64,000 nt of DNA from Providencia manganoxydans (GTDB taxonomy: Bacteria > Pseudomonadota > Gammaproteobacteria > Enterobacterales > Enterobacteriaceae): assembly GCF_016618195.1 (NCBI RefSeq), contig NZ_CP067099.1, positions 3,286,001 to 3,350,000 of the forward strand. Direction: 5' to 3'. Below are positions 1 to 64,000 of this stretch, piece after piece; within the stretch, counting starts at the first letter, position 1; each line of letters opens with the position of its first letter. Below the pieces are notes generated by a model. The model saw nothing but the letters and a program-made list of their open reading frames with translations, made no database searches and was not told where the DNA came from. A program made the position numbers and the translations under genes.

Positions 1-278
1 GGCTGGCCAACTTTTTCGCTAATAATATGTGGCGATGTCGGAGCTTCAAATACAATCGGGTTCACTTCTTGGTAAGTTAATGGCAATGTGCTGTTCGCTT
101 GTAAAAATAGTGCGTCACTATTGCGTAGCCCCTGCGCTGTTTGTTCACTGCCTGATGCAACAGGTTTATAACCCGCAGTTCGATAACCCAATTGTTTAGC
201 CGCTTGCAGTAATGCACAACTAACCACGGTTTTACCGACCTCAGTATCAGTGCCGGTCACAAAATAAGTTTTAGTCAC
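1..278 (-). CDS. bioD: Dethiobiotin synthetase, N-terminal part (gene cut by window edge)
   Basis: BioD closes the ureido ring of dethiobiotin from 7,8-diaminopelargonate, CO2 and ATP in the cytoplasm. Only the first 92 or so codons are present. The N-terminus carries the P-loop GTDTEVGKT typical of BioD. Translation most likely starts at a GTG (276-278) inside the end of bioC, giving an 8-base overlap and suggesting translational coupling. It is the last visible gene of the minus-strand bioB-F-C-D operon. The rest of the gene lies left of the window. Confidence 0.9.
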   Translation of the reverse strand, partial: MTKTYFVTGTDTEVGKTVVSCALLQAAKQLGYRTAGYKPVASGSEQTAQGLRNSDALFLQANSTLPLTYQEVNPIVFEAPTSPHIISEKVGQ

Positions 279-1047
279 GATAAATTATTCCAAATACAGT
301 TTGATAAGTAAGCTCAAGACCCTTTTCAGACATGGGATAAGCGCTCTCAAGTCGATGTAATCGCTGCCTTGTCATCAATCCACCACGCCGCCCTGCGGTG
401 AGATGGGTCGCGCCAATACCTTTCAATGAATTCAATAATCGAGCTAAATCCGGAAAATGCAGTTTATCGGTCTGAAGCAACAATTGATGCTGCCATGGTT
501 GGCAACTCGCGGTGATCTGTTCAAAACTTAAAAACGCATTTACATGCGAATAGCCATCTAACCTAGCCCAAGCTTGCGATAGCTCCGATAGAGAGCCTTC
601 AGCAAGCGTGGTAAACACAATCACACCACCACTTTTAGTCACTCGATGCAATTCAGTCAGCGCCAGTGATAAGTCAGAGCACCATTGGATCGCTAAATTA
701 GAAAAAACCACATTAAAAGTTTGGTCGGCAAAAGGCAGTGCTTCCATATCCGCACAGATATACTGCTTCGCCGCATTTTTTTGACGTGCAACATCCAACA
801 TGCCGGACGATAAATCTAATGCGGTCACTTCAGCCCCTTGTGCTTTGATTATTTGGCTGAAAAAACCAGTACCACAGCCAACATCAATCACTTTTTTAGC
901 CGCTAAATTCACCTGTGCTGAGGCTAATAAATCCAGCAGTTGATGACCGCTATTTTGTTGATAATACGCTATCGAATCATAGCGTTTTGCTGCTTTACCA
1001 AAGGCCGAAGCGATTTTTTGTTTTTCATCACTTAATGGTAAAACCAT
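271..1047 (-). CDS. bioC: Malonyl-ACP O-methyltransferase
   Basis: BioC methylates malonyl-ACP with S-adenosylmethionine, disguising it so that fatty acid synthesis can build the pimeloyl chain of biotin. The 258-residue protein has the class I methyltransferase SAM-binding motif [11 protein letters not shown] at about residues 53-63. The N-terminal stretch with [10 protein letters not shown] resembles BioC of enterobacteria. Its start overlaps the end of bioF by 20 bases and its end overlaps bioD by 8, so it is an internal operon gene. The first ATG is used; a start a few codons downstream cannot be excluded. Confidence 0.93.
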
Positions 1048-2182
1048 TTAACGCCTCCAACAGTTGATCAATATCTTGTTGGTAATGAGCGGCACTCAAA
1101 GTAATGCGTAGTCGTGCACTTCCGGGTGGGACAGTTGGTGGCCGTATCGCTTGTACCCATAGCCCTTTTTGTCGTAGATAATCAGAAAGTTGTAAACTGA
1201 TCTCATTATCTCCCACGATGACAGGCTGAATTGCCATCTGTGAGTCCGCTAATTGCATATCCCGAAATTGACTATTTTTTCTAAAATACTCAATATGTTG
1301 CTTGAGCTGTTCCCTCGACTCATCCGCTGCACGGATCTGTTGCAATGCCGCAGACAACGCAACTGCCTGAGCCGGTGGCATTGAAGTGCTATAAATCAGG
1401 TGACGAGCGGTTTGAATAAAATAATCTGCGGTTGTTTCATCACACAAAACAGCTGCGCCACTCAAACCAAATGCTTTACCAAAGGTCACAATCAATAATT
1501 CAGGTTTGATACCATGTACATCACAGCTACCACGCCCTTCTCGCCCTCGCACACCAATACCATGAGCATCATCAACCATTAACCATACATTATGTTGTCC
1601 AGCAAGTTGTTGTAATTCAATCAGTGGAGCGCAATCGCCATCCATACTAAAAACGCCTTCAGTAATAATCAGCGTTTTTCCTTCTGTTGGATGAGCTAGC
1701 AACTTTTCTAATGATGATGGGCTATTGTGGGTGAAGCGTCGCAAGTTAGCATTCGATAACATTGATGCTTCAAGGATCGAAGCATGACTGAGCTTGTCGG
1801 CTAAAATACGATCCCCTTGACTCATCAAGGCAGTGATCACCGCTTGATTTGCCGCAAAACCCGAAATAAACAGTAGCGCTCTAGGGTAACCTAACCACTC
1901 CGACAGGGTATTTTCTAGCTGTTGATGGGCAAGCGAAAAACCGGTTACATGCCCAGATCCCCCACTACCTGTACCATATTGCGCTGCACCTTGCTGCCAA
2001 GCTTCAATCACCTTTGGATGACGACTTAACCCTAGATAATCATTGCCTGAAAAGTTTAGATAATGTTGCCCATCAACCTGTAATTTACGTCCTGAGTTAT
2101 GTTCAACACAGATCCGCTGGCGCCAAACAGAATTTTGTCGCCGCTGTGCTAGTTGCGCCTGCATAAAAGATTGCCAGCTCAT
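1028..2182 (-). CDS. bioF: 8-amino-7-oxononanoate synthase
   Basis: BioF is a pyridoxal-phosphate enzyme that condenses pimeloyl-ACP with L-alanine to form 8-amino-7-oxononanoate. The 384-residue length is normal for the family. Visible motifs are the PLP-contacting DDAHG at about 204-208 and the TFGKAFG segment whose lysine (about 236) forms the Schiff base. Its ATG shares one base with the bioB stop codon (TAATG), a typical coupled junction. It is the second gene of the bioBFCD operon. Confidence 0.96.
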
Positions 2183-3219
2183 TAGATAGCCGCGTTATAG
2201 AACTGTTGATTATCGGCAGTCAGTATTTTTTCAGCTAAATGGGCTGCTTGCTGGTTATCACCATCACTCACCTCAATACGTTCAGGATTGATATTGAGTT
2301 TTTTGAATAATGCCAGATCTTTGTTTTCATCTGGGTTTGGTGTTGTCAGCAGTTTACAACCATAAAATACAGAGTTAGCACCCGCCATAAAACACAGCGC
2401 TTGGGTTTGCTCATTCATATATTCGCGCCCCGCCGATAAACGTACATAAGAGGTTGGCATCATGATCCGTGCAACCGCGATAGTACGAATAAAATCAAAT
2501 GCATCAACGTCTTCATTATCTGCCATTGGCGTTCCCTCAACCTTCATCAACATGTTGATTGGCACACTTTCAGGTGGCTTGGGTAAATTAGCGAGTTGGA
2601 CCAATAATGCAGCACGATCACTCACTTTTTCGCCTAAACCTAAAATGCCTCCTGAACACACTTTGATCCCCGCGTTACGCACATTATCTAACGTGTCGAG
2701 ACGGTCTTGATAAGTTCGAGTAGTAATAATATTGCCGTAGTACTCAGGTGAGGTATCAAGATTATGGTTGTAGTAATCAAGCCCTGCCTCTGCAAGACGC
2801 TGCGCCTGATTATCATCGATCATACCCAGTGTCATACAGGTTTCCATGCCAAGGGATTTGACTTCTTTCACCATCATTTCAAGGTAAGGCATATCCCGCT
2901 CACGTGGATTACGCCACGCAGCTCCCATGCAGAAACGCGTTGAGCCTGCCTGCTTTGCCTTTTTCGCAGATTCTAATACTTGCTGAACTTCCATGAGTCG
3001 TTCAGTTTCTAACCCTGTTTTGTAACGAGCGCTCTGCGCACAGTATTTACAGTCTTCAGGGCAAGCCCCTGTTTTGATCGATAACAAAGTACTGACTTGT
3101 ACTTGCTGTGGGTCAAAATGCTGTCGGTGAATTTGCTGAGCTTGGAATAGCAGTTCAAAGAAAGGCATTGAAAACAATTCATTAGCCTGTTTAGTTGTCC
3201 ACTTTTTTAATTCGCTCAC
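2182..3219 (-). CDS. bioB: Biotin synthase (radical SAM)
   Basis: BioB inserts sulfur into dethiobiotin using radical SAM chemistry, with a [4Fe-4S] cluster and a sacrificial [2Fe-2S] cluster. The 345-residue protein shows the radical SAM cysteine triad C-x3-C-x2-C ([10 protein letters not shown], residues 53, 57 and 60) and the conserved [12 protein letters not shown] segment. It is the first gene of the minus-strand operon and diverges from bioA over a short gap that contains a BirA-type operator. A good ribosome binding site (GGAGACC on the minus strand) precedes the ATG. Confidence 0.97.
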
Positions 3220-3271
3220 GGCAGGTCTCCATCGTAAAAAGTCGTTGCCAGTTTAAATATTGTGGTTATCA

Positions 3272-3301
3272 TGTCAACCAGATTTAATAAAATAAGTTGA
3301 C
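3272..3301. promoter_or_regulatory. Probable BirA (biotin repressor) operator
   Basis: The inverted half-sites TGTCAACC (3272-3279) and AGTTGAC (3295-3301) are separated by exactly 15 bases. The E. coli bio operator has the same design (TTGTAAACC, 15 bases, GGTTTACAA) between bioB and bioA. The site lies in the divergent bioB-bioA gap and would repress both directions when biotin is plentiful. The half-sites are recognised by eye; no binding data are available. Confidence 0.7.
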
Positions 3302-3311
3302 GGTAAAACAA

Positions 3312-4583
3312 ATGGACAGTTCAGATATTGCTTTCGATGCTAAACATATTTGGCATCCCTACACTTCGATGAGCCACCCGATACCTGCGTATCCCATCGT
3401 CGCGGCAGAAGGCACAGAGCTGATAATGGCGAATGGTGAGCGACTCATTGACGGTATGTCTTCATGGTGGGCTGCAATTCATGGCTATAATCACCCAGTG
3501 CTCAACCAAGCAGCGATTGAGCAACTACAAAAAATGTCGCATGTGATGTTTGGTGGGATCACTCATCCCTCTGCGGTGAATTTATGCCGTCAACTTATTG
3601 AAATTACCCCCAAGCCTCTTGAATGTGTTTTTCTCGCTGATTCAGGCTCGGTTGCCGTTGAAGTGTCTTTGAAAATGGCATTGCAATATTGGCAAGCAAA
3701 AGGCGAAAAACGCCAACGTATTTTGACGCTACGCCATGGTTATCATGGTGATACTTTCGGTGCAATGGCTGTGTGTGATCCTGATAATTCAATGCATGGG
3801 CTGTACAAAGGCTATCTCCCTCCACATATTTTTGTTGATGCTCCTCAATGTGGTTTTTATGACGAGTGGGATCCCCTAGATTTACAGTCGATCACACAAC
3901 AACTTGAGGTAAATCATCAAGAAATTGCTGCGATCATCCTTGAACCTATCGTTCAAGGAGCAGGTGGAATGCGCATCTATCACCCTCAATACTTAAAAGG
4001 GGTGCGTGAGCTTTGTGATCGTTATGGCATATTATTGATTGCCGATGAGATAGCGACAGGTTTTGGGCGAACAGGAAAATTGTTTGCCTGTGATCATGCC
4101 AATATTTCTCCTGATATTATGTGCTTAGGAAAAGCCCTAACTGGGGGATATATGACGCTCTCGGCGACGTTAACCACCCGACATGTTGCAGAAACCATTA
4201 GCAATGGTGAAGCAGGCTGTTTTATGCATGGTCCAACCTTTATGGGTAACCCACTAGCTTGTGCTGTTGCCAATGCAAGTCTGCAATTATTGCGCGAAAG
4301 CCCATGGCAGCAAACCGTCGCTCATATCGAGCAACAACTGATCCGAGAACTCACTCCTCTTGAGGATCATGCAAATGTGCAGCAAGTCCGTGTACTGGGT
4401 GCTATTGGTGTCGTTGAGATGAAAGAGCCCGTAAACACAGCGCAATTACAGAAAAAATTTGTCGCCAAAGGTGTATGGGTCAGGCCTTTTGGACGATTAA
4501 TTTATGTGATGCCGCCTTATATCATTTTACCTGAGCAGCTCAGTAAAGTGACGAATGCGATTAGAGAAGTAATCGAGCAATAA
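3312..4583 (+). CDS. bioA: Adenosylmethionine-8-amino-7-oxononanoate aminotransferase
   Basis: BioA transfers the amino group of S-adenosylmethionine to 8-amino-7-oxononanoate, giving 7,8-diaminopelargonate. It is a class III PLP aminotransferase; the [11 protein letters not shown] motif and the LGKALTGG lysine are visible. The ATG at 3312 aligns with the E. coli N-terminus ([14 protein letters not shown] follows), giving 423 residues. An upstream in-frame TTG at 3297 lies inside the operator and is unlikely to be used. The ribosome binding site before 3312 is weak. The gene diverges from bioB. Confidence 0.95.
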
Positions 4584-4585
4584 AT

Positions 4586-4606
4586 TCCCTTTAAATAACA
4601 AAGGGA
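4586..4606 (+). terminator. Hairpin just after bioA
   Basis: TCCCTTT (4586-4592) pairs with AAAGGGA (4600-4606) across a 7-base loop three bases after the bioA stop. No clear T tract follows, so termination strength is uncertain. Confidence 0.45.
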
Positions 4607-4645
4607 GCTAAATAATTTAAAGCGCAGCTACATAGCCGTAAATAC

Positions 4646-4680
4646 AGTCGAGTCACCTAGGTAAACTCAGTGACTCGACT
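4646..4680. repeat. Perfect 11-bp inverted repeat between bioA and pgl
   Basis: AGTCGAGTCAC (4646-4656) and GTGACTCGACT (4670-4680) form a perfect 11-bp stem with a 13-base loop. The right half (GTGACTCGACTAGC) resembles the inner part of the dispersed repeat at 5757-5883 (GTGACTCGGCTAGC), so this may be a degraded fragment of that family. It sits between the convergent genes bioA and pgl and may act as a bidirectional transcription stop. Confidence 0.55.
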
Positions 4681-4729
4681 AGCAGGGTTCTATCGCCATA
4701 TCTTAACAAACATGACAAGCGCAACGTAA

Positions 4730-5716
4730 TTAGCGCGCCAACACCGTTACCCACATAGGCCCTTTGCCGACTGGGTAACGACCAATTTGCGATAATTTAC
4801 CGGTAATTGGATCGATTTCTGAAACTGAAATGCTATTTGATTTTTGCCCACTTGAAATCAAGAAACGCCCTGTTGCATCAATATTGAAACCACGCGGTTG
4901 TTCCTCGGTCGGATAAGTGCCCGCAAACGTGAGTTCACGCCCCTCATCGGAAACGAGGAAATGGCTAATATAGCTGTCTGAGCGCTCACTAGCATATAAG
5001 TGACGACCATCAGGAGTGATGTGGATATCTGCCGCCCAACGTTGGCTCTCGCTGCCTTCTGGATAAACATTAACATGCTGTATTTGGCGATAACGGGTGA
5101 ATTTATGGTAAACATTAATAGTGGAATCTAATTCATTTACACAGTAAATAACTTTATGCTGCGGATGGAATGCCAGATGACGTGGACCAGCACCTTGAGC
5201 TGAGCTAATTTGATCAGCAGATGCTTCAGTTAAATAACCATTATCATGCAAATCAAATAGGCGGATATGATCTTCACCTAAGCAAGGTACCCATAGCTGT
5301 TGATTATCGGCGTCAACATGGGATGAATGTGGATTACGCAACCCTTCTATTACTTGGATAGCGCTTTGTGGCACACCTTCTTCGTCAATCGGTAAGACCG
5401 CCAAATTATGTTGATGGTATGAAGGAACAAACAAATACTTGCCGGTGTTATCTAATGATAAATGTACCGGCGTACTTGGAATGACCGTCTCAGCTTTTAA
5501 GCTAAGTGTTCCCTTATCTTCAATTTGATAAGTGATCACTCGAAAATTGGGCCGGACACCAATATAAAGGTGTTTTTTATCATGGCTTAATACCATTGGC
5601 TGTACTTGGCCTGGTGTTGTCACCGTTTGTAGTAACGTGAGCTCACCGGCTTCGTTCATAGACCAAACGTGGATTTGATGGCTTTCGGGGCTAGCAATAT
5701 AGACAACCTGATTCAT
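4730..5716 (-). CDS. pgl: 6-phosphogluconolactonase (beta-propeller type)
   Basis: Pgl hydrolyses 6-phosphogluconolactone in the oxidative pentose phosphate pathway. The 328-residue protein matches E. coli Pgl throughout: the MNQVVYIASPES start, PGQVQPM, VRPxFRV, GAGPRH, CVNEL, RWAADIHITPDGRHLY and the GKGPMWV end, in keeping with a seven-bladed propeller. The minus-strand gene is convergent with bioA. It is preceded by AGGAGACAGG, a strong ribosome binding site. The neighbouring ybhA and mod genes reproduce the E. coli order. Confidence 0.95.
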   Translation of the reverse strand: MNQVVYIASPESHQIHVWSMNEAGELTLLQTVTTPGQVQPMVLSHDKKHLYIGVRPNFRVITYQIEDKGTLSLKAETVIPSTPVHLSLDNTGKYLFVPSYHQHNLAVLPIDEEGVPQSAIQVIEGLRNPHSSHVDADNQQLWVPCLGEDHIRLFDLHDNGYLTEASADQISSAQGAGPRHLAFHPQHKVIYCVNELDSTINVYHKFTRYRQIQHVNVYPEGSESQRWAADIHITPDGRHLYASERSDSYISHFLVSDEGRELTFAGTYPTEEQPRGFNIDATGRFLISSGQKSNSISVSEIDPITGKLSQIGRYPVGKGPMWVTVLAR

Positions 5717-5756
5717 CCTGTCTCCTTATGATTCATGATAAAATAGCTTTTTTCAT

Positions 5757-5883
5757 TATACTCTAAATAATTCGAGATGCAGGTAGGCGACAAGCGAAGA
5801 TAGACGGGGAGCATAGATAAACTATGTGACTCGGCTAGCTAAGTGTAGTCAACAACCCTGCAATTTGAAGTATAACGAGTATA
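5757..5883. repeat. Dispersed intergenic repeat, long copy
   Basis: A 127-bp element running from TATACTCTAAATAATTCGAG to the end at about TAACGAGTATA. Its two ends are approximately inverted (TATACTC and GAGTATA). A second copy at 13480-13562 shares both flanks but lacks 44 internal bases. The class resembles the short non-coding repeats scattered between genes in Morganellaceae and Yersiniaceae. The rest of the 5717-6174 gap shows no gene; the ybhA promoter should lie in 5890-6160 but no boxes stand out. Confidence 0.75.
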
Positions 5884-6174
5884 TGACGGTTAATTTCAGG
5901 ATACACTAGCGAGTAACAAGCAATCCCCTCTTTTTCAACACATCTTCCACTAAATTATCTCAAAATGATCAAAACAGCAGATTACCAATAACTTGACTCG
6001 ATTCATTCTGCGCCACTTTAGTTAATCGGCAATATCCGCTAAGATGACTAAATTATTTTAGTATTGGATTATTTTCAGGCTAACAGATCCCTTTCTGTTT
6101 AGCCAACAACGACAAAAACTATCATATAGCCACTCATTAAGGCATATGCAACCTCAAATCACGTGGAGCCGTTT

Positions 6175-6993
6175 ATGTCATACCGCGTTATTGCGCTCGA
6201 TCTTGATGGAACATTGCTTGATCCTCAAAAGAAAATTTTACCCGAATCCCTAGCAGCCTTAAATGAAGCCCGCAGACAAGGTGTTAAAGTTCTCATCGTA
6301 ACTGGCCGCCACCATGTTGCTATCCACCCTTTCTATCAAGAACTGGATCTTGATACACCAGCAATATGCTGTAACGGAACTTACCTTTATGATTATTTAG
6401 GTAAAAAGGTACTTGCATCCGATCCAATGACCACCGAATCAGCCATCCAAATGATTGATAGATTACAAGGAACGGATATTCAGCATTTAATGTATGTTGA
6501 TAATGCGATGCTGTATAACGCGCCAACAGAAGGGATCAAACGTACCTTGAGCTGGGCTCAAACCCTGCCAGAAGCACAGCGCCCAAATATTCAGTTTGTT
6601 GAAAACTATGCCGACGTTATGCACGACTATCAATCTATTTGGAAATTTGCTGTCAGTTCCGAAGATGTTGATCAGCTGAAAGAGGTTGTGCGTGGTATTG
6701 AAAACGATTTCGGCTTGGAATGTGAATGGTCATGGGCCGATCAAGTCGACGTGGGTCGTAAAGGTAACAGCAAAGGCCAGCGCCTAAAACAATGGGTTGA
6801 ATCACAGGGGATGACCATGAATGATGTGGTTGCTTTTGGTGATAACTTTAACGATTTAAGCATGCTAACCACCGCTGGACTCGGTGTTGCTATGGGCCAA
6901 GCGGTCGATGAAATCAAGCAACAAGCAAAACTGGTCACTAAAGATAATACCCAGCCGGGAATTGCGGAAGTGATCCGCAAATACGTTTTGTAA
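6175..6993 (+). CDS. ybhA: HAD-family phosphatase YbhA (pyridoxal phosphate phosphatase type)
   Basis: A Cof-type haloacid dehalogenase phosphatase; the E. coli homologue dephosphorylates pyridoxal phosphate and sugar phosphates. Visible motifs are DLDGTLLD (Asp nucleophile at residue 9), VTGRH, and GDNFNDLSML near the C-terminus. The segments HHVAIHPFYQ and TPAICCNGTYLYDY closely match E. coli YbhA. The start at 6175 is preferred because GGAG lies 6 to 7 bases upstream, giving 272 residues as in E. coli; the in-frame GTG at 6163 overlaps that ribosome binding site. It is convergent with modC. Confidence 0.93.
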   Translation: MSYRVIALDLDGTLLDPQKKILPESLAALNEARRQGVKVLIVTGRHHVAIHPFYQELDLDTPAICCNGTYLYDYLGKKVLASDPMTTESAIQMIDRLQGTDIQHLMYVDNAMLYNAPTEGIKRTLSWAQTLPEAQRPNIQFVENYADVMHDYQSIWKFAVSSEDVDQLKEVVRGIENDFGLECEWSWADQVDVGRKGNSKGQRLKQWVESQGMTMNDVVAFGDNFNDLSMLTTAGLGVAMGQAVDEIKQQAKLVTKDNTQPGIAEVIRKYVL

Positions 6994-7019
6994 CCGCGTA
7001 TTTATACGCTCAATGATTT

Positions 7020-7096
7020 AAGTTGTCGTTAGGCTCACAAGTGAACAAATCGCTAAGTGTATAAGATCACGCTGATAAGTGTGAGAGCGACAACTT
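7020..7096. repeat. Interrupted inverted repeat between ybhA and modC
   Basis: AAGTTGTCG (7020-7028) and CGACAACTT (7088-7096) are perfect inverted repeats. Just inside them CTCAC and GTGAG also pair. The 77-bp unit could fold into a long imperfect hairpin. No coding potential is seen. It may be a miniature repeat element; other copies were not seen in this window. Confidence 0.5.
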
Positions 7097-7111
7097 GAAG
7101 CATGGTGATCA

Positions 7112-7136
7112 TAGAGGGCTAACCATTAGCCCTCTA
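7112..7136. terminator. Hairpin between convergent ybhA and modC
   Basis: TAGAGGGCTAA (7112-7122) pairs perfectly with TTAGCCCTCTA (7126-7136) around a CCA loop. It lies between two convergent genes and could stop transcription from both sides. T tracts are absent. Confidence 0.6.
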
Positions 7137-7149
7137 ATTACATAGATAA

Positions 7150-8223
7150 CTATGATGAAAAGTTTCGGCTAAGGGATACACTCTTCACTTGCGCATACAC
7201 ACGACGCCCTTTACGGATCGACAGCTCATCGCGCGCCCAGCGAGTAATACGTGCCCATAAATAGTGCTGTTCGCCTAAATCCAATTTAACATCCACTTGC
7301 TCGCCATCTTCCATCCACTCCACGACTTCAGCGGATAAAATATTGCGGATGCTGCTCACCTGTGGCTTCTCTAATACTAATGACACATCGGATGCATCAA
7401 TACGTAAACGTAATTCAGCCCCTTTTTCAGTATCAACACGAGGGATCCATAGCTTTTGATTGCCGACAGTCACTGCTGTCATATTATAGTCAGGGTGATT
7501 ACTGTGGCATGTCACATTTAATACACTACTCAGTGTATCTTGCTGTAACCAAGGACGTAACGCACTACTGGCCCATACCTCTTCTAATGCACCGAACGCT
7601 TTTACTTTCCCTTGCGCCATGACGATCACTTTATCAGCCAAACGTAAAATCTCATCAAGACTATGGCTAACATATAAAATAGGAATTTTAACGTCTTGAG
7701 AAAGCTTTTCGAGATAAGGTAATAATTCACGTTTACGCGGTAAGTCCAATGAAGCTAATGGCTCATCCATCAGCAATATTTCAGGTGCCGTCAGTAAAGC
7801 ACGGCCAATTGCTACACGTTGCTTTTCCCCCCCTGAGAGCGTAATCGGAAAGCGATTCAGTAATTTTTCAATTCCTAATAACCCAACGATTTCACCAAAG
7901 CGCTCTTTCATTTCAGGCGCCATACCGTAGCGTAAATTACTTTTCACTCGATAATGTGGAAAAAGGCGTGCATCTTGAAATACATACCCAATATGACGTT
8001 TTTCTGGCGGTAAACAAATACGTTTTTCGACGTCAACCAAGGTACGCCCATTCAGTACAATACGACCTCGATTTGGTTTGGTTAACCCGCCAATCACATT
8101 GATCAATGAGGTTTTCCCTGCGCCAGAAAGGCCAAATACCGCGGTAATACTTTCAGTAGGAAGCGCTGTTTTGACCTCAAGTTGCAAGTCACCCAACTGT
8201 TGTGAAAAATCCAGCTCTAACAT
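7150..8223 (-). CDS. modC: Molybdate ABC transporter ATP-binding protein
   Basis: ModC powers molybdate import at the inner membrane. The 357-residue protein has Walker A (GLSGAGKT, 31-38), the ABC signature LSGGEKQR, Walker B (ILLMDEP) and a switch histidine (VSHSLDE). The C-terminal third is the TOBE/mop-like molybdate-binding domain used for feedback. It follows modB with one base between the genes, forming the modABC operon on the minus strand. Confidence 0.96.
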
Positions 8224-8224
8224 A

Positions 8225-8920
8225 TTAGGCTACCCCCAGTCGTTTTTTACCCCAGCGGGTCAGCCATTCTGAAATTAACAACGAAATGAGCGCCAATACA
8301 ATGGCGATAATACACAGACGAGCGGCATCCACTTCAGCCCCTGGCGTTTCAATCAACGTATACATTGCCAATGGGATCGTTTGTGTTTCACCGGGAATAT
8401 TAGAGACAAAGGTAATTGTGGCACCAAACTCACCTAATGAGCGAGCAAAGGCCAGCACAGTGCCAACGATAATACCGGGAAGTGACAATGGGATGGTGAT
8501 CGTAAAAAATACCCGTAATGGCGTTGCACCTAATGTTCTAGCCGCTTGTTCCAATTTACGATCAACCGCTTCGAGCGCTAATCGAATCGCCCGTACCATT
8601 AAAGGGAAAGCCACCACAGCAGAGGCTAAAGCCGCACCTCGCCAACTAAAAGTGAAACTGAAACCAAACCAATTATATAACCATTCACCAATAAAACCGC
8701 GACGTCCCATACTAATCAATAATAAATAGCCAACTACCACTGGCGGCAAAACCAGTGGTAAATGGATAATACTATCAAGCAGTGTTTTACCGGGGAAATT
8801 ACAGCGAACCAGAACCCAAGCCATTAATATCCCTAATGGTAGGCTAAACATTACTGCCACACTCGATACCTTTAAACTTAGGTAGATGGCTTCCCATTCA
8901 TAAGCACTTAACATCGGCAA
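8225..8920 (-). CDS. modB: Molybdate ABC transporter permease
   Basis: ModB forms the inner membrane channel of the molybdate importer. The 231-residue protein is strongly hydrophobic with about five membrane segments. It has the permease EAA-type loop [26 protein letters not shown], which docks with ModC. Gene order modA-modB-modC and very short gaps support one operon. Confidence 0.96.
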
Positions 8921-8932
8921 TACTATAATCCC

Positions 8933-9703
8933 TTAACGTGGGGTGAAACCGTAACGTTTGAATACCTCAGAAGCCGCTGGGGTTTTCAGATACTCATAAA
9001 AGTCACGAGTGGCTTTATTATCTTGATCTTTGACGATAGCCATTGGGTATTCAACAGGTTTATGCGAATCAGCAGGGAAAATACCCACTACTTTTACTTT
9101 TTTGCTGGCAACAGCATCAGAGCCATACACAATGCCTAACGGTGCTTCATCACGCTCAACCAAAGCCATGCCGCTACGAACGTTATTCGTACGCGCTAAC
9201 AATGGGTTCACCGTATCCCATGCACCTAAATTGCCTAACGCTTCTTTTGCATAAATACCAACCGGCACATGATCCGGATCACCAACCGCTAAACGACCAC
9301 CATCAAGCAACTTTTTCCAATCAGTTTGTTGGTTGATTTCCACTTTTTCAATTTTAGAATCTTTTGGTGCGATCAAGACTAATTCATTACCTAACAAGGT
9401 ATAACGTGTGTTATCCACCATCAAATGCTTATCAATGGCATAATCCATCCACTGTTGGTCAGCAGAAATAAACAGATTCGCGGGTGCACCTTGTTCGATT
9501 TGGCGCGCTAACGTTGAAGAAGATGCATAAGAAGAAACAACATCCACTTTATGCTCTTTCTGATACTGCTCAGAAATTTCATTCATTGCGTTAGTCAGTG
9601 ATGCCGCAGCAAAAACAGTTATTTTCTCTGCCGCACTACTATAACTCGCCATAGATAAAGTTATCGTCGCGCCAGCTAAAAACTTGATCAAACTTTTTTT
9701 CAT
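8933..9703 (-). CDS. modA: Molybdate-binding periplasmic protein
   Basis: ModA captures molybdate or tungstate in the periplasm and delivers it to ModBC. The protein opens with a signal peptide (MKKSLIKF, hydrophobic core, cleavage likely after SYSSA) followed by the typical AEKITVFAAASLTNA start of mature ModA. The ATG at 9703 is preferred over the in-frame ATG at 9715, since GGGG sits 6 bases upstream of 9703; this gives 256 residues. A ModE-type operator lies directly upstream. Confidence 0.95.
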   Translation of the reverse strand: MKKSLIKFLAGATITLSMASYSSAAEKITVFAAASLTNAMNEISEQYQKEHKVDVVSSYASSSTLARQIEQGAPANLFISADQQWMDYAIDKHLMVDNTRYTLLGNELVLIAPKDSKIEKVEINQQTDWKKLLDGGRLAVGDPDHVPVGIYAKEALGNLGAWDTVNPLLARTNNVRSGMALVERDEAPLGIVYGSDAVASKKVKVVGIFPADSHKPVEYPMAIVKDQDNKATRDFYEYLKTPAASEVFKRYGFTPR

Positions 9704-9732
9704 TTCATGCCCCATCCTAATATTAATAGTTA

Positions 9733-9756
9733 CGCTATATATACCAAGATATAACG
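9733..9756. promoter_or_regulatory. ModE-type operator upstream of modA
   Basis: A 24-bp near-palindrome with outer arms CGCTATATA (9733-9741) and ATATAACG (9749-9756). The E. coli modA operator is also 24 bp with CG-TATAT and ATAACG arms. It lies 30 to 53 bases upstream of the modA start, where ModE-molybdate would block transcription. Confidence 0.75.
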
Positions 9757-10136
9757 TTAACTTAAAGGCATAGGCTACATAAAAGTGTGCTAGCGCAACA
9801 ATTTGACCAATATTTTAAGGATTGTCACCAGTAATAAATTTGTCCATCATTCTTTTTTAAAGTTCAGGAAGATGCGAGTCAGGTGTGTTACTAAAAGCCT
9901 ACTTATAATTATGGTGCAAGATAGCTCAGTTAAATGGAGAGTAAAACACCAAAATACACCTGAAATAATTTGAGTTAATTTACTTAAAGATCAAGGTGAA
10001 AAGATGGTAAAATTTACAGCTATCTACTAAAAAACAAAAATAACGATACTGGTCAAGCTTATGACAGACAAAATCTCGCTCTCCAATAAAAAGCTTGTGT
10101 ATCTCCATATTTACTGAAATTCCCTAAGAGATTGCT
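9757..10136. other. Non-coding gap between modA and the ATP-grasp operon
   Basis: About 380 bases, AT-rich, with no convincing gene. It must hold the promoter of the plus-strand three-gene operon, but no clear -35/-10 pair was found. AAGAGA stands 6 bases before the operon's first ATG as a weak ribosome binding site. A 7-bp inverted repeat (CAAGCTT near 10055, AAGCTTG near 10091) is present and may be chance. Confidence 0.5.
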
Positions 10137-11291
10137 ATGAACGTACTGATTCTCGGTGCACGTGCACCTGCCTGCTTAGAATGGGCGCGAGCCTTTGAAG
10201 AGGCAGGATGGGCTGTCAGCGTCGGCGATTCGTTGAGCCAGCCATTAAGCCGTTTCAGTCGCTCGGTGCAGCAGTATATCCGTTTACCTGAACCACGAAA
10301 GGATCCAGTAGCTTGGATTGAAGCACTGGCGGCGGCGATCAAAACTCAACGTATTGACCTGCTATTGCCAACGTGTGAAGAGGTGTTTTATTTGGCTCAT
10401 GGCCTCGAACGTCTATTACCATTGTGTCGAGTGTTAACCAGTGACTTTTCGTTGTTGCACCGTTTACATCATAAAGGGCATTTTGCCGCCATGGTGGATG
10501 GTTGGTCCGTGACTGCGCCCGAAACACATCTACTGACAGACCGCCAATCGTTACTCACATTCGCTGATGAAGCGGCGAGATGGGTGTTCAAACCCGCGTA
10601 CTCACGCTTTGCCTCACAAACTTTGATCCGCCCGTCAGCCCAACAGTTAAACGACGTGCAACCTACTCAGGCTGAGCCATGGATAGCACAGCGATTTATC
10701 GAAGGACAGGAGTTTTGCAGTTTTAGTATTTTGATTGATGGTGAACTACGAGCCCATAGCTGTTATCACCCACGCTATCGAGTTGGTCGTGGCTCAGGGA
10801 TCTATTTCCAGCCGAGCACACCGGAACCAGTACGCCAGTTCCTTGAACATTTTGGTCAAGAAACCGCTTACAACGGGCAAGTGGGGTTCGATTTTATTAA
10901 GGATAGAAACGGTCGTTTTCATGTACTGGAGTGTAACCCAAGGGCAACCAGTGGTGTGCACTTATTCGATAATCAGCGACAATTATTAGTAAATAGCTTG
11001 AGTCATTCATGCGAACAAATACTTGAACCGACATTAGAGCCTCGAATGATCGCATTGGCTATGCTGCTATTTGCAGCACCACGACGGCTTTTTAGTCCTC
11101 AGTACTGGCGTGATTACACCATAGCTCGCGATGTCATTGTTCAAAAAGGTGACTGGTGGCCGCTAATAGCACAAACATGTAGTCTCACAGAAATCATTAC
11201 TCGGGCTGTATCTCGACGCTGTGGGCTATTAGCTGCGTCTACGGCTGATATCGAATGGAACGGCCAGCCGTTAAGGGAACACACTCCATGA
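10137..11291 (+). CDS. ATP-grasp family ligase, specific function unknown
   Basis: A 384-residue ATP-grasp protein, a fold that joins a carboxylate to an amine or thiol through an acyl-phosphate. Residues 1-30 form a nucleotide-fold start (MNVLILGARAPA). The ATP-grasp core follows: WVFKPAYSR (149-157), PWIAQRFIEGQEF (181-193) and the metal-binding LECNPRATSG (264-273). It overlaps the next gene by four bases (ATGA). The operon reads visibly richer in GC than its host neighbours and separates modA from acrZ, which adjoin in E. coli, suggesting acquisition. The substrate cannot be deduced. Confidence 0.8.
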   Translation: MNVLILGARAPACLEWARAFEEAGWAVSVGDSLSQPLSRFSRSVQQYIRLPEPRKDPVAWIEALAAAIKTQRIDLLLPTCEEVFYLAHGLERLLPLCRVLTSDFSLLHRLHHKGHFAAMVDGWSVTAPETHLLTDRQSLLTFADEAARWVFKPAYSRFASQTLIRPSAQQLNDVQPTQAEPWIAQRFIEGQEFCSFSILIDGELRAHSCYHPRYRVGRGSGIYFQPSTPEPVRQFLEHFGQETAYNGQVGFDFIKDRNGRFHVLECNPRATSGVHLFDNQRQLLVNSLSHSCEQILEPTLEPRMIALAMLLFAAPRRLFSPQYWRDYTIARDVIVQKGDWWPLIAQTCSLTEIITRAVSRRCGLLAASTADIEWNGQPLREHTP

Positions 11292-12427
11292 AATTATTGT
11301 TTAAAGAACAATTTCTCAGCGAGAACACCAGCCCTAATGATAGCCTTGCTTTACGCTATGTGCGCGCATGTGCCAATGACCGTTTAATCAGTAATGTTAG
11401 CGCTAGAATGGTGCTACTCGATACGGGAACACAGCAATTGCCTGTCAGTATCACGGAAGGTAACGAACCTGATGACAACTGCTATGTGGTATCCCCACAA
11501 ACAGCCTACAGCGGTTATGCGCTTGAAGAGCTCAAACGCCTCGACAGACCATACCTAACTTGGCCCTTGAAACTGCTGATTCAAGCTGTCGCTTGTCTAC
11601 TACGTGCGGGAAAAATCAACAAATTAGTGCAAGTGAATAACTGGTTGCTATCGACAAATCTTTATCCCACAGATTGGGATATCTCTGAGCTACCAGCAGT
11701 TACGGCGCTGCTACAAAGAGAATTTCCTGAGCATGCACTCGGCTTTCGTTCGCTTAATGATTTCAGCAATCGTGAGTTGCGCCAGAAACTGAAAACCCTC
11801 GGTTATCTGAGTGTCCCTAGCCGTCAAGTCTATTTGTTTGACGGACGGGCTGGGGAGCACGCACCGTTTCTCAAGCATCATAACACCCAATTGGATGCCA
11901 CCTTATTACGACGTAGCCCGTATACCGTAGTACTTGGTAACGATTTAAATGATGCCGATTTCAAGAGAATCGAACATCTTTATAATCAGCTTTACTTAGA
12001 TAAATACAGTACTCTGAACCCCCACTACAATGCACGATGGATGCAGCAAGGACAACGCGAGGGATGGCTAGAATTTCGCGCCTTACGTAACGCTGAAGGG
12101 CGTATTGACGGCGCGTTGGGCTGGTTCTCGTCTTCTACCCTACTTAGCGCCCCAATCGTCGGTTACGACACCACGTTACCCCAAAAGATTGGATTATATC
12201 GACAATTAACCCGCCTGTGCCTACAAGAGGCCGTTGAGCGTCGTCAAGTGCTAAACTTTAGCTCTGGCGCAGCCAAGTTCAAACGCTTGCGGGGAGGACA
12301 GCCGCAAATCGAATATAGCCTGATCTACACCGCCCATCTGTCTTGGGGGCGACGCCTTGTATGGACGGTGCTTAGCTATTTATTGCATCGTATTGGCGTA
12401 CCTATAATGAAGAGGTTCAAACTGTGA
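11288..12427 (+). CDS. Two-domain protein with GNAT/FemAB-like C-terminal half
   Basis: A 379-residue protein I do not recognise as a named family. The C-terminal half (about 215-345) has features of acyl-CoA or aminoacyl N-acyltransferases with the GNAT fold: a WLEFRAL strand, GALGWF, a YRQLTRLCLQEA helix and the FSSGAAKFKRLRGG motif common in FemAB/BioF2-like proteins. The N-terminal half is unassigned. The start at 11288 overlaps the ATP-grasp stop (ATGA), so coupling is likely; an ATG at 11255 lacks that logic. Its own stop overlaps the Rieske gene. A role as acyl or aminoacyl transferase in a short pathway is inferred. Confidence 0.7.
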   Translation: MKLLFKEQFLSENTSPNDSLALRYVRACANDRLISNVSARMVLLDTGTQQLPVSITEGNEPDDNCYVVSPQTAYSGYALEELKRLDRPYLTWPLKLLIQAVACLLRAGKINKLVQVNNWLLSTNLYPTDWDISELPAVTALLQREFPEHALGFRSLNDFSNRELRQKLKTLGYLSVPSRQVYLFDGRAGEHAPFLKHHNTQLDATLLRRSPYTVVLGNDLNDADFKRIEHLYNQLYLDKYSTLNPHYNARWMQQGQREGWLEFRALRNAEGRIDGALGWFSSSTLLSAPIVGYDTTLPQKIGLYRQLTRLCLQEAVERRQVLNFSSGAAKFKRLRGGQPQIEYSLIYTAHLSWGRRLVWTVLSYLLHRIGVPIMKRFKL

Positions 12428-13428
12428 ATTCGATTTTTCACCAATGGTGGCCTGTCGCTCTCAGCGCCCAATTGCGAAACAAACCTGTGGCAAGCCAATT
12501 ACATGACACGCCGCTGGTGCTATTTCGTACCCGTGAGGGGCGTGCCGCCGCGCTACCAGATCGTTGTCCGCACCGTTTTGCACCATTGAGCGCTGGCAAA
12601 GTCTGTGATGGGCAGATTGAATGTCCTTATCATGGTTGGCGGTTTTCCGCCGACGGACGTTGCACTCGAATTCCCGGTAGTGATCAAGCCTCGGGAAGCA
12701 AGCCTCTGCTCGATAGTTTGGCTTGTTGTGAAGCTTATGGGCTGGTGTGGGTAAGCTTGAGTACGGAAACCCTATTAACCCCACCTGTTGCTCCTGCTCA
12801 TCAGCATCAAATATTAGATACGTTCTGGATCACTGATCGAGTGCAATGTTCATTGCAGGATGCGGCAGAGAACTTTCTCGATGGATTTCATACTCATTTC
12901 GTTCACTCAGGCTGGATCCGTCATGATAAACAACGACAAAAAATCAGTGCTCAAGTTCACCCACTCGCAGATGGCGTCGAAGCCGTGTACAGCGAAGAGG
13001 GTAAACAGTCAGGGATTATTTCTCGGCTGTTTGAACGCGAGCGCGGCGTCAGTATGGGGCGTTTCCGTATGCCATGTCTGGCAGAAATAGAGTACCGCGA
13101 TGGCAATGATGCACTTAATCTACTAGTCAGTGTTTGGTTGGTACCATGTGGAAACGGTCAGCTACAACTGTTTGCTCGAATAGCCACCAAGCGTGGCTGG
13201 CTTCCAGCAATCATCAAACGTTACATATTAAGTAAGCTATTTCGCGTGATCCTGCGCCAAGATCGCCTGATGCTAGAGAAGGTTACTCACAATAAATTGC
13301 GTTTTCCAGACCCCTTGCTTACTCCTCTGGATGGAGAGCAGGACTTACTTGGCCCGAGTATACGTAAATTACTCGAAGATGGACAACCACTTATATTTGA
13401 GGAACGCCAGTTCTCTTTTTGGCTCTAA
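12424..13428 (+). CDS. Rieske-type mononuclear iron oxygenase
   Basis: A 334-residue Rieske non-heme iron oxygenase alpha-subunit-like protein. The [2Fe-2S] ligands are C48-P-H50 and C67-P-Y-H70. The catalytic iron site is N150, D153, H156 and H161 (ENFLDGFHTHFVH). Such enzymes hydroxylate, demethylate, desaturate or cyclise small molecules and need a reductase partner; none is encoded nearby. The GTG start overlaps the upstream stop (GTGA), so all three genes are translationally chained. The closest families recalled are the vanillate demethylase-type oxygenases; the substrate is unknown. Confidence 0.85.
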   Translation: MNSIFHQWWPVALSAQLRNKPVASQLHDTPLVLFRTREGRAAALPDRCPHRFAPLSAGKVCDGQIECPYHGWRFSADGRCTRIPGSDQASGSKPLLDSLACCEAYGLVWVSLSTETLLTPPVAPAHQHQILDTFWITDRVQCSLQDAAENFLDGFHTHFVHSGWIRHDKQRQKISAQVHPLADGVEAVYSEEGKQSGIISRLFERERGVSMGRFRMPCLAEIEYRDGNDALNLLVSVWLVPCGNGQLQLFARIATKRGWLPAIIKRYILSKLFRVILRQDRLMLEKVTHNKLRFPDPLLTPLDGEQDLLGPSIRKLLEDGQPLIFEERQFSFWL

Positions 13429-13479
13429 ATAGGTGGTTTGTTGTAACTAATAAGATACTTATAAGATTTTACTGAGGTA

Positions 13480-13562
13480 TATACTCTAAATAATTCGAGA
13501 TGCAGGTAGGCGACTAGCTGAGTGTAGTCAACAACCCTGCAATTTGAAGGATGACGGGTATA
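13480..13562. repeat. Dispersed intergenic repeat, short copy
   Basis: An 83-bp copy of the element at 5757-5883 with the same ends (TATACTCTAAATAATTCGAG; GGGTATA) but missing 44 internal bases after AGGTAGGCGAC. It lies directly downstream of the three-gene Rieske operon. The remainder of 13429-13760 contains the acrZ terminator and no gene. Confidence 0.75.
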
Positions 13563-13699
13563 CTCGATAAATCCCTACCGTTTCATTAGGTCTTACAACC
13601 TTCAATATAGCGATTTGTTTCGAAGTGAATTGTTGAGTTTACAAACTCTTTTTACACTTATTCGGGAAAGCACAAGTCAACCAAATATAAAAGAGCATC

Positions 13700-13740
13700 A
13701 ATAAAAGAAAAGAGCAGCCTGTTCTCTAACAAAAACAGGC
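13700..13740 (-). terminator. Rho-independent terminator of acrZ
   Basis: On the minus strand GCCTGTT (13740-13734) pairs with AACAGGC (13723-13717), followed by a T-rich tail (TGCTCTTTTCTTTT). It lies just after the acrZ stop. Confidence 0.7.
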
Positions 13741-13760
13741 GAGCTTAAATGGAGGAAGAA

Positions 13761-13913
13761 CTATTTATTGTTCTCGGTATGATGATGCGGAACGTGCGCT
13801 TTAGATAACAGGTTAAAGAAAGCGCCGAGGCCATAAATCAACCCCATGATCAAAAACATCACGACTGGAACCATCAACAGGGCGAAGCCCATGCTTTTTA
13901 AAATATCAAACAT
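13761..13913 (-). CDS. acrZ: AcrAB-TolC pump accessory protein AcrZ
   Basis: AcrZ (formerly YbhT) is a one-helix inner membrane protein that binds AcrB and tunes drug export. The 50-residue product begins [19 protein letters not shown] and continues [11 protein letters not shown], matching the E. coli protein ([27 protein letters not shown]). The tail is His-rich and differs. GAGG lies 7 bases before the ATG. In E. coli acrZ directly precedes modABC; here the Rieske operon separates them, while acrZ still diverges from the modE locus. Confidence 0.93.
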
Positions 13914-14101
13914 TAATAGCCTCTTAAGTTATTACTAGCCTACTAGCCGAACTATCTCAGCTAGGGAAAATAACGTCATGGTTAAATAATAACGTATATA
14001 ATAGACAAATTACATTTCAAACGACACACTAAACGTGCTTTTTTATCACATCTCGTTGATGATAACGTCGTTCTCAACATGAAATAGGAAAGGTTATATT
14101 T

Positions 14102-14140
14102 ATGCAGGCAGAAATCTTACTAACACTAACATTTCAATAA
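14102..14140 (+). pseudogene. modE: Stranded native start of modE (12 codons)
   Basis: ATG at 14102 follows GGAAAGG with good spacing and encodes MQAEILLTLTFQ then TAA. E. coli ModE begins MQAEILLTLKLQ, so this is the original modE N-terminus, cut after codon 9 by prophage insertion. The modE promoter upstream (13914-14101) is presumably still intact and now drives only this peptide. The 13914-14328 stretch otherwise holds the acrZ promoter side, attL and a phage terminator, with no other gene. Confidence 0.9.
14117..14129 (+). repeat. attL core, 13-bp direct repeat
   Basis: TTACTAACACTAA here is repeated exactly at 24704-24716. Left of this copy is native modE 5' sequence; right of it is prophage sequence. 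Confidence 0.88.
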
Positions 14141-14253
14141 TCACATAAATCAATAAATATCAAAAAGATAGAAATAAAATAGATTAACATTTATACAACA
14201 AAATACTACATTTCACTCTAAATACATCAATAACTTACCCCTCCATTTCGAAT

Positions 14254-14277
14254 GAAAAAGAGGGGGAACCCCCCTCA
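14254..14277 (-). terminator. Terminator after the truncated terL
   Basis: On the minus strand a G/C-only stem (GAGGGG pairing with CCCCTC around 14260-14276) is followed by CTTTTTC. It ends leftward transcription of the prophage before it reaches the modE/acrZ region. Confidence 0.8.
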
Positions 14278-14328
14278 TTTTTGCATCACAATTTCGGCAC
14301 AGTTCGTCACAGTGTTTTTCTCTCCGTG

Positions 14329-14694
14329 CTATAGCCCATGGTAATCCCAATAATCATCCGCTTCTTTACCAAAACGAAATAGCAACTCTTCACCTGTAGG
14401 CCATACCCAACGTAATTCCGAGGCTGATGCTAAAAAGCGAGCGCCGTCTTTAAACAGTCGATACATACGTTTTGATTGCGTGATGATGTCACCAAGGTTT
14501 TTGTATTCCGTATCAAATATGACACCACGCCAAAATGAGCCATAACCCACGCCAACATTACGCCTAAAACGGGCAAGTTGTGCCGCTGTTTTGCCGGGGC
14601 CTCGCGTACCTTCATACAGTATTTCATTACAGGGGCAACTCAGGGATAACGATTGAGAGCCGGGCAAAGGTTTCCAGACTACATTGTATTTCAT
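14329..14694 (-). pseudogene. Terminase large subunit, N-terminal fragment
   Basis: The 121 residues match the N-terminus of phage large terminases: CPCNEILYEGTRGPGKT with the Walker A P-loop at about 27-36, then GYGSFWRGVIFD and WVWPTGEELLF. The product stops after DYWDYHG, just where full proteins continue for several hundred residues through the ATPase and nuclease domains. Sequence beyond the stop shows no further terminase homology in any frame, so this is a deletion rather than a point mutation. Its ATG overlaps the intended terS stop. Confidence 0.88.
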
Positions 14695-15256
14695 CCACCG
14701 AGTACCTCGCCTTGTTGCTGCTGTGCCGATTTCTCCCAGTCATCCACATTGTCACAAGATGAAACCAGCATGATGTTATGCTCATTCTTAACTTTAGCTT
14801 CGATTTGCTCTTTAAATGCTTGCACTTTGACATGCTTACCTAATAGTTCTAAGTTTTTCACTTTATCAGGCCATTTGATTTCTTAAGCAATGCTTCAGTA
14901 TCTTCTTCACCCGAAGAAATGGACATAATATCTAAACCACTTAGTGTGGTTCGCCAAGATTTAGGCCAATCCTTGACGGGTTTTAAGTCGCCATTCTCAG
15001 TGAGAATATCCAGCACATCCATTTGGTCGATTTCAACTAACCGCTTAAGGACATAATCAGCGTCAATTTCAACACGCTCATTCCTATTTGATTTAAGTTC
15101 TTTAATTTTGTTTTGAATGTTAACATTTACTAACAGCCGGCTTGCTTGTGCGTTAGCAGTTTTATCGCTGTACCCCGCACGAATAGCCGCTTGTGTAGCG
15201 TTCAAATCAACGAGGTACTCACGACAGAACATTTCTTGTTTATCGGTGAGTGCCAT
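14691..15256 (-). pseudogene. Terminase small subunit with a frameshift
   Basis: From ATG 15256 (AGGAAG six bases upstream) the product starts MALTDKQEMFCREYLVDLN with the NATQAAIRAGYS helix-turn-helix of TerS. The open frame ends early near 14858. Restoring one A in the A-run at about 14877-14882 continues the protein as [18 protein letters not shown] to a TGA at 14691-14693 that overlaps the terL start. A single-base deletion therefore breaks the last third. It could be true decay or a homopolymer sequencing error. Confidence 0.8.
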
Positions 15257-15266
15257 GATTACTTCC

Positions 15267-15401
15267 TTATTGCTGAGATAGAAACTCATTTAAGTTTCTG
15301 ACTGCTTCTTGCGGAGTTCTACCTATCGCATTATCCATTCTTAATTTAGCCCTCCACCCTTGACGGGTTAGCCGGATATGTGGCTTGTTTTTGCTACTCA
15401 T
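15267..15401 (-). CDS. Small phage protein upstream of terS
   Basis: A 44-residue basic ORF beginning MSSKNKPHIRLTRQGWR and ending LNEFLSQQ. GGTGGA precedes the ATG. It sits between the blc terminator and terS in the late direction. No family is recognised; position and ribosome binding site support a real gene. Confidence 0.5.
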   Translation of the reverse strand: MSSKNKPHIRLTRQGWRAKLRMDNAIGRTPQEAVRNLNEFLSQQ

Positions 15402-15411
15402 ATTCCACCCA

Positions 15412-15435
15412 ATAAAAAACCCGCACTAGGCGGGT
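15412..15435 (-). terminator. Terminator after blc
   Basis: ACCCGC (15419-15424) pairs with GCGGGT (15430-15435). On the minus strand the stem is followed by TTTTTTATT. It isolates blc from the terminase genes. Confidence 0.85.
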
Positions 15436-15478
15436 CATATGATTTTCATTAATTAAAGCTTTAAATAAGAAATTAACT

Positions 15479-15994
15479 CTATTGAAATATCAATATTCTT
15501 TGTCTATCAAAACCATAATGGCTAGCAAAGTTAATATATTCATTTAATAACTCTGGCGGCATAGTTGGCGTGCGAGAGAGAATCCATAGATAATCTTTAT
15601 TAGGTCCAACAACTAATGAATACTGATAGTTATCATCTAGCTTAATAATATTATAGCCGCCGTAAAAGGGCCCAAAGAATGAAACCTTTAAAGCCCCAGT
15701 ATCCGAGGATTCAACAAAGTAAGCTTTTCCTATACTTTCCTTCCATTTTTTATTTTTGGAATCCCATCCTCTGTTCACTACTTTTACGCCTCCATCATCA
15801 CGAAGAGAATAATTAGCGGAGACCTTGTTTAACCCTTTCTCAAATCGATTATCGATTCTAGCTACCTCATGCCACTCCCCTAGATAACGAGATAAATCAA
15901 AATCATTAACGGGTGATATATCTTTTGGCACTTTAACACTGCAACCGTTAAGTAGCAGCATACTTAAAAACATTAGTGTTGACTTTATCTGCAT
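15479..15994 (-). CDS. blc: Outer membrane lipoprotein lipocalin Blc, prophage cargo
   Basis: Blc is a bacterial lipocalin that binds lysophospholipids and fatty acids at the outer membrane. The 171-residue protein has a lipoprotein signal with lipobox LLNGC (Cys at about 18), the lipocalin motif YLGEWHEVARIDNRFE, and the Blc-typical NYSLRDDGGVKV, SFFGPFYGGYN and DYLWILSRTPT. It is flanked by terminators on both sides (15412-15435 and 16036-16056) within the phage late region, the classic arrangement of a moron expressed in the lysogen. GAGG lies 7 bases before the ATG. Confidence 0.92.
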   Translation of the reverse strand: MQIKSTLMFLSMLLLNGCSVKVPKDISPVNDFDLSRYLGEWHEVARIDNRFEKGLNKVSANYSLRDDGGVKVVNRGWDSKNKKWKESIGKAYFVESSDTGALKVSFFGPFYGGYNIIKLDDNYQYSLVVGPNKDYLWILSRTPTMPPELLNEYINFASHYGFDRQRILIFQ

Positions 15995-16035
15995 TGTAAC
16001 CTCACTCAGAATTCACTGATGAGATACTTTCGCAT

Positions 16036-16056
16036 AAAAAAGGCCGCTGAGCGACC
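16036..16056 (-). terminator. Terminator after the lysis genes, before blc
   Basis: GGCCGC pairs with GCGACC (one G-T pair) at 16042-16056; the minus strand continues with TTTTTT (16041-16036). Confidence 0.75.
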
Positions 16057-16127
16057 TACTTGTAATCCAGTGCGATTTGCAACTTGTTTTCTGCTTCTTG
16101 CTTATTGTGTAGTAAGTGAGCCTTCAT
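16056..16127 (-). CDS. Possible 23-residue phage peptide
   Basis: ATG at 16127 follows GAGGTGGT and encodes MKAHLLHNKQEAENK... ending DYK at a TAG that touches the terminator stem. It lies directly after Rz. Nothing is known of it and it could be chance. Confidence 0.3.
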   Translation of the reverse strand: MKAHLLHNKQEAENKLQIALDYK

Positions 16128-16168
16128 ACCACCTCACTTAATTGCGAAGAAGCCATTAAAAATCCCCG

Positions 16169-16633
16169 TTAGTTAGCAGGGCATTCCGTGTTTATGTAAT
16201 TCTGCAAATACAATGTTTGCTTTTCGTTCTCAGCCATCATTTCTCTGAGACGCCAATAATCTTGTTCAGCTGCTTCACTAAGTCGTGCGGAGCTTTCATT
16301 GCTTCCGCTTTCGGAGGTATTCGCTTCGGGCTTTGGACATTTGGCGTTGACGTACACGCGCTTAGTGCCATTACTAACATCACTGCGCAACTGGTCAATT
16401 TCAGCTTTTGCATTTGTGAGTTCCGTTGTGTGTTTGGTGTCGAGTTCGTGAAGGGAGTTGATGCGCTTTTCGTAGTCTTCCGTGATAGCTACTTGTGCTA
16501 TTAGGTCATTATTAAGCTGTTTAATTTTCTCGTTTTTACTATTTATCGAGTCACTTAAAAAGTAAATAACGCCTACCATCGAAGCCAAGATAACAATTAG
16601 CGCTTTTTCAGCCCAACTCACAGTAAACTCCAC
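16169..16633 (-). CDS. Rz-like inner membrane spanin
   Basis: The i-spanin fuses inner and outer membranes at the last step of phage lysis. The 154-residue protein has one N-terminal transmembrane segment (about 10-28, ALIVILASMVGVIYFL), then a long charged coiled-coil periplasmic part and the LRSDVSNGTKRVYVNAKCP segment common to this Rz class. It overlaps the endolysin gene by 16 bases and contains the Rz1 gene in another frame. Confidence 0.85.
   Translation of the reverse strand: MEFTVSWAEKALIVILASMVGVIYFLSDSINSKNEKIKQLNNDLIAQVAITEDYEKRINSLHELDTKHTTELTNAKAEIDQLRSDVSNGTKRVYVNAKCPKPEANTSESGSNESSARLSEAAEQDYWRLREMMAENEKQTLYLQNYINTECPAN
16237..16413 (-). CDS. Rz1-like outer membrane spanin, nested inside Rz
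   Basis: A 58-residue lipoprotein encoded in a different frame entirely within Rz. It starts MQKLKLTSCAVMLVMALSAC, a lipoprotein signal with lipobox LSAC (Cys at 20), followed by a short proline-containing mature part (STPNVQSPKRIPPK). This nested design is characteristic of lambdoid Rz/Rz1 pairs. It is below usual ORF length cut-offs and is easily missed. Confidence 0.85.
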   Translation of the reverse strand: MQKLKLTSCAVMLVMALSACTSTPNVQSPKRIPPKAEAMKAPHDLVKQLNKIIGVSEK

Positions 16634-17046
16634 GCTTTTTCGAATGTAGCCTCACCATATGGCTGATAACCTAACTCAACGCTGACAATGGCTTTTGCTA
16701 ATGCAATCCCTGTCTTTTTATCGCTGGTATCGATTTTATCCAAAACAGCTACGCCGATATCATCAGCAGCCCTTCGGATATAACCCGTTGTATTGTTTTC
16801 AACTGGCGGCGCGTACTTATTTATTATGGCCGCTACAGAATTCAGCCCATATTTACGCTGGTAAGTTTGCAGTAACTTATAGATAGCTCGAATGCCATAC
16901 TCAGCGGATTGAAAACGACAGAATCGAGATTCAATGCTTGGGTCGTGAGGTAATTGCCCTTGCCATTTGTTAGCGGGGTTGTAGTCAATATTGCCGGGGT
17001 TATTGTTGCGTTCGCCTCGTGCTATTTTTCGCTGCTGATTACTCAT
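16618..17046 (-). CDS. Phage endolysin or muramidase-like protein
   Basis: A 142-residue protein with GERNNNPGNIDYN near the N-terminus, a motif shared by phage peptidoglycan hydrolases and virion lytic proteins with a lysozyme-like fold; FCRFQSAEYGIRAI follows. There is no signal peptide, so it would need the holin to reach the wall. It overlaps holin by 8 bases and Rz by 16, forming a compact lysis cassette. The cleavage chemistry is inferred from position and motif. Confidence 0.75.
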   Translation of the reverse strand: MSNQQRKIARGERNNNPGNIDYNPANKWQGQLPHDPSIESRFCRFQSAEYGIRAIYKLLQTYQRKYGLNSVAAIINKYAPPVENNTTGYIRRAADDIGVAVLDKIDTSDKKTGIALAKAIVSVELGYQPYGEATFEKAWSLL

Positions 17047-17353
17047 CGCCTAGTTTCCTTTTAAATTTACGCTCAATTGTTTTTACGAACTCCGCACCAG
17101 ACCAGCCAGCAATGCCAGCTATACCGCCTGCATATTCAGGAGCCCATTGAAAATATGACGCAGCAAGAAAAACGAATGAGCCAGCAAATACAGATACCAA
17201 AGCCTGAGCAATGAACATCCAGAGGCTAAACTTTTCACCATTGATGATTTTGTATGCATAGCTGGCAATAGAGCCTAGTAGCGTCATGATTACGATTAAT
17301 AACTCTCTCGCCCAGCTATAACAGAAGGGGTCTTTATAAGGCATTTTCTTCAT
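17039..17353 (-). CDS. Phage holin
   Basis: A 104-residue small membrane protein with three hydrophobic segments (LLIVIMTLLGSIASYAY; LWMFIAQALVSVFAGSFVFLAASY; AGGIAGIAGWSGAEFV) and a charged C-terminus (ERKFKRKLGDE), as in LydA-like holins. It is first in the lysis cassette. A strong GGGGGAGG precedes the first ATG closely; the second ATG (17344) is also possible and could give a dual-start holin/antiholin pair. Confidence 0.78.
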   Translation of the reverse strand: MKKMPYKDPFCYSWARELLIVIMTLLGSIASYAYKIINGEKFSLWMFIAQALVSVFAGSFVFLAASYFQWAPEYAGGIAGIAGWSGAEFVKTIERKFKRKLGDE

Positions 17354-17457
17354 ACCTCCCCCTTAGCTTGGGGCTGATTAAAGTTAATAGATAGCCGCGC
17401 ACAATTTCTATGCGTCAATTAAGTGTGTGTGATTAGAATTCTGTGGCGGCGTATACG

Positions 17458-17481
17458 AAAAAAAGCCGCTTTAGGCGGCTT
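17458..17481 (-). terminator. Terminator after the TudS-DUF1722 gene
   Basis: AAGCCGC (17463-17469) pairs with GCGGCTT (17475-17481); the minus strand continues with a run of seven T. It separates the cargo gene from the lysis cassette. Confidence 0.82.
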
Positions 17482-17609
17482 GTTAAAATAGAGTTGGTTT
17501 ACTTCATGTCAACAGTTATACGCTAACATAACTTTTAGATCCAACATTCATATGACTGAAAGAACTAATCATATGAACAACTTTGATATACTGAAATATT
17601 ACTTTAGTA

Positions 17610-18605
17610 TCATAGTCCATATCTCAATCTCAATGACTGGGGATAAGGATGAAAATACTTTTGATTATTTAAATAATCATCAGGATATTCAGACAAATAG
17701 TGCATTATTAATGTTAAGGGTGCTAATAAAGGCTGTATTCCTTGTCGATATTCAAGAATTAACTTACTCAATGCCTGTCTTTGGTTTGATGTAAGATAGC
17801 GCTTAAAATAACCTTGGATATGCATAAGCACATTGGTGTGATTACGCCTTGTAGCTTGTTGCTTTAATAAATTCATAAACTTATTTCGGTACTCATCAAA
17901 ATAAGAGTCAATTGATTCCCATTTATTGTTACTAGCAACAAAACGACCAAGTTCACGATAAAGAGGTTGCGAATGTGCTAGTAAAAGGAGCTTATATCGA
18001 GCATGAAACTCGATTAAAGAATGCCGATTAAATGAATTTTTCTTTAGTTCATTTAGCTCATGAAGAGCAAATACCCGTATAATAAAATTTTCTCGAATAT
18101 GAGGATCACTTAACCTGCCATCTTCCTCAACAGGCAGCCAAGGCATTCTCTTTATTAATTGTTCAGTAAAAAGCCCCATTCCAGATTTTTTATTACCATT
18201 ACCGACAGGATCATATACCCGAACTCTTTCCAAGCCACAGCTAGGTGAGTTCTTACATACAATATAACCACTTAAATTTAAAATACCATTCAAGTAAGCA
18301 GTCGAAAATAGTACCATTTCGTTAGTTAAATCGCCATCGCGACCATCACTGAATTTGAGTCTAAGGTTATTTTCTTTAGATTTAACTAACCTTAATGCAG
18401 GTCTAGGTGTCGGTAAACCAATCGCCATCTCAGGGCATGCTTGTTTGTATTCGAAATAATCGGATAACTCGTCTACAGCAAAATGGAAACGTTTATGACC
18501 ACCATCAAATCTGACACTATCACCCAATAAACATGAGCTAATACCTACAGCAATTTTTTTATCTGAAGCGTTACTCATATCTTTAGATGAAAAAACATTA
18601 GCCAT
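17610..18605 (-). CDS. TudS (DUF523)-DUF1722 protein, RudS-like thiouridine desulfidase, prophage cargo
   Basis: A 331-residue two-domain protein. The N-terminal half is DUF523/TudS with its cluster cysteines in VGISSCLLGD, QACPEMAIGLPTPRPALRL and CKNSPSCGLERV. The C-terminal half (about 190-320) is DUF1722, as in YbgA. This fusion matches RudS, described as a tRNA 4-thiouridine desulfidase that carries an iron-sulfur cluster. It has its own promoter-like sequence (18718-18747) and terminator (17458-17481), so it looks like a moron. The ATG at 18605 is preferred, AGGTGG lying 5 bases upstream; ATG 18608 and GTG 18614 are alternatives. Function is inferred from family. Confidence 0.85.
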   Translation of the reverse strand: MANVFSSKDMSNASDKKIAVGISSCLLGDSVRFDGGHKRFHFAVDELSDYFEYKQACPEMAIGLPTPRPALRLVKSKENNLRLKFSDGRDGDLTNEMVLFSTAYLNGILNLSGYIVCKNSPSCGLERVRVYDPVGNGNKKSGMGLFTEQLIKRMPWLPVEEDGRLSDPHIRENFIIRVFALHELNELKKNSFNRHSLIEFHARYKLLLLAHSQPLYRELGRFVASNNKWESIDSYFDEYRNKFMNLLKQQATRRNHTNVLMHIQGYFKRYLTSNQRQALSKLILEYRQGIQPLLAPLTLIMHYLSEYPDDYLNNQKYFHPYPQSLRLRYGL

Positions 18606-18717
18606 CATTGCCACCTTTATATAAAATCACTTATACGACTAAGTTAACATATAATAATACTGAGCTCATATTAGTAACATTGAACTTTATTACTAGCCCT
18701 ATAAATCACCGCTACAC

Positions 18718-18747
18718 ATTATAATAAATTAGACAAAAAACACTCAA
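18718..18747 (-). promoter_or_regulatory. Sigma70-like promoter for the TudS-DUF1722 gene
   Basis: On the minus strand TTGAGT (18747-18742), an 18-base spacer and TATAAT (18723-18718) lie about 110 bases before the start codon. Confidence 0.6.
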
Positions 18748-18913
18748 TGGCCAGTCCTTGGAATAATTTTTGGAATACTGTGTTGTTCGAAATGGTATTG
18801 TGGAGGCATACGCTGAGAGTATATGCATTCAGGTTCTCCATGGCGTGTGTACTTCTATTCTGATAAATACAGATAACCCATGCAAGTTAGCCAATCAGCC
18901 TTGGCATTCTCCA

Positions 18914-18982
18914 CAATGAAAACCCTACTTACTCTAATGCCGCTATGTGCAAGATAGAAGCTAGCAAATAGAGTTTTCATTG
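18914..18982. repeat. 10-bp inverted repeat in the prophage late leader
   Basis: CAATGAAAAC (18914-18923) and GTTTTCATTG (18973-18982) are perfect inverted copies 49 bases apart. They lie in the 470-base gene-free stretch 18615-19082, which otherwise holds the cargo promoter and the late terminator. A further 9-bp inverted pair, ATTGTGGAG near 18796 and CTCCACAAT near 18910, is present. Function unknown. Confidence 0.45.
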
Positions 18983-18992
18983 CCTAGAAAGC

Positions 18993-19014
18993 AAAAAACC
19001 CCACCGAAGTGAGG
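18993..19014 (-). terminator. tR'-like terminator downstream of Q
   Basis: CCTCAC and GTGGGG pair around a TTCG loop (18999-19014), followed on the minus strand by TTTTTTG. Its place, about 70 bases after the Q gene end and before the late genes, fits the terminator that Q overrides in lambdoid phages. Confidence 0.75.
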
Positions 19015-19063
19015 CTCTATAAGCTGCTGACGTTGTTGTCACTCTTATCACAATATCAGCTAT

Positions 19064-19077
19064 TTTACGTACGTAAA
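19064..19077. promoter_or_regulatory. 14-bp perfect palindrome after the Q remnant
   Basis: TTTACGTACGTAAA lies 6 bases past the Q stop codon, where the late promoter and Q-utilisation site are expected. It may be an operator or part of that site; no direct evidence. Confidence 0.4.
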
Positions 19078-19082
19078 GTATT

Positions 19083-19253
19083 TCAATGGATTTTTTCTAC
19101 GTATTTATCCATCTCCAAAGTTATATCTAGCCACATCAACATTCCGTCGATTTGCCCCTCTGCTTTTTGTAGCTTTTTCCCAATATGTCCATCAGAACAT
19201 TTGTGCTTTTTAGCCAACTGAATGAATGTCATGCCAAACAGATAATAATCGAG
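19083..19253 (-). pseudogene. Antitermination protein Q, C-terminal remnant
   Basis: Reading leftward from about 19253 the frame gives [20 protein letters not shown] then [18 protein letters not shown] and [11 protein letters not shown] before a TGA at 19083. This matches the C-terminal helix-turn-helix part of lambdoid Q proteins (HYxYGxxxxxIAxKHKCS, LQxAEGxIDGCL, LEMD). Everything upstream of this domain is missing; the sequence turns into the tail of an ssb gene on the other strand. An internal ATG at 19232 could still give a 49-residue product. Confidence 0.75.
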
Positions 19254-19421
19254 TATTCGACTGAGGTCACTGTAGGCATGGATGGAATCGTGAAGTTTCT
19301 AGACAAGAAACCACAGTCAACACAACAACAAAGTGGATGGGGACAGCCGCAACAACCGCAGCAACAAGCGCCGCAGAATGAGCCACCGATGGACTTCAGT
19401 GATTCAGATATACCATTCTGA
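19254..19421 (+). pseudogene. Single-stranded DNA-binding protein, C-terminal remnant
   Basis: From about 19254 the plus strand encodes [21 protein letters not shown], a Gln/Pro-rich linker (GWGQPQQPQQQAPQ) and the acidic tip NEPPMDFSDSDIPF. This is the end of the OB domain, linker and partner-binding tail of a phage SSB. The first roughly 100 residues are absent; instead the frame runs back into antisense Q sequence. An upstream in-frame ATG at 19185 would give a chimeric 78-residue peptide of doubtful use. Confidence 0.85.
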
Positions 19422-19456
19422 CCCTTCCCTATGTTATTTAACCAAAGGATATAACC

Positions 19457-19735
19457 ATGAGTATTGACTATGTACCAAAGATAATTATCGGAACAGATAT
19501 TGATAGCGTAACAATTGATGATGATGAAATAGATGATTTGCTAGATGATGAATATACGCAGCACGGATCATATTTAAGCGGTGAATTTAGTTTTATTGGG
19601 AAGGAGCTTTTTATTCATGAGATGCTTCAACCCGACTTCCAATTAAGATTTCGCACCCTGAAAGATGAAATTTCAGAAGAGCTAGGTGTAAGCCCTGATG
19701 ATATACACATAAGAAATGGCTTATTAATTATGTAA
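19457..19735 (+). CDS. Acidic phage early protein, unknown
   Basis: A 92-residue strongly acidic protein (DIDSVTIDDDEIDDLLDDEY in the first third). AAAGGA stands 8 bases before the ATG. It is the first intact early gene to the right of the ssb remnant. No domain is recognised. Confidence 0.7.
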   Translation: MSIDYVPKIIIGTDIDSVTIDDDEIDDLLDDEYTQHGSYLSGEFSFIGKELFIHEMLQPDFQLRFRTLKDEISEELGVSPDDIHIRNGLLIM

Positions 19736-19755
19736 TTTAATTACATGGAATATTT

Positions 19756-20163
19756 GCAAGGATGCAAACAGGAGATAGATATGACTATTGAACAGTTACA
19801 AGAAGAAAACACAAAGTTAAAACAAGCCATCACTGATATATACCGCAACTGTGAAGAATGTGAATTTGATGGAAGCGGTACTTATTATGCAATAGAGCAA
19901 GACCACGTTAATGATGCGTATGAGCTAGTAAACCCAACGTAATAATTTAACTCGCAGGGATGCAATAAGGAAATAAGCATGACAGATAAAGAGTATAAAT
20001 GCCATGACTGTGGAGAGGAAACAAAAATAATAGCCGGTACATCAGCAGAGGGATATCACGGTTTCATTATTCAATGCCCTCATTGCGGTTACGAGGCGGG
20101 ATTATTCAGAACAATCAGGGATGCTGAGTTTATTATTAACAGTAATTTATCGCAGGGATGCAA
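19756..20163 (+). repeat. Three copies of a 12-base leader motif before small early genes
   Basis: GCAAGGATGCAA at 19756-19767 and GCAGGGATGCAA at 19954-19965 and 20152-20163 each lie 13 to 15 bases before the ATG of the next gene, just ahead of its ribosome binding site. The copies are spaced by exactly 198 bases. Confidence 0.75.
19781..19942 (+). CDS. Small phage early protein with coiled-coil start
   Basis: A 53-residue protein beginning MTIEQLQEENTKLKQAITDI, a leucine-heptad coiled coil, followed by a short part with CEEC. The ATG at 19781 is chosen because GGAGA precedes it; the upstream ATG at 19745 has no ribosome binding site and includes the repeated leader motif. Common in tailed phage early regions; function unknown. 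Confidence 0.65.
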   Translation: MTIEQLQEENTKLKQAITDIYRNCEECEFDGSGTYYAIEQDHVNDAYELVNPT

Positions 20164-20176
20164 TGAAGAGGAATGA
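19979..20176 (+). CDS. Small zinc-ribbon phage protein
   Basis: A 65-residue protein with CHDCGEE near the start and CPHCGYEAG in the middle, a two-knuckle CxxC zinc ribbon. This recalls Lar/RalR-type and other small phage zinc proteins, but the identity is not certain. AAGGAAA lies 6 to 12 bases before the ATG and the repeated leader motif precedes it. Confidence 0.68.
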   Translation: MTDKEYKCHDCGEETKIIAGTSAEGYHGFIIQCPHCGYEAGLFRTIRDAEFIINSNLSQGCNEEE

Positions 20177-20178
20177 AT

Positions 20179-20634
20179 ATGAAAGACAGAATCAAGTTTA
20201 ACGATGCAATGTTAGCGGCTGTCATGGATGGCAGTAAAACGCAGACGCGCAGACGAATTGAGCCACAGCCAAGGGTAACATAAGAGGAGTTACGAACTCT
20301 TGGTGCATGGCAAGAAGGCTATTCACTATCCGAGCAAGTATGTGCAGCGTGGAGGCATGGGTTTGTTGATGTTGATTGCCCGTATGGTGAGATTGGCGAC
20401 ATCATCAACGTTGCGGATAAAAACGGTAATATCAAAGGGAAAATTGAGATTACTGATGTTTGGTTGCAGCAAGTAAATGATATCAGTGAAAGCGATGCTA
20501 AAGCTGAAGGGTTCGATGGGAAGCTAAGCGCTTACTCATCTGAGTTTGCTTTGATGTGGAATGCAATATACGGAACTGATAGCTGGATTAATAACGAATG
20601 GGCGTGGGTGATTGAGTTTGTAGTTGTAAGTTAG
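20179..20634 (+). pseudogene. ASCH-domain phage protein with an internal stop
   Basis: The frame from ATG 20179 encodes MKDRIKFNDAMLAAVMDGSK with TQTRRRI, then TAA at codon 35 (20281-20283), then continues in the same frame for 116 codons (YGEIGDIINV, ITDVWLQQVNDISESDAKAEG, FALMWNAIYG, WAWVIEF). The two parts together match the phage ASCH-like family in order and length. Only a nonsense change separates them. Confidence 0.78.
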
Positions 20635-20675
20635 TAAAGTAATGCCTCATATTTTAACTTGGCATCTATTTGATT

Positions 20676-21203
20676 ATGAAAATTAAATGTAGAAAATTTT
20701 ATCGAATGTTATTCTCTTCAAGTTCAACTCATAAAGGATTAAATATTACATCGCTGTCAGATGATAAATATAGAAATAAAGATTACAACTTTCACTTTAT
20801 ATCCTCAGCGTCATTAACGCTTATATCAGTTACATTTTTCATTGGAATGCTTAGCGTAAATTTGAAATCAATTAATAACCTAGCTTTTATAGAGTTATTT
20901 TTATCGATGCTATCATTTTCGATATCTATCGTAATAAATTCATTTTCATTATTTTACTTGTACTTAGCATTAAATAGCGAGCATGATAAAACACAGTTAT
21001 TAATAGTTTTTAAATATAGATTTTTTGCAGCCATGAAATTAATTTCATTTTTATCACCAGCACTAGGGGTTCTTTTTCTGATATCTTACTTTAATGAATA
21101 TATAGCTATGGCGTCATTTTTATTACTTATTCTTCTATTGTATTGCTATGGTCGAGTAATAGATAGAGCCTCAAGAAAAGCAACTAACATTATATATAAG
21201 TAA
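20676..21203 (+). CDS. Phage-encoded membrane protein, unknown
   Basis: About 175 residues, very AT-rich, with four predicted membrane segments (roughly 48-66, 74-98, 118-138, 143-160) and a basic C-terminus. The first ATG is at 20676, but the ribosome binding site is poor and a later Met is possible. It ends directly in its own terminator (21203-21225), so it forms a separate unit within the early region. A superinfection-exclusion or other lysogen role is only a guess. Confidence 0.6.
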   Translation: MKIKCRKFYRMLFSSSSTHKGLNITSLSDDKYRNKDYNFHFISSASLTLISVTFFIGMLSVNLKSINNLAFIELFLSMLSFSISIVINSFSLFYLYLALNSEHDKTQLLIVFKYRFFAAMKLISFLSPALGVLFLISYFNEYIAMASFLLLILLLYCYGRVIDRASRKATNIIYK

Positions 21204-21225
21204 CCCTGCACTAGCAGGGTTTTTT
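21203..21225 (+). terminator. Terminator after the phage membrane protein
   Basis: ACCCTGC and GCAGGGT form a 7-bp stem around ACTA (21203-21220), followed by six T. Confidence 0.88.
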
Positions 21226-21248
21226 ATACCTAAAATTCAGGAGTAAGC

Positions 21249-21530
21249 ATGGATAAATCAAGGCAGAAATTTGAATATTGGTACTTCAATAATCATAGTC
21301 ATGAGCAGAAATACCCGCTGCACAAAGATGAAAGCGGAGGGTATTTCTATGATGGAACAAGAAAAGCATGGGTGGCATGGCAAGCATCACGCGAGAGTTT
21401 AATTAATAGTTTGGAGCCTGTTGGTTATATATCGGAAGATGGATTGAATTCATTATCAGAAAATAGCGATGCAATAACCTCTTCCAAGCAGCAATATAAT
21501 AAAGTAATTCCTCTATATAAATTAGATTAA
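21249..21530 (+). CDS. Conserved phage early protein, unknown
   Basis: A 93-residue protein with YDGTRKAWVAWQASRESL, a phrase seen often in lambdoid early-region proteins of the Ea/DUF class, and VGYISEDGLNSL...VIPLYKLD at the C-terminus. CAGGAG stands 6 bases before the ATG. Function unknown. Confidence 0.75.
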   Translation: MDKSRQKFEYWYFNNHSHEQKYPLHKDESGGYFYDGTRKAWVAWQASRESLINSLEPVGYISEDGLNSLSENSDAITSSKQQYNKVIPLYKLD

Positions 21531-21536
21531 ATAACC

Positions 21537-21713
21537 ATGCAAATAATCGGATATGTATTACTCATGCTAATACAGGGTTCTGCTGTGCCTGTTACAGAGC
21601 AAATATACACACAGCAAGAATGCGAGAGCCGTGCGTGGCAAATAATGCAGGTGCGGGATGTTGAGATAGTTTGTGGAGAGGTATTCGGTGAGAAAATTAT
21701 CAACGATGGATGA
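21537..21713 (+). CDS. Small exported-looking phage protein
   Basis: A 58-residue ORF with a hydrophobic start (MQIIGYVLLMLIQGSAVPVT) that looks like a signal or anchor, then QQECESRAWQIM and VEIVCGEVFG with two cysteines. It begins 4 bases after the previous stop and overlaps the next gene by 26 bases. Similar short proteins occur in enterobacterial phages; role unknown. Confidence 0.6.
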   Translation: MQIIGYVLLMLIQGSAVPVTEQIYTQQECESRAWQIMQVRDVEIVCGEVFGEKIINDG

Positions 21714-21870
21714 GCTAATAGAGGCTAGTTACAACGAACATTGCAGAATAATCGTTAATTACTATTTCAGCGGTAGGCATGGAAATAAGAAGAATGAGCC
21801 TAAAGTTCCTAAATATAGGAGAGATAGAGTGTTAAATAAATTGGCAAGAGTAGAAATGGGTGAGATATGA
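21688..21870 (+). CDS. Small basic phage protein
   Basis: A 60-residue Lys/Arg-rich protein (GRHGNKKNEPKVPKYRRDRV). A GTG start at 21688 is preferred, with GGAGAGG six bases upstream; ATG 21706 is an alternative. It overlaps both neighbours, and its stop shares bases with the next ATG (ATGA). No family recognised. Confidence 0.55.
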   Translation: MRKLSTMDELIEASYNEHCRIIVNYYFSGRHGNKKNEPKVPKYRRDRVLNKLARVEMGEI

Positions 21871-22031
21871 AATTTAAAGTCGGCGATAAAGTTTATATTA
21901 AACCGTGGCATATTATAGCAACCATTTATTATGTTGATGACGAAGATTCCGCTATTCCCTACTTGGTCGAGGAGGAAGACGGTCAAACATCATGGTGGCA
22001 TGAGGAAGATTTGGAGTTAATCAATGAATAA
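21867..22031 (+). CDS. Small SH3-like phage protein
   Basis: A 54-residue protein, MKFKVGDKVYIKPWH then an acidic tail (EEEDGQTSWWHEEDLELINE). The opening resembles short SH3-like barrels with a KVGDKV turn. It is chained to both neighbours by ATGA and 8-base overlaps. Function unknown. Confidence 0.6.
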   Translation: MKFKVGDKVYIKPWHIIATIYYVDDEDSAIPYLVEEEDGQTSWWHEEDLELINE

Positions 22032-22263
22032 ATACACAGTAAAGGCTGAGAATGTAAAGCCGAACGACTGCATGATTGTAGCTGGCATCAGCGTTCGAGT
22101 GCGTTATTGTTATTATCACCACAGTAGCATCGAGCATATTAAAGGAAAGATAACGTTCGACCTGCAAAGGTTTGAAGATGAACTACATCCACTATGCGAT
22201 AAAACATTCATGAGAATATCTATGGATTTAGATGAGTTAGTTGAGGTGCTGAGAGATGAATAA
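22024..22263 (+). CDS. Phage early protein, unknown
   Basis: A 79-residue protein starting MNKYTVKAENVKPNDCMIVAG with a possible beta-rich fold. It overlaps the previous gene by 8 bases and the next by 8. GGAG lies upstream. No family is recognised. Confidence 0.6.
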   Translation: MNKYTVKAENVKPNDCMIVAGISVRVRYCYYHHSSIEHIKGKITFDLQRFEDELHPLCDKTFMRISMDLDELVEVLRDE

Positions 22264-22591
22264 ATACACCGAACTATCTGACTTCGAGATTAATAAAAAA
22301 GTTGCAGAATATACACTTCCTGCTGGGGATTGGTATGTTATTAATAAAAAAACCGAAAATGCTGTTGGGTGCTTTGGAACTTGTAGGTTCGACCCGTGCA
22401 ATAAATACAATGATGCAATGCCTATCATTATAGGTTACAGAATAAGCATGTATTTTGTTAGTGATAATATCGAATGGGCTGCTCGTGATAGTAATACAGA
22501 TTATGGTGAGCTTGAATGTACTGATAAAAATTACTGTCGTGCTGCTATGATTTTATTCTTGTTAATGAAGGATGTGGAGAATAATCAATGA
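22256..22591 (+). CDS. NinX-like protein (DUF2591)
   Basis: A 111-residue protein with the DUF2591/NinX pattern: YTELSDFEINKKVAEYTLP at the start, FDPCNKYNDAMPIIIGYRIS in the middle, then WAAR and CRAAMILFLLMKD near the end. NinX genes lie in the nin region of lambdoid phages; their function is not established. It overlaps both neighbours (ATGA with the next). Confidence 0.72.
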   Translation: MNKYTELSDFEINKKVAEYTLPAGDWYVINKKTENAVGCFGTCRFDPCNKYNDAMPIIIGYRISMYFVSDNIEWAARDSNTDYGELECTDKNYCRAAMILFLLMKDVENNQ

Positions 22592-22794
22592 AACAAGTTC
22601 AAGCAATGACAACGCTAGTATTAATTGATGGTGTTACTTATCAAATAGCATTACCAAAACAATATGTTTTACTGCAAACAAAGCAAGCATTGATGATGGC
22701 TACCGAATTCGAAGGTCGATTGGTGAAATGTGACTTTGCAGATTTGCAACCAATGAAAGCCGAAGGCATGCCTTTTAATATTAATCATGGATAG
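22588..22794 (+). CDS. Small phage early protein, unknown
   Basis: A 68-residue protein beginning MKQVQAMTTLVLIDGVTYQI, with no recognised domain. It starts in an ATGA overlap with the NinX-like gene, which supports translation by coupling. Confidence 0.55.
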   Translation: MKQVQAMTTLVLIDGVTYQIALPKQYVLLQTKQALMMATEFEGRLVKCDFADLQPMKAEGMPFNINHG

Positions 22795-22804
22795 GACATG
22801 GAAA

Positions 22805-23188
22805 ATGAATGAATATAGCAAACTAAATGATTGACAGATTAATCAATTGGTGCATAACTATTACGTTTGCAATGGCGAGTTTAATCTTGAGTTCACTCGT
22901 CACTCTGTGAGATGGATAAATAATAATTACGATATTACATATAAAAGAAATGAAGCAATAACTAAAATTGATCGTGATTATTTTGAGGATAAAATAATAT
23001 TTCACATAATTAGAAAATTTAAAATTAACATTCAATGGAGAGATTCAGTAAATCTATCACCGCTAGCTATTCATGAGAAGTTAATAGCAGAAAGTGCAGA
23101 TATATCTAGAGCTGTTCTAGAGTGCTATTTAATGATTAAAGAAGAAGGTAATTTAAAATGGATATTATCGACTCAGCAAACGAACTAG
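22805..23188 (+). pseudogene. Broken paralogue of the NinX-like gene
   Basis: From ATG 22805 the frame reads MNEYSKLND, then TGA (22832-22834), then QINQLVHNYYVCNGEFNLEF and on to 23188. The start matches the NinX-like MNKYTELSDFEIN, with the stop falling at the conserved Phe position. The remaining frame is open for 118 codons and could be restarted at GTG 22850. It overlaps the next gene by 31 bases. Confidence 0.6.
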
Positions 23189-23358
23189 AGCAATTACATA
23201 TTAAAGCCGCATTATCAAATCGCAAGGTAGCAATCAAATCATATAACGGAATGTGCATCTGGTGCGAAGAAATACCAGCAGCACCAAATAGCGCATATTG
23301 CAGTAAAGATTGTGGAGATGATTATGAAAAATATAAAAGAAAGAATGGAGGTGTATAA
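23158..23358 (+). CDS. TraR/DksA-like zinc-finger phage protein
   Basis: A 66-residue protein opening MDIIDSANELEQLHIKAALS like small phage and plasmid TraR/DksA homologues, followed by a four-cysteine finger (CIWCEE ... YCSKDCGDDYEKYKR). Family members bind RNA polymerase through the secondary channel and can mimic DksA with ppGpp. The finger here is a variant (C-x2-C, C-x3-C). Its GGAGGTGTATAA end leads into xis. Confidence 0.7.
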   Translation: MDIIDSANELEQLHIKAALSNRKVAIKSYNGMCIWCEEIPAAPNSAYCSKDCGDDYEKYKRKNGGV

Positions 23359-23616
23359 ATGCAAACAGTCAGAGAATTCGCAAAAAAACACAGAAGAAGT
23401 GATGAAACAGTTAGACGATGGATAAACTCAGGGAAAATATACCCTGCACCAACATTTGACGGGTATCAATATTTAATACACCCATCCGCAGAAAAAATAA
23501 CAAACTACGAAAAGCTTACCCCAAGCATTCTATTAAATAATAACTGCAAACTGTTAAAAAGGATTGAGACAGATGGCAAGAAACAGAAGCCCCAAAAACG
23601 CACACTTACCACCTAA
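23359..23616 (+). CDS. xis: Excisionase-like DNA-binding protein
   Basis: An 85-residue protein with a winged helix start, TVREFAKKHRRSDETVRRWINSG, and KIYPAPTFDGYQYLIHPSAEKI, as in lambdoid recombination directionality factors. It bends DNA at att and favours excision. GGAGG precedes the ATG, and its end overlaps the integrase start by 44 bases, the usual xis-int layout. Confidence 0.85.
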   Translation: MQTVREFAKKHRRSDETVRRWINSGKIYPAPTFDGYQYLIHPSAEKITNYEKLTPSILLNNNCKLLKRIETDGKKQKPQKRTLTT

Positions 23617-24637
23617 TTTATATTGCCGGAAAGGTTATTATAGTTACAGGAATCCTGAAACTGGAATTGAGTACGGCATAGGCAGAAATAAAGCCGAGGC
23701 AGTTAATGAGGCTATCTCGGCTAATTATCAAATATTATCAGAAAAGATAAAGCCAAGTTTAGTAGAAAGAATGGCTGACTCTGGAGTTATGTTGTATCAG
23801 TGGATTTCAGAGTATCAAGAAATATTAAAAAATAGAGATTTGAAGCCTAAAACATATAAATCATATATAAGTAAGCTAAATTCAATAAAAGAATATATTC
23901 CGAACATAAGTATATCCCTAGTTACACCTCAATTAATATCTCAATTGATAAATGAAATATCAAAAACAGGTAAAATATCCATGGCTGCTCAAGTGCGTAC
24001 AACTTCGATTGACCTATTTAGGGAAGCGATAATAAAAGGAATTTTAAAAGATAATCCAGCGGAGCACACAAAGCCTCCAAAAGTGCAAGTATCACGCTCA
24101 AGGATGTCATTTTCTGACTATGAATCAATAAAAAAAGAAATATCTGCTTTTGGTGATTTCTATCCGCTGTTAATGGATTTGGCGCTTCTTACTGGTCAGA
24201 GAGCTGGTGATGTGTTAAAAATTAAACGAAGTGATATAAAAGATGGTAGATTGTTTATTACTCAAGAAAAAACAGGGATAAAAATAGCAATTCCTCTTAC
24301 TTTATCCATGCTAAAATTAAGAAAATCTGTCAATGATGTACTGATATCCCCAGTGCTAGACAATAAAACTGAGTATCTATTCATAAACGAAAAGAAAAAC
24401 AACCTCCCTTATATGACACTATTCAGGAGGTTTAGCTCAGCAAGGGATAATTCAGGGTTAAAATGGCCTGATAAGACCCCTCCGTCCTTTCATGAGATAA
24501 GAAGTCTGTCAGCTAGGATATACTCTGAAGAAAAAAACAGTGAGTTTGCGAAAGCGCTACTAGGGCACAAGAGCATGAAAATGACCGCTGTTTACCAAGA
24601 TGAGCGCTCAAATGACTGGAATTACATTTCGGAATAA
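23573..24637 (+). CDS. int: Lambda-type tyrosine recombinase (integrase)
   Basis: A 354-residue integrase. The N-terminal arm-binding domain (PPNLYCRKGYYSYRNPETG, GIGRNKAEAVNEA) follows phage lambda Int. The catalytic residues are visible: TGQRAGDVLKIK (Arg), HEIRSLSA (His-x-x-Arg), LLGHKSMKMTAVYQDER (His and the nucleophile Tyr). ATG 23573 is chosen over an in-frame TTG at 23564, AAGGA lying upstream. It ends 67 bases before attR with no terminator in between. It appears intact. Confidence 0.95.
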   Translation: MARNRSPKNAHLPPNLYCRKGYYSYRNPETGIEYGIGRNKAEAVNEAISANYQILSEKIKPSLVERMADSGVMLYQWISEYQEILKNRDLKPKTYKSYISKLNSIKEYIPNISISLVTPQLISQLINEISKTGKISMAAQVRTTSIDLFREAIIKGILKDNPAEHTKPPKVQVSRSRMSFSDYESIKKEISAFGDFYPLLMDLALLTGQRAGDVLKIKRSDIKDGRLFITQEKTGIKIAIPLTLSMLKLRKSVNDVLISPVLDNKTEYLFINEKKNNLPYMTLFRRFSSARDNSGLKWPDKTPPSFHEIRSLSARIYSEEKNSEFAKALLGHKSMKMTAVYQDERSNDWNYISE

Positions 24638-24639
24638 TA

Positions 24640-24669
24640 TTGAGTGATTTTGGAAAGGCTCCATATAAC
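24640..24669 (+). promoter_or_regulatory. Prophage-borne promoter candidate for modE
   Basis: TTGAGT (24640-24645), 18 bases, TATAAC (24664-24669), then AAAAGG and the modE ATG at 24695. The sequence is on the prophage side of attR. It resembles the cargo-gene promoter at 18718-18747 (TTGAGT, 18 bases, TATAAT). Confidence 0.55.
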
Positions 24670-24694
24670 AAGTTGATATTTAAAAGGTTTATTT

Positions 24695-25480
24695 ATGGAT
24701 ATTTTACTAACACTAAAACTACAAGGAAATTTATTTGCTGATCCTCGCCGAATTTCATTACTAAAGCAAATCCAAGCGACTGGTTCGATTAGCCAAGGAG
24801 CAAAACTTGCTGGGATCAGCTATAAAAGTGCATGGGATGCTATCAACGAAATGAATCAACTTGCTGACGATATTTTAGTAGATAGAGCGACCGGAGGTAA
24901 AGGTGGTGGTGGTACAACACTCACCCACTATGGTGAAAGGCTACTGCAACTTTATGACCTACTTGCCCAAATTCAACAAAAAGCGTTTGATGTGCTGAAA
25001 GACGACAGTTTACCTCTCGATAGCCTATTGGCTGCAATTTCACGTTTTTCATTACAAACGAGTGCCCGTAACCAATTTTTTGGTCGTTTAATTGCGCGTG
25101 ATCATAACCAAGTCCAGCAGCATGTCAGCGTGTTATTGGCGGATAATAAAACCGTAATCAACGCCGCGTTAACCGAGCAAAGTGCCAACCGTTTAGGGTT
25201 GACTGAAGGTAAGGAAGTACTCGCTTTAATTAAAGCTCCTTGGGTGAAACTGAGCAAACAGCCGACTCTCGCTAATGAATTCGATAATGCCTTAAACGGT
25301 AAAATAACGACTCTTGAACGTGGTAAAGAAAATAGTGAGGTACTTATTACGCTCTCAGGAGGAGAAACACTGTGCTCAACGCTCAACAACCAAGAAGTCG
25401 ATAACCAACAACTTAAGCTTAATGATAGCGTGACAGCTCTATTTAATGCCGATCAAGTGATCATCGCCACGCTGTGTTAA
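24695..25480 (+). CDS. modE: Molybdate-dependent regulator ModE with a phage-supplied start
   Basis: ModE binds molybdate and represses modABC. The 261-residue protein keeps the winged-helix domain (ADPRRISLLKQIQATGSISQ, SYKSAWDAINEMNQL), the ATGGKGGGG turn, the QTSARNQFFG linker and two mop-like domains, ending NADQVIIATLC. Its first three codons (Met-Asp-Ile) come from the prophage and replace the native MQAEI; from LLTL onward it is host sequence. AAAAGG lies 7 bases before the ATG. The protein should be functional, but its promoter has changed. Confidence 0.95.
   Translation: MDILLTLKLQGNLFADPRRISLLKQIQATGSISQGAKLAGISYKSAWDAINEMNQLADDILVDRATGGKGGGGTTLTHYGERLLQLYDLLAQIQQKAFDVLKDDSLPLDSLLAAISRFSLQTSARNQFFGRLIARDHNQVQQHVSVLLADNKTVINAALTEQSANRLGLTEGKEVLALIKAPWVKLSKQPTLANEFDNALNGKITTLERGKENSEVLITLSGGETLCSTLNNQEVDNQQLKLNDSVTALFNADQVIIATLC
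24704..24716 (+). repeat. attR core, 13-bp direct repeat
   Basis: TTACTAACACTAA, identical to 14117-14129. It encodes the LLTL part of modE, and the reading frame is preserved across the junction. Confidence 0.88.
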
Positions 25481-25488
25481 TCCTTTCA

Positions 25489-25535
25489 CACTTACTTATT
25501 TACTTTAAATAGGTAAGTGCTTGCTTCTTTTTTGT
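25489..25535 (+). terminator. Hairpin after modE
   Basis: CACTTAC (25489-25495) pairs with GTAAGTG (25513-25519), with further TATTT/AAATA pairing inside; a T-rich stretch with six T follows. It suggests that modF, 160 bases downstream, has at least partial independent transcription. Confidence 0.65.
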
Positions 25536-25639
25536 GCCTTTCCTCCCTTGAGTTATTGACTTTATCGGCAATCCTGATTATTTGTGGAGAAGACAGATAG
25601 GTAAATAACGAATGATAAAAAGAGAATAAAGGAAGTAAT

Positions 25640-27112
25640 ATGGCATCAATCACCCTGCATCATAGTAGCTTTAGGCTAAGTGACTCACAAACTCTCGACA
25701 TTCCAGATTTGCTCATTAATCAACATGAAAGCTGGGCTTTTATTGGTGCCAATGGCAGTGGAAAATCTTCACTGGCGAAAGCATTAACGGGTGAACTCAA
25801 TCCCTTATCTGGTATTGTGGAAAACAGTTTTCTATCGCCTATACGCCTATCTTTCGAGCAACTGCAAAAAATTATTAATGATGAGTGGCAACGTAATAAC
25901 ACCGATTTGCTCAGTGAAAACGAAGAAGATACCGGATATACCGCAGCTGAAATTATTCAACTAAACCATAAAGACAATGAATATTGTTTAGAGCTCGCCA
26001 GTAAATTTGGCATCAGCGACCTGCTTTCACGACGCTTTAAATACCTATCCACAGGAGAAACGCGTAAAGTTTTACTGTGCCAGACACTAATGGGGCAACC
26101 TGATTTATTGATCCTTGATGAGCCTTTTGATGGCCTTGATGTTTTTTCCAGAAATAACCTCAGTGAGCTATTGTCCAATTTGTCTGAAAAAGGGCTCACG
26201 ATTGTACTTATACTCAATCGATTCGATGAGTTACCTGACTTTATTGAAAATATGGGTGTGGTAGCTGACTGTAAACTTACATTATCTGGAACCCGTGAGT
26301 CAGTACTTGCTAACACACTAATTAGCCAGCTACAGCATAGTGAAAACCTTAAACATTTAACTATTCCAGAAGTGGAAGATCCCACCGCGCAAGTTACTTT
26401 ATCTGATGATATTCCCCGCGTGATCTTAAATAATGGTGTAGTCAGTTATAATGATAAGCCCATCTTGCACGGCTTGAACTGGCAAGTTAACCCTCATGAG
26501 CACTGGCAAATTATTGGTGAAAATGGTGCAGGAAAATCAACGCTACTCAGTTTAATTACAGGGGACCACCCTCAAGGTTACAGCAATGATTTGACGTTAT
26601 TTGGCCGTCGCCGAGGAACCGGAGAAACCATTTGGGATATCAAACGTCACATTGGCTATGTCAGCAACAGTATTCATCAAGAGTACCGTGTCGCAACCAG
26701 TGTATTAAATGTGATTATTTCAGGATTCCATGATTCTATTGGCTTATATCAAACCCCGTCAGATAGACAAGTACAATTAGCTTATCAATGGCTTGCTCTG
26801 CTCGGTTTTAGCAAACAAACGGCTCAACTGCCTTTTCATAGCTTATCATGGGGACAACAGCGATTAGTATTGATTGCGCGTGCACTGGTTAAACACCCTG
26901 CTGTGCTGATTTTAGATGAACCACTACAAGGGCTTGATGGTTTAAATCGCCTGTTGGTATTACGCTTTATTGATATCATGCTCAGTCAAGGCACTACGCA
27001 ACTATTATTCGTCACCCATCACCAAGAAGATGCGCCAGCTTGCATTACTCATCGTTTAAAATTTGTTCCTGATAACGGTCAATATCGTTACGAAATAGAA
27101 GAAACCCGATGA
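25640..27112 (+). CDS. modF: Double ABC ATPase ModF
   Basis: ModF is a cytoplasmic protein with two tandem ABC ATPase domains, found next to modE; its exact role in molybdate physiology is unclear. In the 490 residues, domain 1 has Walker A GANGSGKSS (about 37-45) and LLILDEPFDG; domain 2 has GENGAGKST (about 296-304), LSWGQQR and VLILDEPLQG. AAGGAAGTAAT precedes the ATG. The gene order modE-modF matches E. coli. Confidence 0.94.
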   Translation: MASITLHHSSFRLSDSQTLDIPDLLINQHESWAFIGANGSGKSSLAKALTGELNPLSGIVENSFLSPIRLSFEQLQKIINDEWQRNNTDLLSENEEDTGYTAAEIIQLNHKDNEYCLELASKFGISDLLSRRFKYLSTGETRKVLLCQTLMGQPDLLILDEPFDGLDVFSRNNLSELLSNLSEKGLTIVLILNRFDELPDFIENMGVVADCKLTLSGTRESVLANTLISQLQHSENLKHLTIPEVEDPTAQVTLSDDIPRVILNNGVVSYNDKPILHGLNWQVNPHEHWQIIGENGAGKSTLLSLITGDHPQGYSNDLTLFGRRRGTGETIWDIKRHIGYVSNSIHQEYRVATSVLNVIISGFHDSIGLYQTPSDRQVQLAYQWLALLGFSKQTAQLPFHSLSWGQQRLVLIARALVKHPAVLILDEPLQGLDGLNRLLVLRFIDIMLSQGTTQLLFVTHHQEDAPACITHRLKFVPDNGQYRYEIEETR

Positions 27113-27316
27113 CCCCACCAGCTATGGCCGCAGACAGTTCGGCCATAGTTAATCTATTGATTATCTATCGATACAATATATAACTGTATAATATTATTAT
27201 CTTATTTTCATATAATAACTATTTTCTCTATTTTTATCTCGGAAAATGTAACTAAATCATTAGAATGTGCCACCTTCAATAATTCAAATAGATTTTAAAA
27301 TTTTTTGAGGTTCACT

Positions 27317-28147
27317 ATGACCTGCTGGTTTGTTTTAGCAGCTTCGCTTGCTACACTCGCAACTCATCGATTAACAGCAATATTTTTACTGTTATTGGCT
27401 ACTGGTATTGCACTGTATACCCATGTTTTAGGTTGGCAAGCCATGTGGCTATTAGTCGCCATTAGTGCAGTTGGCGTGATACGTTGGCGCTTTCAACATC
27501 ATTTAGCCATCAAAATTGTCAGTGAAATTATCCTTATCGCTTGCGCAATTGGCCTGTTTATTCATGCTTTTTCTGGTTTCAATAATTTAAAATACCTTGA
27601 TAGGGTCACCGTAGGTGAGCAAAGCTTACCCTTTACCATGTATTTTAATTTTGATAAGGCATTGATGCCATTTATTCTGTTACTTTGCCTACCAAGTCTT
27701 TTCACCACAAAAGCCGTCAAAACAGCACAACCATGGCAATGGTGGCTATTAATCGTAGCAGTGCCTGTGTTACTCGTTATTGCCACCCTTGCTGGTGGGC
27801 TAGGTTTTGAAAAACATTTTCCTAATTGGCTCCCCATTTTTATCATCTGTAACCTGTTATTTGTGTCACTTGCTGAAGAAGCGCTTTTCCGTGGTTATTT
27901 ACAGCAAAGACTCACCCAATGGCTCAACTCCCCTTACCTTGCACTTATGATTAGTGCCTTGTTATTTGGTGGCGCACATTTTGCCGGAGGTCCTTTACTG
28001 ATGCTGTTTGCTACCCTCGCAGGTATCATTTATGGGTTGGCATGGATGTGGAGTGGAAAATTATGGCTTGCTGTATCGTTTCACTTCGGGTTAAATCTAG
28101 TACATCTGTTATTTTTCACTTACCCAGTAAAAATGTTTACTGGATAA
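27317..28147 (+). CDS. CPBP-family intramembrane metalloprotease-like protein
   Basis: A 276-residue protein with about eight membrane segments and the CPBP/CAAX protease motifs EEALFRGYLQQRL (glutamate pair plus Arg), FGGAHFAGG (His) and a final SFHFGLN (His). Such proteins process membrane-bound substrates or serve accessory roles. ATG 27317 is chosen because GAGG lies 6 bases upstream. It is a single gene between modF and gpmA. Confidence 0.85.
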   Translation: MTCWFVLAASLATLATHRLTAIFLLLLATGIALYTHVLGWQAMWLLVAISAVGVIRWRFQHHLAIKIVSEIILIACAIGLFIHAFSGFNNLKYLDRVTVGEQSLPFTMYFNFDKALMPFILLLCLPSLFTTKAVKTAQPWQWWLLIVAVPVLLVIATLAGGLGFEKHFPNWLPIFIICNLLFVSLAEEALFRGYLQQRLTQWLNSPYLALMISALLFGGAHFAGGPLLMLFATLAGIIYGLAWMWSGKLWLAVSFHFGLNLVHLLFFTYPVKMFTG

Positions 28148-28203
28148 AAAACAAGCAAATTAGAAGGTGTTTTTCCACTTCATAAGCGAAATTTTTATCC
28201 AGT
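28139..28203. repeat. 12-bp inverted repeat across the CPBP gene end
   Basis: ACTGGATAAAAA (28139-28150, including the stop codon) and TTTTTATCCAGT (28192-28203) are perfect inverted copies. The large hairpin may protect the 3' end or help terminate. The gpmA promoter lies further down, before 28340. Confidence 0.5.
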
Positions 28204-28339
28204 TAGCTCACTTATCATCACTTTTTTGATTTGGTTTGGGTAAAACATCAGTTGTGACTAGCGTTCGGATTCACTATCCCTATAATGTAAGTCAGCAATG
28301 ATTCATTTTAATTTGAATGTACTGATAGGAGTTTAAGCT

Positions 28340-29092
28340 ATGGCTGTAACTAAACTGGTTTTGGTAAGACACGGTGAAAGTGAGTGGAACAAAGAGAACC
28401 GTTTCACTGGCTGGACTGATGTTGAGCTGTCAGACAAAGGCCGCGAAGAAGCAAAAATTGCAGGTCAGCTGCTGAAAGATGAAGGCTTTGTCTTTGATTT
28501 CGCATATACCTCAGTGCTAAAGCGTGCGATCCATACCTTATGGAACATCCTTGATCAGGTCGATCAGCAATGGCTGCCTGTTGAAAAAAGCTGGAAACTG
28601 AATGAACGTCACTACGGTGCACTACAGGGCCTAGACAAATCAGAAACAGCAGCAAAATATGGTGATGAGCAAGTTAAACTGTGGCGTCGTGGTTTTGCTA
28701 TCACCCCACCAGAGCTGACTAAAGATGATGAACGCTTCCCAGGCCATGATCCGCGCTATGCAAAACTGTCTAGCGCAGAACTGCCAGTGACTGAAAGCTT
28801 AGCAACCACTATCGAGCGTGTTGTTCCTTATTGGGAACAAGAAATCAAGCCACGTGTTGAAGCTGGCGAGAAAATCATTATCGCAGCTCACGGTAACTCA
28901 CTGCGTGCTTTGGTTAAATATTTGGATAACATGGGCGAAGAAGAAATTCTTAATCTGAACATCCCAACCGCAGTGCCATTGGTTTATGAGTTCGACGAAA
29001 ACATGAAACCAATCAAACACTACTATTTGGGTAACCAAGACGAAATCGCTGCAAAACAAGCGGCGGTAGCGAACCAAGGTAAAGCTAAATAA
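28340..29092 (+). CDS. gpmA: 2,3-bisphosphoglycerate-dependent phosphoglycerate mutase
   Basis: GpmA interconverts 3- and 2-phosphoglycerate in glycolysis. The 250-residue protein has the phosphohistidine motif [18 protein letters not shown] (His at about 11), [14 protein letters not shown] and the second active-site histidine in [16 protein letters not shown] precedes the ATG. In E. coli gpmA also lies near aroG and nadA. Confidence 0.97.
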
Positions 29093-29200
29093 TTTTAGCC
29101 CAGACTGCTGACAAACGTATTCTGTTTGGCGGCAGTCGTTAAGGTTTTTGAAATAAACAGTCAATCAGCCTCTTTTAAAGAGAGGGTTACAGACTGATAG

Positions 29201-29231
29201 TAAAAAGCCTGACACAGATACGTATCAGGCT
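29201..29231 (-). terminator. Terminator of the uxuA-uxuB-uxaC operon
   Basis: AGCCTGA (29206-29212) and TCAGGCT (29225-29231) pair; the minus strand continues TTTTTA. Confidence 0.82.
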
Positions 29232-29253
29232 GAATAACAAAGTGTTCTTAAAT

Positions 29254-30666
29254 TCATTTATCTGAAAAATAATTAACTGCATTATTAAAGCAGATATCTT
29301 GCACAAGCTGACCTAACATCTCTTCATCATTAGGCACTTCACCATTTACTGCCCATGTACCTAACATATTGCATAAAATACGACGGAAATATTCATGACG
29401 AGTATAAGACAGGAAGCTGCGTGAGTCAGTCAACATACCAATAAATTGACTTAATAAACCCAGCTGTGAAAGCTGTTCAAGCTGACCTAACATGCCATCT
29501 TTTTGATCGTTGAACCACCAGCCCGAACCAAACTGGATCTTGCCTGCGATACCGCCACCTTGGAAATTACCGATCATCGTGGCTAATACCGCGTTATCAC
29601 GTGGATTTAAACAATATAGGATCGTTCTTGGTAACTCATTACTTTTATCCATTTCATCGAGTAAACGAGAGAGCGGGTAAGCAATAGGGTTATCACCAAT
29701 TGAGTCAAAGCCACTGTCTGCGCCTAATAATGCAAACATGCGACTATTATTATTTCGTAGTGCACCAATATGTAATTGCATTGCCCAATTTCTTTTTGCG
29801 TATTGTTTACCTAACCAAACAAGTACAGCGGTGGAAAATTGAGCAATAGATAACTCATCAAGAGGTTTTCCATTAAGCCTATTTTGTAGAATTGTGTCTA
29901 AGACCTTTTCCTCTGGAATTGGTGCATAACGTAGCACTTCTATACCGTGATCAGAGGCGATACAACCATGCTTATCAAAGTGGTTTAGGCGTGCACCTAA
30001 AGCTGCTAATAAATCACTAAAACGACTAATTTCAATATCTGCTGTTTGTCCTAATTTATTGATATAATCCACAAAACCATCAAGCTCAATTTTAAACGCT
30101 CTATCTGGGCGCCAACTTGGTCGAACTTTAATATTGAAAGTATCATCTTGCGCAATTTGTTGATGATATTCTAATGAATCGATTGGATCATCGGTTGTAC
30201 CTACCATATGAACATTCATTTGCTGCATAATTCCACGAGCTGACCATTGGGGTTGAGCCAATTTTTCGTTCGCCATATGCCAAATAGCTTCCGAGGTATC
30301 AGGGGAAAAAAGCGTGCCAGTAATGCCAAACGGGCGGCGCAGCTCCAAATGCGTCCAATGGTATAACGGATTGCCTAACGTCATAGGAACCGTTTTTGCC
30401 CAAGCTTGATATTTTTCGTAATCGCTTGTTTCACGACCAGTAATGAGAGACTCAGGGATCCCTGCTGAGCGCATGCCACGCCATTTATAATGATCGCCTT
30501 CTAACCAAATTTGCCCGAGATTCTCAAACTGGCGGTTTTCTGCAATCTCACGAGGGTTCAAGTGGCAGTGATAATCATAAATTGGCATTGCCGCGGCATA
30601 ATCATGATAGAGACGACGGGCAACTTCATTATTGAGCAAAAAATCTTCACAAAGAAATGTTTTCAT
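29254..30666 (-). CDS. uxaC: Glucuronate (uronate) isomerase
   Basis: UxaC converts D-glucuronate to D-fructuronate and D-galacturonate to D-tagaturonate. The 470-residue protein aligns along its length with E. coli Uxa[28 protein letters not shown] (metal ligands), [40 protein letters not shown] and [15 protein letters not shown] 30666 is used; a longer frame upstream overlaps uxuB. It is the last gene of the minus-strand hexuronate operon, 13 bases after uxuB. Confidence 0.96.
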
Positions 30667-30679
30667 ATCAGTATCCAAT

Positions 30680-32146
30680 TTAAAGCTGCGCAACGGCTTG
30701 GCGCACGCCAAGATCGAGTATTTGTTGATAGGCTAATTTAATCGTCGCCACAAAATGTGGATTTTGAGGGAGCTCAATACCGAAAATGGCATCAATAGCA
30801 AGCAAATCATCGACAACAGAAACTGCTAAACCATGCTTTGCATAAATTGCGGCAAAAGTATCAACAAGAGGGTCACGTACATCAATTTTTTTCCCCTGCT
30901 CATCTACACCCGCGACATAACGCATCCAACCTGCAATACCCAATGCTAAATGGCGATAACTCGATTGGTTTTCGATATGCCACGCTATGGGATCTAATAA
31001 ACGCTGTGGAAGTTTTTGACTACCGTCCATCGCGATTTGCCATGTTTGATGTTTCAACGACGGATTCGTAAAGCGATCAATTAAACTATTAGCATAAGCT
31101 TTTAAGTTAACCTCTTCAGGCATAATGAGGGTCGGTGCTTGCTCATCCAACATTAATGCCTGAGCAGCACGGCGATAATCGGGGTTAGCCATAGTATCAG
31201 CAATATGTGCATATCCACCTAAGTAACCAAGGTAGGCTAAGAAAGAGTGACTACCATTTAGCATTCTTAATTTCATCAATTCGAATGGAACAACATCTTC
31301 AACAAATTGCGCACCTGCACAATTCCATTCAGGCCGACCATTCACAAAGTTATCTTCAATCACCCATTGACGAAAAGGTTCGCACGCAATAGCGCAATCA
31401 TCCTTAACGCCTAAAAGCTCCGCGATTTCAGCCAAAGTTTCTGCTGTTGCAGCAGGAGCGATGCGGTCAACCATTGCGCAGGGAAATGTCACATTAGCTT
31501 CTATCCACTCAGCCAATTCAGCATGTTGTAATTTCGCTAACCCTAAAACCGCTTCCCGCGCTACATGGCCGTTTTCACGAACGTTATCACAAGAAAGAAC
31601 GGTAAATGGCGGCAACTTGCGTTCCGCTCTTCGTTTTAATGCCGCAGTAATATACCCAATTGCCGATGTAGGCTGATTTGGTGTTGCTAAATCTTGTTGA
31701 ATAAGTGGATTATTTTTATCTAATTTTCCTGTTGCAGGATCGACACAATAACCTTTTTCAGTGATAGTCAGAGAAACAATGCTAACAGAAGGCGAAGCCA
31801 TTTTTTCAATAATGGCATCAACACCATCAATAAGTGAGTGCATGGCTTCTTTCATCGAGCCAATAATTTTTAATTCTGTATGCGTTTCAGCCTTTTCCGC
31901 TACCGTATACAACATGGATTGTTGTTTTAGCTTTTTTATCAAATCAGCACCATGTTTAGACATTAAATTGACTTCACAGTAGCCCCAATCACTGTCTGTT
32001 TTTTCTAATACGTGATGAGTATAGAGAGCTTGGTGAGCACGATGAAAAGCGCCACAACCAATATGTACGATGCGGGTGGTGAGACGATCTGTTGTCCAGT
32101 TTGGGCGGCGTGCATTAATTGTTGCAGTAACGATATTTTTGTCCAT
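30680..32146 (-). CDS. uxuB: Fructuronate reductase (D-mannonate oxidoreductase)
   Basis: UxuB reduces D-fructuronate to D-mannonate with NADH. The 488-residue protein has the long-chain mannitol dehydrogenase fold: [17 protein letters not shown] at the N-terminus (nucleotide site), [11 protein letters not shown], and the catalytic lysine region [24 protein letters not shown] 32146 is preceded by GGGGA at good spacing. It lies between uxuA and uxaC, which distinguishes it from tagaturonate reductase UxaB. Confidence 0.93.
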
Positions 32147-32210
32147 GATGATCCCCTGTTGACAGGCAGTTAATAGTCTTTGACCGCCTGTCAAAGCCAA
32201 CTGTAAGAGA

Positions 32211-33398
32211 TTATTTTTTTGGATAGAATGCGCGATGAATCCCTAATTCTAATCCTCTTAGTTCTGCAAGTCCTTTTAGACGACCGATCGCAGAGTAACC
32301 CGGATTTGTTTTTTTCTTTAAATCATCAAGAATTTGGTGCCCATGATCTGGACGCATCGGAATTAATTCGCCTGAATCGTTTTGCAAGCGGCGATGTTCT
32401 TCTTCTGCAACTGCACAAATGACCTTATACATATCAACATCGCCGGCTAAATGCGCGGCTTCATGAAATGTATTTGGATTTTCTTCTCGTAATGTTGAAC
32501 GCAAATGCAGAAAATAAATACGCGAGCCAAATACACGGATCATATTCACTAAATCGTTATCAGCTCTTACCCCATATGAACCTGTACACATTGTGTAGCC
32601 GTTCGCATCACTGTCCACAGTGTCTGCTATCCACTGCATATCTTCAATCGTTGAAACGATACGAGGTAAACCTAAAATTGGACGAGGTGGATCATCAGGG
32701 TGAACGGCCATTTTCATGCCTATCTCTTCTGCAACTGGAATGATTTTCTTTAAGAAATAAGCAAAATGTTCACGTAATTTATTTCTATCAATATTTGCGT
32801 AACGTTTTAAGTGCTGACGAAATTGTTCAAGGGTATATTTTTCTTCTGCACCGGGTAAGCCAGCGATAATATTATTAACAAGCTTTTGCTTCTCTTCATT
32901 GCTCATTAATTCAAAACGTTGTTTTGCCTGAATTTGTTCTTCAGCAGAATAATCTTGTTGTGCGTTGTCTCGCTGTAATAAATAAATATCAAATACAGCA
33001 AAAGCAATTTGATCAAAACGCAACGCTTTTGAGCCATCTGGAAGCTCATATTCTAAGTCAGTACGAGTCCAATCAAGTATTGGCATAAAATTATAACAGA
33101 CAGTACGGATCCCACAGCTAGCAAGGTTACGCATCGATTGTTGGTAATTTGCTATCAATCTATCATAGTCACCTGTTTGTGTTTTGATATCTTCATGAAT
33201 AGGGATACTTTCCACAACTGCCCACTCTAATTGATTAGCTTCAATTAAATCTTTGCGTTTTTGTATTTCGTCAACACTCCAGACTTCTCCGTTTGGAATA
33301 TGATGAAGCGCCGTGACAACCCCTGTTGCACCAGCCTGACGAATATCAGATAGAGAAACCGAATCATCTGGTCCGTACCAACGCCAAGTTTGTTTCAT
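32211..33398 (-). CDS. uxuA: Mannonate dehydratase
   Basis: UxuA dehydrates D-mannonate to 2-keto-3-deoxygluconate. The 395-residue protein starts [20 protein letters not shown] and contains [33 protein letters not shown], and [12 protein letters not shown], all diagnostic of UxuA. GAGG lies 8 bases before the ATG. It is first in the uxuA-uxuB-uxaC operon and diverges from exuT over a gap with three palindromic operators. Confidence 0.97.
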
Positions 33399-33554
33399 AC
33401 TTAACCTCGTTTATATGTCACTAATGCTGCCTAATCGACTAATAAGTTCTTTTTACCGATTTGCTATGCCGTATTTTAGAACTGGTCGTCATTTAACTTA
33501 TTTAATAAAAATTGTGTCACGATGTTGGCTCAAGATCTATAAAGGTTAGCTATT

Positions 33555-33566
33555 TTGGTTAACCAA
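33555..33566. promoter_or_regulatory. ExuR/UxuR-type operator 1
   Basis: TTGGTTAACCAA is a perfect palindrome of the GntR/FadR-subfamily type in the uxuA-exuT gap, about 157 bases before uxuA. The 384-base gap 33399-33782 contains this and two similar sites and no gene. Confidence 0.75.
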
Positions 33567-33586
33567 ATCACAAATATATACTAATT

Positions 33587-33598
33587 TTGGTCGCCCAA
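33587..33598. promoter_or_regulatory. ExuR/UxuR-type operator 2
   Basis: TTGGTCGCCCAA lies 32 bases (three helical turns) from operator 1, a spacing suited to cooperative binding. Confidence 0.65.
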
Positions 33599-33697
33599 TA
33601 CAAAAGTAAGAGACAACTCACAAAATAAAGCCTTTATTTTATGCAGAATCCAGAACAGCAAAATAGAAGATTTACCGATTTTAAACTATTTTCCTCA

Positions 33698-33709
33698 TTG
33701 GTTGACCAA
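33698..33709. promoter_or_regulatory. ExuR/UxuR-type operator 3, exuT side
   Basis: TTGGTTGACCAA, 74 bases before the exuT start; likely controls exuT. Confidence 0.7.
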
Positions 33710-33782
33710 TATTTATTTTAACAGGATTAACCATTTATTCATTCAGGATTACTAGAAAAATATAAAACGTAAAAGGCTGATT

Positions 33783-35078
33783 ATGAAAAAGTTAAAACAT
33801 TATCGATGGTACATCATTCTTTTGGTTTGCTTTATTACCATAATTAACTACTTAGATAGAACAGCACTTGGTGTTGCCGCTCCTACTATCATGGAAACAA
33901 CAGGGATCACAAAAGAACAATACTCATGGATTGTGAGTGCATTCCAGTTCGCCTACACAATTGGTCAACCGATTATGGGTTTCTTTATTGATACTATCGG
34001 TTTGAAATTAGGGTTCTTTATTTGTGCATTAATTTGGGGCTTAGCCACCATGGGACACGCATTGACAGGTTCATGGCAAGGTTTAGCTTTTATGCGCGGG
34101 ATCATGGGATTCAGTGAAGCGTCCGTCATTCCTGCTGGTGTTAAAACAGCATCGACTTGGTTTCCAGCTAAAGAACGAGGCATTGCTACGGGTGTCTTTA
34201 ATATGGGAACGTCGTTTGGTGCGATGTTAGCACCACCATTAATTGCTTGGGCTATCTTATTTCATAGCTGGGAATTTGCATTCATCATCGCGGGCATATT
34301 AGCAATTATTGCCGCATTTTTTTGGTTTTTCTTATATAAAGATCCAAAAGATGCCAAAAGATTATCAGATGAAGAACGCGCCTATATCGAAGATGGACAA
34401 GAAAAACACCTTCAATCATCTAAAAAAGAATCTACTTCTATCAAAAATATTTTGAAACAACGTAATTTCTGGGGAATTGGTATCTCTCGTTTTCTTGCTG
34501 ATCCAGCTTGGGGAACGATCAACTTCTGGGTCCCTATTTTCTTTGTGGAAACCCTAAATTTTAGCCTTAAAGAAATCGCTATGTTTGTTTGGTTACCGTT
34601 CTTAATGGCAGATTTAGGTTGCTTAGCAAGCGGCTTTGTTGCCAAGTTCTTAAATGATCGTGGTATTTCATTAATCAATTCACGTCGTATTACTTTCACC
34701 ATTGGCGCTATTTTAATGACGACAATTGGCTTAGTCAGTATTGTTGAAAACCCTTATATCGCCGTTTTACTGATTAGTATTGGTGGATTCTCCCACCAGT
34801 TATTATCAACAGTTGCAGCCACATTAAGCGCTGATTTATTTAAAAAGAATGAAGTTGCAACAGCCGTTGGTATGGCAGGCGCATGTGCTTGGACGGGTCA
34901 GTTAATCTTTAATTTATTTATCGGTGCTTTTGTCGGCATTATCGGTTTTGGTCCCTTCTTTGTCGCTTTAGCGGCCTTTGATTTGATTGGCGCAGCGGTT
35001 TTGTGGATCCTCATCAAAGAGAACAAAGACCCCGAAGAGACTAAGCATGATGAAGATAGTTTATTAGCAACATCATAA
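33783..35078 (+). CDS. exuT: Hexuronate transporter, MFS
   Basis: ExuT imports glucuronate and galacturonate with protons. The 431-residue protein has twelve membrane segments and the anion:cation symporter (ACS) signature region: RWYIILLVCFITIINYLDR, SEASVIPAGVKTASTWFPAKERGIA, GTSFGAMLAPPLIAWAI, and KEIAMFVWLPFLMADLGC, close to E. coli ExuT. AAAGG lies 7 bases before the ATG. It diverges from uxuA and is followed by a terminator and exuR. Confidence 0.92.
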   Translation: MKKLKHYRWYIILLVCFITIINYLDRTALGVAAPTIMETTGITKEQYSWIVSAFQFAYTIGQPIMGFFIDTIGLKLGFFICALIWGLATMGHALTGSWQGLAFMRGIMGFSEASVIPAGVKTASTWFPAKERGIATGVFNMGTSFGAMLAPPLIAWAILFHSWEFAFIIAGILAIIAAFFWFFLYKDPKDAKRLSDEERAYIEDGQEKHLQSSKKESTSIKNILKQRNFWGIGISRFLADPAWGTINFWVPIFFVETLNFSLKEIAMFVWLPFLMADLGCLASGFVAKFLNDRGISLINSRRITFTIGAILMTTIGLVSIVENPYIAVLLISIGGFSHQLLSTVAATLSADLFKKNEVATAVGMAGACAWTGQLIFNLFIGAFVGIIGFGPFFVALAAFDLIGAAVLWILIKENKDPEETKHDEDSLLATS

Positions 35079-35095
35079 TTAGCTCAAATTATTTG

Positions 35096-35140
35096 AAAAG
35101 ACGCCAAATTTCGCTTCTCGCGTCTTTTCATTTATTTTTT
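35096..35140 (+). terminator. Terminator of exuT
   Basis: AAAAGACGC (35096-35104) pairs with GCGTCTTTT (35120-35128); CATTTATTTTTTTT follows. Confidence 0.88.
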
Positions 35141-35166
35141 TTACTATTATTTGATATGAGCTATTT

Positions 35167-35178
35167 TTGGTCGACCAA
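35167..35178. promoter_or_regulatory. ExuR/UxuR-type operator 4, autoregulatory
   Basis: TTGGTCGACCAA is a perfect palindrome 42 bases upstream of exuR, consistent with autorepression. Confidence 0.72.
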
Positions 35179-35219
35179 TATCTGTTAAACTAAAAGCAAT
35201 AAAAGTTAAGTATTAATTG

Positions 35220-36008
35220 ATGATTAATCTAATGACACAGTTTACTGAATATAAACGCCCCTATCAGCAAGTCGGCCATGCTTTACGCCAAATGATCGCC
35301 AATATGAGCTACGCAATTGGTGACAAACTTCCACCAGAACGAGAAATTGCTGAAATGCTAGATGTTTCTCGAGCTGTTGTACGCGAAGCATTAATTATGT
35401 TGGAAATTGAAAATCTTATTGAGGTACGAAAAGGCTCAGGGGTTTATGTCATCGCACTGCCTCAATGCAAGGGAACAGCTGATGAGGAGGATAGAGCCGA
35501 TGATTCGGCATTGAACGCCGCAGGACCTTTTGAATTACTTCAAGCGAGACAGCTATTAGAAAGTAATATTGCAGAGTTTGCAGCAACACAGGTTACACCC
35601 GTAGATATTGCGAATATGAGAAAAGCACTGCAAAGAGAAAAAAATGAGCTAAAAACGGGAGAAGATGAAACGGGTGATCGTGAGTTTCACCTCGCTATAG
35701 CACAAGCAACACACAACAGTATGTTAGTCGAACTTCTGAAGCAATCATGGGAATGGCGCGAAAACAACCCTATGTGGCTTAAATTGCATTCGCGGATCAT
35801 CGATAAAGACTACAGAAAAGAGTGGATGTCGGATCATGAAGTCATTCTAGCGGCAATGATTAAAAAGGATCCCGTTGCTGCAAAATCAGCAATGTGGCAA
35901 CACCTTGAAAACGTGAAACAGAGATTGTTAGAACTTTCTGATGTCGACGATCCTAATTTTGATGGATATCTATTTAACTCTTATCCTGTTGACTTTATTC
36001 GTAACTAA
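35220..36008 (+). CDS. exuR: Hexuronate regulon repressor, GntR family
   Basis: A FadR-subfamily GntR regulator. Residues 10-75 form the winged helix (YKRPYQQVGHALRQMI, DKLPPEREIAEMLDVSRAVVREALIMLE, VRKGSGVYV). The C-terminal FCD ligand domain contains GPFELLQARQLLESNIAEFAATQVT and DHEVILAAMIKKDP, as in ExuR/UxuR. About 262 residues from ATG 35220; ATG 35232 is an alternative and no strong ribosome binding site decides. Hexuronates should release it from the four palindromes nearby. Confidence 0.9.
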   Translation: MINLMTQFTEYKRPYQQVGHALRQMIANMSYAIGDKLPPEREIAEMLDVSRAVVREALIMLEIENLIEVRKGSGVYVIALPQCKGTADEEDRADDSALNAAGPFELLQARQLLESNIAEFAATQVTPVDIANMRKALQREKNELKTGEDETGDREFHLAIAQATHNSMLVELLKQSWEWRENNPMWLKLHSRIIDKDYRKEWMSDHEVILAAMIKKDPVAAKSAMWQHLENVKQRLLELSDVDDPNFDGYLFNSYPVDFIRN

Positions 36009-36110
36009 ATGGAAAAATCGCGATCGGATTAATCTATTTCAAATAGATATAAGGGGTAAACCATTTGGCTTCCCCTTTTTTACGACATAACCAATGAATC
36101 AGACTAAAAC

Positions 36111-36797
36111 TTAAAACAAATATCTCACCCCGAGCACTAGCTCTTGTGATTTAAGATGTGCTTTCATTTGCTCATCTTGCAACCCTCTCGCATTACCAAA
36201 TCGATTCATACCACTCTCAATCTTACCTAAATCGACATAGCGGTAACCTAAATCAAAATTCAGTTTATCAATAGGCTCATAACTGACACCTGCACCAAGA
36301 GAGTACGCCAAATTAGTATCAGTATTGCTTGCATATTGGCGAGAGCGATTTCCTTGCCATCCTGATGATTTCACTTTTGCAATACCAATACCTACAGTAC
36401 CATAAACGGAAATACCTTGGTAAATTTCATAATCGCGATAAGCATTTAACATCAGGCGCTGTGCTTCCGTTTTGTGATGATTAAAGCTGGTTGGAAAAGC
36501 TGTTGAACCACTAGTATATTCTGCTTTCTTATTAAAAGTATATTCAGCCTCAGTTCGCCATCCGTTACCATACTGATAACCAGCCGCAAGGGATGCATTA
36601 TAGAAATCATCCTTATCATCACCTGAGACAAATTGGCCAATACCTGGGCGGCTACTGGTATCCATGCTATCTGCTTTTTGCCAAACTTTAGCAACGCGAG
36701 CAGAGCCATAATATCCTTCATTACTCGTTGATGCAGAAGCAGTTCCTAATGTAGCCAATAAGGCCAGTGACAGAGATGCAAGTTGTAATTTCTTCAT
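36111..36797 (-). CDS. Outer membrane beta-barrel protein
   Basis: A 228-residue protein with a signal peptide (MKKLQLASLSLALLATLGTASA) and alternating beta-strands ending in VLGVRYLF, a C-terminal aromatic typical of outer membrane barrels. The strands GYQYGNGWRTEAEYTF, YGTVGIGIAKVK and LGYRYVDLGKIE recall eight-stranded OmpA-like or opacity-type barrels. ATG 36797 or 36800 follow GGGAT. It stands alone between exuR and the 37141 gene; its ligand or role is unknown. Confidence 0.8.
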   Translation of the reverse strand: MKKLQLASLSLALLATLGTASASTSNEGYYGSARVAKVWQKADSMDTSSRPGIGQFVSGDDKDDFYNASLAAGYQYGNGWRTEAEYTFNKKAEYTSGSTAFPTSFNHHKTEAQRLMLNAYRDYEIYQGISVYGTVGIGIAKVKSSGWQGNRSRQYASNTDTNLAYSLGAGVSYEPIDKLNFDLGYRYVDLGKIESGMNRFGNARGLQDEQMKAHLKSQELVLGVRYLF

Positions 36798-37066
36798 CAT
36801 ATAATCCCATTTAGTTATAGTAACGAAACGCAATTATTTGACTTAAAGCAAATTAAAGAAAGTACTTATTTTTGAATGATTCGTTCATTTTTATTGAATA
36901 AGTAGAACTAAAACTCTAGGTAAAAAGGGCAAACAAACCAAAAATTCGAGTAAATGCAGAATATAAACAACTAAGATAAATCTGAATTTATTTTATGTTC
37001 AATAAACAACCCAAATCGAATAGCATTCCCCCACTTTTATATTTTGTTAACTAGAAACATTTTAAT

Positions 37067-37096
37067 TTGTCATGATAGCACTCGACAGCCTATATT
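37067..37096 (+). promoter_or_regulatory. Sigma70-like promoter of the 37141 gene
   Basis: TTGTCA (37067-37072), 18 bases, TATATT (37091-37096). It supports the start at 37141, since an ATG at 37072 would precede transcription. The gap 36834-37066 holds nothing else clear apart from the divergent barrel-gene promoter region. Confidence 0.6.
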
Positions 37097-37140
37097 TTTG
37101 TGGCACAATTCGTTGTAATAACGGACTAATCGAGAAATAT

Positions 37141-37896
37141 ATGAGTAAATTCAATCTTTATGTTTGGGTGGGCTTAGTACTTAATACCGCCCTACTCGGA
37201 ACATTATTGTATATGATACAAACGGGCGAATTAATTATTGATGGCTCTAATGGCGCACAAAATGCGCAACTGATGAAGGTGCTAATGATTATCGCCTGCG
37301 TGAGTTTCCCTATTCAGTTGATCAGCATGATGATCATGAGCTATAAACCAAGGGTCGCGATTGCTGTCGCGTTAATGAGTAGCTTGGCATTAATGCCTAT
37401 CACGATCGTCTTTTTATGCGGAATGATTTTTTCTGCAATTCGCTGGCGTTTCCATCAACTTGAAACCTTTGATCCCACTATCAATGTCGATTTCGAAACC
37501 AAATTAACCTTTAATAATCGCCATAACAGTATCAGAGCGATTGCTCTTGGCTTAATCAGCGTGATATTTATCGTGTTGAGTCAAAGCTTGGGAATGTTTT
37601 TATTAGTGTTGGCGATCATTTTATTTGTTTTAGGAAAACGCATTAATGGTACTCCTTATTTAGCCATCAAAGGAGAACATGTTTATATCAGGCCAAGTCT
37701 GTTTGCTTTTTGCTATCGCATCCCATTAAAAGATGTGACGTATTTAAGAAATGAAAAAAATAATGTGCTATTCCAAGCAAGAATTGAAAACGCGCCAGTA
37801 AATCAGCAGCTGATCCCCCTCTCAATATCACTACAGAATTTAGCTGAAGAGGATAAAACTAAACTAGCCGCTGTACTAGAAAGAGTCCCTCATTAA
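37141..37896 (+). CDS. Membrane protein of unknown function
   Basis: A 251-residue protein with about five membrane segments: two near the N-terminus (YVWVGLVLNTALLGTLLYMI; VLMIIACVSFPIQLISMMIM), one after (ALMSSLALMPITIVFLCGMIF), and a hairpin near 140-175. The soluble C-terminal part (about 176-251) contains GTPYLAIKGEHVYIRPS, which looks PH-like. The family is not recognised. It is convergent with aroG. Confidence 0.7.
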   Translation: MSKFNLYVWVGLVLNTALLGTLLYMIQTGELIIDGSNGAQNAQLMKVLMIIACVSFPIQLISMMIMSYKPRVAIAVALMSSLALMPITIVFLCGMIFSAIRWRFHQLETFDPTINVDFETKLTFNNRHNSIRAIALGLISVIFIVLSQSLGMFLLVLAIILFVLGKRINGTPYLAIKGEHVYIRPSLFAFCYRIPLKDVTYLRNEKNNVLFQARIENAPVNQQLIPLSISLQNLAEEDKTKLAAVLERVPH

Positions 37897-37898
37897 GA

Positions 37899-37929
37899 TA
37901 AAAAGCCAGTATGGCCTATCATACTGGCT
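37899..37929 (-). terminator. Terminator of aroG
   Basis: AGCCAGTAT (37904-37912) and ATACTGGCT (37921-37929) pair; the minus strand continues TTTTTATC. Confidence 0.8.
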
Positions 37930-37944
37930 TCACTCAAATACCCG

Positions 37945-39000
37945 TTATTTTTGACGACGAGCAATCACGGCATCAGATAACTGACGCAATACTTTTTCGG
38001 TGTCGTCCCAACCAATGCATGCATCAGTCACACTCTTTCCGTACACCAAAGGCTCACCAGATTCTAAACTTTGATTGCCCTCAACAAGATGACTTTCAAT
38101 CATCACTCCTGTGATAGAACGATCACCTTGGCGTAACTGCTCACTCACATCATCTGCAACGATCATTTGCTTTTCAAACTTTTTGCTGCTATTTGCGTGG
38201 CTGAAATCGATCATAATACTTGGAGTCAGCCCTGCATTTACTAAGCCTTCACGCACCGCTTTAACATGTTCGGCACTGTAGTTTGGTTCCTTACCACCAC
38301 GTAAAATAATGTGACAATCAGGGTTACCGCCAGTATTCACTATTGCGGAATGCCCCCATTTAGTCACCGATAAAAAACAGTGTGGCGAACGAGCTGAATT
38401 AATTGCATCGATTGCAATCTTGATGGTGCCATCCGTACCATTTTTGAAGCCAACAGGGCAAGATAAACCTGATGCTAGCTCACGGTGAACCTGAGATTCT
38501 GTGGTACGCGCCCCTATCGCTCCCCAACTCATTAAATCGGCAACATATTGAGGGCTGATCATATCAAGGAATTCACCTGCTGTTGGCAAACCTTGATCAT
38601 TGATGGTCACGAGTAGCTCACGAGCAATACGTAAACCATCATTGATATTGAAACTATTATCCATATGCGGATCGTTAATTAACCCTTTCCAACCGACTGT
38701 GGTACGTGGTTTTTCAAAATAAACACGCATCACAATTTCAAGTGAACCTTTTAGCTCTTCACGCAGTTTATTTAGGCGCTGAGCATATTCTAATGCCGCT
38801 TTAGTATCATGGATAGAACAGGGGCCAATTACCACCACTAGGCGATCATCTTCACCTGACAAGATATTGTGGATGGCAAGACGTGCTTCATGAACGGTAA
38901 ACGCCGCTTTGTCTGTCGCAGGAAATTTTTCTAATAATGCGATAGGTGGCAATAATTCTTTTATTTGTTTAATTCTGACGTCATCGTTCTGATAGTTCAT
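37945..39000 (-). CDS. aroG: 3-deoxy-7-phosphoheptulonate (DAHP) synthase, Phe-sensitive type
   Basis: AroG condenses phosphoenolpyruvate and erythrose 4-phosphate, the first step of aromatic amino acid synthesis. The 351-residue protein has VVVIGPCSIHD, YFEKPRTTVGWKGLINDPHMD, GARTTESQVHRELASGLSCPVGFKNGTDG, and IMIDFSHANSSK. The YQNDDVRIKQIKELLPP start and chromosomal place next to pnuC-nadA match AroG rather than AroF/H. The start ATG (39000) is clear. Confidence 0.95.
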   Translation of the reverse strand: MNYQNDDVRIKQIKELLPPIALLEKFPATDKAAFTVHEARLAIHNILSGEDDRLVVVIGPCSIHDTKAALEYAQRLNKLREELKGSLEIVMRVYFEKPRTTVGWKGLINDPHMDNSFNINDGLRIARELLVTINDQGLPTAGEFLDMISPQYVADLMSWGAIGARTTESQVHRELASGLSCPVGFKNGTDGTIKIAIDAINSARSPHCFLSVTKWGHSAIVNTGGNPDCHIILRGGKEPNYSAEHVKAVREGLVNAGLTPSIMIDFSHANSSKKFEKQMIVADDVSEQLRQGDRSITGVMIESHLVEGNQSLESGEPLVYGKSVTDACIGWDDTEKVLRQLSDAVIARRQK

Positions 39001-39362
39001 ACTCTTTTAATCCAGTGGTTATTTTGTTTTCTATATTGATGATTTACATACCTTATAAACAGCCGATGGTAAGCACTTACATTGAAGTGAAGAGCGAGTT
39101 GAAATGATCTTCTTACCACTGACAATACTGCGATTTGAAAGACAGCAGGTATCGAAATTTTAATCTAACCGTTCAGCTCTCTTCTGTAAACAGCTAAACG
39201 AGCTAGTAAATTATCACTTTTAGGCGCTAGAATTATAAAATGAGGCTAAAGGCGATTAAGCTGCGCAATAGCCCCATATTAGAGAGAAATTTCAGAGTAA
39301 AAATAAACAAAAATGGCAAAACTACGACAATGTTACTTTCACCATTTTATGATTAATTTTTG
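39001..39362. other. Gene-free gap between aroG and pnuC
   Basis: About 360 bases with no ORF of substance. The aroG promoter must be here. A half TyrR-like word TGTAAA occurs at about 39185 but without its partner. No terminator for pnuC was recognised. Confidence 0.5.
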
Positions 39363-40088
39363 TCACAACGCACTCGATAGTGGTGAAGAGCCGTTTTGTT
39401 TGGCTGATTTGATCCATAATCTTGAGCCATTTAATGCAATACCCAGCAAAATTAAATATTCTAACGACATGGCATAGACCCCCTGCTTATAGAACACCAC
39501 AATGCTAATGACATTAATCACGACCCATAGCAGCCAATTTTCAACGTATTTTCTTGTCATTAAAATCATCGCCACAACTGACAACACCGTCATAGTGGAA
39601 TCCCAGAAAGGAAATGCATCTGGTTCCAACACTGGCATTTGTAAATTGGCGCCAAACAGATTTAACACTTCAACTGCCCATGCCGCTAACACACCAAATA
39701 CCATATCAATATTGAAAGTTAAGTAAGTAATGACTAACACAGAAATAACTAACGTGATTGCCGCTTTTGGAAAACTTAACCAGCGGATCTTCAATTCAGT
39801 CTGTTGACTGCTATCAACGCGACTCCATGCATACCAACCATAAATGTTGGCAATAAAGAAGAACACTTGCAAAAGTAAGTTAGCATATAACTGAATTTGG
39901 AAAAAAATCACCCCAAATAAAGTGACGTTGATTAAACCAAACAAATAGTTAATCGTTTTTTCAAAACTCGCGAGTAAAATACACAGTAAACCAGCTACCG
40001 TGCCAACGGCTTCTATGTATGACAGCTCATAAATACTATTCCACAAAGGAATATTCACTAAAATATTACTTGTGCTAAAGAAATCCAT
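39363..40088 (-). CDS. pnuC: Nicotinamide riboside transporter
   Basis: PnuC moves nicotinamide riboside across the inner membrane for NAD salvage. The 241-residue protein has seven to eight membrane segments and the family signatures NYLFGLINVTLFG, FFFIANIYGWYAWSR and WLLWVVINVISIVVFYKQG. It follows nadA by 67 bases on the same strand, forming a nadA-pnuC operon as in E. coli. Confidence 0.93.
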   Translation of the reverse strand: MDFFSTSNILVNIPLWNSIYELSYIEAVGTVAGLLCILLASFEKTINYLFGLINVTLFGVIFFQIQLYANLLLQVFFFIANIYGWYAWSRVDSSQQTELKIRWLSFPKAAITLVISVLVITYLTFNIDMVFGVLAAWAVEVLNLFGANLQMPVLEPDAFPFWDSTMTVLSVVAMILMTRKYVENWLLWVVINVISIVVFYKQGVYAMSLEYLILLGIALNGSRLWIKSAKQNGSSPLSSAL

Positions 40089-40155
40089 CCCAAGATCCTT
40101 ATTTAATCATGTGTGATACATCGTATATTGATACTGATCTACAACCAACCTTCTT

Positions 40156-41196
40156 CTATTTTAGACTCTCTGCAAAATCTAGCATTCTATTTAATGGTTG
40201 CATTGCTTTTTCACGTAACGTTTCACTCACATGAATTTGGTGCTGTTCACCATGGCTTTCTAGCGCCTGTGCGATAGCTTGTAGGCCATTCATTGCCATC
40301 CAAGGGCAATGAGCACATGTACGGCAAGTTGCACCTTCACCCGCAGTAGGTGCGATATATAATGATTTATCAGGACATGCCTGCTGCATTTTATAAAAGA
40401 TACCTTTATCAGTCGCAACGATCATCGATGGGTTAGGTAAAGTCTGCGCGGCTTTAATTAATTGACTGGTTGAACCAACTGCATCAGCAAGGTCAACAAT
40501 AGCTTGAGGAGATTCAGGATGAACAAGAATAGCCGCTTCCGGATATAATGCCTTCATTTTCATCAAAGATTGCGTTTTAAACTCATCATGAACAATACAG
40601 GCTCCCTGCCAACATAAAATATCGGCACCTGTTTTTTGCTGTACATAACGGCCTAGATGACGATCTGGCGCCCAAATAATTTTCTCACCTAAACTGTCTA
40701 AATGGTCAATCAGCTCAACAGCAATACTTGAGGTCACTACCCAATCTGCACGTGCTTTAACTGCCGCAGAGGTGTTTGCATACACCACAACAGTACGGTC
40801 GGGGTGTTGATCACAAAAGCGAATAAAATCCTCTTCTGGACAACCTAAATCAAGTGAACACTCTGCTGCTAAAGTTGGCATTAATACATTTTTTTCTGGA
40901 CTGAGAATTTTAGCTGTTTCTCCCATAAAACGTACTCCCGCAACCAATAGCGTCGAAGCGGGATGTCGAGCGCCAAAACGCGCCATTTCCAATGAATCTG
41001 CGACACACCCCCCAGTTTCTTCTGCCAATGCTTGTATTTCAGGATCAGTGTAATAATGTGCCACGATCACTGCATTTTTTTCGGCCAATAATGATTTGAT
41101 GCGCTCACGGTAAAACGTTTTTTCATCAGAGCTTAATAACGCAGGTTTAGGGGGGAATGGATAAACTGACTGGTTAAAATCAATAAACTCACTCAT
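40156..41196 (-). CDS. nadA: Quinolinate synthase
   Basis: NadA makes quinolinate from iminoaspartate and dihydroxyacetone phosphate using a [4Fe-4S] cluster. The 346-residue protein carries [37 protein letters not shown], and the cluster cysteines including [10 protein letters not shown] near the C-terminus. ATG 41196 is chosen as GAGG lies 7 bases before it. A NadR-type box lies 74 bases upstream. Confidence 0.96.
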
Positions 41197-41269
41197 AATT
41201 AGCCTCTGTTTAGCATAATGCAATTTTACCGCAAAAATTACGTGTAAAATGACTCAATAACCGGTTTTT

Positions 41270-41287
41270 TGTTTTATATACTAAACA
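41270..41287. promoter_or_regulatory. Probable NadR box before nadA
   Basis: TGTTTT-ATATAC-TAAACA differs by one base from the NadR consensus TGTTTA-N6-TAAACA. It would repress nadA-pnuC when NAD is plentiful. Confidence 0.68.
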
Positions 41288-41439
41288 AGATACGCTAAAT
41301 TTCTAAGGATGTCTTCTCGATTTTTGTTTAATTGTCTACTTTGCGACTTAAATACTAAGAATAATAATTATTGTGTTTCTTCGCATTTTTCTCACTTTAC
41401 AGGTATCTTAGCCATACTCATATATCTGATAGGTTAGTT

Positions 41440-42312
41440 ATGGAATCCCCCGCAGCTTTAATAAATAAAATAATTTCAATTTCTTTACTCGACCCTCGAA
41501 TTGAGGCCGTAATATTAACCGGCTCAAGAGGAAGAGAACGGCATATCGATCATTATTCTGATATTGATATTGAATTAATCGGTTTAGGTGTAACAGATCT
41601 TTTTCACGATCAGCGATGGATCAATCAATTCGGTCATCCCCTTGTTGCCTTACATCTTATTAATGGCGGTATTGGTGAGCCTGAATCGCCAACCTGTTTG
41701 GTCATTTATGAGCAAGGAAGAAAAGTCGATTTCACCTTTGCGGAACCTTGTCGACTACAGAAAATGCAACAATATGGGCTTGATGATACCTATGCACGGG
41801 GATACACCATTTTACTTGATAAAACAGGTATTACTGAAAAACTACCAAACGGTTTTATACTGCCCTCTTTAAAACAACTCAGCGAACAGCAATTCACTTT
41901 TATTGCAAAAGAATTCTGGTATGAAGCACATCAAGTTGCAATTGCGTTATTACGTAATGAAATGTGGAGTGCTTGGTCAAGAGACGCAGATATGAAAAAA
42001 GCACTGCTGACCATGACAGAATGTTTAGTTTCAACTAAACAAGGCAAGCAGCAAGATGTCTGGTATAACGGAAAAAACTATCAAACATGGATGCCGGAAA
42101 CCATAACACAATCCATGGAAACCTTATTTGATTATCGTAATGCACAAACCGCAGCGACAGCCTTACATTCACTCATGACATGTTTTGATAAAGTAACCTC
42201 AGAACTAGCCCGACAGCTTAATTACCCTATCGATCCCTTAATGAATATTCGCATGCAAGAATTAGTGATTGGTTTGTTGCAAGATAGGGAACTATTGCCA
42301 GAAGGAATTTGA
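41440..42312 (+). CDS. Aminoglycoside 6-adenylyltransferase-like nucleotidyltransferase
   Basis: A 290-residue protein of the Adenyl_transf (ANT(6)/AadK/AadS) family. The nucleotidyltransferase site ILTGSRGRERHIDHYSDIDIE has the Gly-Ser and the Asp-x-Asp pair that binds metal; VDFTFAEP supplies the third acidic strand. Family members adenylylate streptomycin, but chromosomal relatives often give low or no resistance. ATG 41440 is preferred (AGG about 7 bases upstream). It stands alone between nadA and phoN. Confidence 0.82.
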   Translation: MESPAALINKIISISLLDPRIEAVILTGSRGRERHIDHYSDIDIELIGLGVTDLFHDQRWINQFGHPLVALHLINGGIGEPESPTCLVIYEQGRKVDFTFAEPCRLQKMQQYGLDDTYARGYTILLDKTGITEKLPNGFILPSLKQLSEQQFTFIAKEFWYEAHQVAIALLRNEMWSAWSRDADMKKALLTMTECLVSTKQGKQQDVWYNGKNYQTWMPETITQSMETLFDYRNAQTAATALHSLMTCFDKVTSELARQLNYPIDPLMNIRMQELVIGLLQDRELLPEGI

Positions 42313-42354
42313 TAGACCTTCCATAGTAGCGAATTAACATAATATTAACAATAA

Positions 42355-42393
42355 AAATCGCTCTGTTAAAATTAAATAGCAGAGCGATTTTTT
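42355..42393. terminator. Bidirectional terminator between the adenylyltransferase-like gene and phoN
   Basis: ATCGCTCTG (42357-42365) pairs with CAGAGCGAT (42380-42388); six T follow on the plus strand and five on the minus strand. Confidence 0.88.
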
Positions 42394-42400
42394 ATAATGG

Positions 42401-43147
42401 CTATTTTTTCAGTTTCGCAAATTCGTCTTTAGCTTTTTGTAACTGCTTTTGGAATTCAGGGTTCGAGTGCAAGGTAGCTACCGCTGAAGAGGCGACAATA
42501 CGCGCCGCATCAACGTCACTTTGCCAATGGTAACCACAAATTACTCTACTTTGACCTAATTCATAACCACGTTTTAATATATTATCTTGATTTTCAGGGT
42601 TAATTTCTGCAAGTACTAATGCAGACGCCCAACCAATTGAAGTATGGCCCGATGGGTATGAACCATTTTTAGACAGTTTTTCCTGATCTTTAGTATTACA
42701 TGTTGCCACACCATAAAAAGCGAATGGGCGGATACGCATGTATTTTTCTTTTGCGGAACGAGTCGCCAAGTCACCTGCATCCTCAATCATATTCGTCAGC
42801 AGTTTATGAATTTCGGGAGCGTCTTTTTCAGTAATTGGATAACCAAATGCTTCAGAGAATGCATTAGCTACCCCTCCAGCAGCAAGATCAGCATCCGCAG
42901 CAGCTTGTTTACCTCTTTCTGTATTTCTGAGCATACGACCTTTTTCATACATCGCTTGGTCATTTAAAAATAAAATACTACCCACTTCTGGCGGTGGTGG
43001 TAGCAACGCCAAGCTGTCTATTGCTTGTGAGTTCTTTAAATAGTACAAGTCAGGTTTCGTTGTGACATCGTTTCCAGCGGGGATCGCTGCAAATGTACTA
43101 GTCGAAATAAATGCCCCTGCACATAAAACCGCAAGTAATTTTTTCAT
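42401..43147 (-). CDS. phoN: Class A non-specific acid phosphatase
   Basis: A secreted periplasmic phosphatase of the PAP2 superfamily. The 248-residue protein has a signal peptide ([20 protein letters not shown]) and the full class A signature: [16 protein letters not shown] and [12 protein letters not shown]. This matches PhoN/PhoC enzymes of Providencia, Morganella and Salmonella. It removes phosphate from many organic esters. A 22-bp palindrome lies 74 bases upstream of the start. Confidence 0.95.
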
Positions 43148-43220
43148 CCGTTAATCCTTTGTTATTTTTACCGCAGAATAAAATAACTTATATTTTACAA
43201 TGTGATCGGTTATTAATGCT

Positions 43221-43242
43221 TTATTTAGACTAGTCTAAATAA
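43221..43242. promoter_or_regulatory. 22-bp perfect palindrome upstream of phoN
   Basis: Eleven bases TTATTTAGACT are followed by their exact reverse complement. It lies 74 to 95 bases before the phoN ATG, a place for an operator of a dimeric regulator. The rest of 43148-43531 holds the phoN promoter region and structured sequence after the tRNA genes. Confidence 0.6.
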
Positions 43243-43408
43243 GTATTCAATTCCTTGAGTCAGCTCTCAAAAACAAGGGGGAAATACGTGAATTATCCGT
43301 TTATAGAACGGTTTTTTTGAGTGGCTAAAGGGATGCGGTGAATAGTGATTAATTAGTATAAAAGAAGGATTAGGGTTGGATTAAAAACATCATTCGTGCA
43401 CACGGGTC

Positions 43409-43424
43409 GTTGCGCAAGCGCAAC
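43409..43424 (-). terminator. Hairpin downstream of the tRNA-Lys array
   Basis: GTTGCGC and GCGCAAC form a 7-bp stem with a two-base loop; about 20 bases later the minus strand has TTTTT (GATGTTTTTAATCC). The preceding minus-strand sequence CAGGTTCGAGCC looks like a tRNA T-arm, so this may be a last, very degraded tRNA-like unit. Confidence 0.45.
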
Positions 43425-43531
43425 GCTGTCTCGCTCCACTCGGCTCGAACCTGAACGCAGCTTCTCACCCGCACTCTATGTGCACTATGCAAGGATCTTT
43501 TTTGGAGTTAAGGGAAGTGAATTACTTTAGA

Positions 43532-43607
43532 TGGTGGGTCGTGCAGGATTCGAACCTGCGACCAATTGATTAAAAGTCAACTGCTCTACCGACTGAGCTA
43601 ACGACCC
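43532..43607 (-). tRNA. tRNA-Lys (UUU), copy 1
   Basis: A 76-base cloverleaf on the minus strand: acceptor GGGTCGT pairing with ACGACCC, anticodon TTT in the loop CTTTTAA, T-arm GGTTCGAATCC and encoded CCA. Identical to the copies at 43768 and 44002. This corresponds to the E. coli lysT region next to cpoB. Confidence 0.97.
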
Positions 43608-43637
43608 ATCTTAGAATTGTAATACTAAAAAACAGCT

Positions 43638-43738
43638 TGGCGTACATGCAGGATTTAAGCCTTTCGGACTTACCCTTACGGGTCGAACCTGCAACCATCT
43701 TATAAAACTCAATAATCTACCGATTGAGCTAACGACCC
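43638..43738 (-). pseudogene. Degenerate tRNA-Lys-like copy A
   Basis: The minus strand begins GGGTCGTTAGCTCAATCGGT like tRNA-Lys and keeps the T-arm GCAGGTTCGA and AATCCTGC. The anticodon arm no longer pairs, the 3' acceptor strand is eroded (TGTACGCCA) and 28 extra bases split the T-loop. The insert folds as CCC-GTAA-GGG plus the word TAAGTCCGAAAGGCTTA. Confidence 0.75.
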
Positions 43739-43767
43739 ATCTGATATAACTGATTTTATGTTTTAGA

Positions 43768-43843
43768 TGGTGGGTCGTGCAGGATTCGAACCTGCGACCA
43801 ATTGATTAAAAGTCAACTGCTCTACCGACTGAGCTAACGACCC
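43768..43843 (-). tRNA. tRNA-Lys (UUU), copy 2
   Basis: A 76-base tRNA identical to copies 1 and 3, including CCA. It lies 236 bases from copy 1, one tandem-repeat unit. Confidence 0.97.
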
Positions 43844-43872
43844 ATCTTAAAATTTTAAAGCTAAAAACGGCT

Positions 43873-43972
43873 TGGTGTACATGCAGGATTTAAGCCCTTC
43901 GGACTTACCCTTACAGGTCGAACCTGCACCATCTTGTAAAACTCAATAATCTACCAACCGAGCTAATGCCCC
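43873..43972 (-). pseudogene. Degenerate tRNA-Lys-like copy B
   Basis: Same design as copy A: intact D-arm side, non-pairing anticodon arm, and 28 extra bases in the T-loop with the word TAAGTCCGAAGGGCTTA. The acceptor start reads GGGGCAT here rather than GGGTCGT. One base is missing before the T-arm. Confidence 0.72.
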
Positions 43973-44001
43973 ATCTGGCATAACTGATTTTGTGTTTTAG
44001 A

Positions 44002-44077
44002 TGGTGGGTCGTGCAGGATTCGAACCTGCGACCAATTGATTAAAAGTCAACTGCTCTACCGACTGAGCTAACGACCC
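44002..44077 (-). tRNA. tRNA-Lys (UUU), copy 3
   Basis: A 76-base tRNA identical to copies 1 and 2. It is 234 bases from copy 2. Confidence 0.97.
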
Positions 44078-44106
44078 ATCTTAAAATTTTAAAGCTAAAA
44101 ACGGCT

Positions 44107-44207
44107 TGGTGTACATGCAGGATTTAAGTCCTTCGGACTTACCCTTACGGGTCGAACCTGCAACCATCTTGTAAAACTCAATAATCTACCGAATGAGCTA
44201 ACGACCC
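44107..44207 (-). pseudogene. Degenerate tRNA-Lys-like copy C, promoter-proximal
   Basis: Third copy of the split-T-loop element. Its insert word TAAGTCCGAAGGACTTA pairs perfectly over 7 bp, where copies A and B have a G-T pair or a mismatch. Its acceptor start is GGGTCGTTAGCTCATTCGGT. It is the first unit transcribed from the promoter at 44312-44339. Confidence 0.75.
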
Positions 44208-44311
44208 ATCCTAAAATTTTAAAGCTAACAACACGTCTTAAAATTAAAACTTACTTCTTAATTTGTTTACACGATAAATAAAACATTCAATTCACGCGTC
44301 AACGGCGGCTT

Positions 44312-44339
44312 ATAATACTGATTTCTGACGATGGTGCAA
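44312..44339 (-). promoter_or_regulatory. Stable-RNA promoter of the tRNA-Lys array
   Basis: On the minus strand TTGCAC (44339-44334), 16 bases, TATTAT (44317-44312), then AAGCCGCCG, a GC-rich discriminator typical of growth-rate and ppGpp-controlled tRNA promoters. It lies about 105 bases before degenerate copy C. Nothing else is seen in 44208-44382. Confidence 0.65.
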
Positions 44340-44382
44340 TGATTTTTTTGAAAAAAACGACTGAATGCACACTAATCATACG

Positions 44383-44424
44383 GTTAACCCCGAAATATCC
44401 GGCAATAACTTCTTCGGGGTTAAC
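44383..44424 (-). terminator. Hairpin after cpoB, end of the tol-pal operon
   Basis: GTTAACCCCGAA (44383-44394) and TTCGGGGTTAAC (44413-44424) make a perfect 12-bp stem two bases after the cpoB stop. No long T tract follows. Confidence 0.65.
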
Positions 44425-44426
44425 AA

Positions 44427-45203
44427 TTAAAGTGAGCTTAGCTTTTTCTCAGCCAGTTTTGCACCTGAACTATTAGGGTATTGCTTCAATACCTGTTGGT
44501 AGACCGCTTTCGCTTTATCCTTTTGCCCTTTATCTTGCATGATAAGGCCAACTTTATATAAAGCCTCACTGCTTTTTTGGGATTTAGGATACTCTTTAAC
44601 TACTGTCGCAAAGTAGAATGCTGCATCGTCTTTGCTACCTTTGTTGTAGTTAAGCTGCCCTAACCAATAGTTAGCATTGGATTGATAGCTGGATTTTGGA
44701 TAGCTTTTAATAAAGCTTTGCAATGCACCGATAGCCTCATCGATTTGCGCTTTCGACTTACTATTCATCGCAAGCGCAACTGCTGCATTATAATCTTCCT
44801 TTTCACCGCCGCCAGAAGCAGCTGGGGCTGTTGGAGTATCTGATGATGAGGATGAATTAGACGCAGCTGCTGAGTCTGGTGATGCTGTAGAACCGCCACT
44901 TACCTGATCTAACTGCATATACAAATCTTTTTGACGCTCAACCACTTGATTCAGTTTGTATTCACTTTCCTGAATTTGTCCACGTAATGTATCAATATCA
45001 CGCTGGTTATCTGCGAGCTGCTGTTGGATTTGATATAAGATCTGGCCTTGAGAATTAACCGCTGTCTCAAGCTGACTTAGGCGATCACCGGATGAACCGG
45101 ATCCGACATTAATGATTGGCGCTTGGGCAATAGCGGCCCAAGGAGCCGCTACGCCAACCAATAACGACAGACCTACAAGTAGATGTCTGAAGTTACTGTT
45201 CAT
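44427..45203 (-). CDS. cpoB: Cell division coordinator CpoB (YbgF)
   Basis: CpoB couples peptidoglycan synthesis by PBP1B with Tol-Pal outer membrane constriction. The 258-residue protein has a signal peptide (cleavage near AIAQA), a coiled-coil trimerisation segment (about 38-95, RLSQLETAVNSQGQILYQIQ), a Ser/Ala/Thr/Pro-rich linker, and three TPR-like repeats to the C-terminus (SYQSNANYWLGQLNYNKG, SSEALYKVGLIMQDKGQ). It is the last gene of the tol-pal operon, 22 bases after pal. Confidence 0.95.
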   Translation of the reverse strand: MNSNFRHLLVGLSLLVGVAAPWAAIAQAPIINVGSGSSGDRLSQLETAVNSQGQILYQIQQQLADNQRDIDTLRGQIQESEYKLNQVVERQKDLYMQLDQVSGGSTASPDSAAASNSSSSSDTPTAPAASGGGEKEDYNAAVALAMNSKSKAQIDEAIGALQSFIKSYPKSSYQSNANYWLGQLNYNKGSKDDAAFYFATVVKEYPKSQKSSEALYKVGLIMQDKGQKDKAKAVYQQVLKQYPNSSGAKLAEKKLSSL

Positions 45204-45225
45204 AAGAGATAATTTCGCTTATCTA

Positions 45226-45723
45226 TTAGTATGCAATGACTGCACGACGGTTTTTCGCGTAATCAGCTTCTGTGTGACCTAACACAGCTGGTTTTTCTTT
45301 ACCGTAAGAAACCAGAGAAACTTGATCACCTGCTACACCTTTGCTTTGCAGATACATTTTAACTGCGTTAGCACGACGCTCGCCCAGCGCGATGTTATAT
45401 TCTGGAGTACCGCGCTCATCCGCGTGACCTTCAACAACAACTTTAACAGATGGGTTGTTGCGCAGGAACGCTGCGTGTGCATCTAACATATCAGCGTATT
45501 CTGGAGAAACGCTGTATTTATCGAAACCGAAGTATACGATATTGTTATTTTGCAGTTCTTGCATTTGCTGACGTGCCAGCTCTTCCGCAGACAGACCTGT
45601 GTTAGTTTGGTTCATAGAAGAATCCGTACCATCTTGGTCATTGTTTTTGTTAGAGCTACAAGCTGCGACAGCCATGATTGGTAATGCGATCATCAGCCCT
45701 TTAAGCACTTTATTCAGTTGCAT
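45226..45723 (-). CDS. pal: Peptidoglycan-associated lipoprotein Pal
   Basis: Pal anchors the outer membrane to peptidoglycan. The 165-residue protein has a lipoprotein signal with lipobox VAAC (Cys at 22) and an OmpA-C-like domain with [20 protein letters not shown] and [10 protein letters not shown], where Asp and Arg bind diaminopimelate. ATG 45723 gives the standard MQLNKVLKG start. It follows tolB closely in the operon. Confidence 0.97.
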
Positions 45724-45765
45724 CGTTTTGATCCTTAATAGTTTGCCACACATTATTATTATGCA

Positions 45766-47058
45766 TCACAGATACGGAGACCATGCAGGAAATTTAACCT
45801 GTCCATCGGTCGCCGGAAGACGCGCTTTGAAACGCCCGTCGGTCGAAACTAGCTGCAATATAGTCCCCAAGCCTTGAGAGGAGCTATAAATTACCATAGT
45901 GCCGTTAGGTGCGATACTCGGCGTTTCATCTAGAAACGTTTTCGTTAAATATTCAACGTTACCCGTTGCCAGATCCTGTTTGGCGACATGCTGCTGACCG
46001 CCACCGGAGCTGACCATTACAATGAAAGATCCATCCGGGCTAACATCAGCGTCCTGATTTTGTGTACCTTCCCAAGTCACACGTTCAGGGCTACCACCAT
46101 TAATATTAATTTTATAAATTTGCGGGCGACCCGCTTGGTCCGAAGTATAGACCAAAGTTTGACTGTCTGGCATCCAGCTAGGCTCTGTATTATTGCTACG
46201 GCCATCCGTCACTTGACGGATTTGACCACTTGCTAAGTCCATAACATAGAGGTTTAAACTACCTGTTTTTGACAGAGCAAAGGCAAGCTTAGTGCCATCT
46301 GGAGAAAACGCGGGGGCACCATTGTGACGAGGGAATGATGCCACCTGACGAACAGCTCCACTTGATAGAGTCTGGATCACCAGTGCTGAACTGCCACTTT
46401 CAAACGTAACATACGCCAAACGCTCACCATCAGGAGACCAAGTTGGCGACATTAAAGGCTCTGGTGAGCGGTGAACCGTAAATTGGTTATAACCGTCATA
46501 ATCAGAGACACGTAATTCATAAGGGTACTGACCACCTTTATTTGTTACAACATAGGCGATACGTGTACGGAATGCGCCACGAATACCCGTCAGCTTCTCA
46601 AAAACTTCATCACTGGCAGTATGCGCTGCATAACGTAACCACTCTTTAGTCACTTTAAATTGGTTTTGAGATAAAACAGTACCTGGGCTACCGGCAACAT
46701 CAACCAATTGATAACTAACAATATAGCTACCATCGGCTGCGGGTTGAACCTGACCGACAACAACGGCATTAATACCGAGAGCAGTCCAAGCTTCAGGAGT
46801 GACTTCAGAAGCGGTACCCGGTTGTTGTGGCATACGGCTTGGCTCAATAGGGTTAAATTTACCGCTATTGCGTAAGTCCGCACCAACAATCTGCCCGATT
46901 TCTTGTGGAGGCGTACCAGAGCCAGACCATTTAAAAGGCACCACGCCTATTGGTTGAGCACTATTCACACCTTCCGTGATTTCAATACGGATTTCAGCCT
47001 GAGCAACAGTTGCCCATAGCATTAGGAACCCGAGAACTACTTTAAAAGCCTGCTTCAT
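45766..47058 (-). CDS. tolB: Tol-Pal periplasmic beta-propeller protein TolB
   Basis: TolB links TolA and Pal in the periplasm. The 430-residue protein has a signal peptide (cleavage after VAQA), an N-terminal alpha/beta domain and a C-terminal six-bladed propeller with repeated SPDGxxLAY/WSPDG units. ATG 47058 with GGGAG 7 bases upstream is used. It lies between tolA and pal. Confidence 0.97.
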
Positions 47059-47197
47059 CCTGATCTCCCTTACTGTGGTATTCACCACCACAATAATTCG
47101 CTGAATTTTAACAAAGGTATACTAACAAAACTAGATATCTCAGAAACTATTTATGCTATAGCCGCCATAATTTCAATACAGACAGCTCTGACTTATC

Positions 47198-48316
47198 CTA
47201 TTTAGGGTTAAATATAATCGTACTGCCTTGTTTTTTAAACGCTTCATACACATCAGCTGGTGGCTTTGGTAATTTAGACAATTTAGCTGCGCGGATTGCT
47301 GCATCACAGAGCGCAGGGTCATTTGCCGGATTACCATTAGGTGTAATACTGATTAAGAAACCATCTGATGCGATTTTGAACTGTAGTTCGCACGTTCTTC
47401 CGCGGTATGTACTTGAATCATAAAATCGACTTTCGACAGCCGCTTTCACTTTTCCAGCATAGTTATCCACATCCGCATTCGAGGCACCTGACTTCTTACC
47501 ACCACCTTGACCAGCGGCAGCGGCGCCACCTTGTTTGCTAGGTCCTGATGCGGTTAAATCGCCAAGTAAATCATCAACAGAGGAGGCACTCTTCGCCGCT
47601 TCTGCTTTTTCTTTAGCTGCTTTGGCTTTTGCTTCTTTTTCCGCTTTTGCTTTAGCTTCTTTTTCAGCCTTCGCTTTGGCTGCTTTATCGGCTTTTTCTT
47701 TAGCTTCTTTTTCCGCTTTCGCTTTCGCATCTGCTTCAGCTTTCGCCTTTGCCTCAGCTGCTGCTTTAGCCTTTACTGCCTCAGCTTGTTTTTTCGCTTC
47801 TGCTTCTGCTTTTTCTTTTGCAGCTGCTTGTTCTTTAATCAGTTTTTCTTTTTCCGCTTTTGCTTTCGCAGCCGCTTCTTCCGCTATTTTTTGCTCTTCT
47901 TTGGCTTTCTTAGCGGCTTCTGCTGCTTGTTTTTGTTGCTGCTCAGCTTGCTTTTGTTGCTCTTGAGCATCGCGTTCGCTTTGGATACGCTCTTGCTCAA
48001 GTTGTTGCAGCCGTTTTTGCTCCTGCTCTTGTTTTTCCCTTAACTCAGCTTCCTGCTTTTGTTCTTTCTCTTTACGTTCTTTAGCTGCTAGTTTAGCGCT
48101 GGTTTCTTGTTGTTGCATTTGGTTATATTGCTCAACAACCGCACCAGGGTCGACCATCACCGCATCGATGACAGTCCCCTCTTCCCCTCCGCCGCCAAGT
48201 TTGACAACGGATACTAAGGAACCAATTATAATTAGGCCAATCAATAAAACGTGCAGTGCAACTGACGTTAATAAAGAGCGCCTTAAATTATCTTTTTTCT
48301 CTTTTGTCTTTCCCAC
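47198..48316 (-). CDS. tolA: Tol-Pal inner membrane protein TolA
   Basis: TolA spans the periplasm and transmits proton-motive energy from TolQR. The 372-residue protein has one N-terminal membrane anchor (LTSVALHVLLIGLIIIGSLV), a long Ala/Lys/Glu-rich helical domain (about 70-240, with AKAEKEAK-type repeats), and a globular C-terminal domain (YAGKVKAAVESRFYD, CELQFKIASDGFLISI). The low-complexity repeat creates long false frames on the other strand. Confidence 0.96.
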   Translation of the reverse strand: MGKTKEKKDNLRRSLLTSVALHVLLIGLIIIGSLVSVVKLGGGGEEGTVIDAVMVDPGAVVEQYNQMQQQETSAKLAAKERKEKEQKQEAELREKQEQEQKRLQQLEQERIQSERDAQEQQKQAEQQQKQAAEAAKKAKEEQKIAEEAAAKAKAEKEKLIKEQAAAKEKAEAEAKKQAEAVKAKAAAEAKAKAEADAKAKAEKEAKEKADKAAKAKAEKEAKAKAEKEAKAKAAKEKAEAAKSASSVDDLLGDLTASGPSKQGGAAAAGQGGGKKSGASNADVDNYAGKVKAAVESRFYDSSTYRGRTCELQFKIASDGFLISITPNGNPANDPALCDAAIRAAKLSKLPKPPADVYEAFKKQGSTIIFNPK

Positions 48317-48353
48317 AACTGGTTTCCAAAAAAAGAATCGTTACTTACTCAAA

Positions 48354-48776
48354 CTACATGGGTTGAGTCATTAAGCCGACAGATTTTATCCCTGCTTGAT
48401 GCAAAATATTCAGTGCCTTAATTACTTCATCATAAGGAACTTCTTTTGCACCACCGATGAGAAAAATTGCTTTAGGATTTTTCTCTAGTTGGGATTTGGC
48501 CTCCGCAGCAATTTGTTCTGGTGGCAGCAAGTCTAAACGCTCGCCATCAATTAACATATTGTATTGGCCGACACCCGCAACTTCTAAAATAATCGGTGGA
48601 TTATCGCTGGATGATACTGTTTGTGTATCGGTGGCATCCGGTAGATCAACTTCCACACTTTGCGAGATAATCGGTGCTGTCGCCATAAAAATAAGCAACA
48701 ATACCAGCAACACATCCAGCAATGGGACGATATTGATTTCGGATTTCAGCTCACGTCTGCGACTATTGCGCGCCAT
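48354..48776 (-). CDS. tolR: Tol-Pal motor protein TolR
   Basis: TolR is an ExbD-like subunit of the TolQR proton channel. The 140-residue protein has one membrane segment (VPLLDVLLVLLLIFMATAP) with the essential Asp in PLLDVLLVLL, and a periplasmic domain ending GIKSVGLMTQPM. It follows tolQ by 17 bases. Confidence 0.96.
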   Translation of the reverse strand: MARNSRRRELKSEINIVPLLDVLLVLLLIFMATAPIISQSVEVDLPDATDTQTVSSSDNPPIILEVAGVGQYNMLIDGERLDLLPPEQIAAEAKSQLEKNPKAIFLIGGAKEVPYDEVIKALNILHQAGIKSVGLMTQPM

Positions 48777-48793
48777 TCGCTTATCTCCCCGTA

Positions 48794-49477
48794 TTATTTC
48801 TTGTCAGCTGAGAATGCTTGGCGATGTAAAATAGCCAAAAACTCTTCCATAAAGTTGTCATAGCTCTGCTCTAATTTGTTAACACGCAAATTCAAGCGGT
48901 TATAAGCCATAACAGCAGGGATCGCTGCAAACAAACCAATCGCTGTTGCAATCAATGCTTCAGCGATACCAGGAGCCACCATTTGCAATGTTGCTTGCTT
49001 AACCGCACCTAACGCGATAAAAGCATGCATAATCCCCCATACAGTACCAAACAAACCAATATATGGGCTAATAGACCCTACTGTACCTAAAAATGGGATA
49101 TGTGCTTCAGCGGATTCTAACTCACGATTCATTGAAATACGCATCGCACGAGCAGCACCAGTTACGACTGCATCGGGTGCATGAATATTAGCCTGATGTA
49201 GACGAACAAACTCTTTAAATCCTGAATGAAAAATTTGCTCAGCCCCCGTTAATGAATCACGGCGAGCTTGGCTCTCTTTATATAAACGCGATAATTCAAT
49301 ACCCGACCAAAACTTATCTTCAAAGGCTTCTGCTTCTCGAGTGGCTGCATTGAGAATTTTGGTTCTTTGAATAATGATGGCCCATGAAGCAATAGAAAAG
49401 CCGATCAAAACGAACATAATGATCTGAACCAATAGGCTCGCTTTTAGGAATAAATCCAGGATATTCATGTCAGTCAC
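48794..49477 (-). CDS. tolQ: Tol-Pal motor protein TolQ
   Basis: TolQ forms the proton channel with TolR, homologous to ExbB/MotA. The 227-residue protein has three membrane segments ([60 protein letters not shown]). The channel-lining Thr/Ser residues are in the last two. Its start overlaps the ybgC stop by 4 bases (ATGA). Confidence 0.97.
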
Positions 49478-49869
49478 TGTTTAAACTCCGCGACAATAGA
49501 CTTAGGAAGCGCTGTTGGCTTCATTTTTGATGTGTCCACACAAGCTATCAGGGCCGTAGCCCCACAAAGCAGGTTACCTTGTGAATCAACCAACCTTTGT
49601 TGAAAGGTTAAAGAGGCACGTTTCATATCAACGATTTGTGTCTCAATTTCCAATAAATCATCCAGCCGAGCCGCTCTCACAAAATCAGTTGTCATACTTC
49701 GTACAACAAATCCGATATTCTCAGCCAGTAAGCTTTGTTGATTGATACCTTTATCCCGTAGCATTTCGGTCCTAGCTCGTTCAAAAAATGCCAAATAACG
49801 TGCATGATAAACCACTCCGCCCGCATCAGTATCTTCATAATAGACGCGAACAGGCCAACGAAATAACAT
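49474..49869 (-). CDS. ybgC: Acyl-CoA thioesterase YbgC
   Basis: A hot-dog fold thioesterase that opens the tol-pal operon; it acts on acyl-CoAs and associates with phospholipid enzymes. The 131-residue protein has the active-site strand [18 protein letters not shown] (Asp and His). ATG 49869 is preferred, GGGGTGG being 5 bases upstream; a GTG at 49878 overlaps that site. Coupled to tolQ. Confidence 0.93.
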
Positions 49870-50004
49870 AACAACCACCCCAATCCTAGGTTAAATTAAT
49901 TAACCGTGCCACTATACTCAAGACGATGCCGCTTTGGAATGACTTGGGGGTAAAGTTATCAAAAAAAAATTATGGATCCGTAGATCCATAATCGACATTT
50001 TGGA

Positions 50005-50292
50005 TTAACTGAAGACTTTTACCAGTCCCCAGATAAGAATGATGGCTGCGGGTAATGGGTGGAAAACTGTGCGCCAAATCAATTTATTAGGACGAAAACC
50101 GACCCCAAAAATCATTGCACTACACGTCGCCCAAATCAGCAATAACCCTTGCCAGATTAGGAAAGAACTGGTTTTTGCAGCGAATTGGGTTGGATCCCAC
50201 ATCACGCTCCCTGCAATCACCAAAGCTAATATAAGGATAAGGAACCGAATCGGTCCCTTATCCAATAGCTGATAGCATTTATCCACCAGCAT
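50005..50292 (-). CDS. ybgE: Cyd operon protein YbgE
   Basis: A 95-residue inner membrane protein with three hydrophobic segments (IRFLILILALVIAGSVMW; SFLIWQGLLLIWATCSAMIFGVGF; VFHPLPAAIILIWGLVKVF). YbgE is usually co-transcribed with cydABX; its role is not defined. It begins 6 bases after the cydX stop. Confidence 0.88.
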   Translation of the reverse strand: MLVDKCYQLLDKGPIRFLILILALVIAGSVMWDPTQFAAKTSSFLIWQGLLLIWATCSAMIFGVGFRPNKLIWRTVFHPLPAAIILIWGLVKVFS

Positions 50293-50298
50293 TACTTA

Positions 50299-50412
50299 TT
50301 ACTCGCCATCTTTCGCAGCGGCTTTATCTTCCGCATGTTCTAACGCAAGAGCTGCAATCACTGCAAAACTACAAGCTAACAGCGTGCCGAGGATCCAGGC
50401 AAAATACCACAT
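50299..50412 (-). CDS. cydX: Cytochrome bd-I subunit CydX
   Basis: CydX is a one-helix subunit needed for stable, active cytochrome bd oxidase. The 37-residue product MWYFAWILGTLLACSFAVI then AALALEHAEDKAAAKDGE matches E. coli CydX (MWYFAWILGTLLACSFGVI). GGAGCATAAC precedes the ATG, which lies 12 bases after cydB. Confidence 0.97.
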   Translation of the reverse strand: MWYFAWILGTLLACSFAVIAALALEHAEDKAAAKDGE

Positions 50413-50424
50413 ATGTTATGCTCC

Positions 50425-51564
50425 TTAATACAGTGAATGCTTGTTGCCTTCAATGAAGTTTTTGTCCAAACGGCCGAACATTTTGTAGTAACACCACGCG
50501 GTGTAAGCCAGTACTATTGGAACAAAAATGATAGCAACAACAGTCATAACTTGCAGAGTAAACAGGCTAGATGTTGCATCCCACATAGTCAAACTTGCGT
50601 TTGGCATGATGCTTGAAGGCATGATGAATGGGAACATTGCAACACCACAAGTTAAAATGATACAAGCAATAGTCAGCGATGAACTAACGAATGCCAGCGC
50701 ATTTTTATCAGCCTTGCTAAATAGCATAGTCAGCAGAGGTAAAACTACACCCAGAGCTGGTAGAGCCCACAACGCAGGGTAGTTATTAAAGTTAGTTAAC
50801 CATGCACCAGAAGCCATTTCGACTGTTTTGTTCAACGGATTTGATACGCTTAATGTATCGATAGTTGAAGTCACAACGTAGCCATCAATGCCCATAACTA
50901 ACCATGCACCAGCCCCTGCGAATGCAATCAACGTCAGCAATGCCGTAACATAGGTTGCTTTACGGACACGCAGATGTAGCTCACCAGTCGTACGCATTTG
51001 CAAGTAAGTTGCACCTTGGGTCACAATCATCATCAAGCTAACCACACCCGCTAATAAGCCGTATGGGTTTAGCAGACCAAACAGGTTACCTGTATAAGTC
51101 AGATATTGTTGGTTATCAATTTGGAATGGAACGCCTAATAATAGGTTACCAAACGCAACACCGATAACTAGCGGTGGTACGAAGCCACCAATAAACAAAC
51201 CCCAGTCCCACATGTTACGCCATTTTGGATTCTCCAGCTTAGAACGGTAGTCAAAACCGACTGGGCGGAAGAACAGTGCTGCAAGCACTAAAATCATTGC
51301 AACATAGAAACCTGAGAAAGCTGCGGCATAGACTTGCGGCCATGCTGCAAACATCGCACCACCTGCGGTGATCAACCAAACTTGGTTACCATCCCAGTGC
51401 GGTGCAACTGCGTTAATCATGATACGGCGATCAGTATCTGTTTTACCTAAGATAGGTAATAAGAAGCCGACGCCCATGTCAAAACCATCTGTGACAGCAA
51501 AACCAATCAGCAGTACGCCAATTAGGATCCACCACACAAATCGAAGAACTTCATAATCAAACAT
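50425..51564 (-). CDS. cydB: Cytochrome bd ubiquinol oxidase subunit II
   Basis: CydB pairs with CydA in the high-affinity terminal oxidase. The 379-residue protein has eight to nine membrane segments and typical phrases FDYEVLRFVWWILIGVLLIG, GFDMGVGFLLP, APHWDGNQVWLITAGGAMFAAWP and FRPVGFDYRSK. It follows cydA by 14 bases. Confidence 0.97.
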   Translation of the reverse strand: MFDYEVLRFVWWILIGVLLIGFAVTDGFDMGVGFLLPILGKTDTDRRIMINAVAPHWDGNQVWLITAGGAMFAAWPQVYAAAFSGFYVAMILVLAALFFRPVGFDYRSKLENPKWRNMWDWGLFIGGFVPPLVIGVAFGNLLLGVPFQIDNQQYLTYTGNLFGLLNPYGLLAGVVSLMMIVTQGATYLQMRTTGELHLRVRKATYVTALLTLIAFAGAGAWLVMGIDGYVVTSTIDTLSVSNPLNKTVEMASGAWLTNFNNYPALWALPALGVVLPLLTMLFSKADKNALAFVSSSLTIACIILTCGVAMFPFIMPSSIMPNASLTMWDATSSLFTLQVMTVVAIIFVPIVLAYTAWCYYKMFGRLDKNFIEGNKHSLY

Positions 51565-51578
51565 AAGTGGACTCCTGT

Positions 51579-53147
51579 TTACTGAACGTCTTGTGCAGAG
51601 CTGTTTTTCTGTTCAAAGTGGTAGCGGCCAGTTTTCAGGCTACTAGGCCCTTTGCGCGCAAATTTGAACATCAAGAACAATTCAGCAATTAAGAACAGCG
51701 TATACAGACCACAGATCAAGACTAAAGAGAAAATCAGATCATGGGTTGTCAAGTTTGAGTGTGCAACGGAGACAGGGAGAACCTCACCGATTGCCCATGG
51801 CTGACGACCATATTCTGCAACAAACCAACCTGATTCAATAGCAATCCATGGTAATGGAATACCAAACAGTGCAGTACGCAGTAACCATTTGTTTTGACCG
51901 ATACGATTACGCACAACAGACAGGAAGGATAGACCAATAATCAGCAGCAGTAAGAAACCAACACCGACCATGATACGGAATGCCCAGAACAATGGACCCA
52001 CGTTCGGGATACTGTCTTTAACTGCTTTTTGGATTTGTGCTTCTGTTGCATCAACAACATTTGGTGCATATTGTTTCAGCAGTAAGCCATAACCCAAGTC
52101 TTTTTTGTTAATTTCAAAAGATTTACGCAGTTCAGGATCTTTATTACCTGCCAGAAGCTCTTGTAGCTCACCGTAAGCAATCATACCATTACGGATACGT
52201 ACTTCATGTTGCTTCATCAGGTCTTTCAAACCAAGAACAGGTGTATCGACTGAACGTGTTGCAATGATACCCATTGCCCACGGAATCGAAATCGCAAATT
52301 TATTTTCTTGTTTTTCCGTATCAGGCCAAGCAATCAAGTTAAACGCCGCAGGTGGTGCATGCGTTTCCCACTCAGCTTCTACCGCAGCCAGTTTAGTTTT
52401 CTGCACGTCACCCATTTCGTAACCTGATTCATCACCAAGAACGATAACAGACAGTACAGCGGCAATACCAAAACTTGCAGCGATCGCGAATGAGCGCTTA
52501 GCAAATGCAAGGTCACGACCTTTAAGCATATAGTAAGAACTGATACCCAATACAAACATTGCACCAGTACAGTAGCCCGCAGCAACGGTATGAACGAATT
52601 TAACTTGTGCAACTGGGTTCAGGACTAGCTCAGAGAAGCTAACCATTTCCATACGCATAGTTTCAAAGTTAAAATCTGCTGCAATTGGGTTCTGCATCCA
52701 GCCGTTTGCTACGAGGATCCACAATGCAGAGAAGTTAGAACCTAAAGCTACTAACCAAGTCACCGCAAGGTGCTGAGTTTTGCTTAAACGATCCCAACCA
52801 AAGAAGAATAAACCAACAAAGGTAGATTCGAGGAAGAATGCCATCAGACCTTCGATTGCAAGAGGCGCACCGAAGATATCCCCAACGTAGTGGGCATAGT
52901 AAGACCAGTTAGTACCGAATTGGAACTCCATGGTCAAACCTGTAGCAACACCCAGAGCAAAGTTAATACCAAATAACTTGCCCCAGAACTTAGTCATATC
53001 TTTATAAATTTGCTTACCAGACAGCACATATACCGTTTCCATGATCGCAAGCAAAAACGCCATACCTAGCGTTAATGGTACGAATAGGAAGTGATACATC
53101 GCAGTTAAGGCAAACTGTAATCGTGACAGTTCGACAATATCAAACAT
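51579..53147 (-). CDS. cydA: Cytochrome bd ubiquinol oxidase subunit I
   Basis: CydA holds hemes b558, b595 and d and the quinol site. The 522-residue length fits the long-Q-loop class. Visible parts are the [22 protein letters not shown] start (heme ligand His19), [16 protein letters not shown] (His about 186), the Q-loop, and [21 protein letters not shown] precedes the ATG. The upstream gap has an FNR-like site. Confidence 0.97.
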
Positions 53148-54190
53148 CTTGACTCCTTGCTCCTAGCAGGAAGACACCGACTTGCGGCAACCCAGCTTCC
53201 AGTAAAATTAAAGAAAGCCTCTTAACTACCAGCAAAAAATGCCTCAAAACAACAAATAATTAACAAAATCAAAAACTCTAACGACACTATAATAATAGTA
53301 CGCTTATCTTCACATACAATAAACTTCTTTTGCGTGATTCAGATTTGAATTCTGAATATATATCAATAATTATACCTCATAATAGAAAAATGAGTATTTG
53401 ATCGGGCACCAATTTAAGCAATTTAGAAAAATAATGCTAGTACTAATGAATTGATTTAAGTCAATTTTTTGACTATTGTTAAGCGATTATCTTTATCATC
53501 AATTAATAGTTATTTAATTGTTAAATGGCTGTTATTGATAATAGTACATATATTCTTATTTTTCTAAACGACTACCTAAAAAAATTAACTTTTGATTTTT
53601 AGACTCAGAAAAAGATAATTTTATTTCTAATATTAGCCTATTTGATTTTTATTATGAATTTTATTAATTTTCCAATTAAGCTACAACACGTGGTTATATA
53701 TGATTAATTGATGAGAACTAACAAACTTATTATTAGATAATAGACATTGGCTAGCATAATGTCATTTATATGGTTAAAAAATCACCATTTAAATCTAAAT
53801 AGATAGCAATAAAAGACACAGATTGCTGCTTCTCTTCGATGGATAATATCGACCTTGATTTAAGGAGAGTCGTAACACCGTCACCAGCGGCTCTAGACGA
53901 GCTTATGTCACTAATGCATGCGCAGCCTTAATGCCTTTAGCTATTGATATTGAATGCTTTATTTATCAACCTGAAAATAAAACATTTCACCAGTGCATTT
54001 GTTAATAGATACACATCAGTAAGCGGTTTACCGCCCCGTAATTGATAATAACACTGTGACTGCCTACCGCCGAACGAGCTGAGAAATTGAATACATACAG
54101 ATGACTAACTATCAAAATCCCCCGCTAATGGCTTCGTCATTTATCTTGAAGAACGATTATCTCACTAGCCCTTAATAAAAAATGAGCATT
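53148..54190. other. 1-kb gene-free stretch between cydA and sucD
   Basis: About 1040 bases, AT-rich on the cydA side, without any ORF of note on either strand. It contains the cyd promoter region with an FNR-like site at 53451-53464. The sucD-proximal half (53840-54180) is less AT-rich, with words such as ACACCGTCACCAGCGGCTC that may be remains of a lost gene. In E. coli the mng genes occupy this place. Confidence 0.6.
53451..53464. promoter_or_regulatory. FNR-like site upstream of cydA
   Basis: TTGATTTAAGTCAA differs by one base from the FNR consensus TTGAT-N4-ATCAA. It lies about 305 bases before cydA, consistent with oxygen control of cydAB through FNR and ArcA. Confidence 0.6.
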
Positions 54191-54223
54191 AAAAAGGCTC
54201 GCAAACCAATTAGTTTGCGAGCC
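54191..54223 (-). terminator. Terminator of the sdh-suc operon
   Basis: GGCTCGCAAAC (54196-54206) and GTTTGCGAGCC (54213-54223) form an 11-bp stem; the minus strand continues TTTTTAATGC. In E. coli the sRNA SdhX is cut from this 3' UTR; its sequence was not identified here. Confidence 0.9.
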
Positions 54224-54252
54224 CAATAACAAAATAATTTAAATGACTAAAA

Positions 54253-55125
54253 TTATTTATCTAACAGTGATTTAACCGCATCACCGATGTCTGCTAAGCT
54301 ACGTACTGTTTTCACACCAGCAGCTTCTAAAGCAGCGAATTTCTCATCCGCGGTACCTTTACCACCCGCGATAATTGCACCTGCGTGCCCCATGCGCTTA
54401 CCTTTAGGTGCAGTAACACCCGCAATGTAACCAACAACAGGCTTAGTCACATGTTCTTTGATATATGCTGCGGCTTCTTCTTCCGCATTACCACCGATTT
54501 CACCGATCATAACAATCGCTTCAGTCTGTGGATCTTCTTGGAACATTTTCAGGATATCAATGAAGTTTGATCCTGGGATTGGGTCACCACCAATACCAAC
54601 ACAGGTTGATTGGCCAAGGCCTGCATCCGTAGTTTGTTTAACCGCTTCATACGTCAATGTACCTGAACGTGAAACGATACCAACTTTACCCGGCATATGG
54701 ATATGGCCTGGTTGGATACCGATTTTGCACTCGCCTGGAGTGATAACACCCGGGCAGTTTGGACCGATCATGCGAACGCCAGCTTCATCTAATTTAACTT
54801 TAACCGTCAGCATATCCAGTGTTGGGATGCCTTCAGTGATAGTAATGATCAGCTTGATACCTGCATCAATCGCTTCCAGAATCGAATCTTTACAGAATGG
54901 CGCGGGTACATAGATAACCGATGCTGTTGCACCAGTCGCTTCTACGGCTTCACGAACAGTGTTAAATACTGGCAGACCTAAGTGAGTTGTACCACCTTTA
55001 CCCGGTGTCACACCACCAACCATTTTTGTACCATAAGCGATCGCTTGTTCAGAGTGGAAAGTACCTTGACCACCAGTGAAACCTTGGCAAATTACTTTAG
55101 TGTTTTTATCGATTAAAATAGACAT
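54253..55125 (-). CDS. sucD: Succinyl-CoA synthetase alpha subunit
   Basis: SucD with SucC makes ATP or GTP from succinyl-CoA in the TCA cycle. The 290-residue protein has [19 protein letters not shown] (CoA site) and the phosphohistidine motif [17 protein letters not shown] (His about 247). Its ATG shares one base with the sucC stop (TAATG). Confidence 0.97.
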
Positions 55126-56291
55126 TATTTAGCCTCCGCCGCTGCTACTGCTTTCTTAGCTGCATCTGTCAGGCTATTTGCCGCGATAATATTCAAGCCG
55201 CTATCTGCCAGTTTTTTCGCACCTAACTCTGCATTGTTACCTTCTAAACGAACCACTACTGGTACATTTACGCCTACTTCTTCTACTGCACCAATGATGC
55301 CGTCTGCAATCAGGTCACAGCGAACGATACCACCAAAAATGTTAACAAAAACGGCTTTAACACTCTTATCGGACAGGATAATTTTAAATGCTTCAGTTAC
55401 ACGCTCTTTAGTTGCACCGCCACCTACGTCAAGGAAGTTAGCTGGAGCACCACCATGCAGTTTAACAATGTCCATGGTTCCCATTGCCAGACCTGCACCG
55501 TTAACCATACAACCGATGTTGCCATCAAGTGCAACATAGTTCAGTTCCCATTGTGCAGCTTGTGCTTCACGCGCATCTTCTTGAGATGGATCATGCATTT
55601 CACGCATTTCTGCTTGACGGTATAGAGCGTTGCTATCAACACCTAATTTACCATCTAAACACACTAGGTCGCCTTCAGTATTGATCACTAATGGGTTAAC
55701 TTCGATCAGAGCAAGGTCGCGCTCTAAGAACATAGTCGCTAAGCCCATAAAGATTTTCGCGAATTGGCTAACTTGTTTACCTGATAGACCTAATTTGAAC
55801 GCTAACTCACGGCCTTGATAAGGCATAGGACCAGTCAGTGGATCGATAACCGCTTTGTGGATCAGTTCTGGCGTTTCCTCAGCAACTTTCTCGATCTCAA
55901 CACCACCTTCTGTTGACGCCATAAATACAACACGACGTGTACCACGGTCAACAACCGCGCCTAAATACAGTTCTTTAGCAATATCGGTCGCATTTTCAAC
56001 TAAGATTTGGTTGACTGGCTGACCATTCGCATCTGTTTGGTAAGTCACTAAGTTGTGGCCTAACCATTTCTCTGCGAATGCTTTGATATCATTGATATCA
56101 TTTGTCACTTTTACGCCGCCAGCTTTACCACGTCCACCTGCGTGAACTTGGCACTTAACAACCCATGGGCCGTTACCGATTTTTTTCGCTGCTTCTACAG
56201 CTTCTGCTGCTGATGTACAGGCATAACCCGTTGGTGCTGGCAAACCATAGCGTGTAAAAAGCTGTTTTGCCTGATACTCGTGTAAATTCAT
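55125..56291 (-). CDS. sucC: Succinyl-CoA synthetase beta subunit
   Basis: SucC provides the ATP-grasp nucleotide site. The 388-residue protein starts [18 protein letters not shown] and shows [36 protein letters not shown] and [16 protein letters not shown]. It is coupled to sucD and follows sucB after a 133-base gap. Confidence 0.97.
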
Positions 56292-56394
56292 GATGTTCTA
56301 TCCATAATTGAGTCTGAAGAGGCGATTATTCGCCTCCTGCAATTGTTACTGATTTAGCAGCCGGCAAAACCGACTGCATCGGTTACTTCAGACC

Positions 56395-56414
56395 GGGTAG
56401 GTGTTCCCCTACCC
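56395..56414 (-). terminator. Small hairpin between sucB and sucC
   Basis: GGGTAGG (56395-56401) pairs with CCTACCC (56408-56414) in the 133-base sucB-sucC gap. No T tract follows, so it is more likely an mRNA-processing or stability element than a terminator. Confidence 0.4.
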
Positions 56415-56424
56415 TGTTATGTAG

Positions 56425-57642
56425 CTATACGTCCAGCAGTAAACGAGTTGGATCTTCCAGCATATCTTTAATGGCAACTAAGAAGCCAACTGACTCACTA
56501 CCATCGATCAGGCGGTGGTCATAAGATAATGCAAGGTACATCATTGGAAGAATTTCAACCTTACCGTTAACCGCCATTGGGCGATCTTTGATAGCATGCA
56601 TACCTAAGATTGCGCTTTGTGGTGGGTTAATGATAGGGGTAGACATTAGAGAACCGAACACACCACCGTTAGTGATAGTGAAGTTACCGCCACTTAAGTC
56701 TTCAACGGTTAATTTACCGTCACGACCTTTGACTGCCAGTTCTTTAATTTTCTTCTCAATATCAGCCATGCTCATTGCATCAACATCACGCAGAACTGGC
56801 GTTACCAGACCACGAGGTGTCGATACTGCAATGCTGATGTCGAAATAGTTATGGTAAACAACATCAGTACCATCAATTGATGCGTTAACTTCTGGGTAAC
56901 GTTTTAGCGCTTCAACCGCAGCTTTTACATAGAAAGACATAAAGCCTAAACGTACACCATGGCGTTTTTCAAACACTTCGCCGTATTGCTTACGCAGATC
57001 TTTAATTGGCTGCATGTTAACTTCATTAAATGTGGTTAACATCGCAGTGCTGTTTTTCGCTTCCAGCAGACGCTCAGCAATACGTTTACGTAAGCGCGTC
57101 ATTGGTACGCGTTTTTCACTGCGGTGTGCCAATGGTGCTTGTGGCTCAGCAGCAGGTGTTGCAGCTTTCGCAGCAGGAGCTGCTTTGCCAGTAGCTAAAT
57201 GTTTTTCAACATCTTCGCGAGTCAAACGACCACCAACACCCGTTCCTTTGATGTCAGCTGGGTTCAAGTCGTGCTCAGCAACTAAACGGCGGATTGCTGG
57301 AGACAGAGCATCATTGCTCTCTTCTTCCAAGCTGGCTGTTTGGCGCTGCGCTGGAGTTGCTTCTTGTGAAGCTTTAACTTCCACAGGAATACCCGTGCTA
57401 TCACCTAAACGAATGCGGCCAAGCAGTTGTTTAGAAAGCACAGTTGCACCTTCATCTTCAACGATAGCTTCTAACACACCCGCTTCACTTGCAGGCACTT
57501 CTAAAACGACTTTATCTGTTTCAATTTCAACCAGCACTTCGTCACGTTCAACGCTATCACCTGGTTTTTTATGCCATGTGGCAACCGTAGCATCTGCAAC
57601 GGATTCAGGAAGATCGGGAACAAGAATTTCTACGCTACTCAT
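56425..57642 (-). CDS. sucB: 2-oxoglutarate dehydrogenase E2 (dihydrolipoyl succinyltransferase)
   Basis: SucB is the core of the 2-oxoglutarate dehydrogenase complex. The 405-residue protein has one lipoyl domain ([13 protein letters not shown], lipoyl-Lys about 44), a linker, a peripheral subunit-binding domain ([20 protein letters not shown]) and the catalytic domain ending with [16 protein letters not shown]. It follows sucA by 14 bases. Confidence 0.97.
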
Positions 57643-57656
57643 TTTCTATCCTTTAA

Positions 57657-60464
57657 TTATTCAATGTTCAAAGCGTCATTTACCAGAGCTTGTTGTTGCT
57701 CTTGGTGAACGGACGTGTATCCAACTGCTGGAGATGAAGAAGCAGCACGACCTGCATAACGTAAAGTTGCTCCTGTAGGGATCGCTTCACGGAAATTGTG
57801 TTGGCTGCAATACCAAGCGCCTTGATTCAATGGCTCTTCTTGACACCATACGAAATCTTTAACGTGCGCATATGGTAAGAACGCTTGCTGAATATCTTCA
57901 TGTGGGAACGGATATAGCTGCTCAATACGTACGATAGCGACATCAGTTTGTCCGTTCTTACGACGTTGTTCTAACAGATCGTAATAAACTTTACCGGAAC
58001 ACATAATGACGCGTTTCACATCTTTCGGATTGATTTCATCTATTTCACTGATTACTGTCTGGAACTTACCATTTGCCAGTTCATCCATACTTGAGACCGC
58101 TAATGGATGACGCAGTAATGATTTAGGTGACATTACAATCAGAGGACGACGCATACCACGCAGAGCCTGACGGCGCAGCATATGGTAAACCTGTGCTGGC
58201 GTGGATGGCACACACACTTGCATGTTTTGATCTGCGCACAGTTGTAGGTAACGCTCTAAACGTGCAGAGGAGTGCTCTGGACCTTGTCCTTCATAACCGT
58301 GTGGCAACAGCATCACTAGACCACACATACGACCCCATTTTTGCTCACCAGAGCTAATGAATTGGTCGATAACGACTTGTGCACAGTTTGCGAAGTCACC
58401 GAATTGAGCTTCCCAAATCGTCAGTGCACGTGGCTCTGTGGTTGCATAGCCATATTCAAATGCCAATACCGCGTTTTCAGTCAGAACAGAGTCCCAAACA
58501 TTAAATACGCCTTGACCGTTATGGATATTTTGCAGAGGAACATAAACGGAACCATTGGTTTGGTTATGTACAACCGCATGGCGATGGAAGAAAGTACCAC
58601 GGCCAGCATCTTCACCAGATAGACGAACAGGAATACCTTCATCAACTAGTGTTGCGTACGCCAATGTTTCTGCTGCGCCCCAATCCAGTAGTTTTTCACC
58701 TTTCGCCATTTCAGCACGGTCTGAGTAAATTTTCTCAACACGAGACTGAGTGACGACTTCAGCAGGGATAGTACTGGTTTTAACTGCTAGCTCTTGCAGA
58801 CGCTTTGGATCGAAGGTGGATTTATACTCTTCGTTCCAATCATGATTTAGGTACGGTTCCCATGTATAGGAATGCAGACCCATTTCACGCCATTCTTCAA
58901 CGACGCAATCACCTCGGTCTAACGCGTCACGGTACAAGTTAACCATTTCAGTCACTTCATCCGCTGTAACAACGCCTGCTTCAATTAAACGATCCGCATA
59001 GATTTTACGTGGTGTCGGATGTTTTTTGATTTTTTGATACATAATTGGCTGAGTTGCATTTGGCTCATCAGCTTCGTTATGACCATGTCGACGGTAGCAC
59101 ACGAGGTCAATCATCACATCGCGTTTAAACGTATTACGGAAATCAAGTGCTAAGCGAGTTACAAAAGCAACGGCTTCTGGATCATCCGCATTAACGTGGA
59201 AAATAGGTGCTTGAACCATTTTCACGATGTCGGTGCAGTACTCAGTTGAACGTGTATCTTTCGGGTTTGAAGTCGTAAAACCAATTTGGTTGTTAATGAC
59301 GATACGCATGGTGCCGCCAACTTCATAACCACGAGCTTGAGACATGTTCAATGTTTCTTGAACAACACCTTGACCCGTTACTGCTGAGTCACCGTGAATA
59401 GTGATTGGTAGAACCATGTTGCTGCGACCTTCATCAAGGCGATCGCGGCGAGCACGTACTGAACCAATAACCACTGGGCTGACAATCTCAAGGTGAGATG
59501 GGTTAAATGCTAATGCTAAGTGAACACGCGAACCTGCGGTTTCGAAATCCGAAGAGAAACCTTGGTGATATTTAACGTCACCTGCACTTGAGTGGTCTTT
59601 GTGTTTGCCTGCGAACTCATCAAATAATTCAGCAGGTTTTTTACCTAAGATGTTAATTAAAACGTTAAGACGACCACGGTGAGCCATACCCAGTACGACT
59701 TCACGTGTATCTTGTTTGCCCGCATGGTGGATCAGATCTTTCAGCATTGGAATAAGTGAGTCACCACCTTCCAATGAGAAACGTTTTGCACCCGGGAATT
59801 TTGCGCCTAAATAACGCTCTAGCCCTTCTGCTGCGGTTAATTCAGCTAAGAAGCGACGTTTTTCTTCTTTCGAAAATTGCTCAGCAACATTCACTGATTC
59901 AAGGCGTTGTTGGATCCAACGTTTTTCCTCTGTATTCGTGATATGCATATATTCAGCACCAATTGAACCGCAATAAATGCGCTTCAGGGCATCGTATAGG
60001 TCGCTAAGTTTCATGGTTTCTTTGCCGATGGCAAAAGAACCCACGTTGAATGTCTCGTCGAAATCTTCTTTCGTTAAGTTATGGAACACTGGATCTAAAT
60101 CTGGAACAGATTCACGTTTCCATAAACCTAATGGATCAAGATTTGCGTTTTGATGTCCGCGGAAGCGGAATGCGTTAATCAATTGCAAAACTTTCACTTG
60201 TTTTGCATCGATAGCAGGGTCGCTAACAGAGGTATGATAACGAGTAGAGTCTTTCGCTAAGCGACGGAAATAATCGCGTGCTTGCGAGTGAAATTGCTCA
60301 GAGTTGGTGCCTGCACCAGGCAGTTGCTGAAAGATTTCTCTCCAGCCAGCATCAACAGAATTGGGGTCAGTTAGATAATCTTCATAGAGCTGTTCTATGT
60401 AAGTCTGGTTCGCGCCTGCCAGAAAGCTCGAATCCAGCCAGTCCTTCATTACGCCGTTCTGCAT
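57657..60464 (-). CDS. sucA: 2-oxoglutarate dehydrogenase E1
   Basis: SucA is the thiamine-diphosphate decarboxylase of the complex. The 935-residue protein shows MAHRGRLNVLINILGK, the HGDSAVTGQGVVQETLNMSQ segment, HVNADDPEAV, RRHGHNEADEP and SGEDAGRGTFFHRH, all typical. It is preceded by a 307-base gap after sdhB that holds stem-loops. Confidence 0.97.
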   Translation of the reverse strand: MQNGVMKDWLDSSFLAGANQTYIEQLYEDYLTDPNSVDAGWREIFQQLPGAGTNSEQFHSQARDYFRRLAKDSTRYHTSVSDPAIDAKQVKVLQLINAFRFRGHQNANLDPLGLWKRESVPDLDPVFHNLTKEDFDETFNVGSFAIGKETMKLSDLYDALKRIYCGSIGAEYMHITNTEEKRWIQQRLESVNVAEQFSKEEKRRFLAELTAAEGLERYLGAKFPGAKRFSLEGGDSLIPMLKDLIHHAGKQDTREVVLGMAHRGRLNVLINILGKKPAELFDEFAGKHKDHSSAGDVKYHQGFSSDFETAGSRVHLALAFNPSHLEIVSPVVIGSVRARRDRLDEGRSNMVLPITIHGDSAVTGQGVVQETLNMSQARGYEVGGTMRIVINNQIGFTTSNPKDTRSTEYCTDIVKMVQAPIFHVNADDPEAVAFVTRLALDFRNTFKRDVMIDLVCYRRHGHNEADEPNATQPIMYQKIKKHPTPRKIYADRLIEAGVVTADEVTEMVNLYRDALDRGDCVVEEWREMGLHSYTWEPYLNHDWNEEYKSTFDPKRLQELAVKTSTIPAEVVTQSRVEKIYSDRAEMAKGEKLLDWGAAETLAYATLVDEGIPVRLSGEDAGRGTFFHRHAVVHNQTNGSVYVPLQNIHNGQGVFNVWDSVLTENAVLAFEYGYATTEPRALTIWEAQFGDFANCAQVVIDQFISSGEQKWGRMCGLVMLLPHGYEGQGPEHSSARLERYLQLCADQNMQVCVPSTPAQVYHMLRRQALRGMRRPLIVMSPKSLLRHPLAVSSMDELANGKFQTVISEIDEINPKDVKRVIMCSGKVYYDLLEQRRKNGQTDVAIVRIEQLYPFPHEDIQQAFLPYAHVKDFVWCQEEPLNQGAWYCSQHNFREAIPTGATLRYAGRAASSSPAVGYTSVHQEQQQALVNDALNIE

Positions 60465-60615
60465 TGTGATCCCTTAAGCTTTTACAGCTTTAGTTTTCGC
60501 CGTGGTTAACTAATTGCCGCGTTTAAGCGGCCTCGATAAAGGTTCTTCTGGACGTGCTTTATGCATGTTCTCACTTTGGGTTTCCCTTTATCACTCCGGG
60601 CTCCCCTTCTAAGGA

Positions 60616-60647
60616 ACCTTTAAAAACTGGCTGCGGTTTTTAAAGGT
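60616..60647. other. Long stem-loop between sdhB and sucA
   Basis: ACCTTTAAAAAC (60616-60627) and GTTTTTAAAGGT (60636-60647) make a perfect 12-bp stem. A second stem, CCTGCGG (60736-60742) with CCGCAGG (60753-60759), lies nearer sdhB. No gene is seen in 60465-60771. The stems may set the relative levels of sdh and suc mRNA. Confidence 0.6.
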
Positions 60648-60771
60648 CCCTTGAGTCAGCTCGCGTCTTCATCTTTTTTTGCAGTTTGGCTTTTACTTTC
60701 ACTTTTTTACTTTTGGATTTATTACTTTTCAACAGCCTGCGGCACATAAGTACCGCAGGTAAAAACCGGTT

Positions 60772-61488
60772 CTACGCGCTATGTTTTAGCAACATAGATT
60801 TAATATGACCGATAGCTTTCGTTGGATTTAGTCCTTTAGGGCATACATTGACACAATTCATGATGCTATGACAGCGGAAAACACTAAAAGCGTCGTTCAG
60901 ATCATCTAATCGAGCGTCTGTTTCAGTATCTCTACTATCAATTAAGAATCGGTATGCAGCTAACAGACCTGCCGGACCAATAAATTTATCCGGATTCCAC
61001 CAGAAAGATGGGCAAGACGTTGAGCAACAAGCACACAGAATACACTCATATAGACCATCAAGTTTTTCACGTTGTGCCGGCGACTGTAAATTCTCACGCG
61101 CAGGTGGATTCTTATTATCATTAATAAGATACGGACGAATTTTTTCGTACTGGGTGTAGAACTGAGTCATGTCAATGATCAGGTCACGCACAACCGGCAA
61201 ACCAGGTAATGGACGAATAACAATTTTCTTCCCACTACGAGTTAAAGCCGACAGTGGCGTGATACACGCCAATCCGTTTTTACCATTCATATTAACGCCA
61301 TCAGAACCACACACACCTTCACGGCATGAACGACGGAATGACAACGTAGGATCTTTCTCTTTCAATTGAATTAACGCATCAAGCAGCATCATGTCGCGCC
61401 CTTCAGGCACTTCAAGTGTGTAATCCTGCATACGCGGTGCGTTATCAACATCCGGATTATAGCGATAAATCGAAAATTCAAGTTTCAT
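60772..61488 (-). CDS. sdhB: Succinate dehydrogenase iron-sulfur subunit
   Basis: SdhB passes electrons from FAD to quinone. The 238-residue protein has the [2Fe-2S] cysteines (CREGVCGSDGVNMNGKNGLAC), the [4Fe-4S] group CILCACCSTSCP and the [3Fe-4S] group CHSIMNCVNVCPKGL. It follows sdhA by 35 bases. Confidence 0.97.
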   Translation of the reverse strand: MKLEFSIYRYNPDVDNAPRMQDYTLEVPEGRDMMLLDALIQLKEKDPTLSFRRSCREGVCGSDGVNMNGKNGLACITPLSALTRSGKKIVIRPLPGLPVVRDLIIDMTQFYTQYEKIRPYLINDNKNPPARENLQSPAQREKLDGLYECILCACCSTSCPSFWWNPDKFIGPAGLLAAYRFLIDSRDTETDARLDDLNDAFSVFRCHSIMNCVNVCPKGLNPTKAIGHIKSMLLKHSA

Positions 61489-61523
61489 AGTTTATTTCTC
61501 CGCAACTGGATTAACACCACGCA

Positions 61524-63290
61524 TTAATAAGTACGTACTTTCGGCGGGAAGGGCTCACGCAACTTAGGCTGCATGTTAACTTCACGACGAGTCATCGTTT
61601 CAGATTGCGGTAAATATAATGAGTGACACAGCCAGTTAGCATCGTCACGATCTGGATAGTCGAAACGGCTATGCGCACCGCGGCTTTCTGTACGGAAGTT
61701 CGCTGCTTGTGCTGTCGCATAAGCGGTTTCCATCAAGTTATCCAGTTCTAAACATTCAATACGTTGTGTGTTGAACTCAGTAGAAGTGTCATCAAGACGA
61801 GCATTTTTCAAACGCTCACGGATCACTTTCAACTCTTCCAAGCCTTTCGCCATCGCATCACCTTCACGGAATACAGAGAAGTTGTGTTGCATACAGCTTT
61901 GCAGCGCTTTACGAATTTCAACAGGATCTTCACCAGTGCGTGCATTTTCCCAGCGATTAAAGCGAGTCATAGCAGCATCGATGTCAGATTCAGAAGCATC
62001 GCGCATTGAACCTTGTTCCATTAGAGATTCTTTCAGATGGAGACCAGCAGAACGGCCGAATACCACAAGGTCAAGCAGTGAGTTACCACCAAGGCGGTTA
62101 GCACCATGTACAGATACACAAGCAATCTCACCAACAGCAAATAGACCTGGGATCACCTCGTCTTCGCCTTTTTCGTTATAGCGAATCGCTTGGCCTGTTA
62201 CCTTAGTCGGGATCCCGCCCATCATGTAGTGACAAGTTGGGATGACTGGGATCGGCTCTTTAACTGGGTCAACGTGTGCGAAGGTACGAGATAATTCAAG
62301 AATACCCGGTAAACGAGACTCAAGAACTTCTTTACCTAAGTGATCCAGTTTCAGCTTAGCATGTGGGCCCCATGGACCATCACAACCACGACCTTCACGA
62401 ATTTCGATCATAATTGAACGAGCCACCACGTCACGACCAGCAAGGTCTTTCGCGTTAGGTGCATAACGTTCCATGAAACGCTCGCCATCTTTGTTCAATA
62501 AATAACCACCTTCACCACGACAGCCTTCTGTAACCAGAACACCTGCACCTGCAATACCCGTTGGGTGGAATTGCCACATTTCCATATCTTGCAATGGAAC
62601 ACCAGCACGTACTGCCATACCAACACCATCACCGGTGTTGATGTGTGCGTTTGTGGTCGATTGATAGATACGGCCTGCACCACCTGTCGCTAAAATAGTT
62701 GCTTTAGCTTTGAAGTAAACGAGCTCGCCAGTTTCCATACAAATCGCAGTACAACCTACGATATCGCCATCTTGGTTCTTCACTAAATCAAGGGCATACC
62801 ACTCAGAGAAAATGGTAGTATGGTTTTTTAGGTTTTGCTGATACAAAGTATGTAACAGTGCATGACCCGTACGGTCAGCCGCCGCCGCTGTACGTGCAGC
62901 TTGCTCACCACCAAAATTTTTCGATTGGCCACCAAATGGACGCTGATAGATCGTGCCATTATCCAAACGAGAGAATGGCAGTCCCATGTGTTCTAATTCA
63001 AGGATAGCTTCTGGACCCGTTTTACACATGTACTCGATAGCGTCTTGGTCACCGATATAGTCAGATCCTTTTACGGTGTCATACATGTGCCACTCCCAGT
63101 TATCTGGGTGTGTGTTACCAAGTGCAACAGTGATACCACCTTGCGCTGATACTGTATGAGAACGCGTTGGGAAAACTTTTGACAACAAGGCACAAGATAA
63201 ACCAAGTTGTGAAATTTGCAGTGCAGCACGCATACCTGCGCCACCCGCACCGATAACGATAGCGTCAAATTCTCTTATTGGCAGATTCAT
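61524..63290 (-). CDS. sdhA: Succinate dehydrogenase flavoprotein subunit
   Basis: SdhA oxidises succinate with covalent FAD. The 588-residue protein has the dinucleotide motif [14 protein letters not shown], the flavin-linking histidine in [11 protein letters not shown], the substrate-site HPTGIAGAG and RGEGGYLLN, and [10 protein letters not shown]. It directly abuts the sdhD stop. Confidence 0.97.
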
Positions 63291-63635
63291 TTATGCACCC
63301 CACACCACAATTGTTCCGTAAATTAAGTAAGCCAGCAGAGCAACAACAATCACCAGTTGCAGCACTAAACGTAGTGCGAGTGGCTTAACATAGTCTGTTA
63401 GTACTTGCCATAAACCAATCCAAGCATGTACTAAAATCGAGAACAACGTCAGGATGGTGAAGACTTTGGTCACGGAGGATGCGAAGAAACCACGCCATGT
63501 TTCATAGGTAATATCATTGATGGCAACAAAACCAACAAGGTACAACACGTAGAGTACGATAACGATCGCAGAGCCACGGATTAACAGCCAGTCCTGAATA
63601 CCAGTACGGCCTAAAGCTGATGCATTACTTACCAT
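63291..63635 (-). CDS. sdhD: Succinate dehydrogenase membrane anchor SdhD
   Basis: SdhD is one of two heme b-binding anchors. The 114-residue protein has three membrane segments and the [20 protein letters not shown] motif with the conserved histidine and the Asp-Tyr pair at the quinone site. It overlaps sdhC by 7 bases. Confidence 0.95.
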
Positions 63636-64000
63636 ACTAATACCCCCGCCAGGATCGCCAGAACGATTGTAATAACAAACGTGATTTTTGCAGATGAATT
63701 ACCCGCTGCTAGCGTTTCATCAATACAGCCGAAATCCATTAACATATGACGAATACCACCACAGATGTGATATGCCAATGCAGTGAGGATCCCCCAAAGA
63801 ATGAACTTAGCAAAAAAGCCAGTCATTATTTCAGATGCGTATTGAAAGCCTTCTGGAGAGGAGAGAGATGTCCCTAACAACCAAAGCAGGATACCGACTG
63901 CGATGAAAGTAATGACGCCAGAGACACGGTGCAAGATCGAAGAGATCGCAGTGATCGGGAAGTGGATCGTCTGCAAATCAAGGTTGACAGGTCTTTGTTT
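63629..64000 (-). CDS. sdhC: Succinate dehydrogenase cytochrome b556 subunit SdhC, start beyond window
   Basis: The frame is open to the window end and begins with [20 protein letters not shown], the residues that follow the first few codons in E. coli SdhC, so only about 7 codons are missing. Motifs [12 protein letters not shown] and [17 protein letters not shown] contain the quinone-site Ser/Arg and the heme-ligand His. Confidence 0.95.

What the first reader, a model, noticed from the sequence alone, without database searches (positions are those of the whole stretch)
14102..24716. Prophage inserted in the modE coding sequence regenerates a working modE start
The native modE start (MQAEILLTLT..., 14102) is cut off at attL, while the rest of modE resumes at 24704 behind a prophage-borne RBS (AAAAGG), ATG and two codons, in frame. 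The 13-bp core TTACTAACACTAA is shared. Sequence around both starts is alike (AAAGGTTATATTTATG and AAAAGGTTTATTTATG), so the phage attP seems evolved to mimic and replace the 5' end of the target gene. Most gene-targeting phages restore a 3' end; 5' replacement changes promoter control of a regulator.
Basis: partly seen in the sequence, partly recalled or inferred. Interest (0 to 1): 0.85.

Follow-up and report, generated by a model that had tools for sequence, protein, structure and literature searches.

The report
Phage remnant supplies modE's start codon
A decayed virus sits inside the start of the bacterium's molybdate-control gene and replaces the lost beginning with its own ribosome site and start codon, a trick that related viruses also play on two other genes.

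Summary
A 10.6-kb lambdoid prophage remnant lies in codons 6-10 of modE in a Providencia genome, flanked by a 13-bp core found only twice in the 4.34-Mb chromosome. In 22 of 23 other genus genomes modE was found; all 22 are uninterrupted and start MQAEILLTLKLQ, though none has the exact core (best 12 of 13, read). Joined host flanks give 263 aa. The phage supplies a weak Shine-Dalgarno site, ATG, GAT and ATT, giving MD-ILLTLKLQ. The integrase is lambda/HK022-type. Related integrases rebuild the 5' ends of ppnN and ypfN the same way, and two complete phages carry the cassette in attP. At ppnN, 18 of 18 uninterrupted sites read TTG and 3 of 3 phage-derived ones ATG. The modE and ppnN integrases share 51 identical N-terminal residues but differ beyond, so core and gene start may move as one module. 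The cassette resembles Morganella-like modE starts. Altered promoter control was not shown. Element-supplied 5' ends are known (dusA, prfC); this is a new variant with lambda-type integrases.

The parts
13761..13913 (-). acrZ-like gene, the native neighbour upstream of modE
   Evidence: acrZ-like ORF upstream in all 22 genus relatives with modE; name recalled, no NCBIfam hit
14102..14140 (+). orphaned native 5' end of modE; now a 12-aa ORF MQAEILLTLTFQ
14117..14129 (+). attL core TTACTAACACTAA
14130..24703 (.). prophage remnant, 10.6 kb
14225..14251 (+). left attP arm: IHF-like CATCAATAACTTA (one mismatch, by eye) and arm-type-like ATTTCGA, homologous to phage PSTNGR2lys
   Evidence: motif names recalled
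14258..14276 (+). terminator-like hairpin just inside attL, scored on both strands
   Evidence: 5 overlapping forms found, 0.2 expected in shuffles
14329..14694 (-). terminase large-subunit fragment (matches positions 150-262 of a 642-position profile)
   Evidence: phrog_979, E 9.7e-05; no Pfam hit
14858..15289 (-). terminase small subunit
   Evidence: PF03592
15479..15994 (-). lipocalin-like protein
   Evidence: PF08212
16169..17353 (-). lysis genes: Rz, endolysin-like, holin
17610..18614 (-). 2-thiouracil desulfurase domain plus DUF1722 protein
23359..23616 (+). excisionase
   Evidence: PF07825, E 3e-11
23573..24637 (+). lambda/HK022-type tyrosine integrase, 354 aa, residues R210 K233 H307 R310 H332 Y341 present
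24626..24654 (+). putative arm-type sites ATTTCGGA and ATTTTGGA
24666..24678 (+). putative IHF site TAACAAGTTGATA, inside the new modE leader
   Evidence: 12 full-consensus matches per 64 kb, both orientations
24682..24703 (+). phage start cassette: AAAAGG, ATG (24695), GAT, ATT up to the core
24704..24716 (+). attR core TTACTAACACTAA
24695..25480 (+). regenerated modE (MDILLTLKLQ..., 261 aa)
25640..27112 (+). modF
   Evidence: NF008186

Best explanation
A temperate phage with a lambda-type integrase recombined its attP with a core in codons 6-10 of modE. Its attP carries, on the integrase side, a start cassette: Shine-Dalgarno site, ATG and two codons, placed so that after crossover the ATG is in frame with the rest of modE. 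The native modE promoter and start are left behind at attL, where their transcript would end at a phage terminator. The phage later lost most of its genes. Shown by sequence: site, core, frame, uninterrupted modE in relatives, and the same architecture in attL/attR of ppnN and ypfN prophages and in attP of two complete phages. Inferred: that ModE is made from the new start, that transcription comes from the int side or from an unrecognised promoter, and that the cassette was selected because it spares a useful host gene.
For: core and frame; 22 intact relatives, joined flanks; integrase and excisionase; ppnN: G009 and G016 attL with TTG, attR with ATG; PSTNGR2lys attP; ypfN: G176 attL and attR, Pocitis76 attP, attR-type sites in G390 and L248; full IHF consensus 51-55 bp from the core end in 4 of 6 int-side arms.
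Against: No relative carries the exact 13-bp core (best 12 of 13). No promoter match in the int-modE gap (0.8 expected by chance). The predicted Shine-Dalgarno pairing of the phage leader is weaker than the native one (-3.4 against -5.5 kcal/mol), as for ppnN and ypfN. The closest relative by integrase, L034 (85%), is cut at the int stop codon and shows no att site, so no second phage at modE was seen. PSTNGR2lys and G016 lack a full IHF consensus on the int side.
Confidence: 0.87

Rival explanations
1. Insertion in effect knocks modE out or nearly so: the regenerated frame is a chance by-product, and the gene is silent for want of a promoter.
For: No consensus promoter in the gap; weak Shine-Dalgarno site.
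Against: The 261-aa frame is intact and belongs to the ModE family at 467.7 bits; the same ATG placement recurs at ppnN and ypfN, which chance does not readily give; int and modE are 57 bp apart with no terminator found between.
Confidence: 0.1
2. The MD start was not made for Providencia: it is a captured piece of a Morganella-type modE, so the phage was shaped in that host and moved over. (This concerns the origin of the cassette and can hold together with the best explanation.)
For: All 4 genomes of group g117 in the sample (Morganella inferred from the name of cluster P0018, 88-90% identical) have TTGGATATTTTATTAACACT(G/A)A; the cassette matches 17, 17, 18 and 17 of 19 bases after the start codon.
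Against: Over the 16 bases comparable in all genomes the g117 score (14 and 15 in the two tested) is hardly above that of the 22 Providencia genomes (12-14), so the case rests mainly on the GAT codon and the frame length. The leaders upstream are not alike. The reverse, a Morganella modE start that is an old phage scar, is open too: an ORF without phage hits lies between acrZ and modE there.
Confidence: 0.45
3. The 13-bp repeat is chance and the element entered by illegitimate recombination.
For: The core is only 13 bp, and the exact sequence is absent from the relatives' modE.
Against: Two exact copies in 4.34 Mb, exactly at both half-genes; integrase, excisionase and arm-like sites at the right place.
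Confidence: 0.02

Closest known systems
dusA-specific prophages and islands (PMC4482086, passages seen; PMC8409611, abstract and passages seen)
   Same: Integration in the 5' end of a coding gene; the element supplies a new in-frame 5' end. [quoted passage not shown]
   Different: There an altered stretch of 35 initial residues (61% identical to native) is reported and a promoter is shown; here the integrase is lambda-type, only ATG and two codons come from the phage before the core, and no promoter was found. Kinship of the integrases was not tested.
ICE SXT at prfC (statement seen in PMC8409611; primary paper not seen)
   Different: Conjugative element, not a phage; other target.
Phage lambda / HK022 integration
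   Same: Int with arm-binding domain (PF09003), Xis next to int, attP with arm-type-like and IHF-like sites; 39.7% identity to HK022 Int.
   Different: attB of lambda and HK022 is intergenic (recalled).
Providencia phage PSTNGR2lys (MW145137) at ppnN; Hafnia phage Pocitis76 (OL512804) at ypfN
   Same: attP carries RBS, ATG and core in the same place.
   Different: Other target genes; integrases 49.4% and 41.8% identical to the window's; records described as complete genomes.

Membership tests
lambda-type integrase family | N-terminal arm-binding domain plus tyrosine-recombinase catalytic domain | tested here: met
   PF09003 E 5.1e-16, PF00589 E 9.4e-22
lambda-type integrase family | catalytic R-K-H-R-H-Y residues | tested here: met
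   (set recalled from lambda Int)
lambda-type integrase family | excisionase gene next to int | tested here: met
   PF07825; its ORF overlaps the int start
lambda-type integrase family | attP with arm-type sites and IHF sites | tested here: inconclusive
   full IHF consensus and two ATTTCGGA-like sites on the int side; left IHF-like site one mismatch off; binding not testable
lambda-type integrase family | recombines attP with attB | not testable with these tools
   needs excision PCR
elements that replace a gene's 5' end (dusA/prfC kind) | core inside the 5' coding sequence | tested here: met
elements that replace a gene's 5' end (dusA/prfC kind) | element-borne start codon in frame | tested here: met
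elements that replace a gene's 5' end (dusA/prfC kind) | element-borne promoter | tested here: inconclusive
   no consensus match; not proof of absence
dusA-associated integrase family | integrase homologous to dusA-associated integrases | not tested
   not compared
complete temperate phage | full set of head, tail, replication and repressor genes | tested here: not met
   17 phage ORFs scanned; lysis genes and TerS present, TerL a fragment, an SSB fragment; no capsid or tail protein recognised (the 142-aa endolysin also hits head and tail families, read as a shared lysozyme domain); 10.6 kb in all

The most novel reading that the evidence does not exclude
In these lambdoid phages the integrase catalytic domain, the core and a host-gene start cassette form one exchangeable targeting module behind a constant arm-binding domain and P arm. 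Swapping the module moves the phage from one gene start to another, and each lysogen's target (modE, ppnN) is then expressed from a leader that contains the phage's IHF and Int sites, so lysogeny retunes a host regulator. Scars of such phages (G017 ppnN, perhaps Morganella modE) permanently rewrite gene starts.
Probability: 0.3. Interest if true: 0.72.

Novelty: new variant of a known kind. Interest (0 to 1): 0.52.

Why it matters
It shows phages with lambda-type integrases rebuilding gene starts, at three unrelated host genes. It gives a testable case in which lysogeny changes the leader, start codon and N-terminus of a regulator, and a sequence example of how an integrase may change target: the part of the protein beyond the arm-binding domain differs together with the core and the gene start, while the arm-binding part stays.

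Tried and rejected
Scans of viral contigs for the attP cassette (TTATGGATATTTTACT; 57 stretches) and for the left junction (4 stretches) gave no extended match (all 61 read). L034, the nearest integrase (85%), is trimmed at the int stop; of 4 records searched for the left junction with up to 3 mismatches, one had a single 3-mismatch hit, taken as chance. P0124 (64% integrase) found no viral contig. One search kept 80 of 324 viral loci; only the 6 that run past int were examined: one more ypfN copy, five unresolved.

The family search gave 22 integrase hits besides the window's own. Att sites were sought in 14: L137 and L138 (ypfN) and 12 more; 8 were not examined for cores. Of the 12, four gave a 15-17-bp repeat: L143 in the leader of a hydroxyisourate hydrolase-like gene (TIGR02962), L144 upstream of a gene (repeat 59 kb away), L139 inside an aconitase-like gene, L151 inside a transporter-like gene (last two names from reading the sequence). 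Eight gave none that convinced: short contigs (L147, L141), 40 kb only (L145), or only short or multi-copy repeats in 60 kb (L140, L148, L136, L150, L157). So 5' start replacement is not general: 3 of 7 resolved target sites (modE, ppnN, ypfN), a sample that was not drawn at random.

Rejected: the promoter TTGAGT-18-TATAAC noted by eye is not supported by the scan. A claim that the phage improves translation is not supported: ATG stands for TTG at ppnN, but Shine-Dalgarno pairing is weaker in all three pairs, and weaker than in the Morganella-like leader (-6.3).

Literature (ten searches); 615 papers, 20 listed, the word 'mode' too common to be useful. 'modE gene' + prophage + attachment site: 1 paper; ygdH + prophage + integrase: 0; ypfN + prophage: 1; ppnN + prophage: 4. 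These six were seen as listings only, none by its title about such insertions. The library is open-access PMC only. Papers opened: PMC8409611 and PMC4482086, passages.

The Morganella-capture rival went from 0.5 to 0.45 because the 16-base comparison was left out of the draft.
Full report
OBSERVATION. The native modE start at 14102 (MQAEILLTL) enters the sequence TTACTAACACTAA and then foreign DNA; 10,587 bp further the same 13 bases follow ATG GAT ATT and lead into the rest of modE in frame. The 13-mer occurs exactly twice in the 4,342,370-base chromosome. In the window there are five further copies with 2 mismatches (7 matches in all, 2.4 expected), which I take as background. Of 60 genomes searched for ModE, own included, 37 matched. 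I read the start of 29 loci (L004-L032): all 22 from the genus read MQAEILLTLKLQ; of the seven others four do, and L029 reads MQAEILLTLKLR, L026 MQAQ, L032 MNAE. G019, the remaining genus genome, has only a weak partial hit. In all 22 genus loci an acrZ-like ORF lies 230-376 bp upstream and no integrase motif lies between. The joined host flanks align to L007 without a break and encode 263 aa. None of the 22 has the exact core; L004-L006 differ at one base, others at more.

THE ELEMENT. From attL: a terminase large-subunit fragment, small subunit, a lipocalin, Rz, endolysin, holin and a desulfurase/DUF1722 protein on the minus strand; then small early genes, excisionase and integrase on the plus strand. 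Of 17 phage ORFs scanned none was recognised as capsid or tail protein; the endolysin also matches head and tail families, which I read as its lysozyme domain. Not every ORF was scanned, so 'remnant' rests on length, the cut TerL and this scan. The integrase (354 aa, start read as 23573) keeps all six catalytic residues.

THE SAME TRICK ELSEWHERE. Integrases about 50% identical lie beside ppnN (NF038390). In G009 attL reads ...TTACTTGATTACTCATATCAGTCCATTAGG and attR ...AAAAGGGAAAAAAATGATTACTCATATCAGTCCATTAGG; G016 has the same pair; PSTNGR2lys, a circular record called complete, carries the attP. In the genus, 21 of 24 genomes have the ppnN start pattern, at 23 sites; the pattern leaves the first base of the start codon free, and three genomes have none. 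18 uninterrupted sites and 2 attL sites have TTG, and 3 phage-derived sites have ATG. The third of these, G017, is a scar: the integrase is broken by stops, only one copy of the core remains, and ppnN keeps the phage ATG and leader. Integrases of the ypfN group (41.8-43% identical) lie beside ypfN (NF010185, PRK13664; the name ypfN is recalled): G176 has attL with the native ACAGGGGGCAACCATG and attR with AAAAGGTGATAACTATG, Pocitis76 has the attP, and L248 shows attR again. G390 has two sites, one of which is attP-like, perhaps a tandem insertion; no native site was seen there.

HOW INTEGRASE AND SITE RELATE. Between the window and PSTNGR2lys, DNA identity per 60 columns is 77-98% from about 23125 to 23721 (excisionase and the first part of int), then 40-68% to the end of int and core; part of the left arm of attP is alike again. 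The first 51 residues of the window's integrase and of the G009 one (L033; also cluster P0125) are identical. A tree of 28 integrases without the first 70 residues puts the modE group (4 rows, of which only the window's site is known) and the ppnN group (4 rows, 2 with known site) on long, separately supported branches, and the ypfN group (6 rows, 3 with known site) elsewhere (support 91); the order of the first two is open (quick method, SH-aLRT only). I read this as exchange of catalytic domain, core and gene start together, behind a constant arm-binding part. That reading is inference from one pair plus the tree.

attP ANATOMY. On the int side, arm-type-like sites (ATTTCGGA and kin), a full IHF consensus 51-55 bp from the core end in 4 of 6 arms examined (window, G176, G390, Pocitis76; not PSTNGR2lys or G016), then Shine-Dalgarno, ATG and core. 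The full consensus occurs 12 times in 64 kb. In the lysogen these sites lie in the modE leader.

WHERE THE CASSETTE COMES FROM. In 392 family genomes the pattern for MDILLTLK with ATG is found only in the window's genome and G376, whose protein reads MDIFLTLKLHDRLFAD (my reading). The four genomes of group g117 start modE with TTG-GATATTTTATTAACACT, 17, 17, 18 and 17 of 19 bases after the start codon alike with the phage cassette. Over the 16 bases that can be compared everywhere, two g117 genomes score 14 and 15 and the 22 Providencia genomes 12-14, so the GAT codon and frame length carry most of the weight. Of 517 ModE homologues the best 120 were listed; 7 of these start MDILLTLK and P0067 holds LDILLTLK; the cluster P0018 is named Morganella sp.. 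Either the phage took the Morganella-type start, or that start is an old scar; neither a full IHF consensus nor an arm-type site is found in the 200 bases before the L221 start.

EXPRESSION. No sigma-70-type match lies in 24500-24760 (0.8 expected by chance), and no terminator. Predicted pairing with the anti-Shine-Dalgarno sequence is weaker for the phage leader in all three pairs (modE -3.4 against -5.5, ppnN -5.3 against -8.7, ypfN -4.3 against -9.4 kcal/mol); 18.5% of random 20-mers of the window pair as strongly as the phage modE leader. A hairpin with T run lies at 14258-14276. modA is present at window 8948-9607, minus strand, so the regulator's usual target (recalled) is next door.

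PRIOR ART. PMC4482086 (passages) describes prophages and islands that replace the 5' end of dusA. PMC8409611 (abstract and passages) shows by lacZ that such an island supplies promoter and N-terminus at lower expression, and states the same kind of replacement for SXT at prfC. So the principle is known; what I did not find described, in the searches named under Tried and rejected, are the three targets here, the lambda-type integrase in this role, ATG for TTG, and the module exchange. Open: expression, excision, and whether other strains carry a whole phage at modE.

Noticed in passing
window 10137-13428: Three plus-strand genes (ATP-grasp, an unknown 390-aa protein, Rieske oxygenase with VanA_C domain) lie between modA (8948-9607) and the acrZ-like gene (13761-13913), which lie close together in some family relatives (by reading); possibly a separate insertion.
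   Followed up: partly
L164 (G017), just upstream of ppnN: Decayed integrase with stops, single core copy, but ppnN keeps the phage ATG and leader: a scar that outlived the prophage.
   Followed up: partly
L160 (G390 C15:123521): An attP-like junction (int-side arm plus start cassette, then the other arm) inside the genome, as if two phages were stacked at ypfN.
   Followed up: no
L219-L222, between acrZ and modE: Morganella-like genomes have a roughly 190-aa minus-strand ORF between the acrZ-like gene and modE; the two copies scanned have no PHROGs hit and no Pfam hit above cut-off. acrZ lies 922-950 bp upstream there, against 154-376 bp in the other loci where it was found.
   Followed up: partly
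window 15479-15994 and 17610-18614: A lipocalin and a desulfurase/DUF1722 protein sit among the phage lysis genes, perhaps cargo.
   Followed up: no
phage record OR851453.1: A 1.8-kb record named Salmonella phage S.Kent 1-2-1 holds a modE-like stretch and is probably bacterial DNA.
   Followed up: no
L267, L157: Other lambda-type integrases lie about 160-170 bp upstream of a glutathione reductase-like and an HldE-like gene (names from reading the sequence); att sites not resolved.
   Followed up: no
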